Source: Pedobacter sp. HDW13 (lineage in GTDB: Bacteria; Bacteroidota; Bacteroidia; Sphingobacteriales; Sphingobacteriaceae). From it: a stretch of DNA of 64,000 bases. Made by a program: the position numbers and the translations under genes. This document shows, piece by piece, positions 1 to 64,000 of this stretch. The first letter of the stretch is position 1. The number at the start of each line of letters is the position of its first letter. The DNA lies in contig NZ_CP049868.1 of NCBI RefSeq assembly GCF_011303555.1, positions 3,782,001 through 3,846,000 on the forward strand, in the 5' to 3' direction. The notes under the pieces are model-generated. The model was given only the letters and a program-made list of their open reading frames with translations, searched no databases and was not told where the DNA came from.

Positions 1-1163
1 GGCCATGTGTCTATTGGTCAAGGGGAAGCTACCACTGGATTCATATCCGACCCTAATGGGTATACTGGATTTGCTTTCGGTGTCCCTAACTTTACTTCAC
101 TTCAAATGAGGTATCAGCCCAATGCGTTAGGACGGGGACTTCAAATTTATGATCCCTATGATCCAACAAATGTGATGGAGGGTAATGCTGAATGGAAAAA
201 GGTTCTAGTGGAAGGTGATGCTATAGAAGCAAGTTCAGGAATTCCACAAAATGCCAATATTAATATTAATGGGAACCTGAGGGTTAATGGGGTATATCTT
301 GGAGCTGATAAATTAGATCTAAATAATACAGGGTACATTGATAATGTAACATCCATTTTTGTTAGGGGGAAGCAGGTCAAATATCTACCGCTAATTTGGG
401 GGCGAATCGCATTGATGCTGTTCAGGGGCATATTAGGCATGCCTATTTCGATGTAAATAGCTTGTCTGAAGGTAATTATTTAAAGTTTTTCAACGGGATT
501 GTCAATGAAGGGGAAAGGGATTATTCGGAACTGCGTACTGATAATGGTGGCTTTCAATTTACTAATGATGGAGTAAATCTAATGGATATTAATTATAGTG
601 GCGGCAGTAAGTTCTATAATGATTTAGAGGTATCGGGGACCTTAAAGGCTACCGGAGGAGTTGATTTGGGTTATTCAACTTTTAGTGGCGCCAGTGATGC
701 AGGTGCTTGGTCTTTTGGCCGGTTTGGTGGATCTGGAAAGTTCAGATTCGATTTTGCCAATGCTGATGTCCCTTTTTTAGGTGGTTTGCTTGTCTCTGAA
801 GGTATTGAGGCGGGCAATGGAATTTCTGCAAATAATGGGGAGACAACGGGTGCCTATAATATTCCTTTGTTGGCTTATGGGTCTAATCCTATGTTGGGTT
901 TGCGTTCATTAGGCTATGGAAAGTCAGCGGGAATTGCCTACAGCGCAGGTGGATTAGATTTTTGGATAAAAGGCAATAGTAATGCTGATCTAACAAGTAC
1001 AGGAATGAGGCCACTGAGAATTGCAGATGATGGCAAAGCTGAATTTTACAATGATGTTGAAATCTCAGATTTAACTAAAGGTATTATTATGAAGTCTCCA
1101 AACGGAACACGCTACCGCGTAACTATTAATGATGCCGGAGATTTTGTGAAAACAGCCCTATAG
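1..1163 (+). CDS. Tail-fibre-like protein, copy 1 (5' end outside window, frameshifted)
   Basis: The gene is open at the left edge of the window. Its first part reads in frame 1 and its second part in frame 3. Restoring one G to the G5 run at 365-369 joins the two into one protein in which the residues VRGEAGQISTANLGA become continuous. The C-terminus (SPNGTRYRVTINDAGDFVKTAL-like, described by its key residues NGTRYRV and GDFVKTAL) is nearly identical to that of the next gene downstream, so this is the first visible member of a tandem family. The protein is rich in Gly, Asn, Ser and Thr with short beta-strand-like repeats, as in phage tail fibres and some secreted Bacteroidota surface proteins. 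The function is inferred from composition and neighbours. The frameshift is probably a consensus error. Confidence 0.6.
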
Positions 1164-1255
1164 GTAGCGTCTTTTAGTACATGGCTATAATTGCTTGTAT
1201 TCTAATCTATCACTTAACAACAATTCTGAATTTTCCGGACTGAGTTGCTTTTGGA

Positions 1256-1595
1256 GCTGGGATTAGATCTACGTGCGAGAAAAATTGAATTGAGCACTCT
1301 AATATTGATACAATAAAATACAAATGAAAAAATATTTATTAATTACACTAATGGCAATTGCGCTATCGGCAACTGCCCAGCAAACCCCAACCAATAAAAT
1401 CCGTTCTAGCACCGACTATTCGCAGGTTGATAATTATTTAGTCGCTTTAAAACGCCTGGGTATTCCAACAAGTGATTCTGATAATTTGGATGCGGGTGGT
1501 TTACCGCAAAACACTGCCAAAATTATTTTTAATACAACCTTGGGAAGGCTAAGGGTTTATAACCCCATTGCCGGAACATGGGCTGATGCCACAGC
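1256..1595 (+). repeat. Tandem duplication unit, copy A (leader plus N-terminal coding region)
   Basis: From 'gctgggatta' through the upstream region, start codon and about 90 codons, this stretch is clearly homologous to 3186-3510. The shared part includes the leader (ctaatattga, ataaaataca) and the encoded N-terminal domain (TPTNKIRSS, YSQVDNYL, LGIPTSD, LPQN, IIFNT). It shows that the two tail-fibre-like genes arose by duplication of a unit carrying its own promoter region. Confidence 0.75.
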
Positions 1596-3090
1596 AGTAG
1601 ATATGGCAGGCTACTATACCAAAGATCAGATAAATAATTTGCTAGCCGGTTATTTACCTTTAGAAGGTGGGGCTTTGTCAGGTACTTTAAATATAACAGA
1701 CGGAGATTATTCCGTTACAGCTTTGCCTAGCGGCTATTTAGCCGCTACAAACATAAAGTCAAGGCTAAAAGTTAATAACACATTGGCGGCAATGTACTTC
1801 GGTTATTACCCTTCAGAGGCATCTGCAAATTTCGAAATGTCGGAAGAATTAAACGGAGAAAAGTTACTAAATATATTTACAGCCACGAGCTCCGATTCTC
1901 CAAATGGAAACGGAGTTCAAAGAGGTATTTCTTGGCATTCAGACGATTCAGGAGGCATTAGGATTACGGATAATATTTCGCATAGAGGTTTGACATCTGG
2001 GGAAGTTTTTACGCCTGTCGCTGCGGAAGACTATGTACAAAAAGAATACGCTGATAAGTATTGGGGGAAATTAGCTAATGGAGATAATTTTACATCTGTT
2101 CAAACAGGTTTAATTACTTCAATATTAGGCAAGGATCAAGATGGGACAGCATATTTATTTAACAAACATGCATTACGTGTTTTTGCAGACTTAGATTATA
2201 ATTTAGCGAATGATGTAGAGGTTTTGCATAAAAGAGGAATTGAAACAAGAAAAGGCAGTTTGTTTATAACCAATGAACTAGATACTAATTCTGCATCCTA
2301 TTTATTTGCGCAAGACTACAATACAGGTTTAGGTGTGCAAATTACTTCTGATGGCGCGATTAATATGAACGCAAATAAACCAACAGATACATATGGTGGG
2401 CTAAGAATGATCAATTCAAATGTAAAAGGAAACGTACCGATAATCCTATCTGCAGGTTCGAATATTGGTTATATAAATTACACAGCGCAAGATTATTACC
2501 CGAATGCCAATAATTCCCTGGAATTACGTAATACTTCCGCTGGTTCTGATGCTTCTATTGTAATTATGCTTGATGCAAAAGGTAATAGCATAAGATTAGA
2601 TAGCGCTGGCGTTGGTATATATCGACTAGAGCGAAAATTAAGCTTTGATTCTCCCTTATTAACCTGGGAAAACGGAAGATTGAAAACAGTTAAAGATTCT
2701 GTTCGATTAAGCCCTAGTGCATTGAATTCACATTTGGTAGGTAATGCCGCAAGTTTTAAAATATCTCCTCCAGATGGCGGGTCGGTAGTAGGGGCAAGGC
2801 ATGAAATAGGCTTTAATTCATGGAATGCAAGCGGAACAGCTTACGGTATAGGTGGAAGGGTCACAAGTACAGATGGTAATGAGACCAACGATCTTTATTT
2901 ATACAATGCAGGTGCTGAAAGGCTGATAATTGAAGCGGGTGGCAAAGTAAAAATACCCGGTGTTACAGAGGTTGCCAACGATGTCGAATTAACTGACCCC
3001 ACAAAAGGGGTTATATTAAAATCACCAAACGGAACACGCTACCGAGTAACCATTAGTGATGCTGGAGATTTTGTAAAAACAGCGCTGTAG
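1324..3090 (+). CDS. Tail-fibre-like protein with signal peptide, copy 2 (intact)
   Basis: This 588-residue protein is the only uninterrupted copy of the family here. It begins with a clear signal peptide (MKKYLLITLMAIALSATAQ), followed by a conserved N-terminal domain (about residues 20-100) and one phage-tail-repeat-like motif (YLPLEGGALSG, about residue 116). A long Asn/Ser/Gly-rich beta-repeat region follows, and then the same C-terminal motif as copy 1 (NGTRYRV, GDFVKTAL). The LPLTGGTLTG-type repeat is known from phage tail fibres, but a Sec signal peptide is unusual for a virion protein. A secreted adhesin or surface protein is therefore a real alternative. The ATG at 1324 directly precedes the signal peptide. 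Confidence 0.7.
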   Translation: MKKYLLITLMAIALSATAQQTPTNKIRSSTDYSQVDNYLVALKRLGIPTSDSDNLDAGGLPQNTAKIIFNTTLGRLRVYNPIAGTWADATAVDMAGYYTKDQINNLLAGYLPLEGGALSGTLNITDGDYSVTALPSGYLAATNIKSRLKVNNTLAAMYFGYYPSEASANFEMSEELNGEKLLNIFTATSSDSPNGNGVQRGISWHSDDSGGIRITDNISHRGLTSGEVFTPVAAEDYVQKEYADKYWGKLANGDNFTSVQTGLITSILGKDQDGTAYLFNKHALRVFADLDYNLANDVEVLHKRGIETRKGSLFITNELDTNSASYLFAQDYNTGLGVQITSDGAINMNANKPTDTYGGLRMINSNVKGNVPIILSAGSNIGYINYTAQDYYPNANNSLELRNTSAGSDASIVIMLDAKGNSIRLDSAGVGIYRLERKLSFDSPLLTWENGRLKTVKDSVRLSPSALNSHLVGNAASFKISPPDGGSVVGARHEIGFNSWNASGTAYGIGGRVTSTDGNETNDLYLYNAGAERLIIEAGGKVKIPGVTEVANDVELTDPTKGVILKSPNGTRYRVTISDAGDFVKTAL

Positions 3091-3185
3091 AGGTAACTAC
3101 TTATAATACCAGGATTATACATGCTTGCATGTTAATCTATAACTACATAACAATTTTGAGCTTCTTGAACTGAACTAATTTTGGC

Positions 3186-3510
3186 GCTGGGATTAGACCT
3201 ATATGTGCGAAAAATCGAATGCTCTAATATTGACATGATAAAATACAAATAAAAAAAATATTCTTATGGAAACTGACTTATCAGCAGCAGCTCAGCAAAC
3301 ACCAACCAATAAAATACGTTCCAGTAGCGACTATTCGCAGGTAGACAATTATCTTATCGCTTTAAAGTGTTTGGGTATTCCAACAAGCGATACCGATAGT
3401 TTGGATGCGCCAGGCTTGCCGCAAAACACCGTTAAAATTATTTTTAACACAAGCTTGGGAAAGCTTAGGATTTATAACCCCGCTTCAGAAATATGGACTG
3501 ACGCCGCAGT
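3186..3510 (+). repeat. Tandem duplication unit, copy B
   Basis: Second copy of the unit described at 1256-1595. The position of the original start codon now reads ATA (caaataaaaa instead of caaatgaaaa), and the signal-peptide region has diverged, while the following N-terminal domain is well conserved. Confidence 0.75.
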
Positions 3511-6272
3511 TAGTGATTTAGCTGACTATTTGCCATTAACAGGTGGGACTTTAACGGGTCCATTATATACCCCAGGATTAATTACAAAAATCTTTAGTAC
3601 TGGCCACCCTTCTATACCATCTACGATTTCATCGAGATTTGATGGGGACCTGGAGGGTATTCCATGGCTTGGGATTTTGATAATGGTGAAGGGACACATA
3701 AAAGGATAGAGTGGATTACAGGATTTAACGAAGATCGATTGACTTGGGACGGTATTCCTTTGGCCTATAGAAATGATTTATCAAATTATGTTGAAAATAC
3801 AAGAGCTATTTCAGACTCTTATCAATCCGGCGGTTTAGCCCTGTCTACAGGGAAATTTGGCCAATTAGCCGTGAATACGAGTGAGCCAGCCGGTAATTTT
3901 CATGTTAGAGGCACATCATTTTTAGATGCTAGTTCAGGAAGCGGAGGAGTTCAATTTTATGGCGTAGCAGAAGGAAATACTGGTGGTATTAATATAGGCA
4001 GTGCAGCTGAAAATGTAGCCCCATCTACTAATCATTACCCATTGGTACAGGATGTCAATACAGGACTAATGAAACGCAGTTCAAAACGAGGGTTGTATGA
4101 AGGGGATGTTCCGGTATCACCTACAGGTGAGTTTATTTATGCAAGTCCCTCAACACCTCAAAATGCTAGTATTAGCCTAGATAATGCAGATATTAGGATT
4201 TCAGGTAATAGGTTTCAAGGTTTGTACGCGCCCAGAGTTCGCGTTAATACTATAACAGATAATGATGAATTTGAAACCCCAGGATTAAATATAACCAGTT
4301 CGAGCTCGCTTGCCATTGCAGCAACGACTAATATGGGTATATCAGCTGACAAGGAATTGTTTTTTAATATGGGAGGTACAGGTTCCTCAATTTTATTAGG
4401 TAACTATAATATTGGTGGTGTTGAAAGATTAGCTTTATCTGGTGCAAAAGTCGAATTAGTAGAAACTCCACCGGTTGCAACTTCAAACTACAGTTTACTT
4501 GTTAGGCAAGATAATGGAGGTGAATTAAAAACCATAGATGGGAATACTTTTATAACAAAAAACACAAGTACGCTACCACTAAACGAGGGTACAAATAATT
4601 TAGGTTTTCAGAAAAATTCAGATGATACGTTTACAGCTAATGGGTATATGAACATTAAGTCTGTTGAAGGTGCGCCAATTGCCTCTATAGGGGAAGCGTA
4701 CAATACATTTTACGGTGCAATGGTTTTGACAGACAACCCTGCGTATCCGGGCTATAATTATTTTGAAACGCAAAATGCAGCTACCGGAAACAGGGCATCA
4801 CTTAGAAGTAGTGGCATAAGCTTTAATACGGCTGATGGGTACTTGAATTTATTGCCAGAAAACGGAATTACTGGGGGGCATAACGTAATATTTCCCACCC
4901 CATTATCAAACGCAACAGTAGCATATACAAGTGATTTAGGCTTTTTGCCCTTAACTGGTGGAACTATTTCTGGCGATACAACTCTTGAAGGTGGTTTATA
5001 TGGCCATGGTCCAGTTGATATATGGACGGATCTAAATTCTGCACGGCTAAGTTTAAGCAGTAGTAATGCAACTATAAAACACACAAATCCTTATGGAACA
5101 GGAATAGCACAAGTAGGCGCGTATAGTGATGGTGATCACAGTCAGATTCAAATAATAGCAGGTGGAGCAGCAGGACAAAGAGCCATTAATTTAGAAAGTC
5201 CTGATCCGGAAGGTAGAGGTATAACCATTACTGAGCAAGTCGAGGGAAAAGGTATTCAGTACGTAACTGATGAGGACTGGGCTAATTTAAATGAACAAGG
5301 TCTAGTACCTAAGAAATATGTAGATAATGGATTCATAAAGGCAAGTCCTATTGAACAGCAAGATGCCTTTATTAATCTTGAAGGGGGATAAATAAAGGTT
5401 ACAGAATTGGTAGCACTTTTCAACTCTATACAGAAGGTACGGGAACAGCAGGGGATAATATATACTTTGTTAACGGAGTTGGTGGTAGCTTTAATTTTCA
5501 AGGTTATTCGTTAAACTTTAGTGGTATTTCTGCAAACCTTACATCAGATTTAAATGTAACTGGTAGCTTTTCCGCTACCAAGGGGCAAATAGCAACAGCC
5601 CCATTCGTAAGTAATGATATCGCTAATAAGGGGTATGTAGATGAAGAATTGGCAAGTATAGGGGCTTACGCAGGAGATACATATTTCAAGAAAACAGGTG
5701 GGGCATTAACAGGAAATCTTACTGCACCAACAATATTTCCTACGAATGTTAAAATAATAAACTCTGGTGCAAGTGGCGGCAATTGGGTTATTGATAGCAG
5801 TGACGATAGATTTAGGTTCTACAACGATGTTACGGGGTTCGGTTTTGAACTGGCAGGTAATACCATACGGGATGTAGGCGGCTCAAATTCCAAATATTTA
5901 AAAGAAAGCGATAACGTCACAATGGCTGGGCTTACAGTTACTGGAAACGTTAGCATAGGGAGTTCCGGAAGCTTAACACGGATTTTAAGTTTTGGACTAG
6001 AAGATAATAAACCACTTATAATTAACAGTACTTATTTAGGTACTGCTGAGCACATAAGTTTTGGTAGCGGAGATTTACGTGTAAATAGAGGACCTGGTTT
6101 TAGGCCTGTTTTATTAGAAGGGGAAGCAACACAAATAGTAGATACTGTTACTTCTGCTCCAGTACCAACGGGTACTGGAACTAAAGGACAAGTAATTATT
6201 ACTGGTGGCTATCGATACGAATGCATTTCAGTAAATACCTGGGTAAGATCGGCTGTAGAAACAACCTGGTAA
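3266..6272 (+). CDS. Tail-fibre-like protein, copy 3 (two frameshifts, degraded signal peptide)
   Basis: Three consecutive reading frames form one gene of about 1002 residues if one G is added to the G4 run at 3644-3647 and one to the G5 run at 5383-5387. The N-terminal domain matches copy 2. The ancestral ATG is now ATA, so the usable ATG at 3266 removes most of the signal peptide. Tail-repeat-like motifs occur near the N-terminus (YLPLTGGTLTG), in the middle (FLPLTGGTISG) and near the end (KKTGGALTG). The C-terminus is unrelated to copies 1 and 2 (GTGTKGQVIITGG then WVRSAVETTW) and resembles phage tail-fibre ends. It abuts the holin-like gene through a TAATG overlap. The two frameshifts are probably technical; the start-codon change may be real decay. 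Confidence 0.6.
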
Positions 6273-6571
6273 TGGGTAATGTTTTAATGATCGTAATGGG
6301 GGGGCTGGGGATCCTCATTTACAACCTATTCAAAGCGAAAGAATATATTGCTACAAATTCATTTAAACCGGATATTTTCGTGAAGGAAAATTTTGCCATT
6401 TGGCTTTGGGCATTTTGTGTAATCGTCGTTGCTAGCTTGATTTTATATATTGAACCAAAGGCCAACGATGTAATAAAAAGCCTTTTCGGCTTAGACTTGG
6501 CCAATACGAAAACGGGATGGCTTTTATTTGGGATTGGTTTATGTGGTTTGTTTAGAAATATTAAAAAATAG
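6272..6571 (+). CDS. Small holin-like membrane protein
   Basis: The 99-residue product has three hydrophobic segments: one at the N-terminus after the start (VLMIVMGGLGILIYNLF), one in the middle (FAIWLWAFCVIVVASLILY) and one near the C-terminus (WLLFGIGLCGLF). It ends in a basic tail. The start ATG at 6272 overlaps the stop of the upstream gene (TAATG), which indicates translational coupling. Size, topology and position after a tail-fibre gene fit a phage holin or another small membrane component. No family was recognised, so the holin role is inference from context. Confidence 0.55.
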   Translation: MGNVLMIVMGGLGILIYNLFKAKEYIATNSFKPDIFVKENFAIWLWAFCVIVVASLILYIEPKANDVIKSLFGLDLANTKTGWLLFGIGLCGLFRNIKK

Positions 6572-6572
6572 A

Positions 6573-6601
6573 AAGAAGCACGGTTTATTATCGTGCTTCT
6601 T
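6573..6601 (+). terminator. Intrinsic terminator after the holin-like gene
   Basis: A perfect 10-bp inverted repeat (aagaagcacg / cgtgcttctt) with a 9-nt loop lies two bases after the stop codon and runs into TTTACTTT. It closes the tail-gene operon. Confidence 0.8.
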
Positions 6602-6718
6602 TTACTTTCGCTAATGATTTAATAGGCTATTAAATTAATGGGGCGTCAAATTTCAATGTACAAATCGATTTAAAAATTTGCATGATTCGATTTGGCGAAC
6701 ATATATAGATAGAAAAGT

Positions 6719-9700
6719 CTAGTTTTCCTTTTCGTCTTTACTTCTTTGAACCCTTTTTAGAAGTTCCCGCATAAATTCATTAGTGTCATTCTGATCTTTG
6801 TTCTTTTGTTTAGGAATTTCTTGTTCTTGAACCACTGGATGTATTGTGGGCAAGAACCTTAATGTTCCTCCATCATTAAGTATTAATCCAGAAAAACTTT
6901 GGGGCTCAATTCGACTATTTATTATTCTCCTTTCCCCAGAACAGTCCAAAAGATTCGTAATCCCTTTTTCTTTAATTGTTTTTCTAAAATTTTGCGTTCA
7001 ACAAGAAGCCGGCTTTTGCTATCGTGCCTTACATGCGGGTCGAAACAAACAACTTCCCCTTTACTGTTTACAAATTCGCCTTCTTCTTGACCATACTCAA
7101 GTTCGAGTGCTTTGAACAATTCCATAGATGGCTTATGGAAATTTGTGACTTGATCCTTACTGTTGTCAAATTCTTCCTCCCAAAGAAAGTCTATGGCAGT
7201 AGGGGCAACACTTCCAATATATTTTCTATTGACTTGAATATTTCGCCATTCAGGGTTCTCCTTTATAAAGTCTTTAAATGCTGGTGACCAGTAAAATTCG
7301 CGGTTCAATAATTCATGGACTGTATGTGCTTCTGGCATCCATCTGCCCATAAAATCTTCTGTCATTAATCTATTTGTAATGGAGTAATAGGAATCTTCGG
7401 CAACCAGGTAACTACGCAATTGATAATAGAAGTCCTTATATGGGGTTGAAAAATCAAATGCTCCGGATTTATTAGAACTAGAATAGCTCTCATTGGCTTC
7501 TAGTGCCAACCACTCGATTTCCGGTTTGTTATTTTCCTTAAATGAAATAACGGACAAAGGATCAAAGGCATAACGATGTGATGACATCCACTCTGGGTCT
7601 GGTACATCTTTCCAAACCGCAAAATCCGGCACATCAAAATCCAAATGGATTTTGGCTTTTTCCGGGTTCTCTAAAAATGTTGGGTCAATATCCCGGACAT
7701 AGGGTTCCCATGGCCCATTATAGGAAAATGAAAGGTCATTATCTGCCACGCGGGCAAGGATTTCATAAAAAGCAATCCATTGATATTTTTTACCGATTCT
7801 TTCATTTAGCCTTTTCCCAATGCGAGCATTATACCCGCCTTCCCGATCAAATGATCCATGCTTATCTATATTATAGCCGTATTTGTCAAAAATATATTTT
7901 ACGGCAAGATTGCTTAATCCTTGGATATTCGCATTCTTCCAAGGTCTTAAAGCGCTTTGAAAAACATACCTGCCAAAGTCCCCGTACATTCGACCATCCC
8001 GACCCTTCTCTGTTATCATGGAATTTAATATTGAAATACCGGCATTGAATTTACCAGCAGACCCCTCGCCGATTTTTTCTTCCATAAGTGCAATTTCCTT
8101 ATTGGCTGGAAGTTTGCTCTCCAGGGAGCTATTGTATGGTGGCCTTATTTCCCTTACATTATAAATTCCTACTTTCCTGAAAACAGCGTATTCTATAATA
8201 CTTCTGGCATAGTCCCTAGCTAGGATATCAGGAATGATTTCACTTGTTTCAAAGAAATTTTTATAAATGTAATCTGCTATTGATTTCAAAAATTCCCCCG
8301 ATGATTTTACTGCGCATCCATAAGCAATTGCATATACCCTCTGGGTTACGTATGGATCGTTTACCATTCTGAATTTTTCAACCCAGGTAAGTAAATGATC
8401 TTGATAAGTTAGAAAGATGTGTATGAGCACTTTGGTTGAAATATCCCTTAAGGTTCTGTTGGTACTGGTGAGAAACCATCCAAGAGCAGTAACGGCAAGA
8501 GAAACAGTCTCCTCATCATAGACAATTCCATCATTAATTTTCCAGGCCCATTTTAAAAGCCGTTTCACGACATTTATCTCGCTACCTACCTGATTATCGC
8601 TATATCTATCATTCAAATAAATATTCCATGATGCATCTCGATCTGCCATTGAAAAATCACTTAACATGCCATGCAGGAAAAATGCGTTGAAAGGTTGGTC
8701 CGTTTCCAGGCACATGTCAATAAGTTCATCATAAAATGAATTTTTGGACAATCCTTCTGTTTCAATATAGCCCTGGGTAAACGCCTCAAGTTTTTCTGAA
8801 TCGACTTTTGCGGTGCGCCAGGAAAAACTTTTGTAAAACGCTCTGACTATTGCCGGGGCATATTGTTTTTCTTTAGGCAAGACTTCCCAAAATTCCTTTT
8901 GCCTTTGTTCTGGTAACTGTATACTGAGGGCATCAATCAATCCTTGGTTAAGTTTGTTCGATTGTGCATCGGAGAGAATAGTTTTGAACATGCCTTGGTT
9001 GTGCCAATTTGGATTCAACGGATCCGGGAGGCTAGCTATAAGCTCCTTAGCCATTAAATGATCACCTAATCTGTCATATGCATACGTAACTTGGTACCTC
9101 AAATCTGTTCGTGAAATATATTTAATGGTATCAATAAAAATATTTTCGTCAATTAGCTTATCCAAAAATCCTGGTTTACCTAAAAAGCGGTGAACTACAT
9201 CTTCTGTGAGCAAAAATGCATCTTCATAATCCAAGTTGCGATCTTCGATCTTCACCACCTTAGCTGTATAAAAATCAAGAACGCGTTTAACGTGATTTAT
9301 TTTGTGCCATGCATAACCAAATTCTTTATGTTTCCCTATTTCACGGTTGACATATTCAATATAATATTGAAAAATCCGGTCAATGCCAATCTTCTTGAAA
9401 TCCCTAATATTGGCCTGATCCTTTTTTAGCCCAATGCATAGCAACTTTAAAAATAATGGATTGCCAAACTCCTTATTGAGCATAGGTACGCTATCGATAG
9501 GCAATTCATAGTGTTTAGCAAAGGAAATGAATGCTTCACGCTCAAAGCCAGAAAAGCCGGAGTGTCTGATAATAAAAATATCTTGGAGTTCTGTAGCCTG
9601 GAAAAGGAAATCCCTATAAGTAGTCCTATAGCTTATAACCAATCCTATGTATTGGTATGGTTTTATGGCATCGACAAAATTTCTGAACCCATCTCGCCAT

Positions 9701-11232
9701 GATACAATTCCTTCGCCTTCATTAATGGCATCGATCATAATAAATACCCGCTCATTAATTCTACGGCCTTTCGCATCAATAATTTCAAGAAACGAAGTGA
9801 GTTCGCAGCTGCAACCAAGTTGGGTTAATATTTGATCCCATGGACGATGGATCCCGTCAAAGTTTTGTCCAAGAAACAGCAAGGTAAATTTATTTGCTTC
9901 AGTTCTTTGCGTTACAATATCTGCTAAAAGATGCGATTTTCCAGATCCAGGTTCTCCTTCGATAAGTATTAATGACTTATCAAAATTTTGTCCTGCACCG
10001 ATGAATCTTTCGGCCTCCCGAGAAAAAATTGAGACTGCTTTATCAAAGTCATCAAACTGAACCGTTGTAGATATAAAATGACTTTTTAAAGAATACATTA
10101 TATTATACATGCCATAACCAAAATCATATGATTGGCGTTGCTTCTTCCGAATTTCATTCCAATCAAGTTCGAGTAAGCGGCTGCTATTAAATGCTTCTGA
10201 AAAATAGGCTATCAATTCCCCTATCTTCAAAATAATCTCTTTTCCGGTAAATAGGTTACCTTTTGTGTTATAACCAAAGGTTATTGTTTGTTTTTTTCGA
10301 TTAAAAGAGGATTTTTCAATCTTGCCTAATTTCGAGTATGAATCCAATAGGCCTTTATAAACCTCAACCAACAAGTTCAAGTTTGATTGCAGCTCTTCTT
10401 TCTTTGCAGATGTCAGAGCCAGTGTATCAAAGTTTTCGCCTATTTTCAGCTTGAGGTTTAGTTCTGGGGAGTACCTAGGGCCTAAAGCAGAAATGGCCAA
10501 TTTATTTTGTTTGAATGCCAAGGAATAGGGGACAAGGCGTTCTTCCTTTGCACTGTAAATGCTTATACCGGCAATCATTTCCTCCATCCAAGGAGCAATT
10601 TTGCTCGCCTCAAATCGTCTGCCGGCTTCGCTATATTTAGAGATTAACCCTATCAAAAATAATTTTTCATTTACCTCTATACACAGACCACTTCCAGAAT
10701 ACCCTTCTACATTATAATCGCCTGAGGTATTTTCATCACTAAAGTCATTGTTGCACTGGGCGTGGATATTTGCCCCTTCGCTATCCTGTGAAATTATTTC
10801 CACGCCGGATGTCAATGGAATTTCATTATTTGTGAGGGAAGGAAAGCCTTTGAATACTCCGACGAGCTCGGAATATTCATAATTTGAAAGATAAGTAACC
10901 GGGAATCTTCCCAAAGCACCTTCTAGGGATTCCCGCTTTAATTTGAGTGCAAGAATATCGGGAGAATTTTCATTTTTTACAATAATGGAATCTGTATCCA
11001 ATAAAGAATATGAGGACAAAATTTCTGAACTCTCTGTTTTCTTTCTTGAAATTAGGATCTGTTTTAAAATTGGTTTTGCCTTGAAGCTTTTTCCGTAGAT
11101 ACAATGTTTTGCCGTTAAAATATAAATCCATTCAGATTCTTCGCTGGGTAGGTACACATATCCGCTTCCGGTATACTTACCTTTTGTCTTTACCCTGACG
11201 GCAACTTTTGAAATTAAATTTTCTTTTCCCAT
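6719..11232 (-). CDS. Trypsin-like protease-STAND NTPase, Avs-like antiviral sensor (one frameshift near the 3' end)
   Basis: The gene encodes about 1504 residues once one base is restored in the C4 run at 6934-6937 (G4 in the coding strand); without it the last 70 or so residues are lost. The N-terminal 200 residues look like a trypsin-fold protease with His43 (TAKHC), Asp92 (PDILAL) and Ser179 (GYSGSG). Residues 420-510 carry a STAND/NACHT-type NTPase with Walker A GEPGSGKS (426-433) and Walker B VFIMID followed by AINEGEG. The long helical C-terminus would be the sensor. Fusion of an effector to a STAND NTPase is the architecture of Avs (AVAST) proteins. The gene starts 4 bp after the stop of a metallo-beta-lactamase gene, the same pairing of activities that I recall for type I AVAST. 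Defence function is inferred; the catalytic motifs are seen. Confidence 0.75.
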
Positions 11233-11236
11233 AACC

Positions 11237-12295
11237 CTAAAATTTTATATCATAATATTTTTGAGCCCCTTTGGGAAAGGAACATTTAAAATTATATTTC
11301 TTACGTGCATTTTTATCAACGGCAAATATTGACCTTAAGGTTGAATTGTTATAGTTAAATATAAAGTTGATCTTCTTATCCTTATCCCTACTTGGATGAC
11401 ATAAGATTTTTGCAAGTGTTTCTTTGTTCGGGAGTTTGTTGGAATTGTCGCCATTTGAGCAGATGATAAATTGGCTGCATTCAATTAGCCCATATAGAGA
11501 TTCACTATAATTATAAATGCTACCGTGATGCGGGAGTTTCACATAATCGCATTTGAGTTTTTTCTCTTTCGATTCCTTTAAATATACCTGTAAGCCCTGC
11601 TTTATGGCATTCGGGGTGGCATCGCCTAAAAACAGAATCTTTGATCCATTAAAGTTCAATATAAATGCGATGCTGCTGAGGTTATTAATATCGTTTTTGC
11701 TTTCCTTTCTGTCGCGTTTACTGCTGAGATTCTCTATGGAATTTTCATAGTCATTGTTTTCAACGGCTTTCAACCTCCCCAACTTCTTTTTTTGATATTC
11801 AGCCTCTTCCTTTTCCCATTTTTCCCCCAATAGGTCGTATTGAGCTTTACCAGGAGCAATGACCTCTATCGCCAGGCCTTGATTTGTCCAATTTTTTCCT
11901 GTTAGGATTTGATTGTCCAAAACTGTTTTTGAACCCTTTAAAAAGTCCCTTATCTCAATCCCTTTATCTACACTTTTCTCCTCGGATTTTTCTTGAATCC
12001 TAAAATTGTCAAAGCAATTAAACCACAACTCTTCAGGCATCCGCTTGGGTGCAAATTTCTTGTCCCGGAAGAAGGCAACAGCTCCATTGATGTGGTCCGC
12101 ATCCAGATGCGTTAAAATCCAAAGCTTAAAATTTTCATTTGGCTTATCAAATTTCTTCATTTGAGATTTTAATGCAGTTATATAAGTATCCATATAGCCA
12201 GAATCAACCACTATGTTTTGAACAGGTTTCTGTCCGTGTTTTATGATTATCGCATCGCCGCATTTAGTTTGTAAAATCCTTATTATTAGAGTCAT
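11237..12295 (-). CDS. ComEC-like metallo-beta-lactamase-fold protein, partner of the STAND protease
   Basis: The 352-residue protein has the metal-binding motif HLDADH (His63, Asp65, Asp67, His68), a later LFLGDAT strand and a KLPHHGS motif. All are typical of MBL-fold hydrolases of the ComEC/Rec2 type. There is no signal peptide or membrane segment, so it should be cytoplasmic. It is the promoter-proximal gene of a two-gene minus-strand operon, with the protease-STAND gene 4 bp downstream. In defence systems such MBL proteins are thought to be nucleases or accessory hydrolases. The substrate is unknown here. Confidence 0.75.
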   Translation of the reverse strand: MTLIIRILQTKCGDAIIIKHGQKPVQNIVVDSGYMDTYITALKSQMKKFDKPNENFKLWILTHLDADHINGAVAFFRDKKFAPKRMPEELWFNCFDNFRIQEKSEEKSVDKGIEIRDFLKGSKTVLDNQILTGKNWTNQGLAIEVIAPGKAQYDLLGEKWEKEEAEYQKKKLGRLKAVENNDYENSIENLSSKRDRKESKNDINNLSSIAFILNFNGSKILFLGDATPNAIKQGLQVYLKESKEKKLKCDYVKLPHHGSIYNYSESLYGLIECSQFIICSNGDNSNKLPNKETLAKILCHPSRDKDKKINFIFNYNNSTLRSIFAVDKNARKKYNFKCSFPKGAQKYYDIKF

Positions 12296-12699
12296 TGAAA
12301 TTTAGATTAAAAGTAAGGCAGAAGGCCTTTAATTGGCTTTAAATGTAGTGAATTATTCCTATCCTTTGTGGGCAATTCCATCAGGGGTTGATACTGCTTA
12401 TTTGCCAGGCGAATCAAGGGGTTACAATCAGCTTTATTTTGAATGCCGTTATGTCTCTTAAATTCTTTTTTATCTCGAATATGGGGATGAGAATGTTTAC
12501 ACACATGCTTCTGGCATTTAAACTGTCACCCTGTTTCATTGCAAGCTGATGCGCTATTTCATGCAGGCTAGCCGTACTGATTTTTACCAGGCAATCTTAT
12601 CCGGCTGTTCGTCAACGTAGCTTCGCGAATTAAAGACATTTGAGCCCGTTTTTCCCTTGCGGTTCATTCAGCCATTGCTTACTTTAGCTGAAAAAGATC
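12296..12699. other. Intergenic stretch with a possible minus-strand coding remnant
   Basis: About 400 bases lie between the MBL gene and the next plus-strand gene. On the minus strand, 12307-12504 is open but has only a GTG start (product begins CKHSHPHIRDKK). The region upstream of it, in another frame, reads HEIAHQLAMKQGDSLNARS. Together they might be the frameshifted remains of a gene, but I recognise no family and give it low weight. No hairpin or promoter stood out. Confidence 0.3.
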
Positions 12700-13254
12700 A
12701 TGGCCTATAAAACCTTTGATATACGGGGAAATGAAATTGTACAGCACGACTTGCAAGACAAAGGGGATTGGTGTGAAAAGGGGGCGAGCTTTGAGGAAGT
12801 ATTCGTTAGGCGCTACCCACACCTTGAACTTATAATCAACCCTGAGAAGCAGAGTAATATTTACGCGCCGGATCTTTCTTACAGAGAAAGTGGCTTGTAC
12901 GCGGATCTTAAAACACAGAATACCCCATTTTTTCTTTCTGGAGCCAAGTACGGGATCGATCCCCAGTACGCAGTTACCTTTAATGAAAAGGACTTTTTAC
13001 GCTACCGGGAAAATTATCCTGGCATAGATATCTATTTTTGGGTGGATTGGCAAGCAATCAGGTTCGTAGGGACAACAGAAATATCGGTACAGCCCATGGT
13101 TGGCGTTTGGCGCCTAAAATACGCCGATATGCTTAAAGCCGTAGCTTCGGCATCGCTACATGTCTATACCCAAAGGGTGGGGGATCAAAAGGGAAATGCC
13201 AAGGGAAGTTTTGTGCTGGACCTTAAAGGCGGGGCTTTCACCCGGATTGCCTAA
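12700..13254 (+). CDS. Small PD-(D/E)XK-like protein of the defence island
   Basis: The 184-residue product is soluble, with no signal or membrane segment. Its most telling feature is APDLSYRES followed shortly by YADLKTQ (about residues 54-73). This spacing of a PD and a DxK with a flanking acidic N-terminal helix is the pattern of PD-(D/E)XK nucleases. The gene sits 158 bp upstream of the Eco47II-type methyltransferase on the same strand. It could be an accessory nuclease, a solitary restriction enzyme remnant or a phage-derived nuclease. I do not recognise a named family. The motif is seen; nuclease activity is inference. Confidence 0.5.
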   Translation: MAYKTFDIRGNEIVQHDLQDKGDWCEKGASFEEVFVRRYPHLELIINPEKQSNIYAPDLSYRESGLYADLKTQNTPFFLSGAKYGIDPQYAVTFNEKDFLRYRENYPGIDIYFWVDWQAIRFVGTTEISVQPMVGVWRLKYADMLKAVASASLHVYTQRVGDQKGNAKGSFVLDLKGGAFTRIA

Positions 13255-13353
13255 CTGAAAAAGTAAAAATTGGTTGGCCACTTCCAGCAGATTATTGATT
13301 GTCCCTGCGCCAACGCACCATCAAGGAATAATGTGGAAAACTAATTTTTTTAG

Positions 13354-13361
13354 TATATTCG
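13354..13361 (+). promoter_or_regulatory. Possible -7 element of the M.Eco47II-like gene
   Basis: TATATTCG fits the Bacteroidota -7 pattern TAnnTTTG with one mismatch and lies about 50 bases upstream of the ATG at 13412. No good -33 TTTG is seen, so support is weak. Confidence 0.25.
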
Positions 13362-13411
13362 CAATTTCAAATATGTTTCTATTTTTGTAACCATGTATAA
13401 GGTTGTGTAAT

Positions 13412-14629
13412 ATGGTTATAAAAGACAGGTACTCCCTAGAGGAGGTGGCTTCGATACTCTCCAGAAGCAAAGAAACCTTAAGGAGGTGGGATCGGGCAGA
13501 AAAGCTAAGCGCCCACCGTGACCCAATGAGCAATTACCGATACTATACACTAGATCAACTCCAACAGTTCGAAGAATTCCAGAATATGCCCAAAAACAAA
13601 ACCCTAGACCAGAGGATATCATTGCCCAAAGCCGACAACCAATACAGTGTACTTGAGCTCTTTGCCGGCGCCGGCGGGCTGGCTATAGGCATGGAGAAGG
13701 CGGGGCTAAAATGCCTTGCCCTAAATGAAATTGATAAATACGCAGTTAAGACTTTACAGGCAAACAGGCCGGAATGGAATGTCATTCCTGGCGATATACG
13801 GGATATTTCCTTTAAGGAATACAAGGATAGGGTTGACGTGGTTACAGGCGGCTTTCCTTGCCAGGCCTTTAGCTATGCCGGAAAACGGTTCGGGTTTGAT
13901 GACGCAAGGGGAACCCTTTTCTATGAGTTCGCAAGGACGGTACAGGAAACCAACCCAAAGATCTGCATCGGGGAGAACGTGAAAGGCCTGCTGAACCACG
14001 ATTCGGGACGTACGCTTAAGACAATGATTGCCATTTTGGATGAGATCGGTTATAGGGTTATTGACCCAAAAGTATTGCGTGCAATCTTTTACAATGTCCC
14101 TCAAAAGCGAGAACGACTGATATTGGTTGGGGTAAGAAAAGATATTGACATCGATTTCAATTACCCCGTGGCCAGTAAAAAAGTATTCACCCTCCGAGAT
14201 GCACTAAAGGCAGGAGCACTGTTTGAGACAGACGTACCGCATTCTGCCGGGACGAAATACCCTGCATCAAAAAAAGATGTTTTGGACCTTGTGCCCCCAG
14301 GCGGGTACTGGCGGGATCTTCCCTTGGACATCCAGAAGCAGTATATGCAAAAAAGCTTCTATCTTGGCGGTGGAAAGACTGGCATGGCCAGGAGGATCAG
14401 CTGGGACGAGCCATCGCTTACGCTAACCTGCAGTCCTGCACAGAAACAGACCGAAAGGTGCCATCCTGACCACACCCGACCTTTTACGGTAAGGGAATAC
14501 GCCAGGATACAGACTTTTCCTGATGACTGGGAATTCCAAGGCCCCGTTTCGGCACAATATAAACAGATCGGGAATGCCGTTCCTGTAAATCTCGCTGCCG
14601 CAATCGGGGCTCAATTGTTGAATTCCTGA
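13412..14629 (+). CDS. DNA (cytosine-5) methyltransferase with N-terminal helix-turn-helix, Eco47II/Sau96I type
   Basis: The protein carries all main C5-methyltransferase motifs: FAGAGG (motif I), GGFPCQAF (IV, catalytic Cys), ENVKG (VI), QKRERL (VIII) and QIGNAVP (X). An N-terminal block of about 55 residues (RYSLEEVASIL, SKETLRRWDR, YRYYTLDQL) is a MerR/excisionase-type winged helix, which could let the enzyme bind its own promoter. It converges with the restriction gene at 14704-15467, so the expected target is GGNCC. That specificity is inferred from the partner enzyme. An in-frame TTG at 13403 exists, but the ATG at 13412 is the better start. Confidence 0.85.
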   Translation: MVIKDRYSLEEVASILSRSKETLRRWDRAEKLSAHRDPMSNYRYYTLDQLQQFEEFQNMPKNKTLDQRISLPKADNQYSVLELFAGAGGLAIGMEKAGLKCLALNEIDKYAVKTLQANRPEWNVIPGDIRDISFKEYKDRVDVVTGGFPCQAFSYAGKRFGFDDARGTLFYEFARTVQETNPKICIGENVKGLLNHDSGRTLKTMIAILDEIGYRVIDPKVLRAIFYNVPQKRERLILVGVRKDIDIDFNYPVASKKVFTLRDALKAGALFETDVPHSAGTKYPASKKDVLDLVPPGGYWRDLPLDIQKQYMQKSFYLGGGKTGMARRISWDEPSLTLTCSPAQKQTERCHPDHTRPFTVREYARIQTFPDDWEFQGPVSAQYKQIGNAVPVNLAAAIGAQLLNS

Positions 14630-14703
14630 ATTCCTATTATGCCCAGGCCGAGAAACTTAAAAGTGCCTGATACCCAATAAAGGCAAGCGGTTAAAATACT
14701 GCA

Positions 14704-15467
14704 TCAAAGCTTATCAAAGCCATTGTAATATCCGAAATTATCAAAAGTAATCTGATCGAGGATGCTGCGGTGGCTTTTTTCAATCTCTTTGTTGATCTCT
14801 GAAAGTGCAGAATTCTTTGCCTGCTCCTCTGCTTTGGGAATCGTGGCCAGATAGGCATCTGTAGCCTTTGGCAAGGCAAGGTATAGCTTTGCCAATGCAT
14901 CATCCTCATCAGTTAAAAGTGCGTAGAACCGGTCGCCGGAAATCTTGTTTACCCTGCTATGGCTATACTCTTTCCCGTTTATGATGCCTGCCCATTTGGA
15001 ATCAAAGCTGTCAGTAGCCAGGATTTGTACCCAGTAGCAAGTCGATTTCTTGAAATTGTCTGCATATTTCGCCAGTTTCTGGAAAAGGGCTTCCGCGGCA
15101 CTGCTATTCATTGTATTGTGCTTGTTTTTGATATCGGCAAAAAGGGTGTCATTTTTTGCTTTGATATCAAAACCGCTAAGTTTTCCGACTTCAAACCCCT
15201 CAATTCCCCCAAGATCTGTTCGTGGAAAGTCCCTATGGAATTGTTTATTGATTTATCGATTTGGCGGAGGATCTCCGATTCGATCAAGGCCTCCTCATCG
15301 ATTTCATTGAACTTGGTATCAAAGGTCAGCTTAATGGTGTCTACCTTATTTTTATAAAAGTCCTTTTTATTTACGTTGTTTTTGGCGCGGAGGTAAGAGT
15401 TGTGGAGATTTGCGATACATTTCAAAAAGTGTTCATCAGAAATGTAATTTAGATAGTTGTTTGCCAT
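14704..15467 (-). CDS. Type II restriction endonuclease, Eco47II/Sau96I family (frameshifted)
   Basis: Two overlapping open frames join into one protein of about 254 residues when one base is added to the C5 run at 15206-15210 (G5 to G6 in the coding strand). The product then begins MANNYLNYISDEHF and continues GGIEGFEV, SGFDIKAKND, FADIKNKHN, MNSSAAEALF and KKSTCYWVQI. This is the pattern of Eco47II-family enzymes that cut GGNCC. FDIKAKN and FADIKNKHN supply the acidic-x-Lys residues of the PD-(D/E)XK core. The gene is convergent with its methyltransferase, 74 bases apart. An intact methyltransferase and otherwise clean sequence argue that the break is a consensus error. Confidence 0.75.
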
Positions 15468-16109
15468 TCTGTTTTTCTTCAAAAATAACAAAATCTTCAA
15501 TATTTGTTATTTGAAATAAATACTGTATCCTGAGGTGTTTACTGAGGCAGTGCAACTGAAAGAAAACAGTGATTAATCGCATGGTAGTTTAATTTAAACA
15601 AAATCGGATAGCGTCGATATGCAAAAAGGTAGCATAATTTCGGAAGAGAAAATACCTGCGGCATTGTAATTGAAAAAATGCACTAGGATACTTAGGGGAC
15701 TTATTCAATTTCGTTGATTTGAAACGAAGTTTTAACTCATCTATTTTTTACCTAAATTGGCACTGTGCTAAATTTAGTCTGGAATTTCGACAATTACATT
15801 GTTACGACTGGATGAAACATAAGTACTTTTTGACTGTTGTTGATTTATGGCTGGAAAAAAGAAAATGAAACCCTTTCATTCCAATGGAATATCGTCCCAT
15901 TCCATAGTGGAAAAAAGACTCTAAATGTTTGATGAAAGTGGCGATGCAGGAGTACGGACTTGATAAAAAAACTATAATCCAACGCTAAACAAGGCTGGGT
16001 GAAGAAAAATATCTAAAATACAAATATTAGGTGTTAATTGTATCAATCAGGTTATCAGTTTACTGAAACAATCAATAAAATACACCTTCGTTACAGTATA
16101 AAACCTTAA
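15468..16109. other. Non-coding stretch between the restriction gene and the two-HNH cassette
   Basis: About 640 AT-rich bases hold no convincing complete gene. The one recognisable item is the duplicated 5' end of a vsr gene at 15814-15887. The rest looks like degraded intergenic DNA. Confidence 0.5.
15814..15887 (+). repeat. Direct repeat, left copy: vsr upstream region and first codons
   Basis: These 74 bases match 20797-20870 at 67 of 74 positions, including the start codon and the first codons of the intact vsr gene (MAGKKKxKPxHSNG). Here the frame stops after about 25 codons. The two copies bracket the ATPase-HNH-HNH cassette, which suggests the cassette was inserted into, or duplicated next to, the start of a vsr gene. 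Confidence 0.8.
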
Positions 16110-17159
16110 TTAAAACATATACTTAAAGCCATTATTGCTTGCAATAGTAATTAAAGGCTCGATGGTTGTTTTAAACTTAAGCTTATATTCAGCTGGTAAT
16201 TCCTTAACACTTTCCAGGTCAGGAAAAATGCTCAGATAATCTTCCAATAGCTTTTCTTTGGGTATTTTATATTTAATTATTTCGATGGCAGTTTTCTGCA
16301 AGTGATAAAAAGCATCAAAGTAAATATCCATCTGGGGTAGCTTATCCGATTTCGTACTGTTAAAGGAAGGGTTTGCAGGTATCAGATTCCAGAGCAGATC
16401 ATGCGAAACAAATGCATAGGGAATAAAGTGCTCTACTGCAAAGTCATCTTTGTATAGTTTTTGGTTTGTGTAGATGCAATCTACACCGCCTAACTCTTCA
16501 ATTACAATATTCCACACCTTACGCTGTTTTACCAAACTGTTTCTTTTTGCAGGCTTAATTAACTTATTCGGAATATCTGGGACATTAGGATTGTGTTTCT
16601 GCAGATACAAACTTAGTTTCCAGTAACAAAAGCTTTTTAAAATTCCTGAATTCTTACTGAGGTAATCTATCCAGATTGGATTAATGGTAATATGAGTTTG
16701 ATCAACCGCATAAAGGCAATTGTTTTCAAAAAATTGTGATGCCTGATAAACTGAATTTCGGTTTTCTGCAATGGATGAAAACCAAGGGCTTAAAAAACGG
16801 TGCGGGACCTGTTTATCAAAATGCCATAATAACTTCTGTGTAGCCAATAGGTTACTATTGCTCAAGCGTTGTTTGATCTTGTTTCGATCTTCATCAATAT
16901 TGATCCCTTCAATTGTTGCAATTTCTTTCACTTTATCATGCAACTGATCCTGTTTACCGAAACTAATGTGGAAATAGTTGATGGTGTACCAACTAGCTGC
17001 AACCATACCCACAAATATTCTTTGCTTAGGGATATGATAATGACCATTTTCTACTTCATCTAAAATAGCTAAGAACCAATAGAATTTATAAGCCGCAGCC
17101 GTGTTATTAAAACTGGCAGCTAAAAGGTTTACAGGTAAGTATTCGTGAATAGGAATCAT
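16110..17159 (-). CDS. HNH-family protein, third gene of the ATPase cassette
   Basis: The first 200 of the 349 residues are mostly helical without a recognised domain. The C-terminal third holds an HNH-like core: CIYTNQKL (Cys228), AVEHFIPYAF (Glu243, His244), WNLIPANPSFN (Asn258, Asn263) and KSDKLP. The second Cys pair of zinc-binding HNH proteins is absent. It lies 168 bases downstream of a second, different HNH gene on the same strand, so it probably belongs to the same operon. A nuclease role in phage defence is inferred from motif and neighbours. It could also be an independent solitary HNH gene. Confidence 0.65.
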   Translation of the reverse strand: MIPIHEYLPVNLLAASFNNTAAAYKFYWFLAILDEVENGHYHIPKQRIFVGMVAASWYTINYFHISFGKQDQLHDKVKEIATIEGINIDEDRNKIKQRLSNSNLLATQKLLWHFDKQVPHRFLSPWFSSIAENRNSVYQASQFFENNCLYAVDQTHITINPIWIDYLSKNSGILKSFCYWKLSLYLQKHNPNVPDIPNKLIKPAKRNSLVKQRKVWNIVIEELGGVDCIYTNQKLYKDDFAVEHFIPYAFVSHDLLWNLIPANPSFNSTKSDKLPQMDIYFDAFYHLQKTAIEIIKYKIPKEKLLEDYLSIFPDLESVKELPAEYKLKFKTTIEPLITIASNNGFKYMF

Positions 17160-17327
17160 TTAGCTGCAAGGTAATAATCTGATATGGTGGATTAAATTTC
17201 TTTTTATAAAATGCATATAAAAAATTAAGTGAACACCTCATGTACCTTGCGGGAGCATTAGCTTTATACTGTTTCAATAAACTTATCAATAAATGCCCGC
17301 GTAGACAGCTTTATCCATGCTTGTATT

Positions 17328-18398
17328 TTACATCTCCGCTAGCATTCCTAATTTCTTTAAAATATCCTTTTTAAATTTACTTAAAGGTCGCTTGTGAAAG
17401 TTGTTTTGATCGTAAATTACTCCAAATAGTAATCGATAAACTTCTTCTTTACTCATTTTTGACCTTAACATTTTTTGCATTTTATCAATATATCCTAAAG
17501 AATAGTTTCTTTGAATAGTTATCATATCTCGTAACTCTGAAATATTACTATTATATACCTCGTCTATGTACATTGCTTCTATTGTATTTTTGGCTTTGAA
17601 TCCTTGCCTATTCCCATTTGATGTATCGTTGACAAAAATTCTGAAGCCGCGAAGAGAGGTATAACCATAATCAAATTCAAAATCTTCGCTTTGCGTCTGG
17701 TCTACGTAAGGATGAATATATTTATTTAACAATTGGATACCAGCTCCTTTCACAGAACTATTACAAGAGCTACATGATGGTATCAAATTATAAAATGAAA
17801 TAGCTAATAAGGGAAATTTAGATTCGGGAAACCAATGGTCGAGGGTAGGCCTTATTACTGTTTTTTTTGCTTCTGTGATTACGGTTGATGTGTAACTACG
17901 GTTGCAATAAGTACAAGTATATCTGTCTAACTTTTGGCAAAGTTTGTAGGAACTGTAGATTACATTGGTATTGCTATTAAACCATTTGTAATTAAAAATA
18001 CTGTTCAACTGTTTTACAAAGGGGTTTATGAGTTTATATTCTGATTGGAAATTAACGCTTTTCTTTTTCAAGTTCTCTGCTGAAAAATCTATTAGATAAG
18101 GATATATTTTACTTAAATTCATTGTGGGCAGCATTTCGTTCCAAAAAAAAATGTTTGTCTTTTGTAACGTTGATGGATCGCCGATTAAAATTTTGTCAAT
18201 GTTGTTATCGCGAAGTAGAAATGTTTTGATCGACACTTTGAGACGACTCACTGGACGGATACCGCTTGTGCATATTATACAGCCAGCATTTGAGCAAGCG
18301 GGCTCACCTATTTTTTTGTTAACATAACACCTCATGTATTGATGGTGTATTGTCCTTGCAGAAGATATCGTCGGACTAGCTGGGTCTAGATAAAGCAT
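17328..18398 (-). CDS. HNH endonuclease, PtuB-like partner of the ATPase
   Basis: This 356-residue protein has a zinc-binding HNH core: TCTYCN (Cys162, Cys165), LDHWFPES (Asp187, His188), FYNLIPSC (Asn204, Cys209) and CSSCN (Cys212). The N-terminal 45 residues form a second Cys cluster (Cys24, 35, 40, 43), possibly another metal site. It starts 2 bases after the stop of the ATPase gene, so the two are certainly co-transcribed and probably coupled. An ATPase with an HNH protein is the Septu (PtuA/PtuB) arrangement. Assignment to Septu proper, rather than to a related ATPase-HNH system, is uncertain. Confidence 0.75.
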   Translation of the reverse strand: MLYLDPASPTISSARTIHHQYMRCYVNKKIGEPACSNAGCIICTSGIRPVSRLKVSIKTFLLRDNNIDKILIGDPSTLQKTNIFFWNEMLPTMNLSKIYPYLIDFSAENLKKKSVNFQSEYKLINPFVKQLNSIFNYKWFNSNTNVIYSSYKLCQKLDRYTCTYCNRSYTSTVITEAKKTVIRPTLDHWFPESKFPLLAISFYNLIPSCSSCNSSVKGAGIQLLNKYIHPYVDQTQSEDFEFDYGYTSLRGFRIFVNDTSNGNRQGFKAKNTIEAMYIDEVYNSNISELRDMITIQRNYSLGYIDKMQKMLRSKMSKEEVYRLLFGVIYDQNNFHKRPLSKFKKDILKKLGMLAEM

Positions 18399-18400
18399 AG

Positions 18401-20662
18401 TTATAATTCATTTGGTTTTAAGTTATGTTCGTTCATTAATTGGTTGATATAATCTTTTATTAACTTTTTGTGATCATCACTGCCATCTAAGATAACTTCC
18501 TCATACATTTCCATTAATTTAAAACGTAAAATCGGCTCACCAATCATATTGATAACTTGATATAATTTCTTGCTTTTTTTTTCCTCTTCTATTTCGTGCC
18601 TAAAATCGATTGTTACAATTTCCGATGCTTTAATCCTTGCCTTGTGGTCAGCAATTATTTTTTTCTCTGCGAGCGTTTTTGTTTTTTTTCTAATGAGATC
18701 TTCAATTTCCTTAAATATCCGAATATGCTCTAGTGTATCAATGCATTTAGAAATAATTTTTTCTGCATAAGCTCCAATTAAACTTTCATCTAGAAAAAAA
18801 GAATCTGCTAACATCTCGTGTATATTTGCGCCAAAAGTTGGAGTGGTAGTTCCTGTTGAAGGTTTTCCTTCATCTAATTTTAGCACATTTGTGTTTGGGA
18901 TATCGGATAGAATAAAGGGGGAGTGTGTTGAAAAAAGTATGTTTATTGCTTTGATATATTTCAAGTGGCATCTTTGGATGTTTTCTAACAAAAATTTCAA
19001 AAAATCACGCTGATAACTAGGGTGATAATAAAGTTCAATTTCATCGAGAACTAAATTGATATACTTATAATCATATTTCGCCCCCTCTCTTGAGTCAAGA
19101 TTAAGCAAGTGGTAAAGGACTGAATGTATAGAATGAATAAGTTGTTGCTCTCCTGAGCTTAGCTGAGAGAAAGGAAACTCTTTTAAACCGTCAGATATAT
19201 TTATTGAAGGTCGGAAATATGCGACCGGTACAAACTGTGCTAACGTTTTATTTTTTAAAAGCGATTCACTAAACGCATTTTGAACTACTTTCTCAAACTC
19301 GATAAATTTTAAAGACATGCTATAAACAGGAAATTCCGGGAACTCTTCATCCTGTGAGGTAGTCCATTTTTTATTATGGAATTGCTGGTGAATAAATGAG
19401 TTTACAGCTTGCCTAAGTTTTAGGGTGATGTGGCTTTGATCGGTTAAAATCTGTTTAACGAAGTCCTGAATGTTTCTAATCAAATAGAATTGAAATTTAC
19501 CATCTTTATCTACATAAGCTTCTGCATATTTCTGAAATTCACTATAAGTATTAACTATTTTAATTAATTTAGTCACAATATATAGTCCAAGTTGAAAATC
19601 CATTTCATTCGGAGTAAAATTATCTTGAACATTTTTTATTTTAAACCTATCAAATGGTTTTGCCAAATTAAACCAAGTTCCTAAATTATCTTTGGTTGTT
19701 TTTACTCGCAAATCATTTACGGATCGTATATTAAAAAACCTTAAAATCTCCGTAAACAGATCCGCCAAATCTATTTTGGTTTCATCTTTTGATTTAAGGT
19801 AATAATCAATAAGATCAATATCCTCTACATACCCAAGTCTCGATGGCCGGATAATAACACTAATGCTGCTGATTGACTTATTGTTAGTTAAGTCTTTAGT
19901 TGTGAACTGTTCATGGCTCAAGTTCGTGAGTATACGCGTTTGTGCTAAATGTAATTCGATATTAATATTAATGTTGCCTTTCTCCCTGAAAGGATTAAGC
20001 ACAATCGGCGTTCGATAGCCATCGTTTTTATGAAATAATGGTTGTAGCCAATAGTAATTACCCGATGCATTTAACCCATATTGAGAATAATTCACGCAAA
20101 TAGTGTAAAACAATTTTTCGTAATTAAACCCAGGGCGTTTCCATGTTCCATTTTCGAGTGAGAATTGATTAACCTGACTTTTGGTTTTCCGGATCAAAAT
20201 TTGTTCAGCCCCTACTTGATAATATAATTCAATTTCAGTAGAGTCAAGTGTATTATCCACACTTTCAAGCAATGCCTTCCATTGAATAATTTCGGGAAAT
20301 TCAACTGTTTTAGTTTGAAGTCGTTTACGAAGGTGCGTTAAGCCTTTATTTTCTGAAACACAAAAAACTAACAAGTAGAGCATTTCTAAAATACTGCTTT
20401 TACCAGATCCATTACGCCCCAGAAGAGCTCCTACATGCACATGAATATCACTCCCATCCCTTTCTATGTCATATAAAGTTGTGGGGTAATTTTGCACAGT
20501 GTTGATTTTCTTGATGGACCGATAATCCTTTATTTCTTGTAATTCATTCCCATACTTATCCAAAAAGATAGTGTCGTTTGAAAACTTATATAAAGTGTCA
20601 ATGACAAGCTTTTTTTGAAATACGGAATCTTTATTTAGTTTTAATGCTAACAGTTTAAACAT
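18401..20662 (-). CDS. SMC/ABC-type AAA ATPase, PtuA-like
   Basis: The 753-residue protein carries Walker A GRNGSGKS (82-89), an ABC-type signature LSSGEQQ (about residue 510), Walker B INLVLDEIE and the switch motif STHSPF. The coiled middle and the absence of membrane segments identify an OLD/RecF/SMC-like ATPase. It heads a minus-strand operon with one HNH gene 2 bp downstream and another further on. Such ATPases are thought to sense invading DNA and license the nuclease. It is larger than the PtuA proteins I recall, so a variant system is possible. The start ATG at 20662 gives a natural beta-strand beginning (MFKLLALKLN). Confidence 0.75.
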   Translation of the reverse strand: MFKLLALKLNKDSVFQKKLVIDTLYKFSNDTIFLDKYGNELQEIKDYRSIKKINTVQNYPTTLYDIERDGSDIHVHVGALLGRNGSGKSSILEMLYLLVFCVSENKGLTHLRKRLQTKTVEFPEIIQWKALLESVDNTLDSTEIELYYQVGAEQILIRKTKSQVNQFSLENGTWKRPGFNYEKLFYTICVNYSQYGLNASGNYYWLQPLFHKNDGYRTPIVLNPFREKGNININIELHLAQTRILTNLSHEQFTTKDLTNNKSISSISVIIRPSRLGYVEDIDLIDYYLKSKDETKIDLADLFTEILRFFNIRSVNDLRVKTTKDNLGTWFNLAKPFDRFKIKNVQDNFTPNEMDFQLGLYIVTKLIKIVNTYSEFQKYAEAYVDKDGKFQFYLIRNIQDFVKQILTDQSHITLKLRQAVNSFIHQQFHNKKWTTSQDEEFPEFPVYSMSLKFIEFEKVVQNAFSESLLKNKTLAQFVPVAYFRPSINISDGLKEFPFSQLSSGEQQLIHSIHSVLYHLLNLDSREGAKYDYKYINLVLDEIELYYHPSYQRDFLKFLLENIQRCHLKYIKAINILFSTHSPFILSDIPNTNVLKLDEGKPSTGTTTPTFGANIHEMLADSFFLDESLIGAYAEKIISKCIDTLEHIRIFKEIEDLIRKKTKTLAEKKIIADHKARIKASEIVTIDFRHEIEEEKKSKKLYQVINMIGEPILRFKLMEMYEEVILDGSDDHKKLIKDYINQLMNEHNLKPNEL

Positions 20663-20796
20663 ATTACGAGTTCGTTTATTTAAGATTAAGCAAAGCTAAC
20701 TATTTGAACTAACTAAGAGAATAAAGTGGCTTTTTAAGCTTGTGATAATTAGTAGATAAAATAAATCTACCGTTCCAGTAAGCTATTAGTTATTTC

Positions 20797-20870
20797 GAAA
20801 CATAAATACTTGTTGGCTGTTGTTGATTTATGGCTGGAAAAAAGAAAATTAAACCCATGCATTCCAACGG
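20797..20870 (+). repeat. Direct repeat, right copy (belongs to the intact vsr gene)
   Basis: Partner of 15814-15887 with 7 mismatches in 74. It contains 33 bases upstream of vsr and its first codons. Together they flank a 4.9 kb cassette. Confidence 0.8.
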
Positions 20871-21315
20871 TAGGACATGCTATTCCGCAACTTCTTCGCG
20901 AAGCTTCATTATGTCAAGGATTCGGTCAAAGGATACAAAGGCTGAATTGGTTTTAAGGAGGGCGCTCTGGGAAAAAAACATCCGATTCCGAATACATTCT
21001 GATTTAGTCTTTGGGAAACCTGACATCTTTATAATGAAACATAGGCTTGCTGTTTTCGTGGATGGCAGTTTCTGGCATGGATACAACTGGGAATCCAAAC
21101 GAATACAGATTAAAAGCAATGTTGATTTCTGGGTGGCCAAAATTGAGCGGAACATGGAGCGCGACAGGAAAGTCAACATTACCCTCTCTGAACAAGGCTT
21201 CACAGTCATGAGGTTTTGGGATCATCAGGTTTTAAAGGAGCTTCCAAAATGTGTGAACCAAGTGTTGCTGTATATTGAATCCTGTAGAATGGGTAAGATC
21301 CCAGATTTTAATTAG
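20830..21315 (+). CDS. vsr: Vsr-family mismatch endonuclease (zinc-site variant)
   Basis: This 161-residue protein matches Vsr in order and spacing: MSRIRSKDTKAE, LRRALW, GKPDIFI (catalytic Asp) and VFVDGSFWHGYNW. Vsr nicks at T:G mismatches formed by deamination of 5-methylcytosine, so it protects genomes that carry C5 methyltransferases. Two such enzymes are encoded within 8 kb. In the usual FxHGCFWHxHxC segment this copy has Asp, Ser and Asn-Trp, so the zinc ligands known in E. coli Vsr appear lost. It may be a restriction-type Vsr homologue rather than a repair enzyme. The 5' end is duplicated at 15814. Confidence 0.8.
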   Translation: MAGKKKIKPMHSNGRTCYSATSSRSFIMSRIRSKDTKAELVLRRALWEKNIRFRIHSDLVFGKPDIFIMKHRLAVFVDGSFWHGYNWESKRIQIKSNVDFWVAKIERNMERDRKVNITLSEQGFTVMRFWDHQVLKELPKCVNQVLLYIESCRMGKIPDFN

Positions 21316-21417
21316 CCCTAGTAATAGCAAACTTTTTTTCACTGTTTAACCTTTCATTAAGAACAGTCTCTTTGATTCATTGGAGCACAAAGTTGAGAAA
21401 ATAGTGTTTATCATTAA

Positions 21418-21826
21418 ATGGCAGACGTACACAGTAAAGAAATCCGCTCATACAACATGAGCCGCATCAAGGGTAAAAATACCAAACCCGAAATGCTGGT
21501 GCGGCAGTTTCTGCATGCCAATGGTTTCAGATGCCGCCTCCAAGTTAAAGATTTACCGGGCAAACCCGAGATTGTGTTACCAAAATACAAAACTGTTATA
21601 TTTATACAGGGGGTGCTTCTGGCATGGTCACGATCAATGCAGGTAATCCCAAAAACTAATACTGAATGGCGGCTAAACAAGATTACTGGTAATAAAACGA
21701 AAGACATCATGGAAATCGAGACGCTAAAAAATCAGGTTGGCAGGTTATTGAAATATGGGAGTGTGAGTTAAAGCCGAAATTACGTTGCATAACTTTAAAC
21801 GGGCTAATTTCATCAATAGTGCTATA
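21418..21826 (+). pseudogene. vsr: Second vsr gene, decayed
   Basis: The start is well preserved (MADVHSKEIRSYNMSRIKGKNTKPE) and the GKPEIVLPKYK block is intact. The next block changes frame: GCFWHGHDQCR is only readable after removing one G from the G5 run at 21609-21613. Several bases seem missing after 21640, and one base is missing near 21735 before ENQ-type and IEIWECEL-like residues in the last frame, which ends at 21826. With at least three lesions, one not in a homopolymer, this looks like true decay rather than a single error. Unlike the first Vsr it retains the Cys and His zinc ligands. It stands directly upstream of the second C5 methyltransferase, its expected partner. Confidence 0.7.
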
Positions 21827-21851
21827 GGAAGCTTTCTTTAAAGTGCAACGA

Positions 21852-21885
21852 TTTTCGTTTTGCCAAAAAATCTTTGCTATCTTCA
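21852..21885 (+). promoter_or_regulatory. Putative promoter of the second C5 methyltransferase
   Basis: A -7 element TATCTTCA (21878-21885) lies 20 bases after TTTTCG (21852-21857), close to the Bacteroidota pattern TTTG-N20-TAnnTTTG. It lies inside the longest open frame, which supports translation starting at GTG 21906 rather than GTG 21843. Confidence 0.4.
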
Positions 21886-21905
21886 CAAATTTATTAGACA
21901 TTAAC

Positions 21906-23159
21906 GTGAACTATATAGACCTCTTCGCTGGTGCAGGCGGCTTGTCCGAAGGCTTCAAAAGAGCTGGTTTTGAGCCAGTTGCTCATGTCGAAATCGACAG
22001 TGCTGCTTGCTATACACTAAAAACCAGGGCTGCTTACCACTACCTAAAGTCAAATAATCTTTTCGAGAACTACCTGGATTATCTTAAGGGAAATATAAAT
22101 CGGAATGAGCTATATTCTTTTATACCTGAAGAGCTTAAAAATTCGGTAATCAATAAAGCCATTGGAGAGGAAAATAATCCTGTTATTTTTGGCGCTATTG
22201 ATAGACAATTAGCAGGCAAGGAGGTTGACTTAATTATTGGTGGTCCTCCTTGTCAGGCGTACTCCTTGGTTGGCAGAGCCCGTTCAGATGATGGAATGAA
22301 AGGTGATTCCAGAAATTTCCTCTATGTGCAGTATGCTAAATACCTTGAAAGATATCAACCCAAAATGTTCGTTTTTGAAAACGTGCTTGGTTTAAAGTCA
22401 GCTGGAAAAGGTGTTTACCTGCATAACATGGAGAAGCTTTTCCTTAAAAAGGGATATAAAATAAATGTGTTTTCTGTGAAAGCAGAAAACTTTGGGGTAC
22501 TTCAAAAAAGACGCAGGCTTATCATAATAGGCTGGAAAGATGATTTTACACCAAACTTACCAGATCTGGGTAATTTTAAAAGCGGGATAGGCGGTATGGT
22601 TTCTGATTTATTTTCTGACTTGCCGGATTTACAGGCAGGGGGTGGGGTAGATAAGTTTACAAAATATGCCTCTACCAGTAACGATTATCTGGCCAATGCG
22701 CATATCCGAAATGGCATTGATACGCTTACCCAACATATAGCGAGGCCACATAATGCTCAAGATAAAGAAATTTACCGGATAGCTACCGGAAAATGGAACG
22801 ATAATCAGGAACGCTTAAATTATAATGATCTTCCTGAGCATCTGAAAACACACGATAACAGAACTTCCTTTTTCGATCGTTTTAAAGTTGTTGGGGCTAA
22901 TTTAAATGCATCTCATACCGTTGTGGCACATATTGCGAAGGATGGACATTATTATATCCATCCAGATCAGTTACAAAACAGATCAATTAGTGTTCGTGAA
23001 GCAGCTCGTTTACAATCTTTCCCCGATGATTTCTATTTTGAAGGTGTGAAAGAGGGTGCTAACCGTACAGCTGCTTTTAAGCAGATTGGGAATGCGGTGC
23101 CTGCATTAATGGCGCAATCTATAGCTGATCAAATTATTAAAAGAGTAAAGTTGAAATAA
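21906..23159 (+). CDS. DNA (cytosine-5) methyltransferase (Dcm-like)
   Basis: The product has the C5-methyltransferase motifs YIDLFAGAGGLSEG (I), GGPPCQAYS (IV), FENVLG (VI), QKRRRLIIIGW (VIII) and QIGNAVPALMAQ (X), and is about 417 residues long. The GTG at 21906 (tattagacattaacgtg) is preferred because family members start right before the IDLFAG motif and because a promoter-like sequence lies upstream within the longer frame. It is preceded by a vsr remnant and converges with an operon encoding a GHKL ATPase-nuclease. These may together form a restriction-like unit. The target sequence cannot be read from the protein. Confidence 0.85.
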   Translation: MNYIDLFAGAGGLSEGFKRAGFEPVAHVEIDSAACYTLKTRAAYHYLKSNNLFENYLDYLKGNINRNELYSFIPEELKNSVINKAIGEENNPVIFGAIDRQLAGKEVDLIIGGPPCQAYSLVGRARSDDGMKGDSRNFLYVQYAKYLERYQPKMFVFENVLGLKSAGKGVYLHNMEKLFLKKGYKINVFSVKAENFGVLQKRRRLIIIGWKDDFTPNLPDLGNFKSGIGGMVSDLFSDLPDLQAGGGVDKFTKYASTSNDYLANAHIRNGIDTLTQHIARPHNAQDKEIYRIATGKWNDNQERLNYNDLPEHLKTHDNRTSFFDRFKVVGANLNASHTVVAHIAKDGHYYIHPDQLQNRSISVREAARLQSFPDDFYFEGVKEGANRTAAFKQIGNAVPALMAQSIADQIIKRVKLK

Positions 23160-23176
23160 TAGCATTCAACTTTACC

Positions 23177-23200
23177 TTAATTGAAATTTATTTCAATTAA
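23177..23200. terminator. Bidirectional hairpin between convergent genes
   Basis: A perfect 10-bp inverted repeat (ttaattgaaa / tttcaattaa) with a 4-base loop sits at the junction of the two convergent genes and overlaps the last codon of the minus-strand gene. It is AT-only in much of the stem, so terminator strength is uncertain. Confidence 0.4.
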
Positions 23201-25053
23201 TTTTGATGTTCATTATATGCTTCGATAAATTCCCTATGATATTCTTTTGATTGTTCGAGCAATTCTCTGTAAGTTTTAACGAACACCTCACCCGATTGCA
23301 TATAGGTTTGTTCTTTTCTTTTGAAAAGGTTGTCTTCAGCTTTTTCTCCTCCTACTACGTAGCAGACAACTTTAGAAAAGCCACTTTGTGAGGAATATCT
23401 ATCTTTCAAGAATGCTCCATACTCATAGGCTTGTTCTAGCGCGTTTTGATCTACTTTGAAATTACTTCTTTTGATTTCGATAACATATAAAATTTCACCC
23501 AGTGCATTACTGCATAAGAAATCGATCCTTCTGTTATTTAGATCAAGTCGATCATCTGGAAAGGTTTCTTTTAAAAGGGTTGTATAAGTTACCTCATCTC
23601 TGAATTCTAAAATCCTTGGGTCTAACAACCAAGAGAATTTTTTAAGGAAATTATGAAGTGTGGGCACCTCTCTAGTATTGGTCCGAATATATTCTTCAAA
23701 TTGTTTTATTACTTCTATCCTAGAAAAAGCCAAATCTCTAAATTGCTTAGCTTCAATCATTTTCCAATCATCCATTAGTCTTAATAATGTTGGGATATCT
23801 TCAGGTTTTGAAACATCAGCAATTCTTGAGGCATACTCTTTGAAGGTTTTATTTTCAAACTTATCGATTACATTACTTATTATTTCTTTCGATTCTTCAA
23901 TATCTATATTAGGGTTTTCTAAAATTGGATCGATAATTCTGTTACTCAGTTCTCTCTCATAAGTCGGCAGAGTGTCTTGCCAATCTTGAATGTCTAAATC
24001 CTTATGGTGCTTAATTTCTGACCGTTTTAGAGAACTTCTTTTTTCCCGCCACTCACTACCAATTTTTTTTACAACTTTTTGGATGTAGCTCTGTAGTTCC
24101 TTTGTTTTATCATTTTCCCAGTTTAACGAATGCCGATCTGTGGATATTACATCTTCATCAAATTCGTCTATAAAATCAACTTCTAGATAACCAGTAACAT
24201 AACTATGGAATTGATCATTGTCCCTTAAACCATAAAAGCTTGCAGTATTAACAATTTTTCCCCTCGACGTTAAATATATACCACTCATCTCAGTGTCTTT
24301 GATTGGTGTCTCTGCCGTGATTATTGTCCCTTTAATTCTGCTTGAATATGTGTAGTTGTCATCATATTTGTCATCTGGAAAATTCCATTCAAACTGCTTT
24401 TTTAGATCAGTAAATTTAAGCTCGTTCGTAACCTCCTTTTCTTCCAAGTCATTCAAGTACAAAGTAGTAGACATCCGATCAAAAATCAGAAACTTTTTAG
24501 ATAAAGAAATCGCGAGTTCATCAAGGTTGAATCCTGATTTTCTTCTTACTTTTTTTAACTTGAGAATTAAACCATTGTCTGCAATTTCGGAAGGTGTATT
24601 CTTTTTTACTATTTTGGGATTATATGCATTATTTTGACTTGCTTTTATATCCATTAGATTCATTATGAAATGATTTTCAAGATTATCTTTAATGGATATT
24701 ATCTCGATTTCATCACAAATACCAAATACAGCTAATTTACCAAGCCCCTTCTTTCCAATAACGCTTCTGCCTTTGGCCGTAATTTCATTCGTTGTTCTGC
24801 GCCTATTTCTCCCTATTAATAAATATTTTTCATTCAATTCATCAAATGTCATTCCTTCACCAAAATCCTGATAGATTATTTCTTTAACCGTTTCAGTATC
24901 ATAAAATTTTATTGATACACTATCGGAATCTGCATCCCATGAATTCGATATTAACTCTGACAGTACGCTTGGTAATTTAGAGTATAACGAAATGCCTAAG
25001 TGCTCGATGGTATTGGGATCAAATTTAAGTGTGAGTTTAGCGTTATTTTCCAT
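23197..25053 (-). CDS. GHKL (HSP90/MORC-like) ATPase fused to a PD-(D/E)XK nuclease
   Basis: The N-terminus of this 618-residue protein is a GHKL ATPase: SELISNSWDAD (Glu33, Asn37, Asp40), DFGEGM (63-68) and GKKGLGKLAVFG (100-111). The C-terminal 130 residues contain RRIDFL and LYVIEIKRS, the Asp and Glu-x-Lys of a restriction-type nuclease (the DUF4263-like style). MORC/HSP90-like ATPases fused to or paired with nucleases are known from bacterial defence islands. It is the last gene of a four-gene minus-strand operon behind an XRE regulator and converges with a C5 methyltransferase. The probable role is methylation-linked restriction, by inference. Confidence 0.75.
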   Translation of the reverse strand: MENNAKLTLKFDPNTIEHLGISLYSKLPSVLSELISNSWDADSDSVSIKFYDTETVKEIIYQDFGEGMTFDELNEKYLLIGRNRRRTTNEITAKGRSVIGKKGLGKLAVFGICDEIEIISIKDNLENHFIMNLMDIKASQNNAYNPKIVKKNTPSEIADNGLILKLKKVRRKSGFNLDELAISLSKKFLIFDRMSTTLYLNDLEEKEVTNELKFTDLKKQFEWNFPDDKYDDNYTYSSRIKGTIITAETPIKDTEMSGIYLTSRGKIVNTASFYGLRDNDQFHSYVTGYLEVDFIDEFDEDVISTDRHSLNWENDKTKELQSYIQKVVKKIGSEWREKRSSLKRSEIKHHKDLDIQDWQDTLPTYERELSNRIIDPILENPNIDIEESKEIISNVIDKFENKTFKEYASRIADVSKPEDIPTLLRLMDDWKMIEAKQFRDLAFSRIEVIKQFEEYIRTNTREVPTLHNFLKKFSWLLDPRILEFRDEVTYTTLLKETFPDDRLDLNNRRIDFLCSNALGEILYVIEIKRSNFKVDQNALEQAYEYGAFLKDRYSSQSGFSKVVCYVVGGEKAEDNLFKRKEQTYMQSGEVFVKTYRELLEQSKEYHREFIEAYNEHQN

Positions 25054-25074
25054 GTTTATTTTTAATATTATAAA

Positions 25075-25241
25075 TTAAAGTTTTATCTGCCCCTTTAGTA
25101 AATCGCTGGGTATTCCACCTAGAAGGCTGGATATACCACATAAAAGTAAGTCGACCATTTACTGAAATTATCATAATGAAAGTTTCTTGCCTTTATTGTA
25201 ATTTCATATTTATACTTTGGAGAATTTTGTTCGTTATTCAT
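25075..25241 (-). CDS. Small conserved-looking protein in the GHKL operon (possible frameshift)
   Basis: An ATG at 25241 opens a frame reading MNNEQNSPKYKYEITIK, then ARNFHYDNFSKWSTYFYV. It stops after 40 residues at 25119, but adding one G to the GG in 'gtggtatatcc' continues with GISSLLGGIPSDLLKGQIKL to a stop at 25075, 21 bases before the nuclease gene. Its start resembles that of the preceding small gene (EITI near the N-terminus). No family is recognised and the function is unknown. Confidence 0.4.
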
Positions 25242-25400
25242 TTAGATTAAAGTTTAATCATTTTTATATTTAATTATCTAACTTACCGAGAAAGTCTACG
25301 AAAAGGGCTTTCAGACATATTCTCGCTTTTAATCTCCAAAAAATATGATGATTACTATACTAACGTTTAAGTGACTATGGGCTTATTTACAATGATATCC

Positions 25401-25631
25401 CTATTTAAGGACTGCTCTCATTGATACTAATTCGCAACTCCCGCTATCGACATCGAATTTGTATTCATAGTGGGCCGGATCCGCATTTGATAAATTTATA
25501 TCAAACTCAAACATATCACTATTCTTTCTTAAAAATTCTGCATCGCCGGTTTCAAAATAATTTTTATATATAGGGTACTTTTTACCTACCACAGTGGTAG
25601 TGCTTATTGTTATTTCAATTTGATAATTCAT
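25401..25631 (-). CDS. Hypothetical 76-residue protein
   Basis: A small, soluble, acidic protein with alternating strand-like segments (YQIEITIST, YEYKFDVDSGSCEL). It starts 16 bases after the XRE regulator and shares its strand, so the two are probably one operon leading to the GHKL nuclease. No family is recognised. An antitoxin-like or modulator role would be speculation. Confidence 0.55.
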   Translation of the reverse strand: MNYQIEITISTTTVVGKKYPIYKNYFETGDAEFLRKNSDMFEFDINLSNADPAHYEYKFDVDSGSCELVSMRAVLK

Positions 25632-25647
25632 AGATATCTTTTTGAAA

Positions 25648-26007
25648 TTATTTCTTTATTTCCTTTACCTCAATTATCCTTTCCTCAAACTGTTTACTCT
25701 GGCCACCGTCCTTATTCAGCTTAGGAACTTTTTCATAAATTATTTCTATCATATCATGGGCTTGAATACCGTTCGGAATTAATTCTGCAACGGATTTTAA
25801 CTTTAAAGCTTTAGCAATTAGATTTAGGTGTCTTATACTGTACTTATCTGGCTGACCTAAAGCTTCGACTTTTCCTACAAAACTTTTGCTTAGATTCATT
25901 TCCTCGCTCAAATCTCTTTGAGATAGTTCTCTTTTCTCCCTTAAGGTCTTAACCTTAAGAATGATTTCATAGTCTAATTGCGATATTATAGTTGAATTAT
26001 ATTTCAT
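25648..26007 (-). CDS. XRE-family helix-turn-helix regulator
   Basis: The 119-residue protein has a lambda-repressor-like helix-turn-helix at about residues 20-70 (REKRELSQRDLSEEMN, SKSFVGKVEA, HLNLIAKALKLKS). It is the first gene of the minus-strand operon ending in the GHKL-nuclease gene. Controller proteins of this size commonly govern restriction genes after entry into a new host, so it is a plausible C-protein-like regulator. That role is inferred from position only. Confidence 0.8.
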   Translation of the reverse strand: MKYNSTIISQLDYEIILKVKTLREKRELSQRDLSEEMNLSKSFVGKVEALGQPDKYSIRHLNLIAKALKLKSVAELIPNGIQAHDMIEIIYEKVPKLNKDGGQSKQFEERIIEVKEIKK

Positions 26008-26576
26008 AAAATTGATCCGATTATTTGGAGCGTTAAATTTATTTTACTATATTTGTTATCAGTTATTTATAGCGACAAATAGAGTAGGGCTAAAACCTTG
26101 CTTTTTACGATGTCACTCATGGTAGAAAACCGTCAAACTTTCCACATGGGCAGATCGTGAGTTCGCCATTTCTATTGGATTTTGCTATCTTCGTGATATC
26201 TTATTCAATAGGGCGAACCTCATGTAAGTCTTTTGTGGAACTTAGGCTTAGGCTTAAGCGGTTCTTGACGGTACCTCTATCAAACGCATTGGAGTTCGTC
26301 CTATTGGTTTTACCAGTCTGGTTTCCTTTCTTGCTTCGTGGGTACATCGTTTTACATAAAAATTAACCGTTTATGAAAACGAAAAAATTAAGCACCATCA
26401 AATTGTTTCCCTTCAAGGAAGTAGTATTCAATTATTCCCTTAAACTTCTAATAAAGAACGTTATTTGTTCTCCATCGTAATGTGGACTAGAATTTCCAAG
26501 TAAAAATATAGCCCAAAAGAACAGAGGCTCGTGTGATGAGAGCGCACAAAGTCACTGTAGGTTAATTTAACTTGGT

Positions 26577-26709
26577 ACCAGCCCTTTATTGCTTAATTAG
26601 GCAAGGCACACCACTATGGTTTTTCGCAATCCCAAGGTAGGTATCTTTTTCCTAATAACAAAAACAGTATCCGCATCTACATATTTAAATGCGGAAGGGC
26701 TGGTTTTTC
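26577..26709 (+). ncRNA. Candidate structured RNA element (riboswitch-like fold)
   Basis: A perfect 10-bp outer stem (accagccctt at 26577, aagggctggt at 26695) encloses three smaller possible hairpins: ttgc/gcaa (26589-26604), acca/tggt (26610-26620) and ccgcat/atgcgg (26672-26694). The 3' side of the outer stem runs straight into TTTTCATT. The layout resembles a multibranched RNA whose closing stem doubles as a terminator. No known riboswitch class is recognised. A mobile-element end is an alternative explanation. Confidence 0.35.
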
Positions 26710-26750
26710 ATTAGCTTTTTCTTACCAATATATTAAAATAATCTGCAGAC

Positions 26751-26816
26751 ATGAGCCAGGCTAACTTTAGTTCATTTGATCGGCTTTATGCATTAAAGCC
26801 CAAAAATCCCACCTGA
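26751..26816 (+). promoter_or_regulatory. Possible leader peptide reading frame
   Basis: A 21-codon frame beginning ATGAGCCAGG and encoding MSQANFSSFDRLYALKPKNPT ends 7 bases before a strong hairpin and about 150 bases before the TlpA gene. Position and size fit a translational attenuator, but nothing in its codons points to a particular amino acid signal. Confidence 0.3.
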
Positions 26817-26823
26817 TGATGTG

Positions 26824-26888
26824 AAAGGGCAGGAATGGCCTTTACGGCTAGTAGAAATAGGTTCTTTAATGATGTTCCTGCCCTTTTT
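26824..26888 (+). terminator. Terminator or attenuator hairpin upstream of the TlpA-SusCD genes
   Basis: A perfect 12-bp inverted repeat (aaagggcaggaa / ttcctgcccttt) with a 39-nt loop is followed by further T residues. It lies directly after the small leader frame. Confidence 0.55.
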
Positions 26889-26964
26889 ATTTATCACTAT
26901 CAACTAACCACTTGGCTCTCGCTATTGTATTCAATCAGCGATGGCCTAACTAACCTTGAGTTTT

Positions 26965-28302
26965 ATGTCTTTCAAAAAAATAACGGAATTTTCCGTAAGG
27001 GAATTCCCATGCCCAAACTTTTCATCCTCTTTAGGCTTGAAAAATACTGTTTTATGCTTTAGCCTACTGTTTATTGTACTCTTTCAATGTTCGTCCTATG
27101 GTCAGGTACCCCCAAAAGAGATTGCCATTGGCCAGACTATCCCGGACGCACTGTGGAATGAACCACTGAAATTGCGCCTCCCTTCAGGTAAATTCGAGCA
27201 GGTTTCCCTCTCTAAATACCGGGGAAAGCTAATCATCCTGGATTTTTGGGCTAGCTGGTGCTCGACCTGTATCGCTTCTTTTCCTAAGGGGCATGCGCTG
27301 GAGCAACAGTTTCCAGACAGTCTTGCTTTAATTCCTGTATCTGATGAAAAAGAGGAAGGGGCACTTGCGCTGCTTAATCGCAAGACTTCCGCTTCCTGGG
27401 CTGATAAGCTGACAACACTAATTGGAAAAAATAACCTTTCAACTTATTTCCCTCATCAGGGCAATCCGCATTTCGTCTGGATATCGCCTGCAGGCAAGCT
27501 CATTACCACCACTACTAAATTTGAGCTTAAAGCGGAGAATATCCGCGCTGCGTATTCTGGAGATAAGCGGTTTAACCCTGCTCCAAATGTTCATCAGGAC
27601 TTATCTCGTCCCATTTTTTCATCTGACTTGAGACCACTTGACCAGTTATCCTTCAGTTCCTCTTTTTACCGGGGACATATTGCAGGCACCGGCCCTGGGC
27701 CACACTCTTATTATTCTGGAAAAATCGTTCGGGGGATCAGGCATGCCAATAGCCCTTTATTTAATCTATATAGCTATGCAGCAAAGCAGCTATACCCCGA
27801 TATCATCCGCTGTGTAATAGAATCACACGATTCTGCTACTTTAAAGCTCCCTTTATCTCTTGGGGAGGAAACCTACCGCAAATATTGCGCTACCTATGAA
27901 CTCTGGATGCCTACTGAAAGGTCTGCCGAGCTCTATTCCATTATGCTGGATGATCTGAACCGGTATTCAGGTTATAGTGGCACTTTAGAAAAAAAGGTAA
28001 CTAGGTGCCTGGTGATAACCAAGGCTAAAGTCGCGAAGCCCTTTAAAGGCAAATTGCCTACTCCACGCTCTGATGCTAAGGGGAGCCTGGTAACCTTTGT
28101 GCGTACGCAAAACGGGCAGGGCGGGGTTTCCATGCCCTTGGTTGATGGGACTGGTGGCGAGACAACAGCAGTGGGCAGTTATGGACCACTTGACAGATCT
28201 GCTTTGGAAGCAGTGCTATCCTCTTTGGGTTTGGAGCTGAAGGAGGCGGAGCGGGAAGTGCAGTGGTTTGTCATCCGCAATAGAACTAACCTCAAAAACT
28301 AA
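26965..28302 (+). CDS. TlpA-like thioredoxin-domain protein of the SusCD cluster
   Basis: The protein of 445 residues has an N-terminal hydrophobic segment (VLCFSLLFIVLFQ) for export. A thioredoxin fold follows with LIILDFWASWCSTC, the redox CxxC, and FPKGHALEQQ. The C-terminal half has no recognised domain. Proteins of this type sit in front of SusC/SusD genes in many Sphingobacteriaceae. They act in the periplasm or outer-membrane space, probably keeping the transport proteins or substrates reduced. The ATG at 26965 is preferred over an in-frame TTG at 26956. The gap to susC is 12 bases. Confidence 0.8.
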   Translation: MSFKKITEFSVREFPCPNFSSSLGLKNTVLCFSLLFIVLFQCSSYGQVPPKEIAIGQTIPDALWNEPLKLRLPSGKFEQVSLSKYRGKLIILDFWASWCSTCIASFPKGHALEQQFPDSLALIPVSDEKEEGALALLNRKTSASWADKLTTLIGKNNLSTYFPHQGNPHFVWISPAGKLITTTTKFELKAENIRAAYSGDKRFNPAPNVHQDLSRPIFSSDLRPLDQLSFSSSFYRGHIAGTGPGPHSYYSGKIVRGIRHANSPLFNLYSYAAKQLYPDIIRCVIESHDSATLKLPLSLGEETYRKYCATYELWMPTERSAELYSIMLDDLNRYSGYSGTLEKKVTRCLVITKAKVAKPFKGKLPTPRSDAKGSLVTFVRTQNGQGGVSMPLVDGTGGETTAVGSYGPLDRSALEAVLSSLGLELKEAEREVQWFVIRNRTNLKN

Positions 28303-28314
28303 AAAGATGCGCTT

Positions 28315-31300
28315 ATGAAATTAAAATATCAAATATCGTCCCTGATATATATCCTGCTGCCTTGCCTGTCTATTTTTTTTATGTGCAGCCCGAGCACTTG
28401 TGTCGCCCAGCAGCGAATTTCCGGTAAAGTGTCTGGCTCTAATGGTGATGGTGTTGCTGCTGTACGCGTCAGGATTGTAGGCGCTTCACCTGGCGTTTCC
28501 CTTACAGCAGCTGATGGCAGTTTTACAATCAGCTGCGCTGCGGGAGATACGCTTATTTTTAGCCACATTTCTTATCAGCTATTAAAACTTCCCGCTTCCT
28601 TATCCATGCAGGTTAGGTTAGTACCACTTGAGCAGCAGTTAGACGAAGTAACCGTTTCGACAGGCTATCAGCGCCTGACTAGGGAACGTGCCACAGGGTC
28701 TTTTACTTTGATAGCAGAGAAGCAGTTGAACACCCAAGTGAGTACTTCGGTACTCTCCCGGCTGGAAGCAGTTACTAGCGGACTTGTGATCGATAGGACT
28801 ACCAATAGCCAGGGTAATTTTACTATCCGGGGGCTCAGCTCAATATCTGGGCCTAGAAGTCCACTTATTGTGTTGGACAATTTCCCTTATGAAGGGGACT
28901 TAAATAACACAAGTCCCAATGACGTGGAAAGTATCACAATGCTTAAAGACGCAGCAGCTGCATCCATCTGGGGTACCCGGGCCGGGAACGGAGTGATTGT
29001 CATCACTACCAAAAAAGGAAAAATGAATTCACCGCTTTCCATTAATCTATCCGCGGCCGCAACGCTGGTAAAGCAGCCAGACTTATATCAGCTGAAAGTG
29101 ATTAGCACCCCTGACTACATTAATCAGGAGATACTCCAGTATTCCAGGGGTGCCTATGCGTCCGATCTTTCCTCTCCCGAGCACCCTGCGCTTAGTCCGG
29201 TGGTTGAAATCCTGACCAGTAATTTAAGTGAGACAGAAAAAAATGCGCAGATCAATGCATTAAAAGGAATTGATGTACGCGATGAATTTGAACGCTACCT
29301 TTACCGCAGGGGAATTAACCAGCAGTACAATTTAAGCCTTGATGGGGGATCAAGCAAGTTCTCCTGGCGCAGCTCCGTAAGTTTTGATGAGAGTACTGGC
29401 GTGCTTTCCGAAAAGTTCCGGCGTACCGCCCTGGGCTTTTCAGCACGGGCAATCCTTACTAAAGGTGTTGAATTATCCTTTGGCTTGCGTTATACCCAGA
29501 GTTCAACTGGGTCAGGGGCCCCAGGTTATGGCGATATTCTCTTCCGTGGCAATGTGCTCTATCCTTATGCCCGCTTTAGGGATGACAGTGGAAATGACCT
29601 TCCCATCATCCGGGATATTAGCAGTTCTTACCTCTCGCAGCTCGGAGGGGGAAGGCTACTGGACTGGAAGTATTACCCTTTGCAGGATTACCTTCAGGAT
29701 ACCAGTACCGGGCTGCTTCAGGATATCTTGCCCAATGCCTCTCTAAAGGTTAATCTTTTTAAAGGACTTTCTGCTGAGCTTCGCTATCAGTATGAGCGGC
29801 AAAGCCAGGCTACTAATCACCTTTCCACAGTGGAGAGTTATGCTGCCCGTTCCCTGATCAATTCCTTTACGCAGCTTCCTTCCTCAGGCCCTCCAGTACT
29901 AAAAGTGCCAATCGGTGGGATTTTATCCCGCAGTGGCTCTGAACTTGAATCAACAGCGGCAAGAGGTCAGCTAGATTACCAGAACAGTTTTGGGCAATTC
30001 TCGCTCTCTGCGATCGCTGGGACTGAAATCAGAACATTAAGGTCTTCGGCCCTAGGAAGTAGGGTTTATGGTTATGATCCATCGAACTTAAGTTCAGTGG
30101 CAGTAGATTATACCACCTTTTTTCCTGATCTGGTGACTGGGTTTGAAACCCGCATCCCTCAAGGCGTTTCAGCATCAGAGAAAATCAACAGATATATTTC
30201 GGGCTTTACCAGCGCTGCGCTAACATTTAAATCCCGCTATACCCTTTCCCTCAGCTCAAGGGCTGATGGATCGAACCTTTTTGGTGCCGCTGTAAAAGAC
30301 AAGTGGAAACCGCTTGCTTCAGCAGGGCTTGCCTGGACGATATCTTCGGAGCCTTTTTATAAAGGAAACCTTCCTGGATATCTCAAAGTAAGGGTGACTT
30401 ACGGCAAAAGCGGCAATGCAGATCCCAGCCAGACAGCAGTGACTACCATCCGTTATGGATCAGTATCCCCATATATCGGCAGTGCCTACGCGCAGCCTGA
30501 TAGGTATTATAATCCTGGGCTAAAGTGGGAAAAGGTTAGTGTGCTAAATATTGGGTTAGATTTTTCTGCACTTTCTTCCAGACTTTCGGGTAGCATCGAA
30601 TATTACCGCAAAGATGCATCAGACCTTTTTGTTCCTTACCCGATCGACTATACTACTGGGGTATCTACAACCGTGGTTCGCAATGCAGGCAGGATGCGAG
30701 GGAATGGGGTAGACTTGGTACTGCATTCAGCAAATATCAAAGGGACTTTTAACTGGGAAAGTGATTTAAATCTTTCTTATTACAGTGACCGGCTGAAAGC
30801 TTATTTTCTTAGCCCCGCATTGATTGATATCAGCAGTGCCAGGGTATCGGGCGTGGTCGGAAAACCCCTTTATGGGATTTATGGTTACAGCTGGGCAGGG
30901 CTTGATCCGGTAAATGGAGATCCTCTGGGAATACTAAAGGGAGTCCCAAGCAAAGATTATACAGCCTTAACGCAGGCCGTAGGCGACGACGGACCAAAAT
31001 ACTTTGGGTCGGCAACACCAGTGTTCTTTGGCTCACTGGGCAATACTTTTTCATATGGCAATTTTGCATTAAGCGTGCAACTCACTTTTAAGCTGGGTTA
31101 TTATTACCGTAGCCCTTCTATCAGCTATTCTTCGCTCAACGGTTACTCTCCTGGGCACTCGGATTTCGCGCTAAGATGGCAGAAGCCTGGCGATGAGCTT
31201 TATACCCATGTGCCCTCAGAGATTTATCCCAGCAATACTGCGAGGGATGCATTTTATCTGGGATCAGAAGTGCTAATTAAAAGAGGTGACCATATCAGGC

Positions 31301-31497
31301 TAAACTTTATTAATCTGGATTATAGTCTCCCGCTAAGACTGGCAAAAAAGGCAGGATTGGCCCGGGCATCTCTGTTTGCGAATGTAAGTAACCTAGGGCT
31401 GATCTGGAAGGCAGGAGATGAAGACCCGGAATATCTTGGAAATTCTTTGCTTAGTTATAACCGTAATTTTTCAATAGGCTTTAGGGCCGGATTTTAA
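28315..31497 (+). CDS. SusC-family TonB-dependent outer-membrane transporter
   Basis: This 1060-residue protein has a signal peptide with a hydrophobic core (SLIYILLPCLSIFF), a carboxypeptidase-regulatory-like domain (about residues 33-100; ISGKVSGSNGDGVAAV) and a plug domain (about 115-225; STGYQRL, IRGLSSISGPRSPLIVLDN, DAAAASIWGTRAGNGVIVITTK). A beta-barrel follows to the C-terminus. It pairs with the SusD gene 11 bases downstream to import an oligomer across the outer membrane, powered by TonB. The substrate is unknown; the TlpA partner and lack of glycosidases next to it argue for a peptide or cofactor rather than a glycan. It is uninterrupted and of usual length. Confidence 0.92.
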   Translation: MKLKYQISSLIYILLPCLSIFFMCSPSTCVAQQRISGKVSGSNGDGVAAVRVRIVGASPGVSLTAADGSFTISCAAGDTLIFSHISYQLLKLPASLSMQVRLVPLEQQLDEVTVSTGYQRLTRERATGSFTLIAEKQLNTQVSTSVLSRLEAVTSGLVIDRTTNSQGNFTIRGLSSISGPRSPLIVLDNFPYEGDLNNTSPNDVESITMLKDAAAASIWGTRAGNGVIVITTKKGKMNSPLSINLSAAATLVKQPDLYQLKVISTPDYINQEILQYSRGAYASDLSSPEHPALSPVVEILTSNLSETEKNAQINALKGIDVRDEFERYLYRRGINQQYNLSLDGGSSKFSWRSSVSFDESTGVLSEKFRRTALGFSARAILTKGVELSFGLRYTQSSTGSGAPGYGDILFRGNVLYPYARFRDDSGNDLPIIRDISSSYLSQLGGGRLLDWKYYPLQDYLQDTSTGLLQDILPNASLKVNLFKGLSAELRYQYERQSQATNHLSTVESYAARSLINSFTQLPSSGPPVLKVPIGGILSRSGSELESTAARGQLDYQNSFGQFSLSAIAGTEIRTLRSSALGSRVYGYDPSNLSSVAVDYTTFFPDLVTGFETRIPQGVSASEKINRYISGFTSAALTFKSRYTLSLSSRADGSNLFGAAVKDKWKPLASAGLAWTISSEPFYKGNLPGYLKVRVTYGKSGNADPSQTAVTTIRYGSVSPYIGSAYAQPDRYYNPGLKWEKVSVLNIGLDFSALSSRLSGSIEYYRKDASDLFVPYPIDYTTGVSTTVVRNAGRMRGNGVDLVLHSANIKGTFNWESDLNLSYYSDRLKAYFLSPALIDISSARVSGVVGKPLYGIYGYSWAGLDPVNGDPLGILKGVPSKDYTALTQAVGDDGPKYFGSATPVFFGSLGNTFSYGNFALSVQLTFKLGYYYRSPSISYSSLNGYSPGHSDFALRWQKPGDELYTHVPSEIYPSNTARDAFYLGSEVLIKRGDHIRLNFINLDYSLPLRLAKKAGLARASLFANVSNLGLIWKAGDEDPEYLGNSLLSYNRNFSIGFRAGF

Positions 31498-31508
31498 AGC
31501 ATGCAATA

Positions 31509-32879
31509 ATGAAAACGAGAAAAAATATAACAATAGTGATGGTGGCTATACTAGCCATTACCACTATACCAGGGCTGATGTCCTGTAAAAAGCTGCTGGA
31601 GGACAAGCCTGACAGCAGCCTTTCTCTGGTAACAAGCCTGAAAGATATGCAGGCATTAATGGATTATTACCCAACCGTAAATTTCAGGGAAGCAGGTTCG
31701 GGTGAGGCTAGCAGCGATGATTATTTCTTGACCTCCGCTGACTGGGCGGCAAGGACAGAGCAGGAGCGAAGGCTTTATCTCTGGGAAGCAGATAATATCT
31801 TTGCCCCGGTATCAAATCCCTGGCGCGATACCTTTCAACCTGTATTTTTAGCCAATACTGTGCTTCAGTCACTGGAAGCTAGCAGCAAGGATGCCTTAGG
31901 TGCAGGCTATGAGGATATCAAAGGACAGGCGTTATTTATCCGGGCGAAATGTTATCTTCAGGCTGTAGCCATTTGGTGCCTTGCTTATGATTCTGCTACT
32001 GCAGAAAGTACCCTTGGGCTTCCTTTAAGGTTAGATCCAGACTACAATACCCCATCGGTTAGATCTAGTTTAGCGCAGACTTTTGTACAGATTGAGAACG
32101 ATTTACTTGAAGCGGCAAGATTACTGCCTGAAAAGCCACTGCATGTTATGCGGGGATCGAAAGGGGCTGCTTATGGCCTGCTCTCTAGGCTATACCTATA
32201 TATGGGGCGTTATGCCTTAGCAGGGGAATATGCATCAAAGGGACTCGCTCTCAATAGCACTTTGATCGATTACAATAGCCTTTCTACCACTGCCAATTTT
32301 CCCTTAGTGCAGTTTAACCCCGAAGTAATCTATGCCAGCCACTTTTCAACGCCGGCGCAGTTAACCCAGGCCAGGGCCAGAATTTCTGATGGCCTGCTAT
32401 CCCTTTACCCAATAGAGGATCTCAGGCGTAGCATTTTCTTTAAGGCAGGGACATCAGCCTCCACCATCTTTAAAGGAAGTTACGAAGGGTCAGCGTCGCT
32501 GTTTTGCGGGGTGGCTACAGATGAGCTACTGTTGAACTTAGCTGAAGCTAAAGCCAGGGAAGGGAATGCTTCTGAGGCGCTTACCTGGCTAAACAATCTT
32601 CGTATTAAACGGATCAAAAAAGCAAACTATGTGCCCTTAAGTGGCCTTGACGCGTCAGTTACACTCGAACAGGTGCTACTTGAAAGAAGGCGTGAACTGG
32701 TATTTAGGGGGATAAGGTGGATGGATATTAAGCGGCTAAACAAGGAAGGGAGAACAATTACGCTAAAGCGCACCCTGGATGGAAAAGAATATATGCTTGC
32801 GCCAAATGATCCGCGGTTTGCTTTAGCGATCCCGGAAGATGTTATTCGGCTTTCAGGGATGCAGCAGAATCCAAGATAG
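31509..32879 (+). CDS. SusD-family surface lipoprotein (RagB/SusD)
   Basis: The 456-residue product begins with a lipoprotein signal ending at Cys26 (PGLMSCKK). It contains SusD features: TPR-like helices (FIRAKCYLQAVAIW, LLSRLYLYMGRY) and the C-terminal ELVFRGIRWMDIKRLNKEG segment typical of RagB/SusD proteins. It forms the lid over the SusC barrel and binds substrate on the cell surface. It is translated from the same operon as the SusC gene. Confidence 0.92.
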   Translation: MKTRKNITIVMVAILAITTIPGLMSCKKLLEDKPDSSLSLVTSLKDMQALMDYYPTVNFREAGSGEASSDDYFLTSADWAARTEQERRLYLWEADNIFAPVSNPWRDTFQPVFLANTVLQSLEASSKDALGAGYEDIKGQALFIRAKCYLQAVAIWCLAYDSATAESTLGLPLRLDPDYNTPSVRSSLAQTFVQIENDLLEAARLLPEKPLHVMRGSKGAAYGLLSRLYLYMGRYALAGEYASKGLALNSTLIDYNSLSTTANFPLVQFNPEVIYASHFSTPAQLTQARARISDGLLSLYPIEDLRRSIFFKAGTSASTIFKGSYEGSASLFCGVATDELLLNLAEAKAREGNASEALTWLNNLRIKRIKKANYVPLSGLDASVTLEQVLLERRRELVFRGIRWMDIKRLNKEGRTITLKRTLDGKEYMLAPNDPRFALAIPEDVIRLSGMQQNPR

Positions 32880-32884
32880 GAGGT

Positions 32885-32922
32885 GAAAAAAGAGCTGCCT
32901 TGGAGACAGGCAGCTCTCAAAG
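32885..32922. terminator. Terminator between convergent SusD and DUF6520 genes
   Basis: A 10-bp perfect stem (agagctgcct / aggcagctct) with a 7-base loop. Read on the minus strand it is followed by TTTTTT, so it is a canonical intrinsic terminator for the DUF6520 gene. It may also stop the SusCD transcript. Confidence 0.8.
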
Positions 32923-32928
32923 CTTAGC

Positions 32929-33279
32929 TTAAGGATTGATTTCCTTACGGCTTATTGCTGCATCAGCGATATCCTGGGTAGTAGAGAAACCCGCTAAGTA
33001 GGTTTCTAGTTCTGGTCTGGTGTCGATAGACTCATCCACTTCTAAAACACATGGAAGGGGATGCGGATCATCATCACAGCCAGTAGCCGAAGGAGAGCCG
33101 ACCATACTGTACTGGTTTTCATCAAAAACCAAGCTTTGACTGTTTGCATTATATTTCCAGTAAACAGTAGTGCGTTTTTTTGCTGCAGTTGACTGGTTTG
33201 AAATGGTAAAGGCGCTAGCGCCTAAAATAAGTACCATGGCAGCTGCGCCAAGGATACTTTTTGTATTGAAGATATTCAT
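32929..33279 (-). CDS. DUF6520-like small exported protein
   Basis: The 116-residue product starts with MNIFNTKSILGAAAMVLILGASAF, a signal peptide characteristic of the DUF6520 family, followed by a short mature part with YWKYN and a Cys pair (TGCDDDPHPLPC). Such proteins regularly accompany TlpA-SusCD clusters in Sphingobacteriaceae. The role is unknown; secreted small proteins here could be substrates or signals for the transport system. The start at 33279 is chosen because the longer frame would place the signal peptide internally. Confidence 0.75.
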   Translation of the reverse strand: MNIFNTKSILGAAAMVLILGASAFTISNQSTAAKKRTTVYWKYNANSQSLVFDENQYSMVGSPSATGCDDDPHPLPCVLEVDESIDTRPELETYLAGFSTTQDIADAAISRKEINP

Positions 33280-33594
33280 GTTAATGTTCTTTGAATGAAA
33301 TAAATTGTTGCATTGTCTTTGAGGCAGACCTGCCGAGAAAGCCTTGGATATAACCTTCTCCTTTAGCTCGCTTATAGGCATCGCCGGAATAATGCAGATC
33401 TCAATGGGAACAGCCGCCGGAAGGAGGGAACTTGAGCGTCGTTCGTAAAGGATTGCGTTTTTTCGGATTCCATTAGCTGATTTTGAGGTTAATGGAATAA
33501 AGTTCAGTAGGTTTTTATAGCTGGATGATACCCAAATGTTACTAAATGAGGCCGCAGAGTGAAAGATGGGCGGACAGAAGTCACCTTTTACGCA
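33280..33594. other. Intergenic region upstream of the DUF6520 gene
   Basis: About 315 bases without a recognisable gene or hairpin. It must contain the promoter of the minus-strand DUF6520 gene, but no confident -33/-7 pair was found. Confidence 0.4.
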
Positions 33595-34161
33595 TTATCG
33601 CCTGATTCTGCTTAAAGTTCTGTTATCAATCCCTAGATAACTTGCAATATGCTGTAACTGACTTGATTTTGCGATAGTGGGATATTTGCGGATAAAATCA
33701 GCATAGGCCTGACTGGCCTTGGCATTTTGAAGCATGAAGCTATGGTAGAGCATTCGCTGGATTTCTGAGCCGTGGAGTAGTTCAATGATGGTGCTGAATT
33801 CCCTAAAGTTGTGGTAGAGATTGTAGAGGTGCCTTTGATCAAAGCCTAATATGGTCACTTCATCAATCGCGTGTAAGAAAGTAGGCAGGTCTAGTGCCTT
33901 CAAATAATGCGACGGAAAAAAGAATGTTCCTTCAGGGAAAAAATGCAAGGTATACTCTTTTCGTTCCTCCTCATCTAGCGCAAATAGTCTCAGGCTTCCA
34001 TACTGGATGAAAAGTAGTGGCTGTTCAATGAAGTTTGCTGTTGATCGGACTAGCCCACAGGATAAATGCTGCTCTTTAAGTATGTAATCGAGATAGGCCT
34101 TAAGACCTGCACTAATGGGATGATAGTTAGAAAGGGTTTCGAAGATTTTTTCTTTTTCCAT
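33595..34161 (-). CDS. Crp/Fnr-type transcriptional regulator
   Basis: This 188-residue protein has an N-terminal cNMP-binding-like beta-roll (LLFIQYGSLRLF, FFPEGTFFFPSHY) and a C-terminal helix-turn-helix (SSQLQHIASYLGIDNRTLSRIRR). The family acts as homodimeric DNA-binding sensors. The phosphate-binding cassette of true cAMP receptors is not obvious. It stands next to the TlpA-SusCD-DUF6520 cluster, a frequent neighbourhood in this lineage, so it probably regulates that cluster. The start ATG at 34161 is the only good one. Confidence 0.8.
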   Translation of the reverse strand: MEKEKIFETLSNYHPISAGLKAYLDYILKEQHLSCGLVRSTANFIEQPLLFIQYGSLRLFALDEEERKEYTLHFFPEGTFFFPSHYLKALDLPTFLHAIDEVTILGFDQRHLYNLYHNFREFSTIIELLHGSEIQRMLYHSFMLQNAKASQAYADFIRKYPTIAKSSQLQHIASYLGIDNRTLSRIRR

Positions 34162-34262
34162 AACAGTTGTTTTCGGGTAAAGAAAAAGTATTTCGAAGGC
34201 TTGTCAAGTGGCTGGGAGGGTAACCCTAAGCAACTACTACAAGATAATTTTTTTGGAGCTTT

Positions 34263-34517
34263 CTAATCGAAGCCTTCACTAAAGAATTCTTCCATAGAAA
34301 TGCCAAAGGCGCGAACAATTTTTTTTAGGCTGCTATAGCGCAAATCTTCGCCACGCTCATAGCGGCCGTATTGTGAACGGGGAATTTCATGCTTATAAGC
34401 AAAGTATTCATAGTTACTATAACCCGCTTTGATCCGCAGAGATTTGATGCGATCTCCGAGCTGTTTTAGCTCTGCTGTCCGTTCATCGCCCCGCTTTTCT
34501 TTTTCACCATTTGCCAT
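34263..34517 (-). CDS. XRE-family regulator, ICE-associated type
   Basis: The 84-residue protein MANGEKEKRGDERT... has a helix-turn-helix with LGDRIKSLRIKAGYSNYEYF, EIPRSQYGRYERGEDL and ends FFSEGFD. The type is common in Bacteroidota conjugative elements. The ATG at 34517 is preferred over a longer frame starting at 34556. It is divergent from the next gene, with 132 bases between them. Confidence 0.8.
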   Translation of the reverse strand: MANGEKEKRGDERTAELKQLGDRIKSLRIKAGYSNYEYFAYKHEIPRSQYGRYERGEDLRYSSLKKIVRAFGISMEEFFSEGFD

Positions 34518-34649
34518 GGGGTAAAATAAAGCAATGGTAATGTCTAATATTACCACTTAATAGTTACCATTTATTAGTGTCTTTTTAATTTTTTATGTAA
34601 TTTAAACCCTTGCCAGTCGCCCTTTTACGCTGGCTGATGCTCACGAATA

Positions 34650-34880
34650 ATGGAATTAAATAGATCCGAACACGAAAATGTTTTCCTTTCAACTCCAATA
34701 GAACAACTAGCGGTTACCGAAGTCTTTAAGCTTCGCTCAAAACTGATGGGCTTTTCGACGATATCTCAAATTTTGGATACTGATATGAAACTGATAAGTC
34801 AAAAAGAAGATTATTCGGAAAGATGGTATTTTGAGTTGGTTAGTTTACTTGATAGAAATAAGCTCCTGCATTTAATCTAG
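34650..34880 (+). CDS. Small RNA polymerase alphaCTD-like protein
   Basis: The 76 residues contain STPIEQLAVTEVFKLRSKLMGF followed by ISQIL and a helix ending in LLDRNKLLHLI. The layout (PIEQL, then two helices, then a helix-hairpin-helix-like end) resembles the C-terminal domain of RNA polymerase alpha, without the N-terminal assembly domains. Stand-alone versions occur in Bacteroidota mobile elements, possibly modulating transcription. The similarity is by eye and modest, and the Gly-Lys loop of alphaCTD is missing. Confidence 0.5.
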   Translation: MELNRSEHENVFLSTPIEQLAVTEVFKLRSKLMGFSTISQILDTDMKLISQKEDYSERWYFELVSLLDRNKLLHLI

Positions 34881-35024
34881 ACATTATAGAGAATGAAAAT
34901 GCGGAGATGTATGTTTTCAAATAAGATGAGGGTTACATTGAAAAATTTACTGGTCAGTTTTTAACTTTACCATGCCAGTAAGGGTTGAAAGCTACCAGGA
35001 TAAGCAGTTGTTCCCATATAACCT

Positions 35025-36170
35025 TTATTCTTTTCCCTGGGATATAGCAAGCATTTCTGAAAGCTTTTCGCTTACCTTGGTGATGTCCTGCTGGCTATGA
35101 GAGTAATAGGCATTTTTAAAGCTTTTTTCTGAGATATTTTCAATTTCAGCAGTGCTGTAGTGGCTGGTGGCATGCTGGCGGATCTGTTTAGGTCTAGTCT
35201 CAAGGATGATTCCGCACTCCACTTGCAGGTGGATAAAAAACGCCAGCTGCTTTACGCTTAAAGATACCATATAATCATCTTGGACAATTCCATTTGCTGA
35301 AAGACTGGATGCTATCCCTTCAATCTCGCGCAGGTAGCAAAGTTCAGCTTCGACAAATTTTAGCAGCGATTCTTTTATTGGTGGTAAGTCTATGCGTAGC
35401 GAGCTTGAAAGACACAGCGAGAGACTTATCAGTTCTTTTTTATCCCGCGAGAGTAATTCAAATTGATCTCTTAGCGAGCCAGCAGTATCCAGTCTGCTTA
35501 GAATAATCTCACAGCAGGTTTTGTGGAATAGGGGAGAATTCAGGTTGCATTCTATCAGTAAATTAACCAAATCTTTCCAGCTGCGTATTTTTCCAATTTC
35601 GTTTTCTCTGTTTAGGATATCTAAAACAGCCATTAAATAATCCAGCTGATAAAAGCAGACTGCTCTTTTTAGATTTTCCCTAAAATGAAATAGACTATTC
35701 AGTACGCTATGAAGCTTGTCATCTGGACTAATGCGCTGAGAGAGTGCTAGCAATGATGATATTTTATTTTCATTTGAGTTGGTAAAATCATTCAATAAAG
35801 CTTGGGGTACTTGCAAGGATTTATCCCAGAACTTTGGAAAGTGGATCTCTAAATTAAAAATCAAACCTCGGATAATATTAACGCACTCAGTCAGAAAGGG
35901 TAATTCTGCTTCTTTAGATGGACTAATGGGATTTTCCATTTTTAGATGTATCCCCTGGTAGATCAATAGCAGATCGTTCTGATGCTGGGAAAAACCGATT
36001 TGCAGGTTTTCAGGAACGCTGCTACCCAAGCAGTGCTGCAGTGATAGTAATACCCGCCCGCATTCATCTTCCAGTTCAACCAAGATTGATTTTTGTTTCT
36101 CTTTAGTTAGCGGTAAACCGGTACTAATGTTTTTATAAAGGCTATTGATGTAGTCAAGTTGATAATTCAT
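35025..36170 (-). CDS. ICE-associated protein of unknown function
   Basis: About 381 residues, almost entirely alpha-helical, with no signal peptide or recognised catalytic motif. The last 80 residues (SLSVKQLAFFIHLQVECGII, SEKSFKNAYY) resemble a short helical domain seen at the C-terminus of several Bacteroidota conjugative-element proteins. It sits divergently in front of RteC, so a regulatory role is plausible but unproven. The ATG at 36170 begins MNYQLDYINSLY; the longer frame up to 36299 adds a basic, non-conserved-looking leader and is less likely. Confidence 0.55.
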   Translation of the reverse strand: MNYQLDYINSLYKNISTGLPLTKEKQKSILVELEDECGRVLLSLQHCLGSSVPENLQIGFSQHQNDLLLIYQGIHLKMENPISPSKEAELPFLTECVNIIRGLIFNLEIHFPKFWDKSLQVPQALLNDFTNSNENKISSLLALSQRISPDDKLHSVLNSLFHFRENLKRAVCFYQLDYLMAVLDILNRENEIGKIRSWKDLVNLLIECNLNSPLFHKTCCEIILSRLDTAGSLRDQFELLSRDKKELISLSLCLSSSLRIDLPPIKESLLKFVEAELCYLREIEGIASSLSANGIVQDDYMVSLSVKQLAFFIHLQVECGIILETRPKQIRQHATSHYSTAEIENISEKSFKNAYYSHSQQDITKVSEKLSEMLAISQGKE

Positions 36171-36626
36171 AAGGCTGAAGCGTAAAGAGATTAAAAATAA
36201 TCTACCAGAGTTGGAAATCCTTTTTTTTCGGACAAGAGGTGTTTTGACTGATGCGTAAACAGCTTTGACTTGTTTAAAGCGAATAAACGCGGTATCCAAA
36301 TTTAGGTTTAACCAAACTCCCAGGGATAGACATTCATATCTCTGCTAAGATTTATCATAGGTGGCGATGCATCAACAGATTTAGCATAATTGTAAATCCT
36401 TCTTCAAGAATAGCTTTGGTTAATGTGAATAGCCATTTAAGTATTGCAAAAGCATTTTGATTAAAGCTTTCTACTGGCTTGAGATAATAGCCATGGTGGA
36501 TAAAAAGAGGGGTTGCTCAAAGGGGAACCGCTCGGTAACTTGATGGATATAGCCCAAAAGATAAAATTTGTCTTAAGCTGAGCAGCTGCATTTTACTCTT
36601 GAGGCTGATGGCGTAATCTAACCTAA
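36171..36626. other. Divergent intergenic region upstream of rteC
   Basis: About 450 bases. A weak Bacteroidota-type promoter may lie at 36566-36600 (TTTG, then TACTCTTG 23 bases later) reading into rteC. No operator repeat or small gene was recognised. Confidence 0.35.
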
Positions 36627-37496
36627 ATGAAAAATATGATAAAAAAACTAAGTGCCGATTTATATCAGCAAATGAAAGCTGATCTTGATGATTTAAAAGG
36701 TAGCGCAATACCAAAAATCCAAATGCTAAAGGATGCGATTTTGATTGTGCAAAAATATTTGGATGAGTTAAAGGTTTTGGTAGATGCAAATCCCTTTCTT
36801 GGTGAGGAAGAAGAAATATGGTTTTTCAAAATCGAAAAACCCAGGTTTTACAGGTGGCTAATCTTTTATACTGAACTATTTGCAATCGATAGCACCAAGC
36901 CTATCATCGGAAAAGAAGAAATAAAGGAACACTACAATGATCAGATGCGATACATTAACCGTTTCTTTAGATCTCATGAGTTTCATTACCAGTATTTCAG
37001 GCTGGATAGCAACGAGCTTGACCGGTTATATTTTATCCGCGGAGCCTCGCCATTAAAAACAGAGATGAGTTTGGTACCAAGGGTAGATCCATCCTTTGGA
37101 ACAGGCCATGAGTTTCTTTTTTCAAATTTTAGAGCTTACGAAATGCTACAAAGATACTTGAGTGATCAGCTCACTTCTGATGTGGGGATTGGTTTGGAGA
37201 ACCAATCAAGTGAACAGAAAGGAAAGAAGTTTGCCTGGACAGGTGATCAAATTAATTTAATAGAAATGATTTATGGACTTTGGCTAACCGGACAGTTCAA
37301 CAATGGAAAAGCAGACCTATCCGATATAGTGGCTGTTTTACAAAATGTTTTTCAGGTGAATTTAGGCCAATATTTTAGAAGATTCTCTGAAATTAAGCAA
37401 CGTAAAGGAATGAGCAAAACTAGATTTTTGGATCAAATGCGTGATGCGCTGCAGAAGAAAATCTTTGATTGGGAGGGCGGGATAGCTAAAAAATAG
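36627..37496 (+). CDS. rteC: RteC-family regulator of element excision and transfer
   Basis: The protein of 289 residues is of normal length for RteC. Diagnostic segments are YRWLIFYTELFAID, YINRFFRSHEFHYQYFRL, WTGDQINLIEMIYGL and a C-terminal domain with FQVNLGQYFRRFSEIKQRKG and FLDQMRDALQKK. In CTnDOT, RteC activates excision genes downstream of the RteA/RteB pair. No rteA/rteB is present in this window, so control here may differ. It marks this region as part of a CTnDOT-like integrative conjugative element. Confidence 0.85.
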   Translation: MKNMIKKLSADLYQQMKADLDDLKGSAIPKIQMLKDAILIVQKYLDELKVLVDANPFLGEEEEIWFFKIEKPRFYRWLIFYTELFAIDSTKPIIGKEEIKEHYNDQMRYINRFFRSHEFHYQYFRLDSNELDRLYFIRGASPLKTEMSLVPRVDPSFGTGHEFLFSNFRAYEMLQRYLSDQLTSDVGIGLENQSSEQKGKKFAWTGDQINLIEMIYGLWLTGQFNNGKADLSDIVAVLQNVFQVNLGQYFRRFSEIKQRKGMSKTRFLDQMRDALQKKIFDWEGGIAKK

Positions 37497-37577
37497 GAAT
37501 AATTGATTTGAAGTAAATCTTAATAAATAGCTTCTACTTAGCCCGTTTTAGAAAATGAAACACCTATGGCTCATAAA

Positions 37578-37609
37578 AAAGGGATATGTTTTGACTAACA
37601 TATCCCTTT
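37578..37609. terminator. Terminator between convergent rteC and GH92 genes
   Basis: A 13-bp perfect stem (aaagggatatgtt / aacatatcccttt) with a 6-base loop. On the minus strand it is followed by a T run, terminating the GH92 transcript, and it can act in both directions. Confidence 0.8.
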
Positions 37610-37655
37610 CTCGACCTTGGCTTTGCTTTTACCTCGTCACTTGCTGCAAGCAAGC

Positions 37656-39923
37656 TTACTTCACAGACATGTTGAAGGAAGGAGGAAGCGAACTTTCCTC
37701 TGATGCCCATAATTTATTTGGACGTTTACCCATGATCAGTTCCAATTTTCCACCTTTCATTAAATCCTCATGGGAAAACCATGATTTATTCCAGATCTGT
37801 CCATTTAGCTTTGCCGATTGTATATATTTATTTTCAGGCGCATAATTTAAACATGCCACTTCGAATTTCTTACCATTTCCAATATCCAGTTTTACATTAG
37901 CAAATGTTGGGCTACCGATAACATACATTGGTAAGCCTGGGGTTATTGGATAAAAACCCATTTGAGAAAAAACGACAAATGAGGTTAACCCGCCTCCATC
38001 TTCATCACCCGGAATGCCCATTAAATCGTTTCGGAACCATTGAGCAAGTAAACTGCGCACGCGTTTCTGGGTGCGCCAAGGTTGACCTGCATAGTTGTAT
38101 AGGTAAGGGATATGCATGGCAGGCTCATTGCCCATTGAAAACTGACCAACATTGCCAGTATGGTCTGGCAATTGGGAATAAAAATCAAACCTACTTTTTC
38201 CAAGCGGGGTGTTATACATTTTCTCCAGCTCATCAACAAAAGCCTGTTTTCCGCCGATCATCTCTACTAAATCACCTAAATTATGCAAGACATCCCAGCG
38301 GTAAAGCCAGCCATTGTTTTCATCATACGTCTCCCTTGCACCCAATCCACCCGAAAACCGGTAGTCCAGCGGCTGGATAAATTTGCCATCAATATCTTTT
38401 GGATGAAAGAATTTGGTTTCCTGATTAAAGACAGTATGGTAGCTTTTGCTCTTCTCTAAAAAATCTTTAGCCTCATCTGTTTTGCCCAGTTGCTGCGCTA
38501 TGTTCCCTAAGCACCACTCATCGTAAACGGTGCCCAAAGTAACCGCAATAGGCTGGCGCTTTTCAAAACCATGAACCTCTGGCGCAGTTTCTTTTTCACC
38601 TGGAGGCAATGCTGGGAAATACCCTTTGTCTTTAAAAAACTGATCTAGTACGCCAGCTTTTTTTGCCGACCAAGGCGACAGCGTTTTTTCGGTAATTCCT
38701 GCCTTACAGTATTGATAGGCCTCCTCAAGGTTAAAACTTCGAAGGCCCTTATTATAAGCATCAATTATGGTTGCCACGCCATGATTGCTATTCATTCTGC
38801 GACTATCGCCAGTAACTTCTGGGAAAGTTGGCATCCAGTGGTCGTCCATTTGCTGAGCCATACGCAAATATGAGTTAATCATATTGCCTTCCATTTTTGG
38901 CTCAATGATTACCCGCAGTGGGTGGGTTGCCCTATAAGTATCCCAGATCCAGTCATCGGTAAAGAAGGGCGTCCCGTTATCATTGTGAATTTTTCCATCG
39001 AAGGCGCTAAAATATTGACCATCTTCAGATAAACTGATCATGCGCTCGTATGTGCGGTAAAGTGAGGTGTAAAAGATGGTTTTAGCTGTTTCATCTGTTC
39101 CCTCCACAGCAATTTTTCCAAGGGTTTGATTCCATATATTTTTACCGTTTTGAGCAACTTTATTAAGCTCATAATCTTTTATTTCCCTATCAAGGTTTCG
39201 TTTTGCCTGCTCTACACTAATAAACGATATGCCGTAATGGGCTTTGATTTGCTTGGTATTATCTGGATATTTTAATATCAGGTAAGCATTCTGACCGGAA
39301 GCGGATTGTTCCTTTGAGTCGATTTGATCATCCTTTTGCTTGCCGGCAGAAGTGGGGGATAAATCTGTTTGGAAATAAATATAAACTTTGGTGTTGTTGC
39401 TCAATTTCTGAAAGCCACTTACTACATTTTCTTTGACCGACAGTTCCCCGTTTCTGGTATTTAGAACTAGGTAGGCTGGTGCTGATTTAGAAAAATTAAT
39501 GGCGTAAATTCCCGATTGGTGTGAAGGAGCAAACTGGACATTAATGCCATAGTCATCTAGGTCTACCTCATAATAGTAAGGCTTGATAATTTCATTATCG
39601 TAACCATAAGCCAACACCGGCTTAATGTTTTTCAAATCGCCCTGAAATGGACTCAAGTTGAATGCTGAACTTCCCCTGTGGCTGGTGATGACTAGCGGTA
39701 AACCGTGAATAGTGTTTGCCGTGAAGTTATCTCTTTCTGGATAAACCCTTAGCAGACTGTTAGGCAAATGGACAGTAGGATAGGTGGGAACAAGTAGGTG
39801 GCTGATGTTACCAATATAGGGGTTAACATAATCTACCGGCTGTTTTTTTACTTGAGCGTTCACTATACTTGTAAAAAATGTGAACCAGACGCAGCTTAAT
39901 AAAGCGCAAAAGTATTTTTTCAT
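37656..39923 (-). CDS. GH92-family alpha-mannosidase, secreted
   Basis: The protein of about 755 residues starts with a signal peptide (MKKYFCALLSCVWFTFF...VNAQ). GH92 landmarks follow: VDYVNPYIG, LPLVITSHRGSSAFN, FFTDDWIWDTYRATHPL, HGVATIIDAYNKGL, GNEPAMHIPYLYN (acid residue) and GIPGDEDGGGLTSF (base residue). GH92 enzymes are calcium-dependent exo-acting alpha-mannosidases cutting 1,2-, 1,3- or 1,4-linked mannose from N-glycans or mannans. It is a metabolic cargo gene between rteC and the mobilisation genes. The ATG at 39923 removes a non-signal leader present in the longer frame. Confidence 0.9.
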   Translation of the reverse strand: MKKYFCALLSCVWFTFFTSIVNAQVKKQPVDYVNPYIGNISHLLVPTYPTVHLPNSLLRVYPERDNFTANTIHGLPLVITSHRGSSAFNLSPFQGDLKNIKPVLAYGYDNEIIKPYYYEVDLDDYGINVQFAPSHQSGIYAINFSKSAPAYLVLNTRNGELSVKENVVSGFQKLSNNTKVYIYFQTDLSPTSAGKQKDDQIDSKEQSASGQNAYLILKYPDNTKQIKAHYGISFISVEQAKRNLDREIKDYELNKVAQNGKNIWNQTLGKIAVEGTDETAKTIFYTSLYRTYERMISLSEDGQYFSAFDGKIHNDNGTPFFTDDWIWDTYRATHPLRVIIEPKMEGNMINSYLRMAQQMDDHWMPTFPEVTGDSRRMNSNHGVATIIDAYNKGLRSFNLEEAYQYCKAGITEKTLSPWSAKKAGVLDQFFKDKGYFPALPPGEKETAPEVHGFEKRQPIAVTLGTVYDEWCLGNIAQQLGKTDEAKDFLEKSKSYHTVFNQETKFFHPKDIDGKFIQPLDYRFSGGLGARETYDENNGWLYRWDVLHNLGDLVEMIGGKQAFVDELEKMYNTPLGKSRFDFYSQLPDHTGNVGQFSMGNEPAMHIPYLYNYAGQPWRTQKRVRSLLAQWFRNDLMGIPGDEDGGGLTSFVVFSQMGFYPITPGLPMYVIGSPTFANVKLDIGNGKKFEVACLNYAPENKYIQSAKLNGQIWNKSWFSHEDLMKGGKLELIMGKRPNKLWASEESSLPPSFNMSVK

Positions 39924-40188
39924 ATTTAATTTTTCATAGAACCCCATAAACTTAACGCGTTTTGAATCCGGCATTTTCAACCTTATCAAATAATAAATAT
40001 ATTTAGCTGTGAGGTTTTTGATTAGGAAAGCAAGTTAGTAAAACGATTTATTAAATTTATTATGAATCTTATCATTTTTGGTGTTTTCTTATTATATAGA
40101 GGTTTTTGCTCATTTTTTCTTTAGCAAACTTCGATCTGATATCCAGGAATCTTTTAATGTTTTTTCTTTTAGAATAAGATTGATTTGG

Positions 40189-40196
40189 TATTTTGC
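40189..40196 (+). promoter_or_regulatory. Possible -7 element of the DUF808 gene
   Basis: TATTTTGC resembles TAnnTTTG and lies 20 bases upstream of the ATG at 40217. The -33 position is only T-rich, so support is weak. Confidence 0.25.
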
Positions 40197-40216
40197 AGGC
40201 CCAATTAGATAAGGAT

Positions 40217-41088
40217 ATGGCTTCAGGTTTTTTTGCAATTTTAGACGATATAGGTGCTTTAATGGATGACATTGCGGTGAGCGCAAAAGTCGCTGCAAAA
40301 AAAACAGCAGGTATATTGGGTGATGACCTTGCCGTTAATGCGGAAAAATCGACTGGTTTCCTATCTTCTAGGGAACTTCCTGTACTTTGGGCAATAACCA
40401 AAGGATCATTAATCAATAAGCTGATTATTGTTCCAATAGCGCTATTGCTAAATGTGTTTTTTCCTGTGGCCATCAAAGTAATTTTGGTGCTAGGAGGGAT
40501 ATACCTGGCTTACGAAGGCGTCGAAAAGATTGTAGAGTACCTTTTTCATCGCTCTGCAGATACGCATGGGGAAGCTGCTGAGGTTTTAGAAGAAGACGAA
40601 AATGCAGAGAAGACAAAAGTGCGATCCGCCATCACCACAGATTTTATTCTCTCCATCGAGATTGTAATTATCGCCCTTGGTAGCGTGCTGGAAGAAAGCC
40701 TCACCTTACAGATCGTAACCGTTTCAATTATAGCGCTTTTAGCTACAATAGGGGTTTATGGGATTGTAGCCATTATTGTTAGGATGGACGATGCAGGTTA
40801 CCGGTTGATCAAACGTTCAAATGGAAAAGGAGCACTTTCATTCTTTGGCAAACTGCTGGTTTCTTCGCTTCCTATAGTGATAAAAGTTTTAAGTGTAGTG
40901 GGCACAATTGCCCTAATCCTTGTTTCGGGGGGATTTTCGTGCACAATATTGAGTTCATGCATCATCTTTTACCAGGCGTCCCTTCAATAATAAAGGAATT
41001 TGGTGCTGGTTTAATTGCGGGACTGTTGGCTGTGGCGCTTGCAATGGCAACTAAAAAAATCGTAAAGCTTTTTAAGCGTAAAGCTTAA
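40217..41088 (+). CDS. DUF808 family inner-membrane protein (YedI-like, frameshifted)
   Basis: The N-terminal segment MASGFFAILDDIGALMDDIAV with KKTAGILGDDLAVNAEK is diagnostic of DUF808. Several membrane segments follow (LIIVPIALLLNVFFPVAI, IVTVSIIALLATIGVYGIVAI). The frame breaks at the G6 run 40929-40934. One added G restores GGIFVHNIEFMHHLLPGVPS and the conserved basic tail KKIVKLFKRKA, giving 290 residues, the usual family length. The function is unknown. The start at 40217 fits the family and follows a promoter-like TATTTTGC at 40189. The break is probably a consensus error. Confidence 0.8.
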
Positions 41089-41542
41089 TTTCAAAAAACA
41101 GATCACTGCTTTGAAAGGAGGGATTCATTTTGTTTTCCTGAATTTCTGAGGGTAACTATAATTTCTTTTCCGCCGCATTCTGGCTTTAATTTACCATTAT
41201 AGAATCATTAAACACATCTTAGTTTTAAGGTAATTTAAGGCTAGAGTAATTATCAAGCCATGTAAACCTCGAAGGCTTCCATTTTTAGCAAGTGGATTTC
41301 CTCCAGATAATCCTGCCTATATTGTTTCAATATTGCCTAGTCAATCCCACTGGCTTTTCTTTCGATCTGTATTTAACTACAGTATCCAAAACTTCATTCA
41401 AATTAGTAAGAATCTGCTTGGCCTCTTTTCCCATCTTTTTTTAACTGAAATCAATTTTTAACTCTTTTATTCTTATTGATAATTATCAAAACTATTGATT
41501 TTTTGTATTATTTATAATGCATTTAGTTTTATTTTTGATCAT
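41089..41542. other. Intergenic region holding one small minus-strand frame
   Basis: Apart from the possible small gene at 41253-41434, these 450 AT-rich bases show no hairpin with a T tail and no clear promoter. The last 60 bases are very AT-rich and probably hold the promoter of the secreted Cys-rich protein. Confidence 0.4.
41253..41434 (-). CDS. Possible small helical protein (single-base break)
   Basis: An ATG at 41434 reads MGKEAKQILTNLNEVL, then DTVVKYRSKEKPVGLTRQY and stops. Adding one T at 'caatattgaa' continues LKQYRQDYLEEIHLLKM to EAFEVYMA and a stop at 41253, about 60 residues in all. The amphipathic, charged composition on both sides of the break looks protein-like. No family is recognised. 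Confidence 0.35.
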
Positions 41543-41938
41543 ATGAAAAATGCAGTTTCGATATTCTGTCTTGCCTTACTATCGCTCTTTGGACTCGAAA
41601 CCAGGGCGCAAGGCACTTATTCGGGCTGTTTGGTGTCATCCCAAGAACGGGTTTACACTTACGATGGTGGCGGAAGTGTATATGATCCTGGTTCTTTCAT
41701 AGATCTTTCACCGAATTATTGTTCCTGGACCCCAACTTCTGGAACCGTTTGTAATATTTGCAATGGTTCGCTCAATGGGGGCGGTAATTGTCCTGGACAC
41801 AACTACCAGGCGCAGGGAGTTGAAGGATTCTTTACAATGCTTGCTTGCCCAATAGACGATTATCTTCTTCCTTTAATTTTGACTTTAGCAGGATTAGGCG
41901 GCTTTTTTGTGAGGAAAAGGACGCTTTTATCTGTTTAA
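41543..41938 (+). CDS. Small secreted Cys-rich protein with a PEP-CTERM-like sorting tail
   Basis: The 131-residue product has a signal peptide (MKNAVSIFCLALLSLFGLETRAQ) and a compact Cys/Gly-rich middle (NYCSW, VCNICNGSLNGGGNCPGH). It ends in a tripartite tail: the short motif PIDDYL, a hydrophobic helix (LPLILTLAGLGGFFV) and a basic stop (RKRTLLSV). That tail is the hallmark of exosortase substrates (a PID-type variant). An exosortase gene lies at the right end of the window, 21 kb away. Processing by that enzyme is inference. The ATG at 41543 is chosen for its signal peptide. Confidence 0.65.
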   Translation: MKNAVSIFCLALLSLFGLETRAQGTYSGCLVSSQERVYTYDGGGSVYDPGSFIDLSPNYCSWTPTSGTVCNICNGSLNGGGNCPGHNYQAQGVEGFFTMLACPIDDYLLPLILTLAGLGGFFVRKRTLLSV

Positions 41939-42205
41939 ATAACCCTTCTTTTTTCTTTTGTCGTAATTTAAACGATGCTAGTTTTATTCTCCTAACGTAT
42001 AGAAGTGATTGGCGGTACTTTTTATTGCTCTGTTCAATTTTAAATTGCAATTGACGCTCATAAATGTGCTGAGTAGAATTATGAATCGCTTTGACAGGGG
42101 AAACAAATCGACCGGTGGTTTGAAAATAAGTAATTTGATAACGCAACTTCAAAATTGTAAAACAGTAGCCTATTGTTTCGATTTTGCTTTACTGACTACT
42201 ATAGC

Positions 42206-42340
42206 ATGCTGATTAAAAAAAAAACAAAAGAGTTAAAAGCATCTGCTCCGTGCCAAGAAAATATTGCCAATGCCGAAGCTGAGAGGCAATTTCAAAATAA
42301 ATCGTTAGCAATGTATATCGTAATGGTGAAAGAAAAATAA
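42206..42340 (+). CDS. Possible 44-residue protein
   Basis: An ATG-initiated frame reading MLIKKKTKELKASAPCQENI and ending AMYIVMVKEK. Its composition is protein-like, and it sits just upstream of the mobilisation genes. No family, promoter or operon partner was recognised, so it may be chance. Confidence 0.25.
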   Translation: MLIKKKTKELKASAPCQENIANAEAERQFQNKSLAMYIVMVKEK

Positions 42341-42556
42341 TTAGATGTCGAAACTTTGTTATGCACGCCGGTGAAACGTTTCGTTTCTCTGCTGGACAAG
42401 GTCTTTGACATTGGGGAACGAAGCATTATCCTGTTAACATGGGAAATTTTGCGAAGCCTTGATCTTTCAGGGTGAAAGCGCATTGGCAGACTTCTAAGGT
42501 CCAGTTTGTAGAAACTGAGGTGAGTAGTTCCGAAAAAATAATTCAGTTTTGAATAC

Positions 42557-42600
42557 AAAAATGGGCAGGCGCGCTAATGGCGTTTCTGCCCATTTTTTTT
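42557..42600 (+). terminator. Strong intrinsic terminator upstream of the primase gene
   Basis: A perfect 12-bp stem (aaaaatgggcag / ctgcccattttt) around a 17-base loop, followed by a run of T. It insulates the mobilisation module from upstream transcription. Confidence 0.85.
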
Positions 42601-42750
42601 GCCCTCACTTTGTCTATAGTTAGAGGCACTTTTTTCATTAACCTTTTTGATCATTATAGTTTGATAATTGGACTGCATTGATCATTCAACATCGCTCAGT
42701 CTTAGAATTGCGAATCATCTGGGCCTTTTGGCTAGCTAATAAACCGCGTT

Positions 42751-43697
42751 ATGGAAGAAAATAGATACGATCTTAACAAGATTAGGGAAGAAACCGATCT
42801 TGTAACCCTGCTTTCAAAACTAGGCTATCAGCCGCTCAAGCAGTCTGCAGGAGAACTTTTTTATCTTTCTATGCTCCGCGATAGTGATACTATGCCTTCT
42901 TTCTGCGTGAACGAAAAGCTAGGTATCTGGTATGATCATGGCCTGGCTAAAGGAGGCAATGTAATTGATTTTGCCTTGAGCTTTTGGCCTGCCCTCACTT
43001 TCCGGGAATCGATAGGGAAATTACTCGAAGCCTACGGAAACCTTGACGCTGTACCACTTAAAGCTAAGCCGGCCCAAATCGAAATACCTTTAAAACATCC
43101 TTCTTATTTAATTAGGGAGGTAAGAGAATTGGGAGGGAACCCTGCGATCAGTGATTACCTCGCACAAAGAGGAATTTCAGCAGTTGCAGTTGGATTTATT
43201 AAAGAGGTTTATTACAGCATTAAAAAGGACAATGGGAATAGAAAAGAATTATTTTCTGCTGGCTGGCAGAATGATCTTGGGGATGGGAGGTAAGAAACAA
43301 ACTGTTTAAAGGGTGTCTTGGTAAAAAATCAATGAGCTTTATTTCCGGAGATCCGGATAAGCTTGCTGTATTTGAAGGAATGATGGATTTTTTAAGTTGG
43401 AGAATTGAGCACCGTGAAAACAGTGCAAGTGCCCTGATTTTAAATTCAGTTTCCTTTTTAAAGCCTGCAATACAAAAAGCCAGCGAATTCGCTCAGGTTG
43501 AAATATTTTTTGATCACGATCCTTCAGGAAGAAAATCAAGCGAGGAATTTTTAAATAAGCTCAGCTATAGTAAAGATTGTTCTGTGATTTACCAAGGTTA
43601 TAATGATTATAATGAAATGATTCAGCATCGGCTGAATGAGGCAGTAAAAACGGATACAGATCAGAATATAAATCTATATAGAAAAACTGCACGGTAA
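42751..43697 (+). CDS. Primase-like protein with CHC2-type and Toprim domains (frameshifted)
   Basis: Two frames join into about 315 residues when one G is added to the G4 run at 43279-43282, making LGGWEVRNKLFKGCLGKK continuous. The first part resembles the N-terminal domain of ICE primases (YLSMLRDSDTMPSFCVN, GIWYDHGLAKGGNVIDFAL). The second is a Toprim domain with the Glu in LAVFEGMMDFLSW and the Asp pair in IFFDHDPSGRKS. It would prime second-strand synthesis of the transferred strand in the recipient. It is common as the gene before mobA in Bacteroidota elements. The break is probably a consensus error. Confidence 0.8.
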
Positions 43698-43824
43698 TTA
43701 GAAAGAAAAGTATCTAACTACAACCAAAAGCTATCTTAACCAACACGTTTTCTCAAGCAATCAGTGGCTGATTTCTAAGCTCACCTCAACTCACAAAATT
43801 CTATTACGCTAAACTTTATCATTT

Positions 43825-44220
43825 ATGACTAGAGCAAAAATATCCGGTCGCCGTGGAAATCCGGTGCGATGTTATTTAAGTGATCATGAATATTCCAGGC
43901 TCATTGCCTTTGTAACCCCAATAGGCATTTCCATTTCAGAACTCATCAGGCAGGAACTCATCTATGGTTCGACGCTCGATGTTAACCCCTCTACTTTGCT
44001 TCAGGTATTCACCCAAATCGGAGCAGATTTATCCCGGATCCATAGTCAGCTGCAAAAAATAAGTGAAGAGCTAGCCATAGTGCCAATGGATGAGATAAAA
44101 GAAGAGCAGCGCTTTCGGGTAAAATTAATCGCCCAGGAATCTGATGCAGTAGCAGAGTGCCTTACCAAAGCAATTAGGATGATGATAATTAGAATGGATA
44201 GAAAAAGAAATAGCTTATGA
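43825..44220 (+). CDS. mobA: MobA-like relaxosome accessory protein
   Basis: The protein of 131 residues begins with a basic region (TRAKISGRRGNPV) and a ribbon-helix-helix-like segment (RCYLSDHEYSRLIAF, ISISELIRQELIYG), then a helical tail. This is the layout of small oriT-binding proteins that recruit the relaxase. Its stop overlaps the relaxase start (ATGA), the normal mobA-mobB arrangement. The oriT should lie just upstream, but it was not identified. Confidence 0.75.
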   Translation: MTRAKISGRRGNPVRCYLSDHEYSRLIAFVTPIGISISELIRQELIYGSTLDVNPSTLLQVFTQIGADLSRIHSQLQKISEELAIVPMDEIKEEQRFRVKLIAQESDAVAECLTKAIRMMIIRMDRKRNSL

Positions 44221-45200
44221 ATACAGTAATAGTGCGGCTATTTACCAAGTCTAATGGGTTTCCAGCGGTGAGCTATAATATGGACAAAGTAAATGCCAGT
44301 GCAGCCGAGCTGCTTAGCGTGAGAAACATGGATCTATTGAAAGCCTATTCCTTTATCCGCTCTATTGACATTGAACATTATTTTGGTGCAATTGCCTCAC
44401 TAAACACCAGAAGCCATTTTGACCAGTTTCATGCGGTACTGTCTACTAAAGGAGTGCAGATGGATAAACAGGTATTTTTAGATATTGCCCATAAGTGGAT
44501 GGAAGCGATGGGGTATAAAAGGCAGCCTTATTTGATTTTTCTGCATACGGATACCCCTAACCGGCATATTCATATTGTATCCACCGATGTAAGGTTAGAC
44601 GGAAGTAAGATCTCTGATTCTTTTGACCGAATACGCGCAGTGACCGAGCTAAACCGGATCTGTGGGGTGGATGAGGCTAAGTCTTTCCAGGAAGATATTT
44701 CTCGGCTGATCAAATACCGCTGCAGCAGTACCGCTCAACTCGAAATCTTATTTAAACAAAAAGGGTACCGCTTCTTTAGCCATAAAGACAACTTTTTAGT
44801 GCGTAAATATGGGAAAACCTTAATCAGAATTCCAAGTGACGCGTTACTGAACAGCCTGTCAGCCGCTAAAGCAGATTTTAAAAGAATAGGGGAGATCAAA
44901 TCATTTATTTCCAGCGCCATGTTTATCCATAATAGAAAGCCCGAACCGATTTATCAGCTGGGCCCTGGTAGGGCGTGGCGGAAAATTATTGCCTACCGCT
45001 CAGATCTTGCTGATTTTTTGCATTCAGCTGCCAATTTGGAAGTCGTTTATCTTTTTTCAAGAAGAACAGTTACCGGTTTTATGCTTATTGACCACCATAC
45101 CGCTCAGCTTTTCGCTGGCGAGGAGCTTACCGATCTTCATTATTTCATGGGTAGCTTAAAGCAGCAGTCACCTGCATTAACGCCTAGTCATCAGCACTAG
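44217..45200 (+). CDS. mobB: MobB-like relaxase (MOBP-type)
   Basis: The relaxase motif III is clear: HTDTPNRHIHIVS with His110, His117 and His119. A putative catalytic Tyr lies in the N-terminal segment PAVSYNMDKVN (Tyr20). The protein cuts oriT and pilots the single strand into the recipient, acting with MobA and the coupling protein at 56627. At 327 residues it is a normal length for Bacteroidota MobB. It begins inside the mobA stop, so the two are translationally coupled. Confidence 0.85.
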   Translation: MNTVIVRLFTKSNGFPAVSYNMDKVNASAAELLSVRNMDLLKAYSFIRSIDIEHYFGAIASLNTRSHFDQFHAVLSTKGVQMDKQVFLDIAHKWMEAMGYKRQPYLIFLHTDTPNRHIHIVSTDVRLDGSKISDSFDRIRAVTELNRICGVDEAKSFQEDISRLIKYRCSSTAQLEILFKQKGYRFFSHKDNFLVRKYGKTLIRIPSDALLNSLSAAKADFKRIGEIKSFISSAMFIHNRKPEPIYQLGPGRAWRKIIAYRSDLADFLHSAANLEVVYLFSRRTVTGFMLIDHHTAQLFAGEELTDLHYFMGSLKQQSPALTPSHQH

Positions 45201-45248
45201 GCCCAAACCAATTTTTCCTTAATTTTTCACCTACTAATTCTTTGACTT

Positions 45249-45878
45249 ATGGTTATCGCATTTGGCAATATCAAGCCAGGTACGGGTAAAAGCACCTTAC
45301 TTTTACTCTTAGCCAATTACCTCGCCAGCAAGGGAAAAAAGAAAATTTATCTGGTAGATATGCAAACTGAGGGAGCATTGGGGCTGCTTTTTGAAAAGTC
45401 ACGCATCTTAGAGCACCAGCTGCCTTTCGAATATTTTCATTGTGATCTAGAGCGTTTTGCGCTTTTGTTTGCAAGACTTGGATCTGAAAAGGATGCTTAC
45501 ATTTTAATTGAACTTCCTTCCAGTATGCATGATGAACGGATTTTGAGGGTTTTTTCTAAGCTTCAAATTCTGATCTGCCCGTTTTGTTACGACAGCCCAA
45601 CACTAAATTCCACCGTTTACTTTGCCAGCCTTGCACGCAGGATTAAACCACACCTTGAAATACTTTTCCTGCCTAACCGCATTATCAGCTCAGCCACATA
45701 TGAATTTAAGCAGGAAATCGATGAGCTATTGCGCCAGATTTCTCCACTATGCCCAGGCATCAGTGAGCATATCGGTTTTCAACGGATCAGCTCGCTGCAA
45801 TTACAGCCGGCACTGATTGATCGCTACTGCGCTACCCTGGATTTGATTTACTCGCTTTATCTGACTAAAAAAGAATAA
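45249..45878 (+). CDS. traA: ParA-like ATPase (TraA position)
   Basis: The 209-residue protein has a ParA/MinD-type Walker A with the deviant second residue (NIKPGTGKSTLLLLLA) and a following YLVDMQTEGALG. Bacteroidota tra operons start with a ParA-like protein named TraA, and this is the first gene after the relaxase. It may position the transfer machinery or take part in partition. Confidence 0.75.
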   Translation: MVIAFGNIKPGTGKSTLLLLLANYLASKGKKKIYLVDMQTEGALGLLFEKSRILEHQLPFEYFHCDLERFALLFARLGSEKDAYILIELPSSMHDERILRVFSKLQILICPFCYDSPTLNSTVYFASLARRIKPHLEILFLPNRIISSATYEFKQEIDELLRQISPLCPGISEHIGFQRISSLQLQPALIDRYCATLDLIYSLYLTKKE

Positions 45879-45905
45879 CAATTTATTAAACCTAAATTTT
45901 TTATC

Positions 45906-46223
45906 ATGACCAATTGGACCCCATTTATTTATGGCCTTGGAGCAGTTTACCTCCTTTACTATCTAACCAATCTTGCTTTTGATCTCTTAAAGACCAAGGC
46001 GGTGGATCACACCGGTGGCGGCTCACTTACTATCTCGCTTGCCGATTTAGAAGAGCCTATTGATGCCTCCGCTTACAACTTAGTGTCCACCAAGGATGAA
46101 TCCCAGCCCTCAGCGCTACTAAGTTCTGGAACAATTAACAGCTCCGGCGGAGTACCTTTTGGCGAATTAATAGAGCTAGCTGCTAAAGATGCCATCCTTT
46201 TCACCCGGCAGATACCCACTTAA
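45906..46223 (+). CDS. Small membrane protein of the tra operon (TraB/C/D position)
   Basis: The product has 105 residues with a single N-terminal membrane segment (FIYGLGAVYLLYYLTNLAF) and a soluble tail containing GGGSLTISLADLEEPID. It stands between the ParA-like gene and two TraE-like genes, where CTnDOT has traB-D. I do not recognise the family by sequence, so the role as a transfer-apparatus component comes from position alone. Confidence 0.6.
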   Translation: MTNWTPFIYGLGAVYLLYYLTNLAFDLLKTKAVDHTGGGSLTISLADLEEPIDASAYNLVSTKDESQPSALLSSGTINSSGGVPFGELIELAAKDAILFTRQIPT

Positions 46224-46234
46224 GTTTTAGCGCT

Positions 46235-46546
46235 ATGTACTGCACTAAAACTTTATTCTTTTTGCAGGTAAGAATCGCCGCTCGGCCAATCTTGCTGGCT
46301 TTACAAGATCCCCCTGGTATCAAAGAATTTTACCAGGCCAGTTCTTCCATGCATGGCTATTATTACAGTTTTTCTGATCTCAGTCTTGTACTAGGTGCGA
46401 TCGTTGGCATGCTGGGCGGGCTCCGGGTGTATCTTAACTGGCAATCTGGCCGCCATCACATCGATGCCCAGGTGATGGGCTGGTTTTTTTCCAGCCTTTT
46501 CCTTTTACTCTGCTCGGTATTCCTGCGCGGGCTATTTGGCCTATAA
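46235..46546 (+). CDS. TraE-like (DUF4134) protein, first copy
   Basis: This 103-residue protein has two membrane segments (LSLVLGAIVGMLGGLRVYL, FFSSLFLLLCSVFLRGLFG) linked by NWQSGRHHIDAQVMGW. It is clearly paralogous to the next gene, which has the same spacing around a W-x-SG-x-x-x-I motif. DUF4134 is the TraE/VirB2-like pilin-type component of Bacteroidota conjugation systems. A second copy in tandem suggests a duplicated pilin-like subunit. The N-terminus lacks a classic signal peptide. Confidence 0.75.
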   Translation: MYCTKTLFFLQVRIAARPILLALQDPPGIKEFYQASSSMHGYYYSFSDLSLVLGAIVGMLGGLRVYLNWQSGRHHIDAQVMGWFFSSLFLLLCSVFLRGLFGL

Positions 46547-46576
46547 CTCATTCAACAAACTTTAAACTTTAAAATC

Positions 46577-46888
46577 ATGAACATGCAAAAAACAAAAAGA
46601 TTCTTCCTCTGTGCTACCGGCCTGCTTTGCTCTACTTCACTCTTCGCCCAAGGCGGAGGTACTACAGGGATTAATGCCGCAACTTCTTCGCTGACCAGTT
46701 ACGTTGACCCCGTTGGTAATTTGATCCTGGGGATTGGCGCAGTCGTGGGGCTTATTGGTGGGGTAATGGTGTATATCAAGTGGAATTCGGGTGACCGCGA
46801 TATCAATAAGGAAGTGATGAGCTGGGGAGGCTCCTGCCTTTTTCTGGTACTGGTTTCGGTGGTCATCAAAGCATTTTTTGGCGTATGA
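46577..46888 (+). CDS. traE: TraE (DUF4134)
   Basis: The 103-residue protein has a signal peptide (KTKRFFLCATGLLCSTSLFAQ) and two membrane segments (LILGIGAVVGLIGGVMVYI, CLFLVLVSVVIKAFFGV) flanking KWNSGDRDINKEVMSW. This is the canonical TraE form, a VirB2-like small subunit in the envelope. Its stop overlaps the TraF start (ATGA). Confidence 0.85.
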   Translation: MNMQKTKRFFLCATGLLCSTSLFAQGGGTTGINAATSSLTSYVDPVGNLILGIGAVVGLIGGVMVYIKWNSGDRDINKEVMSWGGSCLFLVLVSVVIKAFFGV

Positions 46889-47192
46889 ATGCAGCAAAAA
46901 CTTTTCCAGTTTACAAGGGGCTCCAGAAGCCCTTAACTTATAAAGGCCTTAAAGGGAAGTTCATTGCCTGGGGGCAGTGGCGCTAGTGGGAGGGCTAGTG
47001 CTGGGCGGGATAAGTGGGGCTTTTATCAACATGTACCTGGGATCTGTAGTTGCCCTTAGTAGCACGGGTGGGATGCTTTACTACATCCTTTCCCATCAAA
47101 AAAAAGGATTGCACAGTAAATCCCGGCACAATGGCATTTTCATTCAATCACTAAACATAAAAATTCGTTATGAAAACAAAGCAAACCTTTGA
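46885..47192 (+). CDS. traF: TraF (DUF4133), frameshifted
   Basis: The ATG at 46885 opens MNAAKTFPVYKGLQKPLTYK GLKGKFIAWG and then hits a stop. One G added to the G5 run at 46970-46974 continues AVALVGGLVLGGISGAF, with a second membrane segment and a basic tail, to 47192: 102 residues in all. PVYKGLQKPL and two adjacent membrane helices are characteristic of DUF4133. It is VirB3-like and always precedes the TraG ATPase. It overlaps the traG start by 23 bases. The break is probably a consensus error. Confidence 0.8.
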
Positions 47193-49605
47193 GCTTCCTT
47201 ACTGCGGCATTGCTCCGTCAGCAGGAATCGACCTGCTTTATGGTGAACGTGGGGATTTTTCAGTAATTATTAAAATGACCAACCCCGTGCTCCAGTATTC
47301 AGCCGAAGGGGCGGCCTATCTCGCTTTTCACCTCTTATTGATCAATATGATCAAGATCTTGGGAGAGGGACATGTCATCCAGAAACAGGATATATTTTCT
47401 TCGCTTCGCTACCAGGCGGAAAAGAGCGATGAATTTTTGCAGCAAAGTTACAACGATCATTTCAGTGGCAGATCATACACGAAAATTACCACCTATCTGA
47501 CCCTTACCCGGCTCATTAAAAAAAGAAGCTTTTATGTCTATGATGCTAGAGCCATAGCTGATTTTACCTCCAAAGTGACCAAGGTGATTGATCTTCTACA
47601 TCAAAATGGCCTTGATCCTGTGCTGCTTAAAGAAAAAGAAATCAATGGGCTGATTAAGCGAATACTGGCCATGGATTTTTCTTCCCCACAGATTGTCCTT
47701 AACAACCTTAAAGCCAAAGAAGATGGTCTTGAAATTAGTGAAAAGCATATCAAAAGTATTTCGCTAATTGATATTGATGCAATAGATCTCCCGATGAGCC
47801 TTGGCACTTTCAAAGAGAAAAGCGATGGAAAGGCTTTCAATGATTTTCCTTTAGATAACCTTTACTTTTTACATCAATTGCCCAGCTACGACTGCTTAAT
47901 TTATAATCAGCTACTAGAAATTCCCCATCAAGGATTAACCCTGAACAAGCTTTCACTCAAGCGTAAACGCCATGCAGGGATTCCCGATCCCGCAAACCAG
48001 ATGTGCGTAGAGGATATCGATAAACTGCTCATAGAGGTGGCAAGGGAAAACCAACTGCTGGTCAATGCCCATTACAATATGCTGTTATGTGCTAAAGAAG
48101 CTGATCTTGCTAAAGCGGTCAACTTTATTGAATCTTCTCTTTTCTCCAGCGGAATTATTCCTTCTAGAAATGCCTATAACCAGTTGGAACTCTACCGATC
48201 CATTCTTCCTGGAAACAGCGTATCACTGAAAAGCTATGATTGGTATCTGTTAAGCTGCCAGGCGGCGGTATGTCTGATGTTTAAAGAAAGACTTCCAGAA
48301 AGCGAAAAGAGTGATTTTTTGATCCACTTTACCGATAGGCAAGGCATTCCTGTAGGGATAGACCCGGCGGATATGCCCATGAGAAGTGGAAGGATTTCTA
48401 ACCGCTCGAAATTCGTACTTGGTGGATCGGGATCTGGAAAATCTTTTTTCATGAACGCGCTCATCCAGCAGTATATGGGCTACAATATGGACGTGGTCAT
48501 TGTGGATACTGGGCACTCCTATAGCGGCCTGTGTGCATACTTCAATGGCAGGTATCTTACTTACAGTGAAGAGCATCCCATCACCATGAACCCTTTCGCT
48601 ATTTCTAAACTTGAGTATAATATTGAAAAGAAAGACTTTTTAAAAACTTTGATCTGCCTGCTTTTACGCGGGGCGAATGGAGAAGTATCCCAGGTGGAGG
48701 ATACGGTGATCTCCGGGGTAATCTCTGCCTACTACACCCACCATTTCTCCCTGGAGCATCCAGCGCCTTTGGATTTTGATTCTTTTTACGGCTATTCACT
48801 GGAAAAGATTGCGCAGATCAAGAAGGAGGAAAGGATAAGCTTTGATTTGGATGAATACCGCTATGTGCTTAAAAAGTTCTGCTCTGATGGAGAATTCGGA
48901 ACCCTGCTCAATCAGCAGGTAGATGATTCTTTGTTTTCTGAACCTTTCATCGTTTTCGAAATCGACGCTATCCGCGAACATAAAGTGCTCTTTCCCATTG
49001 TCACGCTAATCATCATGGATGTTTTTTTACAAAAGATGCGCCACCGTAGCCAGCAGAGAAAAGCATTGATTCTAGAAGAAGCCTGGAAGGCAATTGCCTC
49101 TCCACTAATGGCCTCGTACCTGGTTTACATGTATAAAACGGTGCGTAAATTTTGGGGTGAGGCAATTGTGGTTACTCAGGAACTGGGGGATATTATCGGC
49201 AATGCTATCGTAAAAGACAGCATCATTGCCAACTCAGATACCATATGCCTTTTAGATCAGGGCAAATTTAAAGAGAACTACACTCAGGTATCTGCTTTGC
49301 TTTCGCTAAACGCGGTTGAACAAAGAAAAATCTTTACCATCAACGCCCTGGATAATAAATGGGGGCGCGGTAGATTCAAAGAAGTATATATCAGAAGAGG
49401 GCTGGTAGGAGAAGTCTATGGAGTAGAAGTCTCGCTCAGACAGTATTTGACATTCTCAACTGAAAAGCCTGAAAAGCGAGCACTGGAATATTACGTCTCC
49501 CGCGAAGGATCCTTTCACCAAGGCCTTGAAACCTTCATTGCCGAGATGGAGTCTTGTGGCCTTTCTCTAGATGCTTTTGTGAAAAAAGTTAACCATTTAC
49601 TTTAA
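47170..49605 (+). CDS. traG: TraG, VirB4-like conjugation ATPase
   Basis: The product is 811 residues, full length for the family. It carries Walker A GGSGSGKSFF near residue 417, Walker B KALILEEAWKAI (acidic pair in EEAWK) and the conserved VVTQELGD segment. It powers pilus assembly and substrate transfer at the inner membrane. N-terminal FELPYCGIAPSAGIDLLYGE is typical of Bacteroidota TraG. It is intact. Confidence 0.92.
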   Translation: MKTKQTFELPYCGIAPSAGIDLLYGERGDFSVIIKMTNPVLQYSAEGAAYLAFHLLLINMIKILGEGHVIQKQDIFSSLRYQAEKSDEFLQQSYNDHFSGRSYTKITTYLTLTRLIKKRSFYVYDARAIADFTSKVTKVIDLLHQNGLDPVLLKEKEINGLIKRILAMDFSSPQIVLNNLKAKEDGLEISEKHIKSISLIDIDAIDLPMSLGTFKEKSDGKAFNDFPLDNLYFLHQLPSYDCLIYNQLLEIPHQGLTLNKLSLKRKRHAGIPDPANQMCVEDIDKLLIEVARENQLLVNAHYNMLLCAKEADLAKAVNFIESSLFSSGIIPSRNAYNQLELYRSILPGNSVSLKSYDWYLLSCQAAVCLMFKERLPESEKSDFLIHFTDRQGIPVGIDPADMPMRSGRISNRSKFVLGGSGSGKSFFMNALIQQYMGYNMDVVIVDTGHSYSGLCAYFNGRYLTYSEEHPITMNPFAISKLEYNIEKKDFLKTLICLLLRGANGEVSQVEDTVISGVISAYYTHHFSLEHPAPLDFDSFYGYSLEKIAQIKKEERISFDLDEYRYVLKKFCSDGEFGTLLNQQVDDSLFSEPFIVFEIDAIREHKVLFPIVTLIIMDVFLQKMRHRSQQRKALILEEAWKAIASPLMASYLVYMYKTVRKFWGEAIVVTQELGDIIGNAIVKDSIIANSDTICLLDQGKFKENYTQVSALLSLNAVEQRKIFTINALDNKWGRGRFKEVYIRRGLVGEVYGVEVSLRQYLTFSTEKPEKRALEYYVSREGSFHQGLETFIAEMESCGLSLDAFVKKVNHLL

Positions 49606-49616
49606 AATTCAAGACT

Positions 49617-50282
49617 ATGAAAACAATCTGTTTATTTCTGCTTTTGATGCAATTAGTTGCTTTTTCTGCGCCCGCTCAAATTTATGTTGACCCGGTAACT
49701 TCGGGCGCAGTGGCCGCTGGATCCTCAATGATGGATTCCCAACTAAAAAAGAGTAATAATGAGCTAACCTTAATCCAAAGGGCGCAGCTATCGGTTACCG
49801 CGCAGTTGGGAATTGCCAATGATTTGCAGCGAAATATCTACCGGGGTTTGAGTGAGGTATCCGCTGTGATGCGTTCGCTACTTTCAGTAAAAGATATCTA
49901 TGAGATATCCCAGGACATTATTCAGGATGCCAATAAAGCTATCGTGATTGCTAAAAATAATCCCCAGCTGTTGTTATTTGCCCAAAGTGGCGCCCAGGAA
50001 TTTAAAACGCGGGCAACGAACCTCGCCACTGAGGTTAGTGGTTTTGTGCTGCGAGGGGGAAAGGAATCCTTAATGGACTCAGGCGAAAGGATTAAGCTAC
50101 TCAATAGGATTGTTCTTGAGCTAAGCATCATCAGAGGCGTATCTTACGGGATTTACCGCTCGATGTATTGGGCAAAGCAGCGCGGTTTTTTTGCTTCCAT
50201 CAATCCCTATAGTGGGTTTGTCAATATCGATAAGCGCATTGCCGATGATATTCTTTTCAAAGCCAAAATGCTAAAGCGATGA
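49617..50282 (+). CDS. traI: TraI-like (DUF4141-type) secreted tra protein, paralogue 1
   Basis: The 221-residue protein has a signal peptide (KTICLFLLLMQLVAFSAPAQ) and a helical body. It ends in a conserved block (MYWAKQRGF, INPYSGFVNIDKRIADDIL). Its position after traG matches CTnDOT TraI, and it is the first of three tandem paralogues. It probably acts in the periplasm as a VirB5-like channel or pilus-tip component; that role is inference. The stop overlaps the next start. Confidence 0.7.
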   Translation: MKTICLFLLLMQLVAFSAPAQIYVDPVTSGAVAAGSSMMDSQLKKSNNELTLIQRAQLSVTAQLGIANDLQRNIYRGLSEVSAVMRSLLSVKDIYEISQDIIQDANKAIVIAKNNPQLLLFAQSGAQEFKTRATNLATEVSGFVLRGGKESLMDSGERIKLLNRIVLELSIIRGVSYGIYRSMYWAKQRGFFASINPYSGFVNIDKRIADDILFKAKMLKR

Positions 50283-50932
50283 AAAATATCCTGCTTTTAT
50301 TGCTGCTGCTATCCTCTAGTGCTAGTCTGCAGGCTCAGATTAATATCGCCCTATTGCATCAGCTGGTCGCTGAAAGTAAATCCGAACATCAGCGGCAAAG
50401 CGAGCTCCGGGATAAACATGGTGCAGCGTTTGTAACCGAATCGCGCAATAAAGCTGAAATGGGGGATTTAAAAGATAGCTACCGGCAGATTTCCTCCCGC
50501 TTTTCCCTCGCTGGTCCGCTGCTGAGTACCCTTCAAATCAGCCTTGAAGCTGCTCCTTTAATTTCTGAAGTTTACCGTCACGAGTCTGAGCTGATTTCGC
50601 TCTGTGAGCATGATCCAATGCTGATTCCCTTGGGCCTTGCTGCACAGGCTGACCTTGCACAGCGCTCAGGCTTGTTGCTTAAATTTCTGTATGGTCTGGC
50701 CTTAAGCTATACGGAGCTTTCCCATATGAGCCCTTCGGACAGGAAACTTCTTTTTGCTCATGGAATCGCCCAACTGAGATCAATCAGCGGTACTTTAAAA
50801 GGATTGTGCCAAGTAATGCGTGCATCAGCGCAGGCTAAAAAGATTAAAAAAAATCCCTTTTCTGATTTCACTGTCCGCGACCGTGCCCTGGTTGAGCGAA
50901 TTCTCCAATCAGCAAGGCACTTAAAGAATTGA
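50279..50932 (+). CDS. TraI-like tra protein, paralogue 2
   Basis: A protein of 217 residues with a signal peptide (KNILLLLLLLSSSASLQAQ), helical throughout. The end (KKNPFSDFTVRDRALVERILQSA) aligns with NPYSGFVNIDKRIADDIL of paralogue 1, but the rest has drifted most among the three. It overlaps its neighbour upstream by 4 bases and probably forms a complex with the other paralogues. Confidence 0.65.
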   Translation: MKNILLLLLLLSSSASLQAQINIALLHQLVAESKSEHQRQSELRDKHGAAFVTESRNKAEMGDLKDSYRQISSRFSLAGPLLSTLQISLEAAPLISEVYRHESELISLCEHDPMLIPLGLAAQADLAQRSGLLLKFLYGLALSYTELSHMSPSDRKLLFAHGIAQLRSISGTLKGLCQVMRASAQAKKIKKNPFSDFTVRDRALVERILQSARHLKN

Positions 50933-50935
50933 AAA

Positions 50936-51601
50936 ATGAAACTGATCCTTTTATTATTTGCCTTGAGCTGCAGCACGCGTGTTTTAGCCCAGCGGATCGT
51001 TTTTGATCGCCGGCACTTTGCGATCGTAAATGAAAATAATGCAGTAAGGCTTTCCGCTGAACTTAGCCATCAATCTGACCTCAGGGAAATAACATCCCAC
51101 TTGAAGGATATTCAACTCAACCTAACTGGGGTAATACTTACCGAACAGCTCATATATGCTTCCTTGACCCAGGTCGAAAACGGACTAAAGAGTGCCTATG
51201 CGCTTCGCCAAATTGGTGAGCTGAGTTTAGAAATTATCACTGAAAGCAAAGAGGTGCTCGATGCTGCACGCTCCTCGCCGGCGCTATTACTCTTTGCCCA
51301 GACTAACTGCCAGCAGCTTGAAGGTCGGGGGGTAAAGCTTGTTCAGGAAGTATCTACAGTAGTGATGCGCGAGGGGGAAAACTTGCTCATGGATTACGCC
51401 AGCCGGGATGCGCTTTTAAAAAAGATATCCCTGGAGCTTAAAACCATCAGGGCACTACTGTATAGTGTAAAAAAATGCATGTACTGGGCTAAAGTAAACG
51501 GAATGCTGCAGACAGCAAATCCCTTCAAAAGTTTTATTAATACCGATAAGCGGATGGTAGAAAATCTGCTGCTAAACTATAAAACATTAAAAAGAAAATG
51601 A
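50936..51601 (+). CDS. TraI-like tra protein, paralogue 3
   Basis: 221 residues with a signal peptide (KLILLLFALSCSTRVLAQ). The block MYWAKVNGML and NPFKSFINTDKRMVENLL matches paralogue 1 closely, as does LLLFAQTNCQQLEGRG against LLLFAQSGAQEFKTR. It thus arose by duplication from the same ancestor. It is co-translated with the next gene (ATGA overlap). Confidence 0.65.
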   Translation: MKLILLLFALSCSTRVLAQRIVFDRRHFAIVNENNAVRLSAELSHQSDLREITSHLKDIQLNLTGVILTEQLIYASLTQVENGLKSAYALRQIGELSLEIITESKEVLDAARSSPALLLFAQTNCQQLEGRGVKLVQEVSTVVMREGENLLMDYASRDALLKKISLELKTIRALLYSVKKCMYWAKVNGMLQTANPFKSFINTDKRMVENLLLNYKTLKRK

Positions 51602-52383
51602 CTAAACTTCTCTTATTTTTCCTGCTATGTGCAGGAGGCTTCCATGCCCGGGCGCAGCGGACCATTCATGATGAACACATTGAGCACCAACAGGAGCGTA
51701 TGGTCTTTAAGTCCTGGGACAAGGATAAATTTACGCCAAAGCCAGGGTTTTTAGGTCTCAATCCACTCTACTGGGCTACTTGGGGACTGCATCCCAATTA
51801 CCCTAAGACCGATCTGCGGCCACTTGGCCCTTTTGGTCCCCAAACCCAGCGGCTTTTACTCACCGCAGCTACCTCCAGAACCGATGAAGCTTATAGCCTG
51901 CATAGCGATACGTTAAAAAATACAGCTTTGTCCAAGTCTTCTATTTATTCCGGGCTGCTTTCGGATTTAGATCCCCTATGGCTGCTATATTACCAAAAGG
52001 AATTCTCTTCACTGATCCACCCTGGGGCAGATCCTTTAGATGGGGCAGGGGAAAAGGAGAAAAAATACCTGATTTCAAGTGGGCTTTACCAGTGGTATCT
52101 CTCTGAAATGGATGGCATTGCTGAAAGGTTGGAGCTTACCCGAAAAACAACCCTACAGCGTGGCGAACGCCTACTGTCTTATCAGCGCCTACTGGGTGAA
52201 TATCAAAAGCTCCAGTCTACATGGCTTGAAAAAAAGCGCCTGGCAGGGAAATATATTTCGCTTTCAGAGGTGAAAAAACCTGCCAAGGCTAGCAAAAACC
52301 TTTCGAAATGGGACAAGATTGATATCGCAATAGCTGATAGAATACTAAAAGAGGCAGCATTAAAGGTGGGAGGTAAGCTATGA
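51598..52383 (+). CDS. Exported tra-operon protein between TraI and TraJ
   Basis: 261 residues with a signal peptide (KLLLFFLLCAGGFHARAQ). The segment WDKDKFTPKPGFLGLNPLYWATWGLHPNY is distinctive, though I do not recognise it as a named family beyond its occurrence in Bacteroidota tra operons. It is translationally coupled on both sides. It is probably a periplasmic assembly component, by position only. Confidence 0.6.
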   Translation: MTKLLLFFLLCAGGFHARAQRTIHDEHIEHQQERMVFKSWDKDKFTPKPGFLGLNPLYWATWGLHPNYPKTDLRPLGPFGPQTQRLLLTAATSRTDEAYSLHSDTLKNTALSKSSIYSGLLSDLDPLWLLYYQKEFSSLIHPGADPLDGAGEKEKKYLISSGLYQWYLSEMDGIAERLELTRKTTLQRGERLLSYQRLLGEYQKLQSTWLEKKRLAGKYISLSEVKKPAKASKNLSKWDKIDIAIADRILKEAALKVGGKL

Positions 52384-53518
52384 ACAGTTTGTTAATATCA
52401 ACCGGCACTGCCGGTTTTTTTGTGCAATCACCCTCCCCTGAGGTTCCTGATTCTTTTAAAGAAACATTTAATTTTTTACAGGGAAATGGGGTATACGAGG
52501 AGGGGACAATGCATTTTTTAAAACAGATGAAATCTGCCATCTGGGCCAGTAATGATGCTTTTATAGCTGATGCCCAGGCTTTGTGCGCAATTTTTATGCT
52601 CATTTTTTTTGCCATCAAATCTTATGAGATGATCTCGGGGATAAAAAGCTGGAAATTATGCCGCTGCTGAGGCCTTTTGGCCTTTCGATGGTCATTCTCT
52701 GGTGGCCGGTATTTACCAAAGTTGTGGCCTTTCCCGCTGAAATTGTTGAAAATAAAACTTCAGCACTTTTTGATACTACTCAAGGAGATATCAATGCGCT
52801 ACGTATGCAACGCGCCAAGCTTATGGTAGAGGTGGCTGATGAGCTCTTTAAAATCCAGGCAGAAACGGAAGTTGCCAAAAAGGAAGCGGACAGTTGGTAT
52901 GAGCATGCATGGGAATCGGTGCAAAGCTCGGTGAAAGAGGGCTTTTCCAAACTCTGGAACCCGGTGGTGGAAATGCGTAACCGGCTGCAGATCGGCCTGC
53001 AGTTATTGGCAACTTCGCTACTGGAATCCCTTGCGATTTGGATTTTACGCATCAGTGTATATATCATCTTTATCGTGCAAATTATTTTCTCCACGATCCT
53101 GATCATCCTTGGCCCTTTTTCGGTGGCAATGAGTATTTTACCTGCATTTCGCGATTCGTTCTCGGCCTGGATCGCCAGGTTTATTTCGGTAAACCTGTAT
53201 TCAGGTATCGGCTTTTTGGTGATGTACATTTCCTCGCTTTTTCAGCACTATGCCCTGGAGGCAGAAATCAGCCGTTATCAGGAACTGCTGGAAGGATCTG
53301 GGGAGAGCATAGAAAAGCTAACCTGGTTTGCTTCCAACGGGATACTTTCTTTTGGCATGGTCATTATCACCTTCATTATCGGTGCGCTCACCATGTTTAC
53401 TGTACCAAGTATTTCTACCTGGATCGTATCCACCTCAGGAGTAAGTTCAGCGACCAGCGCGATGAGCTCCGGGGCATCCAAGATGCAAAGCGTGGCTACT
53501 AGCGTAATGGGAGGATAG
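52380..53518 (+). CDS. traJ: TraJ, multi-spanning conjugation protein (frameshifted)
   Basis: Two overlapping frames unite into 379 residues when one G is added to the G4 run at 52637-52640, making YEMISGDKKLEIMPLLRPF continuous. Several membrane helices follow (SLLESLAIWILRISVYIIFIV, FSTILIILGPFSVAMSIL, IGFLVMYISS, LSFGMVIITFIIGALTMF). TraJ is a VirB6-like inner-membrane channel protein. LRPFGLSMVILWWPVF and FIARFISVNLYSGIGFLVMY are typical. The C-terminus is Ser/Ala/Gly-rich. The break is probably technical. Confidence 0.8.
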
Positions 53519-53520
53519 TT

Positions 53521-54141
53521 ATGCTGATTAAAAATATAGAATCTAAAATCCGCCTGGCCAGCTACCTGTCTGTTTTGAGTTTCATACTCTGTTTTTGCGT
53601 GAGCACAGTAGTTTGTTTTTTTGCATATCGGCAGGTGAGTGATGCCAGGAAAAGCATCTATTTGCTCGATAGTGGGAATATTCCCTTGCTTGCAAAAAGG
53701 ACAGATCTACAGGCCAACCGCGCAGCGGAGTATCGGGCTCATATTGCGCGCTTCCATAGTCTTTTCTTTTCACTAAGCCCGGATGAAAAATATATCGAAA
53801 GCCAGATGCGGCAAGCCATGTACTTAATTGATGAAAGCGGGGTTCAGCAATACAATAACTTAAAGGAACGCAACTTTTTTTCATCGGTACTTTCTTCTTC
53901 TGCTGTACTTACTATTCAGGCTGATTCGATTTTTCTGGATGAAAAAAATAAGTATTTCCGCTACTACGCGACCCAGAGGATTGACCGCAGGAGTTCAGTA
54001 ATTACCCGCTCTCTCATTACCGAAGGGCATTTGAGTGATCTGGCAGCACGTTCAGAAAATAACCCACATGCCGTGCTGATTACCCGGTGGAAGACCCTTG
54101 AAAACAAGGACCTTTCCAATGCTCAAAAAAATCCACTTTAA
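53521..54141 (+). CDS. traK: TraK, VirB8-like conjugation protein
   Basis: This 206-residue protein starts with NIESKIRLASYLSVLSFILCFCVSTVVCFFAY, a short cytoplasmic stretch and one membrane helix, then a periplasmic NTF2-like domain (FFSLSPDEKYIESQMRQAMYLID, RYYATQRIDRRSSV). This is the TraK/VirB8 layout. It is 2 bases after traJ. Confidence 0.8.
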   Translation: MLIKNIESKIRLASYLSVLSFILCFCVSTVVCFFAYRQVSDARKSIYLLDSGNIPLLAKRTDLQANRAAEYRAHIARFHSLFFSLSPDEKYIESQMRQAMYLIDESGVQQYNNLKERNFFSSVLSSSAVLTIQADSIFLDEKNKYFRYYATQRIDRRSSVITRSLITEGHLSDLAARSENNPHAVLITRWKTLENKDLSNAQKNPL

Positions 54142-54151
54142 ATATAATAAG

Positions 54152-54559
54152 ATGAAAAATACCCTCTCTCTTCGCCGCCTTCAAGGCGGGATTTTAGCTC
54201 TGACCCAGGCAGCTGCATCGAGGTTCAAACAGCTGCTTATCCAGTATCCCCAGCGAAGCCTGGTGCTAATGTGCATAGTGCTATTTACTTCCTTCGTCCT
54301 TTGCTTCACCTTGCTCAGGCAGCCCAAAAATTCCTCACCATTTGCCAGCTCAAAGGCGCAAAAACCAATGGGAGAGGTGGGCGGCGCAGTAAGGGCAGCC
54401 ACAGCACTATCGCAGGTGCTTTTGCTGCAAAGTGAGCTCAATGAGCGTTTATCTGCTAAACACCTCAGCGCCCAAGACAGCGTGCAAATAGGGCAAATGA
54501 TCTTTAGAATTAAAACACTTCAAACCCATATCCTATCCCATGAAAAAGATAAACCTTAA
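54152..54559 (+). CDS. TraL-like membrane protein
   Basis: 135 residues with one membrane helix (RSLVLMCIVLFTSFVLCFTLL) and a helical periplasmic tail. It lies between traK and traM, where CTnDOT encodes TraL. The ATG at 54152 is chosen; a start at 54119 would overlap traK by 23 bases and add a Lys-rich leader, and cannot be excluded. It overlaps the traM start. Confidence 0.65.
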   Translation: MKNTLSLRRLQGGILALTQAAASRFKQLLIQYPQRSLVLMCIVLFTSFVLCFTLLRQPKNSSPFASSKAQKPMGEVGGAVRAATALSQVLLLQSELNERLSAKHLSAQDSVQIGQMIFRIKTLQTHILSHEKDKP

Positions 54560-55778
54560 AGGCCCCCGCTATATTTTGCCACTAATCTGTTTACCCTTTA
54601 TTTTGATTTTATTTGGTCTTTATACCAGCAGTTCATCTACGGCCAAAGATCAGCGTGATACTGCTGAAAGCTCCTTAAAAAGCGAAATCGCTGAAGTCTC
54701 CACGGAGGTTCAAAGCCAAAAGCTCCAGGATAAGCTCCAGGCCTTTCAGGATAAATATACCAAAGGGGATGGCTATAGCGCGGTAGAAAATTTAGCCGAC
54801 GAAGATCCACTAAAAGCTGCCAGCAGCTCAGTTTATTCAGAAGTTGAAAAGCGCATGCTCGATTCCATAGAGCTTTCTATCCGCTCAAGGTACTCTAATG
54901 GCAAAAATAGTTTTCCAGAGAAGCTGGCGATGCCCAGAAGTAATTTTAGCGGGGCAAATGTATCCAGTAGATCGCCTCTCGCGCAAGACCGGGCGCTTAG
55001 CGAGGCCTTAGCTGCCATGCAAACCCAAAGAAAACCTTTAAGCGCCAAGCAGCCTGTATCAAATGATCCTGTGGAGATTTTCAGAGCGCAGATGGCCATC
55101 ATCGATAGCATGGGTAAAGTAAATGAACGAGTAGGGAAACCCGTAGAAGGAAAGGGGCAGGGTTTAGAAAAACTTCCCGCTGCCCGAGACATTCAAAATG
55201 CTTTGAGGGTGAGTAAGAACAGCCCTGAAAAAGCGAATGATTTTAACACCATTACTGCCCTGGTAGAACAAGGCGTGAATATCCCAGCTGTAATCGATGA
55301 GCAGGTTACCGGATTTTCTGGTTCCAGAATCCGTATGCGCTTACTCTGCGATATATGGGCAGGAAAATTCCTGATCAAAAAGGGAAGCTACCTATATGGC
55401 TTGATTTCTTCTTTTTCTGCCCAACGCGTACAGGTAACAGTCAGCTCTGCGCTCATCAAGGGAGAGATCCTGCCCATCCATCTAGAGGTTTATGACAGGG
55501 ATGGACAGCGCGGCATTTATGTGCCTTTTTCTGTTTTCAGGGAATTTACCAAAGAACTGGCAGGCTCCTCTATTCAAGAAGTTTCTATCGATGAATCAGG
55601 AGAAAAAAATAAGCAGCTGCTGAGTTTACTTGGAAGGGTATTTCAATCTTCAAGTGGCGCAGCGAGCCGTCTGATCCGCCAAAATAAGGCGCGGATCAAC
55701 TACGCTTCCATAATTTACCTCATTGACCCCAATCAGCTTCAGTCCAGACAAAAGAACTTTAAAGAAAAAGAAAAATGA
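54540..55778 (+). CDS. traM: TraM, VirB10-like conjugation protein
   Basis: The 412-residue product has an N-terminal membrane helix (YILPLICLPFILILFGLY) and a long polar linker rich in Gln, Ser and Lys. The C-terminal beta domain has GSRIRMRLLCDIWAGKFLIKK, GTYLYGLI-like and EVYDRDGQRGIYVP segments, as in the TraM family. It spans the envelope and connects inner- and outer-membrane parts. It overlaps both neighbours. Confidence 0.85.
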   Translation: MKKINLKGPRYILPLICLPFILILFGLYTSSSSTAKDQRDTAESSLKSEIAEVSTEVQSQKLQDKLQAFQDKYTKGDGYSAVENLADEDPLKAASSSVYSEVEKRMLDSIELSIRSRYSNGKNSFPEKLAMPRSNFSGANVSSRSPLAQDRALSEALAAMQTQRKPLSAKQPVSNDPVEIFRAQMAIIDSMGKVNERVGKPVEGKGQGLEKLPAARDIQNALRVSKNSPEKANDFNTITALVEQGVNIPAVIDEQVTGFSGSRIRMRLLCDIWAGKFLIKKGSYLYGLISSFSAQRVQVTVSSALIKGEILPIHLEVYDRDGQRGIYVPFSVFREFTKELAGSSIQEVSIDESGEKNKQLLSLLGRVFQSSSGAASRLIRQNKARINYASIIYLIDPNQLQSRQKNFKEKEK

Positions 55779-56617
55779 AAAAAATATCTTGCTTACTCGC
55801 GCTTTTACTAGCCAATTTTTACCTATTTGCGCAAGGCCCTGGCTTCCGGTCTCTTTCCGCTATTCCTACTGTCGAGATTTCAGCTGGGACAGGCCTTCAT
55901 TTCCGCTCACCTGAAGCTATCCGGTATGTGGATTTATCGACCAAGCTTCTGAGCGGCGATTTACCCATAAAGAATTTGCTTAATGTTAAAATTAGCTCAG
56001 ACTCGGTAAAAAGGAACTTACCGCTAAACCGTGAATTAGGAGTGGTCACCATTGTTGCAGAAACCTTTATGGCGCAATACCGCCTGTTTCTTTCACCTAA
56101 TGTTTCATCCGATAGATCGGCCGTGGATATAGAAATTCTTCCAAGCGAGATGGTTCCGCTAGATCCATCCCACCAAGATCTTTCAACACCGGAAATTAAG
56201 TCCCATGCGATGGCTGTTTTAGCAAAAAGGGGCGGCCGTCCGCTGGCTAATGCAACCATGCTAGGCATCTCCGCACAGCTAAACCAGGTATACTCTGTTG
56301 GTGAGCTTATCTTTTTAGATATCAGTTTTAAAAACGAGACCTTAATGGAATATGATATTGATGAGCTAAAGTTTAGTGTTGAAGACAAAAAAGTCCATAA
56401 GGCCACAAATCTACAGTCCATAGAAATTTCCCCTGTATTTTCTCTTTATTCTTCTGAGCGCTTTAAAAAGAATTTCCGGAACATTTATGTCATTAAAAAG
56501 GTGAGTTTTTCAAGCGAAAAGTTGCTCAAAGTATCAATGAGCGAAAAGCAGTTGTCAAAGCGAACCTTGAGTTTAAATATTTCCTATGGTGATTTGCTCA
56601 ATGCAGATACCTTTTAA
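55775..56617 (+). CDS. traN: TraN, VirB9-like outer-envelope conjugation protein
   Basis: 280 residues with a signal peptide (KKISCLLALLLANFYLFAQ). A beta-rich body contains TVEISAGTGLHFRSPEAIRYVDLS and the FSVEDKKVHKATNLQ segment typical of TraN. With TraM it forms the outer core of the secretion channel. It is coupled to traM by a 4-base overlap. It is the last core tra gene seen; traO, traP and traQ equivalents were not found. Confidence 0.8.
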   Translation: MKKISCLLALLLANFYLFAQGPGFRSLSAIPTVEISAGTGLHFRSPEAIRYVDLSTKLLSGDLPIKNLLNVKISSDSVKRNLPLNRELGVVTIVAETFMAQYRLFLSPNVSSDRSAVDIEILPSEMVPLDPSHQDLSTPEIKSHAMAVLAKRGGRPLANATMLGISAQLNQVYSVGELIFLDISFKNETLMEYDIDELKFSVEDKKVHKATNLQSIEISPVFSLYSSERFKKNFRNIYVIKKVSFSSEKLLKVSMSEKQLSKRTLSLNISYGDLLNADTF

Positions 56618-56626
56618 ACTACCCTT

Positions 56627-58609
56627 ATGGAAGAAAGCAAAGAACAGCAGGCACTGCACCGTTTTTTGCAGTCCTGCATTTATTTATCACTGTGTTTAGA
56701 TATTTTAATCTTTATTTACTGCGCTAAAAGCCCCTTGCCGGATTTTCTTCCGAGCTACTGGATGATGCGGCCCTTAAGATCGCTTTCCAAAATCATAATC
56801 TATAGCGATCCATTATATTCCAGGGGATTTATTTTGCTGCAGATTATGTTAGTTTCGATTGGTACCCTGGCTAAAAAGGAAAAAGATCTTAATGCAAAAA
56901 GGACAATTGTCTATCCACTTTCAGCAGGACTCATCCTATTTTTCTGCAGCCTTTATTTTTATCATAAGGCAGGAAAAGAGATCTTGCTGCTTTTGAGCTG
57001 GAATGAGCTTGCTTATTGTTTTTGCCTGCTCATGGGAACTATCCTGATTCATATTTCTATGGATAATATCTCAAAAATCATTAGTGCAAGACTTGGAAAG
57101 GACCGTTGGAATATCGAAGAGGAATCTTTTATGCAGGCTACAAAAGCCAAAACAGGACCGTACAGGATTTGTATCCCCATGCTATTTTATTACCGCAAAA
57201 AAGTTCATTCCGGTTTTATTAATCTGGAGAATATTTTCCGGGGTACGCTGCTCATCGGGACGCCCGGATCGGGAAAGAGTTTCAGCATCGTTATGCCTGT
57301 TATTCGTCAGCTGCTAGAGAAAGACTTTTGCCTAGCGCTATATGATTTTAAGTTTTGTGATCTCGCTCAGATCGCCTATCATCATTTTCTTTTGGCAAAA
57401 AAGCAAGGAAGGATGCCCCTTCACAATTTTCACGTTCTGAATCTAAACCAGCTTGAAAACTCCAGGCGAATTAATGTATTAAGACCAGATTATATCCTCA
57501 CGCTCGCAGATGCCTCAGAAACTGCAGAAGCGCTCGTAGAGGCACTAAAAAAGGGTGATAAATCCACAGGGAGCGATCAATTTTTTACCCAGAGCGCCGT
57601 TAATTTTCTCTCTGCCTGTATTTATTTTTTCTCCAGGTATGAAAATGGCCGCTACTCTACGCTTCCGCATATTCTCTCCTTTTTAAATTGTTCATACGAT
57701 CAGATTTTTGCTGCGCTGGTGAGTAATCCAGAACTCAGCTCACTGCTATCGCCTTTCATGAGCGCATACCGGGCAAAAGCCTTTGATCAACTCGAAGGTC
57801 AGATTGGAACGCTAAAGATTTTCATTTCAAGGCTAGCTACTAAGGAAACTTTCTGGGTGTTTTCCGGGGATGATTTTTGTTTGAAAATTAGCGATCCTTC
57901 CTCTCCCTCAACACTCGTTTTGGCCAACGACCCTAATACACAAAATATCAATTCTGCTTGCTATTCAGTGGTATTGAACCGATTAATCCGGCTTATCAAT
58001 TCTAAGGGAAACCTGCCAAGTGCGCTTTTGCTTGATGAGTTGCCCACAATATATGTCCACCGGATCGAAAATCTGATCGCAACGGCCAGGAGCAATAAAG
58101 TTGCGGTATTAATGGGGCTTCAGGAGCTTCCCCAATTTCAGCAGCAATACGGCAAGGAAGTAGCATCGACAATCTGCGCTGTGGTAGGAAATGTGCTTTC
58201 CGGTTCTGCGCGAAATAAAGAAACGCTGGACTGGTTAGAAAAGCTCTTTGGTAAAGTAAAACAGATGAGCGAGAGCCTTTCTATTGATCGCAGCAAAACT
58301 TCAATCTCTTTAAGTGAAAAACTGGAACACCTCATCCCATCGGGGAAAATCGCTTCACTAAAGGCAGGAGAGCTTGTGGGCATGCTCGCTGCTGATACAG
58401 ATGAAAGCTACAATGGAAGTTTTTCGCCTTCGGTGATTAATTGTAAGGCGAATCTGGATCTGAAGGAAATTGAGAAAGAAGAATCCTTATACCCTAAAAT
58501 GCCCGTATACTATGACTTTAAAGGTAAAAAGGAACAAATCCTCAGCGAGAATTTTCAGCGCATCAACGCTGAAGTAACTGAGCTGATATCCCGCTTTCCT
58601 ACTGGTTAG
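56627..58609 (+). CDS. mobC: VirD4/TraG-type coupling protein (MobC-like)
   Basis: The protein of 660 residues has N-terminal membrane helices (for example AGLILFFCSLYFYH and ELAYCFCLLMGTILIHI). A type IV coupling ATPase follows with Walker A GTPGSGKS (211-218), ALYDFKFCDL and the TraG/VirD4 motif ALLLDELPTIYVHRIENLIATARS. It brings the relaxase-DNA complex to the secretion channel. In Bacteroidota this protein is called MobC and is usually next to mobA/B; here it is placed after traN. Confidence 0.88.
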   Translation: MEESKEQQALHRFLQSCIYLSLCLDILIFIYCAKSPLPDFLPSYWMMRPLRSLSKIIIYSDPLYSRGFILLQIMLVSIGTLAKKEKDLNAKRTIVYPLSAGLILFFCSLYFYHKAGKEILLLLSWNELAYCFCLLMGTILIHISMDNISKIISARLGKDRWNIEEESFMQATKAKTGPYRICIPMLFYYRKKVHSGFINLENIFRGTLLIGTPGSGKSFSIVMPVIRQLLEKDFCLALYDFKFCDLAQIAYHHFLLAKKQGRMPLHNFHVLNLNQLENSRRINVLRPDYILTLADASETAEALVEALKKGDKSTGSDQFFTQSAVNFLSACIYFFSRYENGRYSTLPHILSFLNCSYDQIFAALVSNPELSSLLSPFMSAYRAKAFDQLEGQIGTLKIFISRLATKETFWVFSGDDFCLKISDPSSPSTLVLANDPNTQNINSACYSVVLNRLIRLINSKGNLPSALLLDELPTIYVHRIENLIATARSNKVAVLMGLQELPQFQQQYGKEVASTICAVVGNVLSGSARNKETLDWLEKLFGKVKQMSESLSIDRSKTSISLSEKLEHLIPSGKIASLKAGELVGMLAADTDESYNGSFSPSVINCKANLDLKEIEKEESLYPKMPVYYDFKGKKEQILSENFQRINAEVTELISRFPTG

Positions 58610-58659
58610 ACCTTACTCCAGTCTTGCTAAACCTAGTTAAAACTTCAAATCTAAACTTT

Positions 58660-59079
58660 ATGGAAAAATATTCAGGAATGCTCGCGCTGGTTAGTGACCA
58701 GTCGCAGGATGGAAAAATGAAATTAGGGGTTATTGGAGGCCTTAACCCCGCAGGTACTCTGGTTAATTTAAGTTTTGCTGACCTATCGGTTTCCAGTCTC
58801 CCCAGTGATCTTGTGTTAGTGCTAAAAGATAAAAATGCGCTTTACGGGCAGCTTTTATCTTCCTCAAGGGAGCTTGAAATGCAGGATTTTAAAGTGTTGT
58901 TGAGGGTGAACATGCTTCAGGAAAAAAATAGCATGAGCTCAATCCTGCAGGCTATGGAACTTCTTAAAACCAGTCCCAGCGCAGCCCAGTTTGCAACAGT
59001 TAGTCTCTCGAGTCAACTTGGCCTTAGCCCTCAAGTTTTGAAAACTGAAACGCAAGCAATAGAAAGGAGGGGGCGATGA
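58660..59079 (+). CDS. Hypothetical protein of the transfer region
   Basis: 139 residues, soluble, with an N-terminal beta-like region (KMKLGVIGGLNPAGTLVNLSFADL) and a helical second half (NSMSSILQAMELL). The ATG at 58660 is preferred over 58624. Its stop overlaps the peptidase start, so it belongs to the same operon. No family is recognised. Confidence 0.55.
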   Translation: MEKYSGMLALVSDQSQDGKMKLGVIGGLNPAGTLVNLSFADLSVSSLPSDLVLVLKDKNALYGQLLSSSRELEMQDFKVLLRVNMLQEKNSMSSILQAMELLKTSPSAAQFATVSLSSQLGLSPQVLKTETQAIERRGR

Positions 59080-59555
59080 AACTTTTTTTATTAACCAGTC
59101 TATTATCGCTAGCAGTAATTCCGCCGGCTTCACTTTTTTCTCAAGTTGTGTTGCCGCTTTCTCCAATGCTCATCACCAGTCCTTATGGCTTTAGAAATCA
59201 TCCAATAACAAAGGTTAACGATTTTCATAGTGGGGTTGATCTAGCAGCAAACCATTCCATTATTTATGCAGTGCTTGCCGGCAAAGTGATAAGTTGTGGC
59301 GATCACCTTATACTCGGAAGGTTTGTTAGGGTTACTCACGGAGAAATTCAAAGCGTATATGGACACCTTTCAGTTATCTTTCCGAGGCAAGGGGACTGGG
59401 TAAAAGCTGGTGATCCAATCGGGATTTCAGGGAATAGTGGTCGAAGTACCGCAGAGCACCTTCATTTTAGCGTGCTATATCAAAATCGGCCCATTCATCC
59501 GCTGAAATTTCTGCTTCAGCTTCAAAATGATGAGAAAGGAGGAGGTGATGGATAA
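59076..59555 (+). CDS. M23-family peptidoglycan endopeptidase
   Basis: This 159-residue protein has a signal peptide (KLFLLTSLLSLAVIPPASL) and the zinc site of M23 peptidases: His51 and Asp55 (FHSGVDLA), His97 (YGHLS) and HLH at 128-130. LysM or coiled-coil domains are lacking. In conjugation operons such enzymes open the cell wall for the transfer apparatus, the probable role here. It overlaps the ardC-like gene by 8 bases. Confidence 0.88.
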   Translation: MKLFLLTSLLSLAVIPPASLFSQVVLPLSPMLITSPYGFRNHPITKVNDFHSGVDLAANHSIIYAVLAGKVISCGDHLILGRFVRVTHGEIQSVYGHLSVIFPRQGDWVKAGDPIGISGNSGRSTAEHLHFSVLYQNRPIHPLKFLLQLQNDEKGGGDG

Positions 59556-60747
59556 AACCCCTTTATACCTTCAGGTTGCCCACAGGCTTATTGAAGAGTT
59601 AAAAAAAGGAACCGCTCCCTGGCAAAAGCCATGGAATGTTCAAGGAATCCCAGCCATTTCCATGCCCTACAATCAGCAGACCGGACAGCGCTATAAAGGC
59701 ATAAACGCAATCAATCTACTTTTGAGCGGGTTTGAAGATCCGCGTTGGCTCACTTTTAAGCAGGCCGAGTCGTCAGGGTTTAAAGTTAACCATAAAGCGC
59801 ACGGCAGTCTGATTCAGTTCATTAAAACCCATCAGCAAAAAAGCTTGCTTGATGAAAGGGGAAACCGGATTTACGATGAGCTTGGTAATGCCCTTTACGA
59901 ACAGGAATTACTCAGGGTACCCATCATCAGTAATGCCTGGGTTTTTAATGCAGAACAGATGAGCGGGCTTCCGGCCCTGGCTCCTAATGCTAAAGAGATA
60001 AAATGGGATCCGGTAAAAAGAGCTGAATCGCTAATTGCCGCTAGCGGAGCTAAAGTGGAGCATAAGTTTATCGACCGGGCTTATTATCATCCCCTTTATG
60101 ATATCATCACTATGCCCGACCGATCGCAGTTTGATTTGTCCTCAGGATACTATGCCACTTTGCTGCATGAACTCGCACACTGGACAGGGCATCCAGATAG
60201 GCTAAACAGGACAGAGCTAATGAGCAGTGGCAAGGAAGCTTATGCTAAGGAAGAGCTGAGGGCTGAGATCGCATCGATGCTGATAGGGGATGAGTTTCGT
60301 ATCGGACATGATCCATCGCAGCATACTGCTTACATTGAAAGCTGGGTATCAATACTCGAAGATACCCCTTTTGAAATCTTTAGTGCTGCTGCAGATGCTG
60401 AAAAGATATTCTCATTTCTTAGCTCTTTTGAGCAGAAAAGGGAAATATCCCTCCAAAACCAAGCAGGAGCAGAAAAGCTGTTAACAGGTAGTGCGCAAAG
60501 AGTAGTGAAATATTTGTCCACGGGGGATGAGATCAGCTATAATGGTCAAATCTATAAGATTCAAGGGCATTTAAAGCAAGGTAGGCTCAAAGTCGAGCAG
60601 CAGCCTTCGGGAATTATATTCACCCTCTCAAAAAGCGATCAGCTTTATCACTCATTAAGCGAAATCAAAAGCTCACTATTGCAGACAGCTAAAAAACAGG
60701 ATTCCTCCCAACAGACAACTTCTGAAAATCACAACATTAAAAGATAA
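59548..60747 (+). CDS. ardC: ArdC-like antirestriction protein (DUF1738 plus zincin)
   Basis: The N-terminal ssDNA-binding domain is typical: YLQVAHRLIEELKKGTAPWQKPW, YKGINAINLL and WLTFKQA. The C-terminal half is a zinc-metallopeptidase-like domain with HELAHWTGH near residue 207 and EELRAEIASML. Family proteins enter recipients and block restriction of the incoming strand. The ATG at 59548 follows an unusually strong purine-rich stretch (gaaaggaggaggtg) and is better than 59527. Its presence is notable next to an island full of restriction genes. Confidence 0.85.
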   Translation: MDKTPLYLQVAHRLIEELKKGTAPWQKPWNVQGIPAISMPYNQQTGQRYKGINAINLLLSGFEDPRWLTFKQAESSGFKVNHKAHGSLIQFIKTHQQKSLLDERGNRIYDELGNALYEQELLRVPIISNAWVFNAEQMSGLPALAPNAKEIKWDPVKRAESLIAASGAKVEHKFIDRAYYHPLYDIITMPDRSQFDLSSGYYATLLHELAHWTGHPDRLNRTELMSSGKEAYAKEELRAEIASMLIGDEFRIGHDPSQHTAYIESWVSILEDTPFEIFSAAADAEKIFSFLSSFEQKREISLQNQAGAEKLLTGSAQRVVKYLSTGDEISYNGQIYKIQGHLKQGRLKVEQQPSGIIFTLSKSDQLYHSLSEIKSSLLQTAKKQDSSQQTTSENHNIKR

Positions 60748-60750
60748 CCT

Positions 60751-61536
60751 ATGAAAACTCTATTTCAACAAAGTCAACTGCCTTTAGAGCAGTTAAGTAA
60801 GCTTGGGATCTATCACCATGACCAGCTTTTGCTTAATCCAGAAGAAATCGGTGCACTTTTATCCGGACGACGGACTCAGCTTATTAGTCTTCATCACCTA
60901 AAAGGAGAAAAATTTGATATCGAGCGGCTGGATGCGCGCCTTTCCCTTCACCAGGATAAGCATAATGGGGTGGAACTCTTAATCCACCCCATATACCATG
61001 CTCCAAGAAAACATCCCCTGCTAACTGAGCTTGAAATGCACGGGCTTATCCAGGGCCAGAAAGACTTTATCGCCAAGAGTATTCAAATCGAAGAAGGCAT
61101 CTCGGCTATGTACAATATCGAATATGATCCAGTTACTAACGATTTCATCGGCTACAGTGTTCCTGAGGTGCAAGCACCAGATCTGGTAAACGGGATAATG
61201 CTCGATGCAGAGCAAAAGGAAGCATTTAAAAAAGGTATGCTGATTGAACTTCGTGATGGAACTAGATTTCAGCACCGTGTTACCCAGCCTAAGGGACTAC
61301 TTGCAGATCGCAAGGAATTAATACTCTCTGTGCTCGTGGATGGTGGAATTTCCTATTTGTTAATTAAAGATATTCAGCCGTTAAATAGTACTTCTCAACA
61401 GCTGGATCATCATACTCCGGCTTTTACTAAGGCGTTTGCTGATATGCAGGGGACATCGTTAAGTGCTATTGAGGAACGCAATTTGCCACAAAGAGCTTTC
61501 ATCGAGCCTCCAGCTTATAGCGGCATAGCTAGATAA
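60751..61536 (+). CDS. DUF4099-domain protein of the element
   Basis: The first 100 of 261 residues match DUF4099 (LPLEQLSKLGIY, LLLNPEEIGALLSGRRTQLIS, LDARLSLHQD, LLIHPIYHAP). The remainder has a DUF3945-like look (EYDPVTNDFIGYSVPEV, MLDAEQKEAFKKG). Such proteins are widespread in Bacteroidota ICEs and often adjoin topoisomerase or DNA-processing genes. The function is unknown. It starts 3 bases after ardC. Confidence 0.75.
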   Translation: MKTLFQQSQLPLEQLSKLGIYHHDQLLLNPEEIGALLSGRRTQLISLHHLKGEKFDIERLDARLSLHQDKHNGVELLIHPIYHAPRKHPLLTELEMHGLIQGQKDFIAKSIQIEEGISAMYNIEYDPVTNDFIGYSVPEVQAPDLVNGIMLDAEQKEAFKKGMLIELRDGTRFQHRVTQPKGLLADRKELILSVLVDGGISYLLIKDIQPLNSTSQQLDHHTPAFTKAFADMQGTSLSAIEERNLPQRAFIEPPAYSGIAR

Positions 61537-61574
61537 TGGACAATAATTAATCATCAATCTTAAAACTTACCACA

Positions 61575-62407
61575 ATGAATGACAATAATTTGCAATACCT
61601 ACAAAAAATGCTTGATCACCTTGGCTTTGGAACCCGCCTTAACTCAGTATTAGAAAGCGCCATATACAAAAAGCCAGAGGCCTTCACTATCGGCCTTAAT
61701 CAGAAATATATACCTGCTGAATTCCGGTCTGACCCTTCTAAAGGGATTGATATGATGCATTTCGATCTTCAGTTTAATAAATCAAGGGAAACTGACGCCT
61801 ACTTTTTAAACGGGTTTGAAGCGAGCCTTAAACGCTACAATACTGATCAATCTGTGTCGAAGATCTTTGATATAGAAAAACATCACCGGATGACGGCGCT
61901 CCAGTCGTATAAACTCTTATGCGGATTGTCTTTACAAAAGGATATTTTCTTGCGTGATCTTACCCATAGTAGCGAAGATACCTTGGAGCGTATCCCTGTT
62001 TGGTTTTCGCTGGATTTACAGGTGACTAATGAACGTGGCAACCATCCTTTGAATAGGTTTTATCCTGGCTACGGCTTTGACCTTGAAGCAACAGTAGACC
62101 GCTATAATTTTAAGGGACTAGAAGACAAGCAGAAACGGGAGTCGGTTATCAGGGCATTAAAATATGGTAATTTAATTGAGCTGCCATTAGAACTTGAAGG
62201 GAAAACGCAGCCTGTATATCTCTGTGCAAATCCTGAAATGAAAACCTTAAATGTATATTCTAAAGAAATGCAGCCTATAAAGGCTGAACAGATATTTCCC
62301 CCACTACTGCTAGTGTTGTACAAATTGCTGCACCGGATGTGAGCGCTAGTGTTCAAAAAGCCGAGTCTATCAATGAGGAAACTAAATCGCCAAAAATTGG
62401 CCGCTAA
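61575..62407 (+). CDS. Hypothetical ICE protein (frameshifted near the 3' end)
   Basis: About 277 residues if one C is added to the C5 run at 62298-62302. The end then reads FPPTTASVVQIAAPDVSASV and ESINEETKSPKIGR, a polar tail instead of the out-of-frame hydrophobic one. The body contains LQYLQKMLDHLGFGTRLNS and FYPGYGFDLEATVDRYNFKG. It is recurrent in Bacteroidota elements next to DUF4099 proteins, but no activity is recognised. It is the last plus-strand gene of the element in the window. Confidence 0.65.
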
Positions 62408-62428
62408 TAAGCAATAAAGACTTTGTAT

Positions 62429-62950
62429 TTAGTTTAGCTCAGCTGTGCGGGATATACTCCCTGGCGCAGTATATTTTCGTCTTTCACTCATCCACTCCTT
62501 TATTTTTGGGAAAATGAAAAGAATTGCAAAGGCAAGTACCGACATCACCAATTGGAGCACAAGGTTTATTTTGGTTACCGGACTTGCGTCTACCTCACCC
62601 ATTACAACCCATAATCGATAAATACTCCTTAAAATAATGAGCACCAAAAGGTATTTGCTCCATTCAAACCGGCGTTTGATGAGGATAAAAAGCACATACC
62701 GCATTATTAAAATAGCGATGAGCACCACAAATTCTTGCGTGCTCTCATAATCGTAGAAAAATAGATTGATTATCCCGATTAAAAAAGTAATTAAAATAAG
62801 GTTGGAAGACAGTGAGTATTTGTTCTTCCAGAGTTTAAGATTAACCAACTTATAAATATTTATGCTATAGACTAAGCAAATGTCTTGATAATTTTTAACA
62901 AGCACCAATTTTTTATTTAATAGAATGGTAAATATTTTGACAATTATCAA
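62429..62950 (-). CDS. Membrane protein downstream of the exosortase locus
   Basis: Up to 173 residues with four hydrophobic segments (LILITFLIGIINLFFY, FVVLIAILIMRYVLFILI, YLLVLIILRSIYRL, LVMSVLAFAILFIF) and a basic tail. Only TTG starts are available (62950 or 62848), so the N-terminus is uncertain. It follows the acetyltransferase and exosortase genes on the same strand and may be an exosortase-associated membrane protein, by position. Confidence 0.5.
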   Translation of the reverse strand: MIIVKIFTILLNKKLVLVKNYQDICLVYSINIYKLVNLKLWKNKYSLSSNLILITFLIGIINLFFYDYESTQEFVVLIAILIMRYVLFILIKRRFEWSKYLLVLIILRSIYRLWVVMGEVDASPVTKINLVLQLVMSVLAFAILFIFPKIKEWMSERRKYTAPGSISRTAELN

Positions 62951-62961
62951 TGTAAATGAAA

Positions 62962-62990
62962 AACGAGATCTGATTATGATCTCGTTCTTT
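62962..62990 (-). terminator. Terminator after the WcaF-like gene
   Basis: A 9-bp perfect stem (aacgagatc / gatctcgtt) with a 7-base loop. On the minus strand it is followed by TTTCATTT. It ends the WcaF-like transcript, so the next membrane-protein gene may need its own promoter. Confidence 0.65.
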
Positions 62991-63020
62991 AAAATTTTGC
63001 TAAAAAAGTGCTTTGCTAGC

Positions 63021-63575
63021 TTACTTTTTAATATCGCGTTCTTTAATTTTTATTGCCGGATTACCCTGATAAATGGCATAAGCGGATAAATCCTTTGTAG
63101 CCACGCTACCCATTGTTAAAACAGCATGGCTGTGCAGCGTTACCCCCGGACAAACTTTAGCTGCGGCTCCAATCCAGGTGCCTTCCGCTAAAATGATAGG
63201 CGCTACCATCAAGTCAAAATTTGTACTGCTATAGTTATGGTTACCGGTAATAAGCACAGCCCGCTGTGATATGCAGCAGTTTTTGCCTATAATAACCCGG
63301 TCTAAATTTTCAATATAACAATCGGCAAGCCAGCTATAATCGCCAATTTCAAGTTTCCAAGGATATTTAATATGAATACCCGGTTTAATGCGTACTTCTT
63401 TGCCTATTTTAGCACCAAAAAGCCGCAACAAGACCACAAGTATTGAACTAACAGGTATAATGTGGCTTTTAAAAAACAAAATATCCGTAAAATACCACAA
63501 CAATTGCTTTAAGGTATTTGCACCTACCTTAAAATCGCCGGTATCGAAATTTTTGTGAAGCTGGGTTTTTAGCAA
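63021..63575 (-). CDS. WcaF-like acetyltransferase (left-handed beta-helix)
   Basis: 184 residues with hexapeptide repeats (IKPGIHIKYPWKLEIGDYSW, CYIENLDRVIIGKNCCIS, VTLHSHAVLTMGS) and the conserved GNHNYSS and EGTWIGAAAKVCPG segments of WcaF-type O-acetyltransferases. They acetylate sugars during exopolysaccharide synthesis. Only a TTG start is near the N-terminus (63575), so the exact start is open. It lies 23 bases downstream of the exosortase gene. Confidence 0.8.
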   Translation of the reverse strand: MLKTQLHKNFDTGDFKVGANTLKQLLWYFTDILFFKSHIIPVSSILVVLLRLFGAKIGKEVRIKPGIHIKYPWKLEIGDYSWLADCYIENLDRVIIGKNCCISQRAVLITGNHNYSSTNFDLMVAPIILAEGTWIGAAAKVCPGVTLHSHAVLTMGSVATKDLSAYAIYQGNPAIKIKERDIKK

Positions 63576-63598
63576 AATATAGGTTTTAACGGTATAAA

Positions 63599-64000
63599 TT
63601 AATGCCCGGTTACAACTGGTTTATTGTTCTTTTTAATCCAGAAATATAACATGGTAAATACGCAGATATATACAATGATATTAAAAACTTCGTGGTGATA
63701 AGTAAAGTTATGCCGCTGCGATTTAAAGAAACCTAGTAGCACTCCAAGGCCGGCTATCCTCAACACGTTTAGGATATAGATGGCAATAAGACCAATCACA
63801 AGCATCTTAAGGGTTGATTTCCACGAAGCTGGAAAGGCAAGCACAAATGCCGACAAGAAACTCATTACGCCCAAACCCAAACAAGAATAATTGACCCTTA
63901 AGTATGGCCCTGCAACTACCATTACATCCATTTCGTTATGGATAGCATAAAAACCGAAGAGTTTAATAATCCAAACTGCAGGTATAATCAATGCCGATTT
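63599..64000 (-). CDS. Exosortase family protein (5' end outside window)
   Basis: The visible C-terminal 133 residues contain the three residues of the exosortase active site in membrane-embedded segments: Cys in NYSCLGLGVMSFLSAFV, Arg in LNVLRIAGLG and His in YHHEVFNIIVYI. Exosortases cleave and process proteins carrying PEP-CTERM-like tails and usually sit in exopolysaccharide loci, as here with a WcaF-like gene. The frame is open through the window edge, so the gene is truncated only by the window. A candidate substrate is encoded at 41543. Confidence 0.8.
   Translation of the reverse strand, partial: KSALIIPAVWIIKLFGFYAIHNEMDVMVVAGPYLRVNYSCLGLGVMSFLSAFVLAFPASWKSTLKMLVIGLIAIYILNVLRIAGLGVLLGFFKSQRHNFTYHHEVFNIIVYICVFTMLYFWIKKNNKPVVTGH

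What the first reader, a model, noticed from the sequence alone, without database searches (positions are those of the whole stretch)
16110..20662. ATPase plus two dissimilar HNH proteins: an expanded Septu-like cassette
An SMC/ABC-type ATPase is coupled to a zinc-type HNH protein (2-bp gap) and followed on the same strand by a second HNH protein of different type without the second Cys pair. Septu as usually described has one ATPase and one HNH protein. The first HNH protein also has an extra N-terminal Cys cluster. A three-component system with two nucleases may be a new variant.
Basis: partly seen in the sequence, partly recalled or inferred. Interest (0 to 1): 0.65.

Follow-up and report, generated by a model that had tools for sequence, protein, structure and literature searches.

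The report
Septu-like defence pair beside unrelated nuclease
The stretch holds a two-gene bacterial anti-phage defence pair of a known type (an ATPase and a zinc-type nuclease), and the third gene beside it is most likely an unrelated nuclease gene that happens to have landed there, so it is largely ordinary.

Summary
The ATPase (753 aa) and the zinc-type HNH protein (356 aa) form a coupled pair whose best models are PADLOC's candidate PDC-M62, a relative of Septu. The third gene (HNH349) does not belong to it. Of 31 ATPase ORFs in 29 loci (window included), 30 have the HNH356-like gene next downstream; only the window has HNH349 there. Of 84 distinct HNH349 proteins, only the window and one Mucilaginibacter locus have the pair in the stretch held, the latter 2.4 kb away in another order. 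The block sits between two copies of the start of a vsr gene, as if inserted by recombination. HNH349 belongs to a widespread family of unknown function; 32 of 84 have a HIT or methyltransferase-HIT gene next downstream, but not the window's clade. Its N-terminal half resembles, weakly, the sulfur-binding domain of a restriction enzyme (not significant by sequence). The N-terminal cysteine cluster of HNH356 is real, in 4 of 30 relatives.

The parts
18401..20662 (-). ATPase of the pair (753 aa), PDC-M62A-like, related to Septu PtuA
17328..18398 (-). zinc-type HNH nuclease of the pair (356 aa), PDC-M62B-like, related to PtuB; N-terminal Cys cluster C24/C35/C40/C43
16110..17159 (-). HNH349: separate HNH_4 nuclease gene, not part of the pair
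17160..17327 (.). 168-bp spacer between the pair and HNH349; at most 15 bp of it, next to the HNH349 start, match the nearest HNH349 genes
15814..15903 (+). left copy of a 90-nt direct repeat: upstream region and first codons of a vsr gene, interrupted
20797..20886 (+). right copy of the repeat (84% identical): start region of the vsr gene at 20830
20830..21315 (+). Vsr mismatch endonuclease 1
21418..21771 (+). Vsr mismatch endonuclease 2
21843..23159 (+). cytosine-5 DNA methyltransferase 2
23197..25053 (-). BbrUII/HgiDII-like restriction enzyme (299 bits, under the curated cut-off of 550)
14704..15500 (-). Eco47II-type restriction enzyme, split over two overlapping ORFs (14704-15111 and 15108-15500)
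13403..14629 (+). cytosine-5 DNA methyltransferase 1 with MerR-like HTH

Best explanation
Two independent things lie side by side in a defence island of a Pedobacter-like chromosome. (1) A two-gene Septu-like system of PADLOC's candidate type PDC-M62: an ABC/OLD-class ATPase that by analogy holds and gates a zinc-type HNH nuclease; when a phage is sensed the nuclease cuts a nucleic acid (tRNA or DNA) and the infection aborts. (2) HNH349, a stand-alone HNH_4 nuclease with a helical N-terminal domain, probably a restriction-like DNA nuclease. They became neighbours when DNA was inserted at a vsr gene. Shown: gene content, coupling of the pair, conserved catalytic motifs, lack of a recurrent link between pair and HNH349, flanking vsr repeats. 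Inferred: anti-phage function, gating, target, the insertion route, and the nuclease activity of HNH349.
For: Best PADLOC models PDC-M62A/B. 30 of 31 ATPase ORFs are followed by an HNH356-like gene, -143 to +4 bp apart. No HNH349 in the 28 fetched pair stretches; the one weak profile hit there (4.6e-4) is the pair's own HNH protein. No HNH349 in ORFs of 150 aa or more at the 17 viral loci. 35 of 198 genomes have a HNH349 match (fragments counted) and 8 of these a fetched pair; outside the window the nearest on one contig is 68 kb away, in G094. 82 of 84 distinct HNH349 without the pair in the stretch held. In ten close loci the DNA match that holds HNH349 ends at most 15 bp before its start and 4 bp after its stop, even in the 90.7% identical L091, whose match begins inside the gene. 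vsr-derived repeats around the block. Mechanism by analogy: Septu needs both ATPase and HNH motifs and cleaves tRNA-Tyr (PMC13096335, passages); retron-Eco7 PtuAB depletes tRNA-Tyr (PMC11555353, passages).
Against: One further locus, Mucilaginibacter sp. UR6-11 (L222), has HNH349 and a pair 2.4 kb apart, with two genes between. The three genes share strand, low GC (0.32-0.35) and one flanking repeat pair, so they could have arrived together. Only 65 of the 84 HNH349 proteins have 5 kb held on both sides, and five of the seven other genomes with both have them on different contigs, so distances there are unknown beyond the fetched stretches. The pair scores far under NCBIfam's PtuA/PtuB cut-offs (39 of 500 and 17 of 150 bits), so its target may differ from Septu's. 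The AlphaFold model of HNH356 failed (mean pLDDT 44).
Confidence: 0.85

Rival explanations
1. A true three-component Septu variant: HNH349 is a second nuclease of the ATPase-HNH pair.
For: Same strand, 168 bp apart, similar GC; both inside the vsr repeats; a second, differently ordered neighbourhood in L222.
Against: 2 of 84 HNH349 proteins, the window's included, have the pair in the stretch held; 0 of 28 fetched pair loci and 0 of 17 viral loci have HNH349. The last bases before HNH349 are conserved with its near relatives, and a promoter-like TAnnTTG (motif recalled) lies in the 30 nt before 6 of 24 HNH349 genes against 31 of 493 other ORFs, which hints at transcription of its own.
Confidence: 0.05
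2. HNH349 is the restriction enzyme of the neighbouring cytosine-methyltransferase/Vsr modules.
For: Vsr genes lie within 6 kb of 6 of 84 HNH349 proteins and methyltransferases of this cluster within 6 kb of 5 of 84, the Vsr upstream and divergent in all six (L092, L098, L099, L112, L163, window; also at the broken copy in L096).
Against: 78 of 84 show no Vsr and 79 of 84 no such methyltransferase within 6 kb in the stretch held. Each methyltransferase of the window has another candidate restriction enzyme beside it: the split Eco47II-type gene and the HgiDII-like gene.
Confidence: 0.06
3. HNH349 is a modification-dependent (type IV) restriction enzyme whose N-terminal domain reads a DNA mark, possibly phosphorothioate.
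For: Best VIA-align match of the model is ScoMcrA 5zmm, model 6-203 on chain 92-243, Z 6.6, rmsd 3.3, 118 aligned, 8% identity. Conserved YK and VP motifs line up by eye with the HK and P of sulfur-binding domains; in ScoMcrA H116, R117 and P165 contact the sulfur (PMC6224610, passages). The usual partner, in the one member tested, has a half like TIGR04096, DNA phosphorothioation-associated methyltransferase, 5.9e-14. DndC genomes (15 of 198 over the cut-off) overlap HNH349 genomes 6 against 2.7 expected, p 0.03.
Against: The tool warns that Z under 8 is common by chance. hhalign E 0.043-0.055; the sulfur-binding template ranks third of 28 by score, behind two unrelated families. The conserved His of sulfur-binding domains is Tyr here. 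The window's genome has no DndC, nor have 6 plasmids with distant relatives.
Confidence: 0.3

Closest known systems
PDC-M62 (PADLOC-DB candidate system)
   Same: Both proteins have it as best model over most of their length; adjacent ATPase and HNH genes
   Different: ATPase longer (753 aa against model lengths 597-746); extra N-terminal Cys cluster found in 4 of 30
Septu (PtuA/PtuB)
   Same: ATPase followed by zinc-type HNH protein; matches to PtuA 6.5e-17 and PtuB 4.2e-9; PtuA 8ee4 only solved relative of the ATPase at E 0.01
   Different: Weaker than to PDC-M62; far below NCBIfam PtuA/PtuB cut-offs; both proteins longer than the PtuA and PtuB models shown
OLD-ABC ATPase plus HNH dyads in BREX neighbourhoods (PMC12839542, passages)
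   Same: An ABC ATPase genomically linked to an HNH nuclease
   Different: Here in an island with restriction-modification and AVAST-like genes; the dyads' sequences were not compared
PF13395 HNH_4 proteins annotated 'HNH endonuclease domain-containing protein' (for HNH349)
   Same: HNH_4 domain; same whole-length architecture in plasmid relatives at 27-33% identity
   Different: Function not known; the window copy lacks the HIT or methyltransferase-HIT partner
ScoMcrA and other sulfur-binding-domain HNH enzymes (for HNH349)
   Same: N-terminal helical domain then HNH domain; top structural match of the N-terminal half
   Different: HNH_4 instead of the HNH_2 of the two relatives tested; sequence similarity not significant

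Membership tests
PDC-M62 (PADLOC candidate) | ATPase matching PDC-M62A | tested here: met
   6.9e-44, best stretch residues 75-647
PDC-M62 (PADLOC candidate) | HNH protein matching PDC-M62B | tested here: met
   5.1e-52, residues 57-352
PDC-M62 (PADLOC candidate) | the two genes adjacent on one strand | tested here: met
   2 bp apart
Septu | PtuA-like ATPase with Walker and signature motifs | tested here: met
   PtuA1 6.5e-17, 8ee4 1.4e-4, motifs conserved
Septu | PtuB-like zinc HNH protein | tested here: met
   PtuB1 4.2e-9; CxxC, DH, N, CxxC conserved
Septu | curated NCBIfam PtuA/PtuB cut-offs (models of the retron Ec78 proteins) | tested here: not met
   39.1 of 500 and 16.9 of 150 bits
Septu | anti-phage activity needing both proteins | not testable with these tools
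   needs plaque assays
Three-component Septu variant | third gene recurs beside the pair | tested here: not met
   0 of 28 fetched pair loci besides the window; 2 of 84 HNH349 proteins, window included
Type II restriction enzyme of the adjacent methyltransferase | constant pairing with a cognate methyltransferase | tested here: not met
   methyltransferase of this cluster within 6 kb of 5 of 84, Vsr of 6 of 84, in the stretches held
Phosphorothioate-dependent SBD-HNH restriction enzyme | sulfur-binding domain | tested here: inconclusive
   VIA Z 6.6; hhalign not significant
Phosphorothioate-dependent SBD-HNH restriction enzyme | cleavage of phosphorothioated DNA | not testable with these tools
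   needs biochemistry

The most novel reading that the evidence does not exclude
HNH349 is the nuclease of an undescribed Bacteroidota defence system, HNH plus HIT or methyltransferase-HIT, in which a divergent sulfur-binding-type domain reads a DNA mark, and in Pedobacter the nuclease spreads as a single gene without its partner.
Probability: 0.2. Interest if true: 0.55.

Novelty: new member of a known kind. Interest (0 to 1): 0.2.

Why it matters
It removes a candidate two-nuclease Septu from the list and shows how islands can bring unrelated nucleases together. It also points to a widespread HNH family with a recurrent HIT or methyltransferase-HIT partner; the listings of searches, and the passages seen in two of the papers listed, show no description of that unit in the held library.

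Tried and rejected
Three-component system: rejected by comparative genomics. HNH349 as partner of the methyltransferase/Vsr module: considered from L092, L096, L098, L099 and L112, then set aside because both methyltransferases have other candidate enzymes. Insertion element using the 3' end of HNH349 as attachment site: C-terminal fragments lie downstream of full or longer copies in four genomes, but by eye no recombinase was recognised among the genes between, and the break points vary; not pursued. Terminator between HNH356 and HNH349: no stable fold (z 0.49) and no terminator-like site there. Sulfur-binding domain by profile comparison: not significant; two unrelated families (the HIT-partner family and the ATPase) scored higher. 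A motif of sulfur-binding domains recalled from memory found nothing in the loci then held. Structure of HNH356: model too poor to use. Foldseek on the HNH349 model: no match at E 0.001 in PDB or viral libraries. VIA-align: the C-terminal half matched Cas9 HNH domains at Z 6.0 or less; most chains tested cover only that half. Viral contigs: the first scan with HNH349 alone found none, the profile scan one partial match. Literature: of 5,160 papers for the 15 listed were off topic; one search gave one paper, not read; of the 14 papers listed passages were seen in four.

Full report
What is there. The ATPase (753 aa) ends 2 bp before the HNH356 start; HNH349 starts 168 bp after HNH356 ends. Pfam gives AAA_21 for the ATPase, a sub-threshold HNH match for HNH356 and HNH_4 for HNH349. 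PADLOC gives PDC-M62A and PDC-M62B as best models of the pair, with PtuA and PtuB weaker; HNH349 has only marginal hits (PtuB1 0.013, ZorA 0.016). PDC-M62 is an unpublished PADLOC candidate; one paper found 203 PDC-M62 calls that duplicated Septu calls (PMC11811056, passages; the only paper in the held library naming it).

The pair as a family. In 198 genomes (window's included) the ATPase search hits 38 and the HNH356 search 36. I fetched 28 stretches from 27 genomes, most of 20 kb, around the stronger hits; weaker hits were not fetched. With the window, 31 ATPase ORFs were recognised and 30 have the HNH356-like gene next downstream; the exception is an extra ATPase in L136. Metal and catalytic residues of HNH356 are conserved (C162, C165, D187, H188, N204, C212 in 30 of 30; C209 in 27), those of the ATPase motifs in 24-31 of 31. 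The N-terminal Cys cluster is in 4 of 30 (the window, L132, L134, L144), so it marks a sub-branch. Distant relatives occur at 17 viral-contig loci, with the ATPase found upstream in 16; the 17th locus is cut off.

The third gene. HNH349 matches, fragments counted, are found in 35 of 198 genomes, 31 of them in the window's genus. A genome-contig scan found 308 relatives, of which the best 80 were returned. Together with the loci and the window this gave 84 distinct proteins of 300 aa or more. The pair lies in the same held stretch in 2 of 84: the window and L222, where it is 2.4 kb off with two genes between. Of the 84, 65 have 5 kb on both sides. Genome-level overlap with the pair is not significant (the 119-genome genus set there is read off the handle numbers, and only fetched pairs count).

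How they came together. A 90-nt direct repeat, 84% identical, lies at 15814-15903 and 20797-20886, start to start 4983 bp apart. The right copy is the start region of the Vsr gene at 20830; the left copy is the same region of another vsr gene whose reading frame then stops. The block of three genes lies between. In L092 the HNH349 gene is divergent from a Vsr gene with 116 bp between, the arrangement that the pair interrupts in the window. In the ten close loci compared, the DNA match that holds HNH349 ends at most 15 bp before the start and 4 bp after the stop; the most similar copy (L091, 90.7%) matches only from inside the gene. Four of these loci (L092, L096, L098, L163) share vsr or methyltransferase DNA with the window as separate matches. 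I infer stepwise or joint insertion at a vsr gene by homologous recombination; the uniform GC does not tell one arrival from two.

What HNH349 may be. Of 84 distinct proteins, 32 have a HIT or methyltransferase-HIT gene next downstream on the same strand (31 of 74 loci in the genome contigs set; 28 of the 32 listed there overlap HNH349). On a tree of 82 proteins that partner is clustered (8 changes, shuffled mean 25.7), and the window's starred clade of 7 has none. The methyltransferase half of the one partner tested resembles TIGR04096, the phosphorothioation-associated methyltransferase (52 bits, cut-off 150). The genome of the window has only weak matches to this partner (best 8.4e-8, HIT half). 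Other genes within 6 kb: a family of PLD-helicase-DUF3427 proteins, whose tested member PADLOC calls a type IV enzyme, in 8 of 84; a family of Schlafen-group-3-type helicases in 7; and a family of HNH_2 proteins in 8 (two members tested, one with MrcB_N). The AlphaFold model is good (mean pLDDT 88). Its C-terminal half matches Cas9 HNH domains (Z up to 6.0) and its N-terminal half best matches the sulfur-binding region of ScoMcrA at Z 6.6. The resemblance is weak: profile comparison places the right motifs together but is not significant, and two unrelated families score higher. I keep it as a hypothesis.

Mechanism. For the pair, by analogy with Septu: both ATPase and HNH motifs were needed and tRNA-Tyr was cut in one Septu (PMC13096335, passages); [quoted passage not shown] Which applies here is unknown. 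For HNH349, a stand-alone DNA nuclease is inferred from its domain and island setting only.

Verdict. Sound observation, sound Septu-like call, unsupported three-component claim. The pair is a new member of a known kind; the third gene is an unrelated neighbour whose own family deserves a look.

Noticed in passing
L174:9992-11892 and 31 similar loci: HNH349 relatives form a two-gene unit with a downstream HIT or methyltransferase-HIT protein, 28 of 32 overlapping, across Bacteroidota; the listings of searches show no description in the held papers.
   Followed up: partly
L099 and L123 (G004), L115 (G070), L105 (G047), L098 (G068): C-terminal fragments of HNH349 lie downstream of a full or longer copy on the same strand, up to four in one genome.
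   Followed up: partly
window 15814-15903 and 20797-20886: 90-nt direct repeat made of the start of a vsr gene, flanking the three-gene block.
   Followed up: yes
window 14704-15500: Eco47II-type restriction enzyme split over two overlapping ORFs in different frames next to its likely methyltransferase.
   Followed up: no
window 6922-12295: AVAST-like genes: Avs2-like 1436-aa protein (942 bits, cut-off 1000) and Avs1a-like metallo-hydrolase (170 bits, cut-off 420).
   Followed up: no
window 23197-25053: HATPase-domain protein related to BbrUII/HgiDII restriction enzymes beside methyltransferase 2.
   Followed up: no
window 43000-62000: A run of small same-strand genes that looks like a conjugative-element module of Bacteroidota (by eye from the ORF list; no family search made).
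   Followed up: no
L217, L231, L238, L094, L192, L234: HNH349 near a DUF3427-type helicase with a NUDIX gene and/or a Schlafen-group-3-type helicase with a MazG-like gene: nucleotide hydrolases recur around this nuclease.
   Followed up: partly
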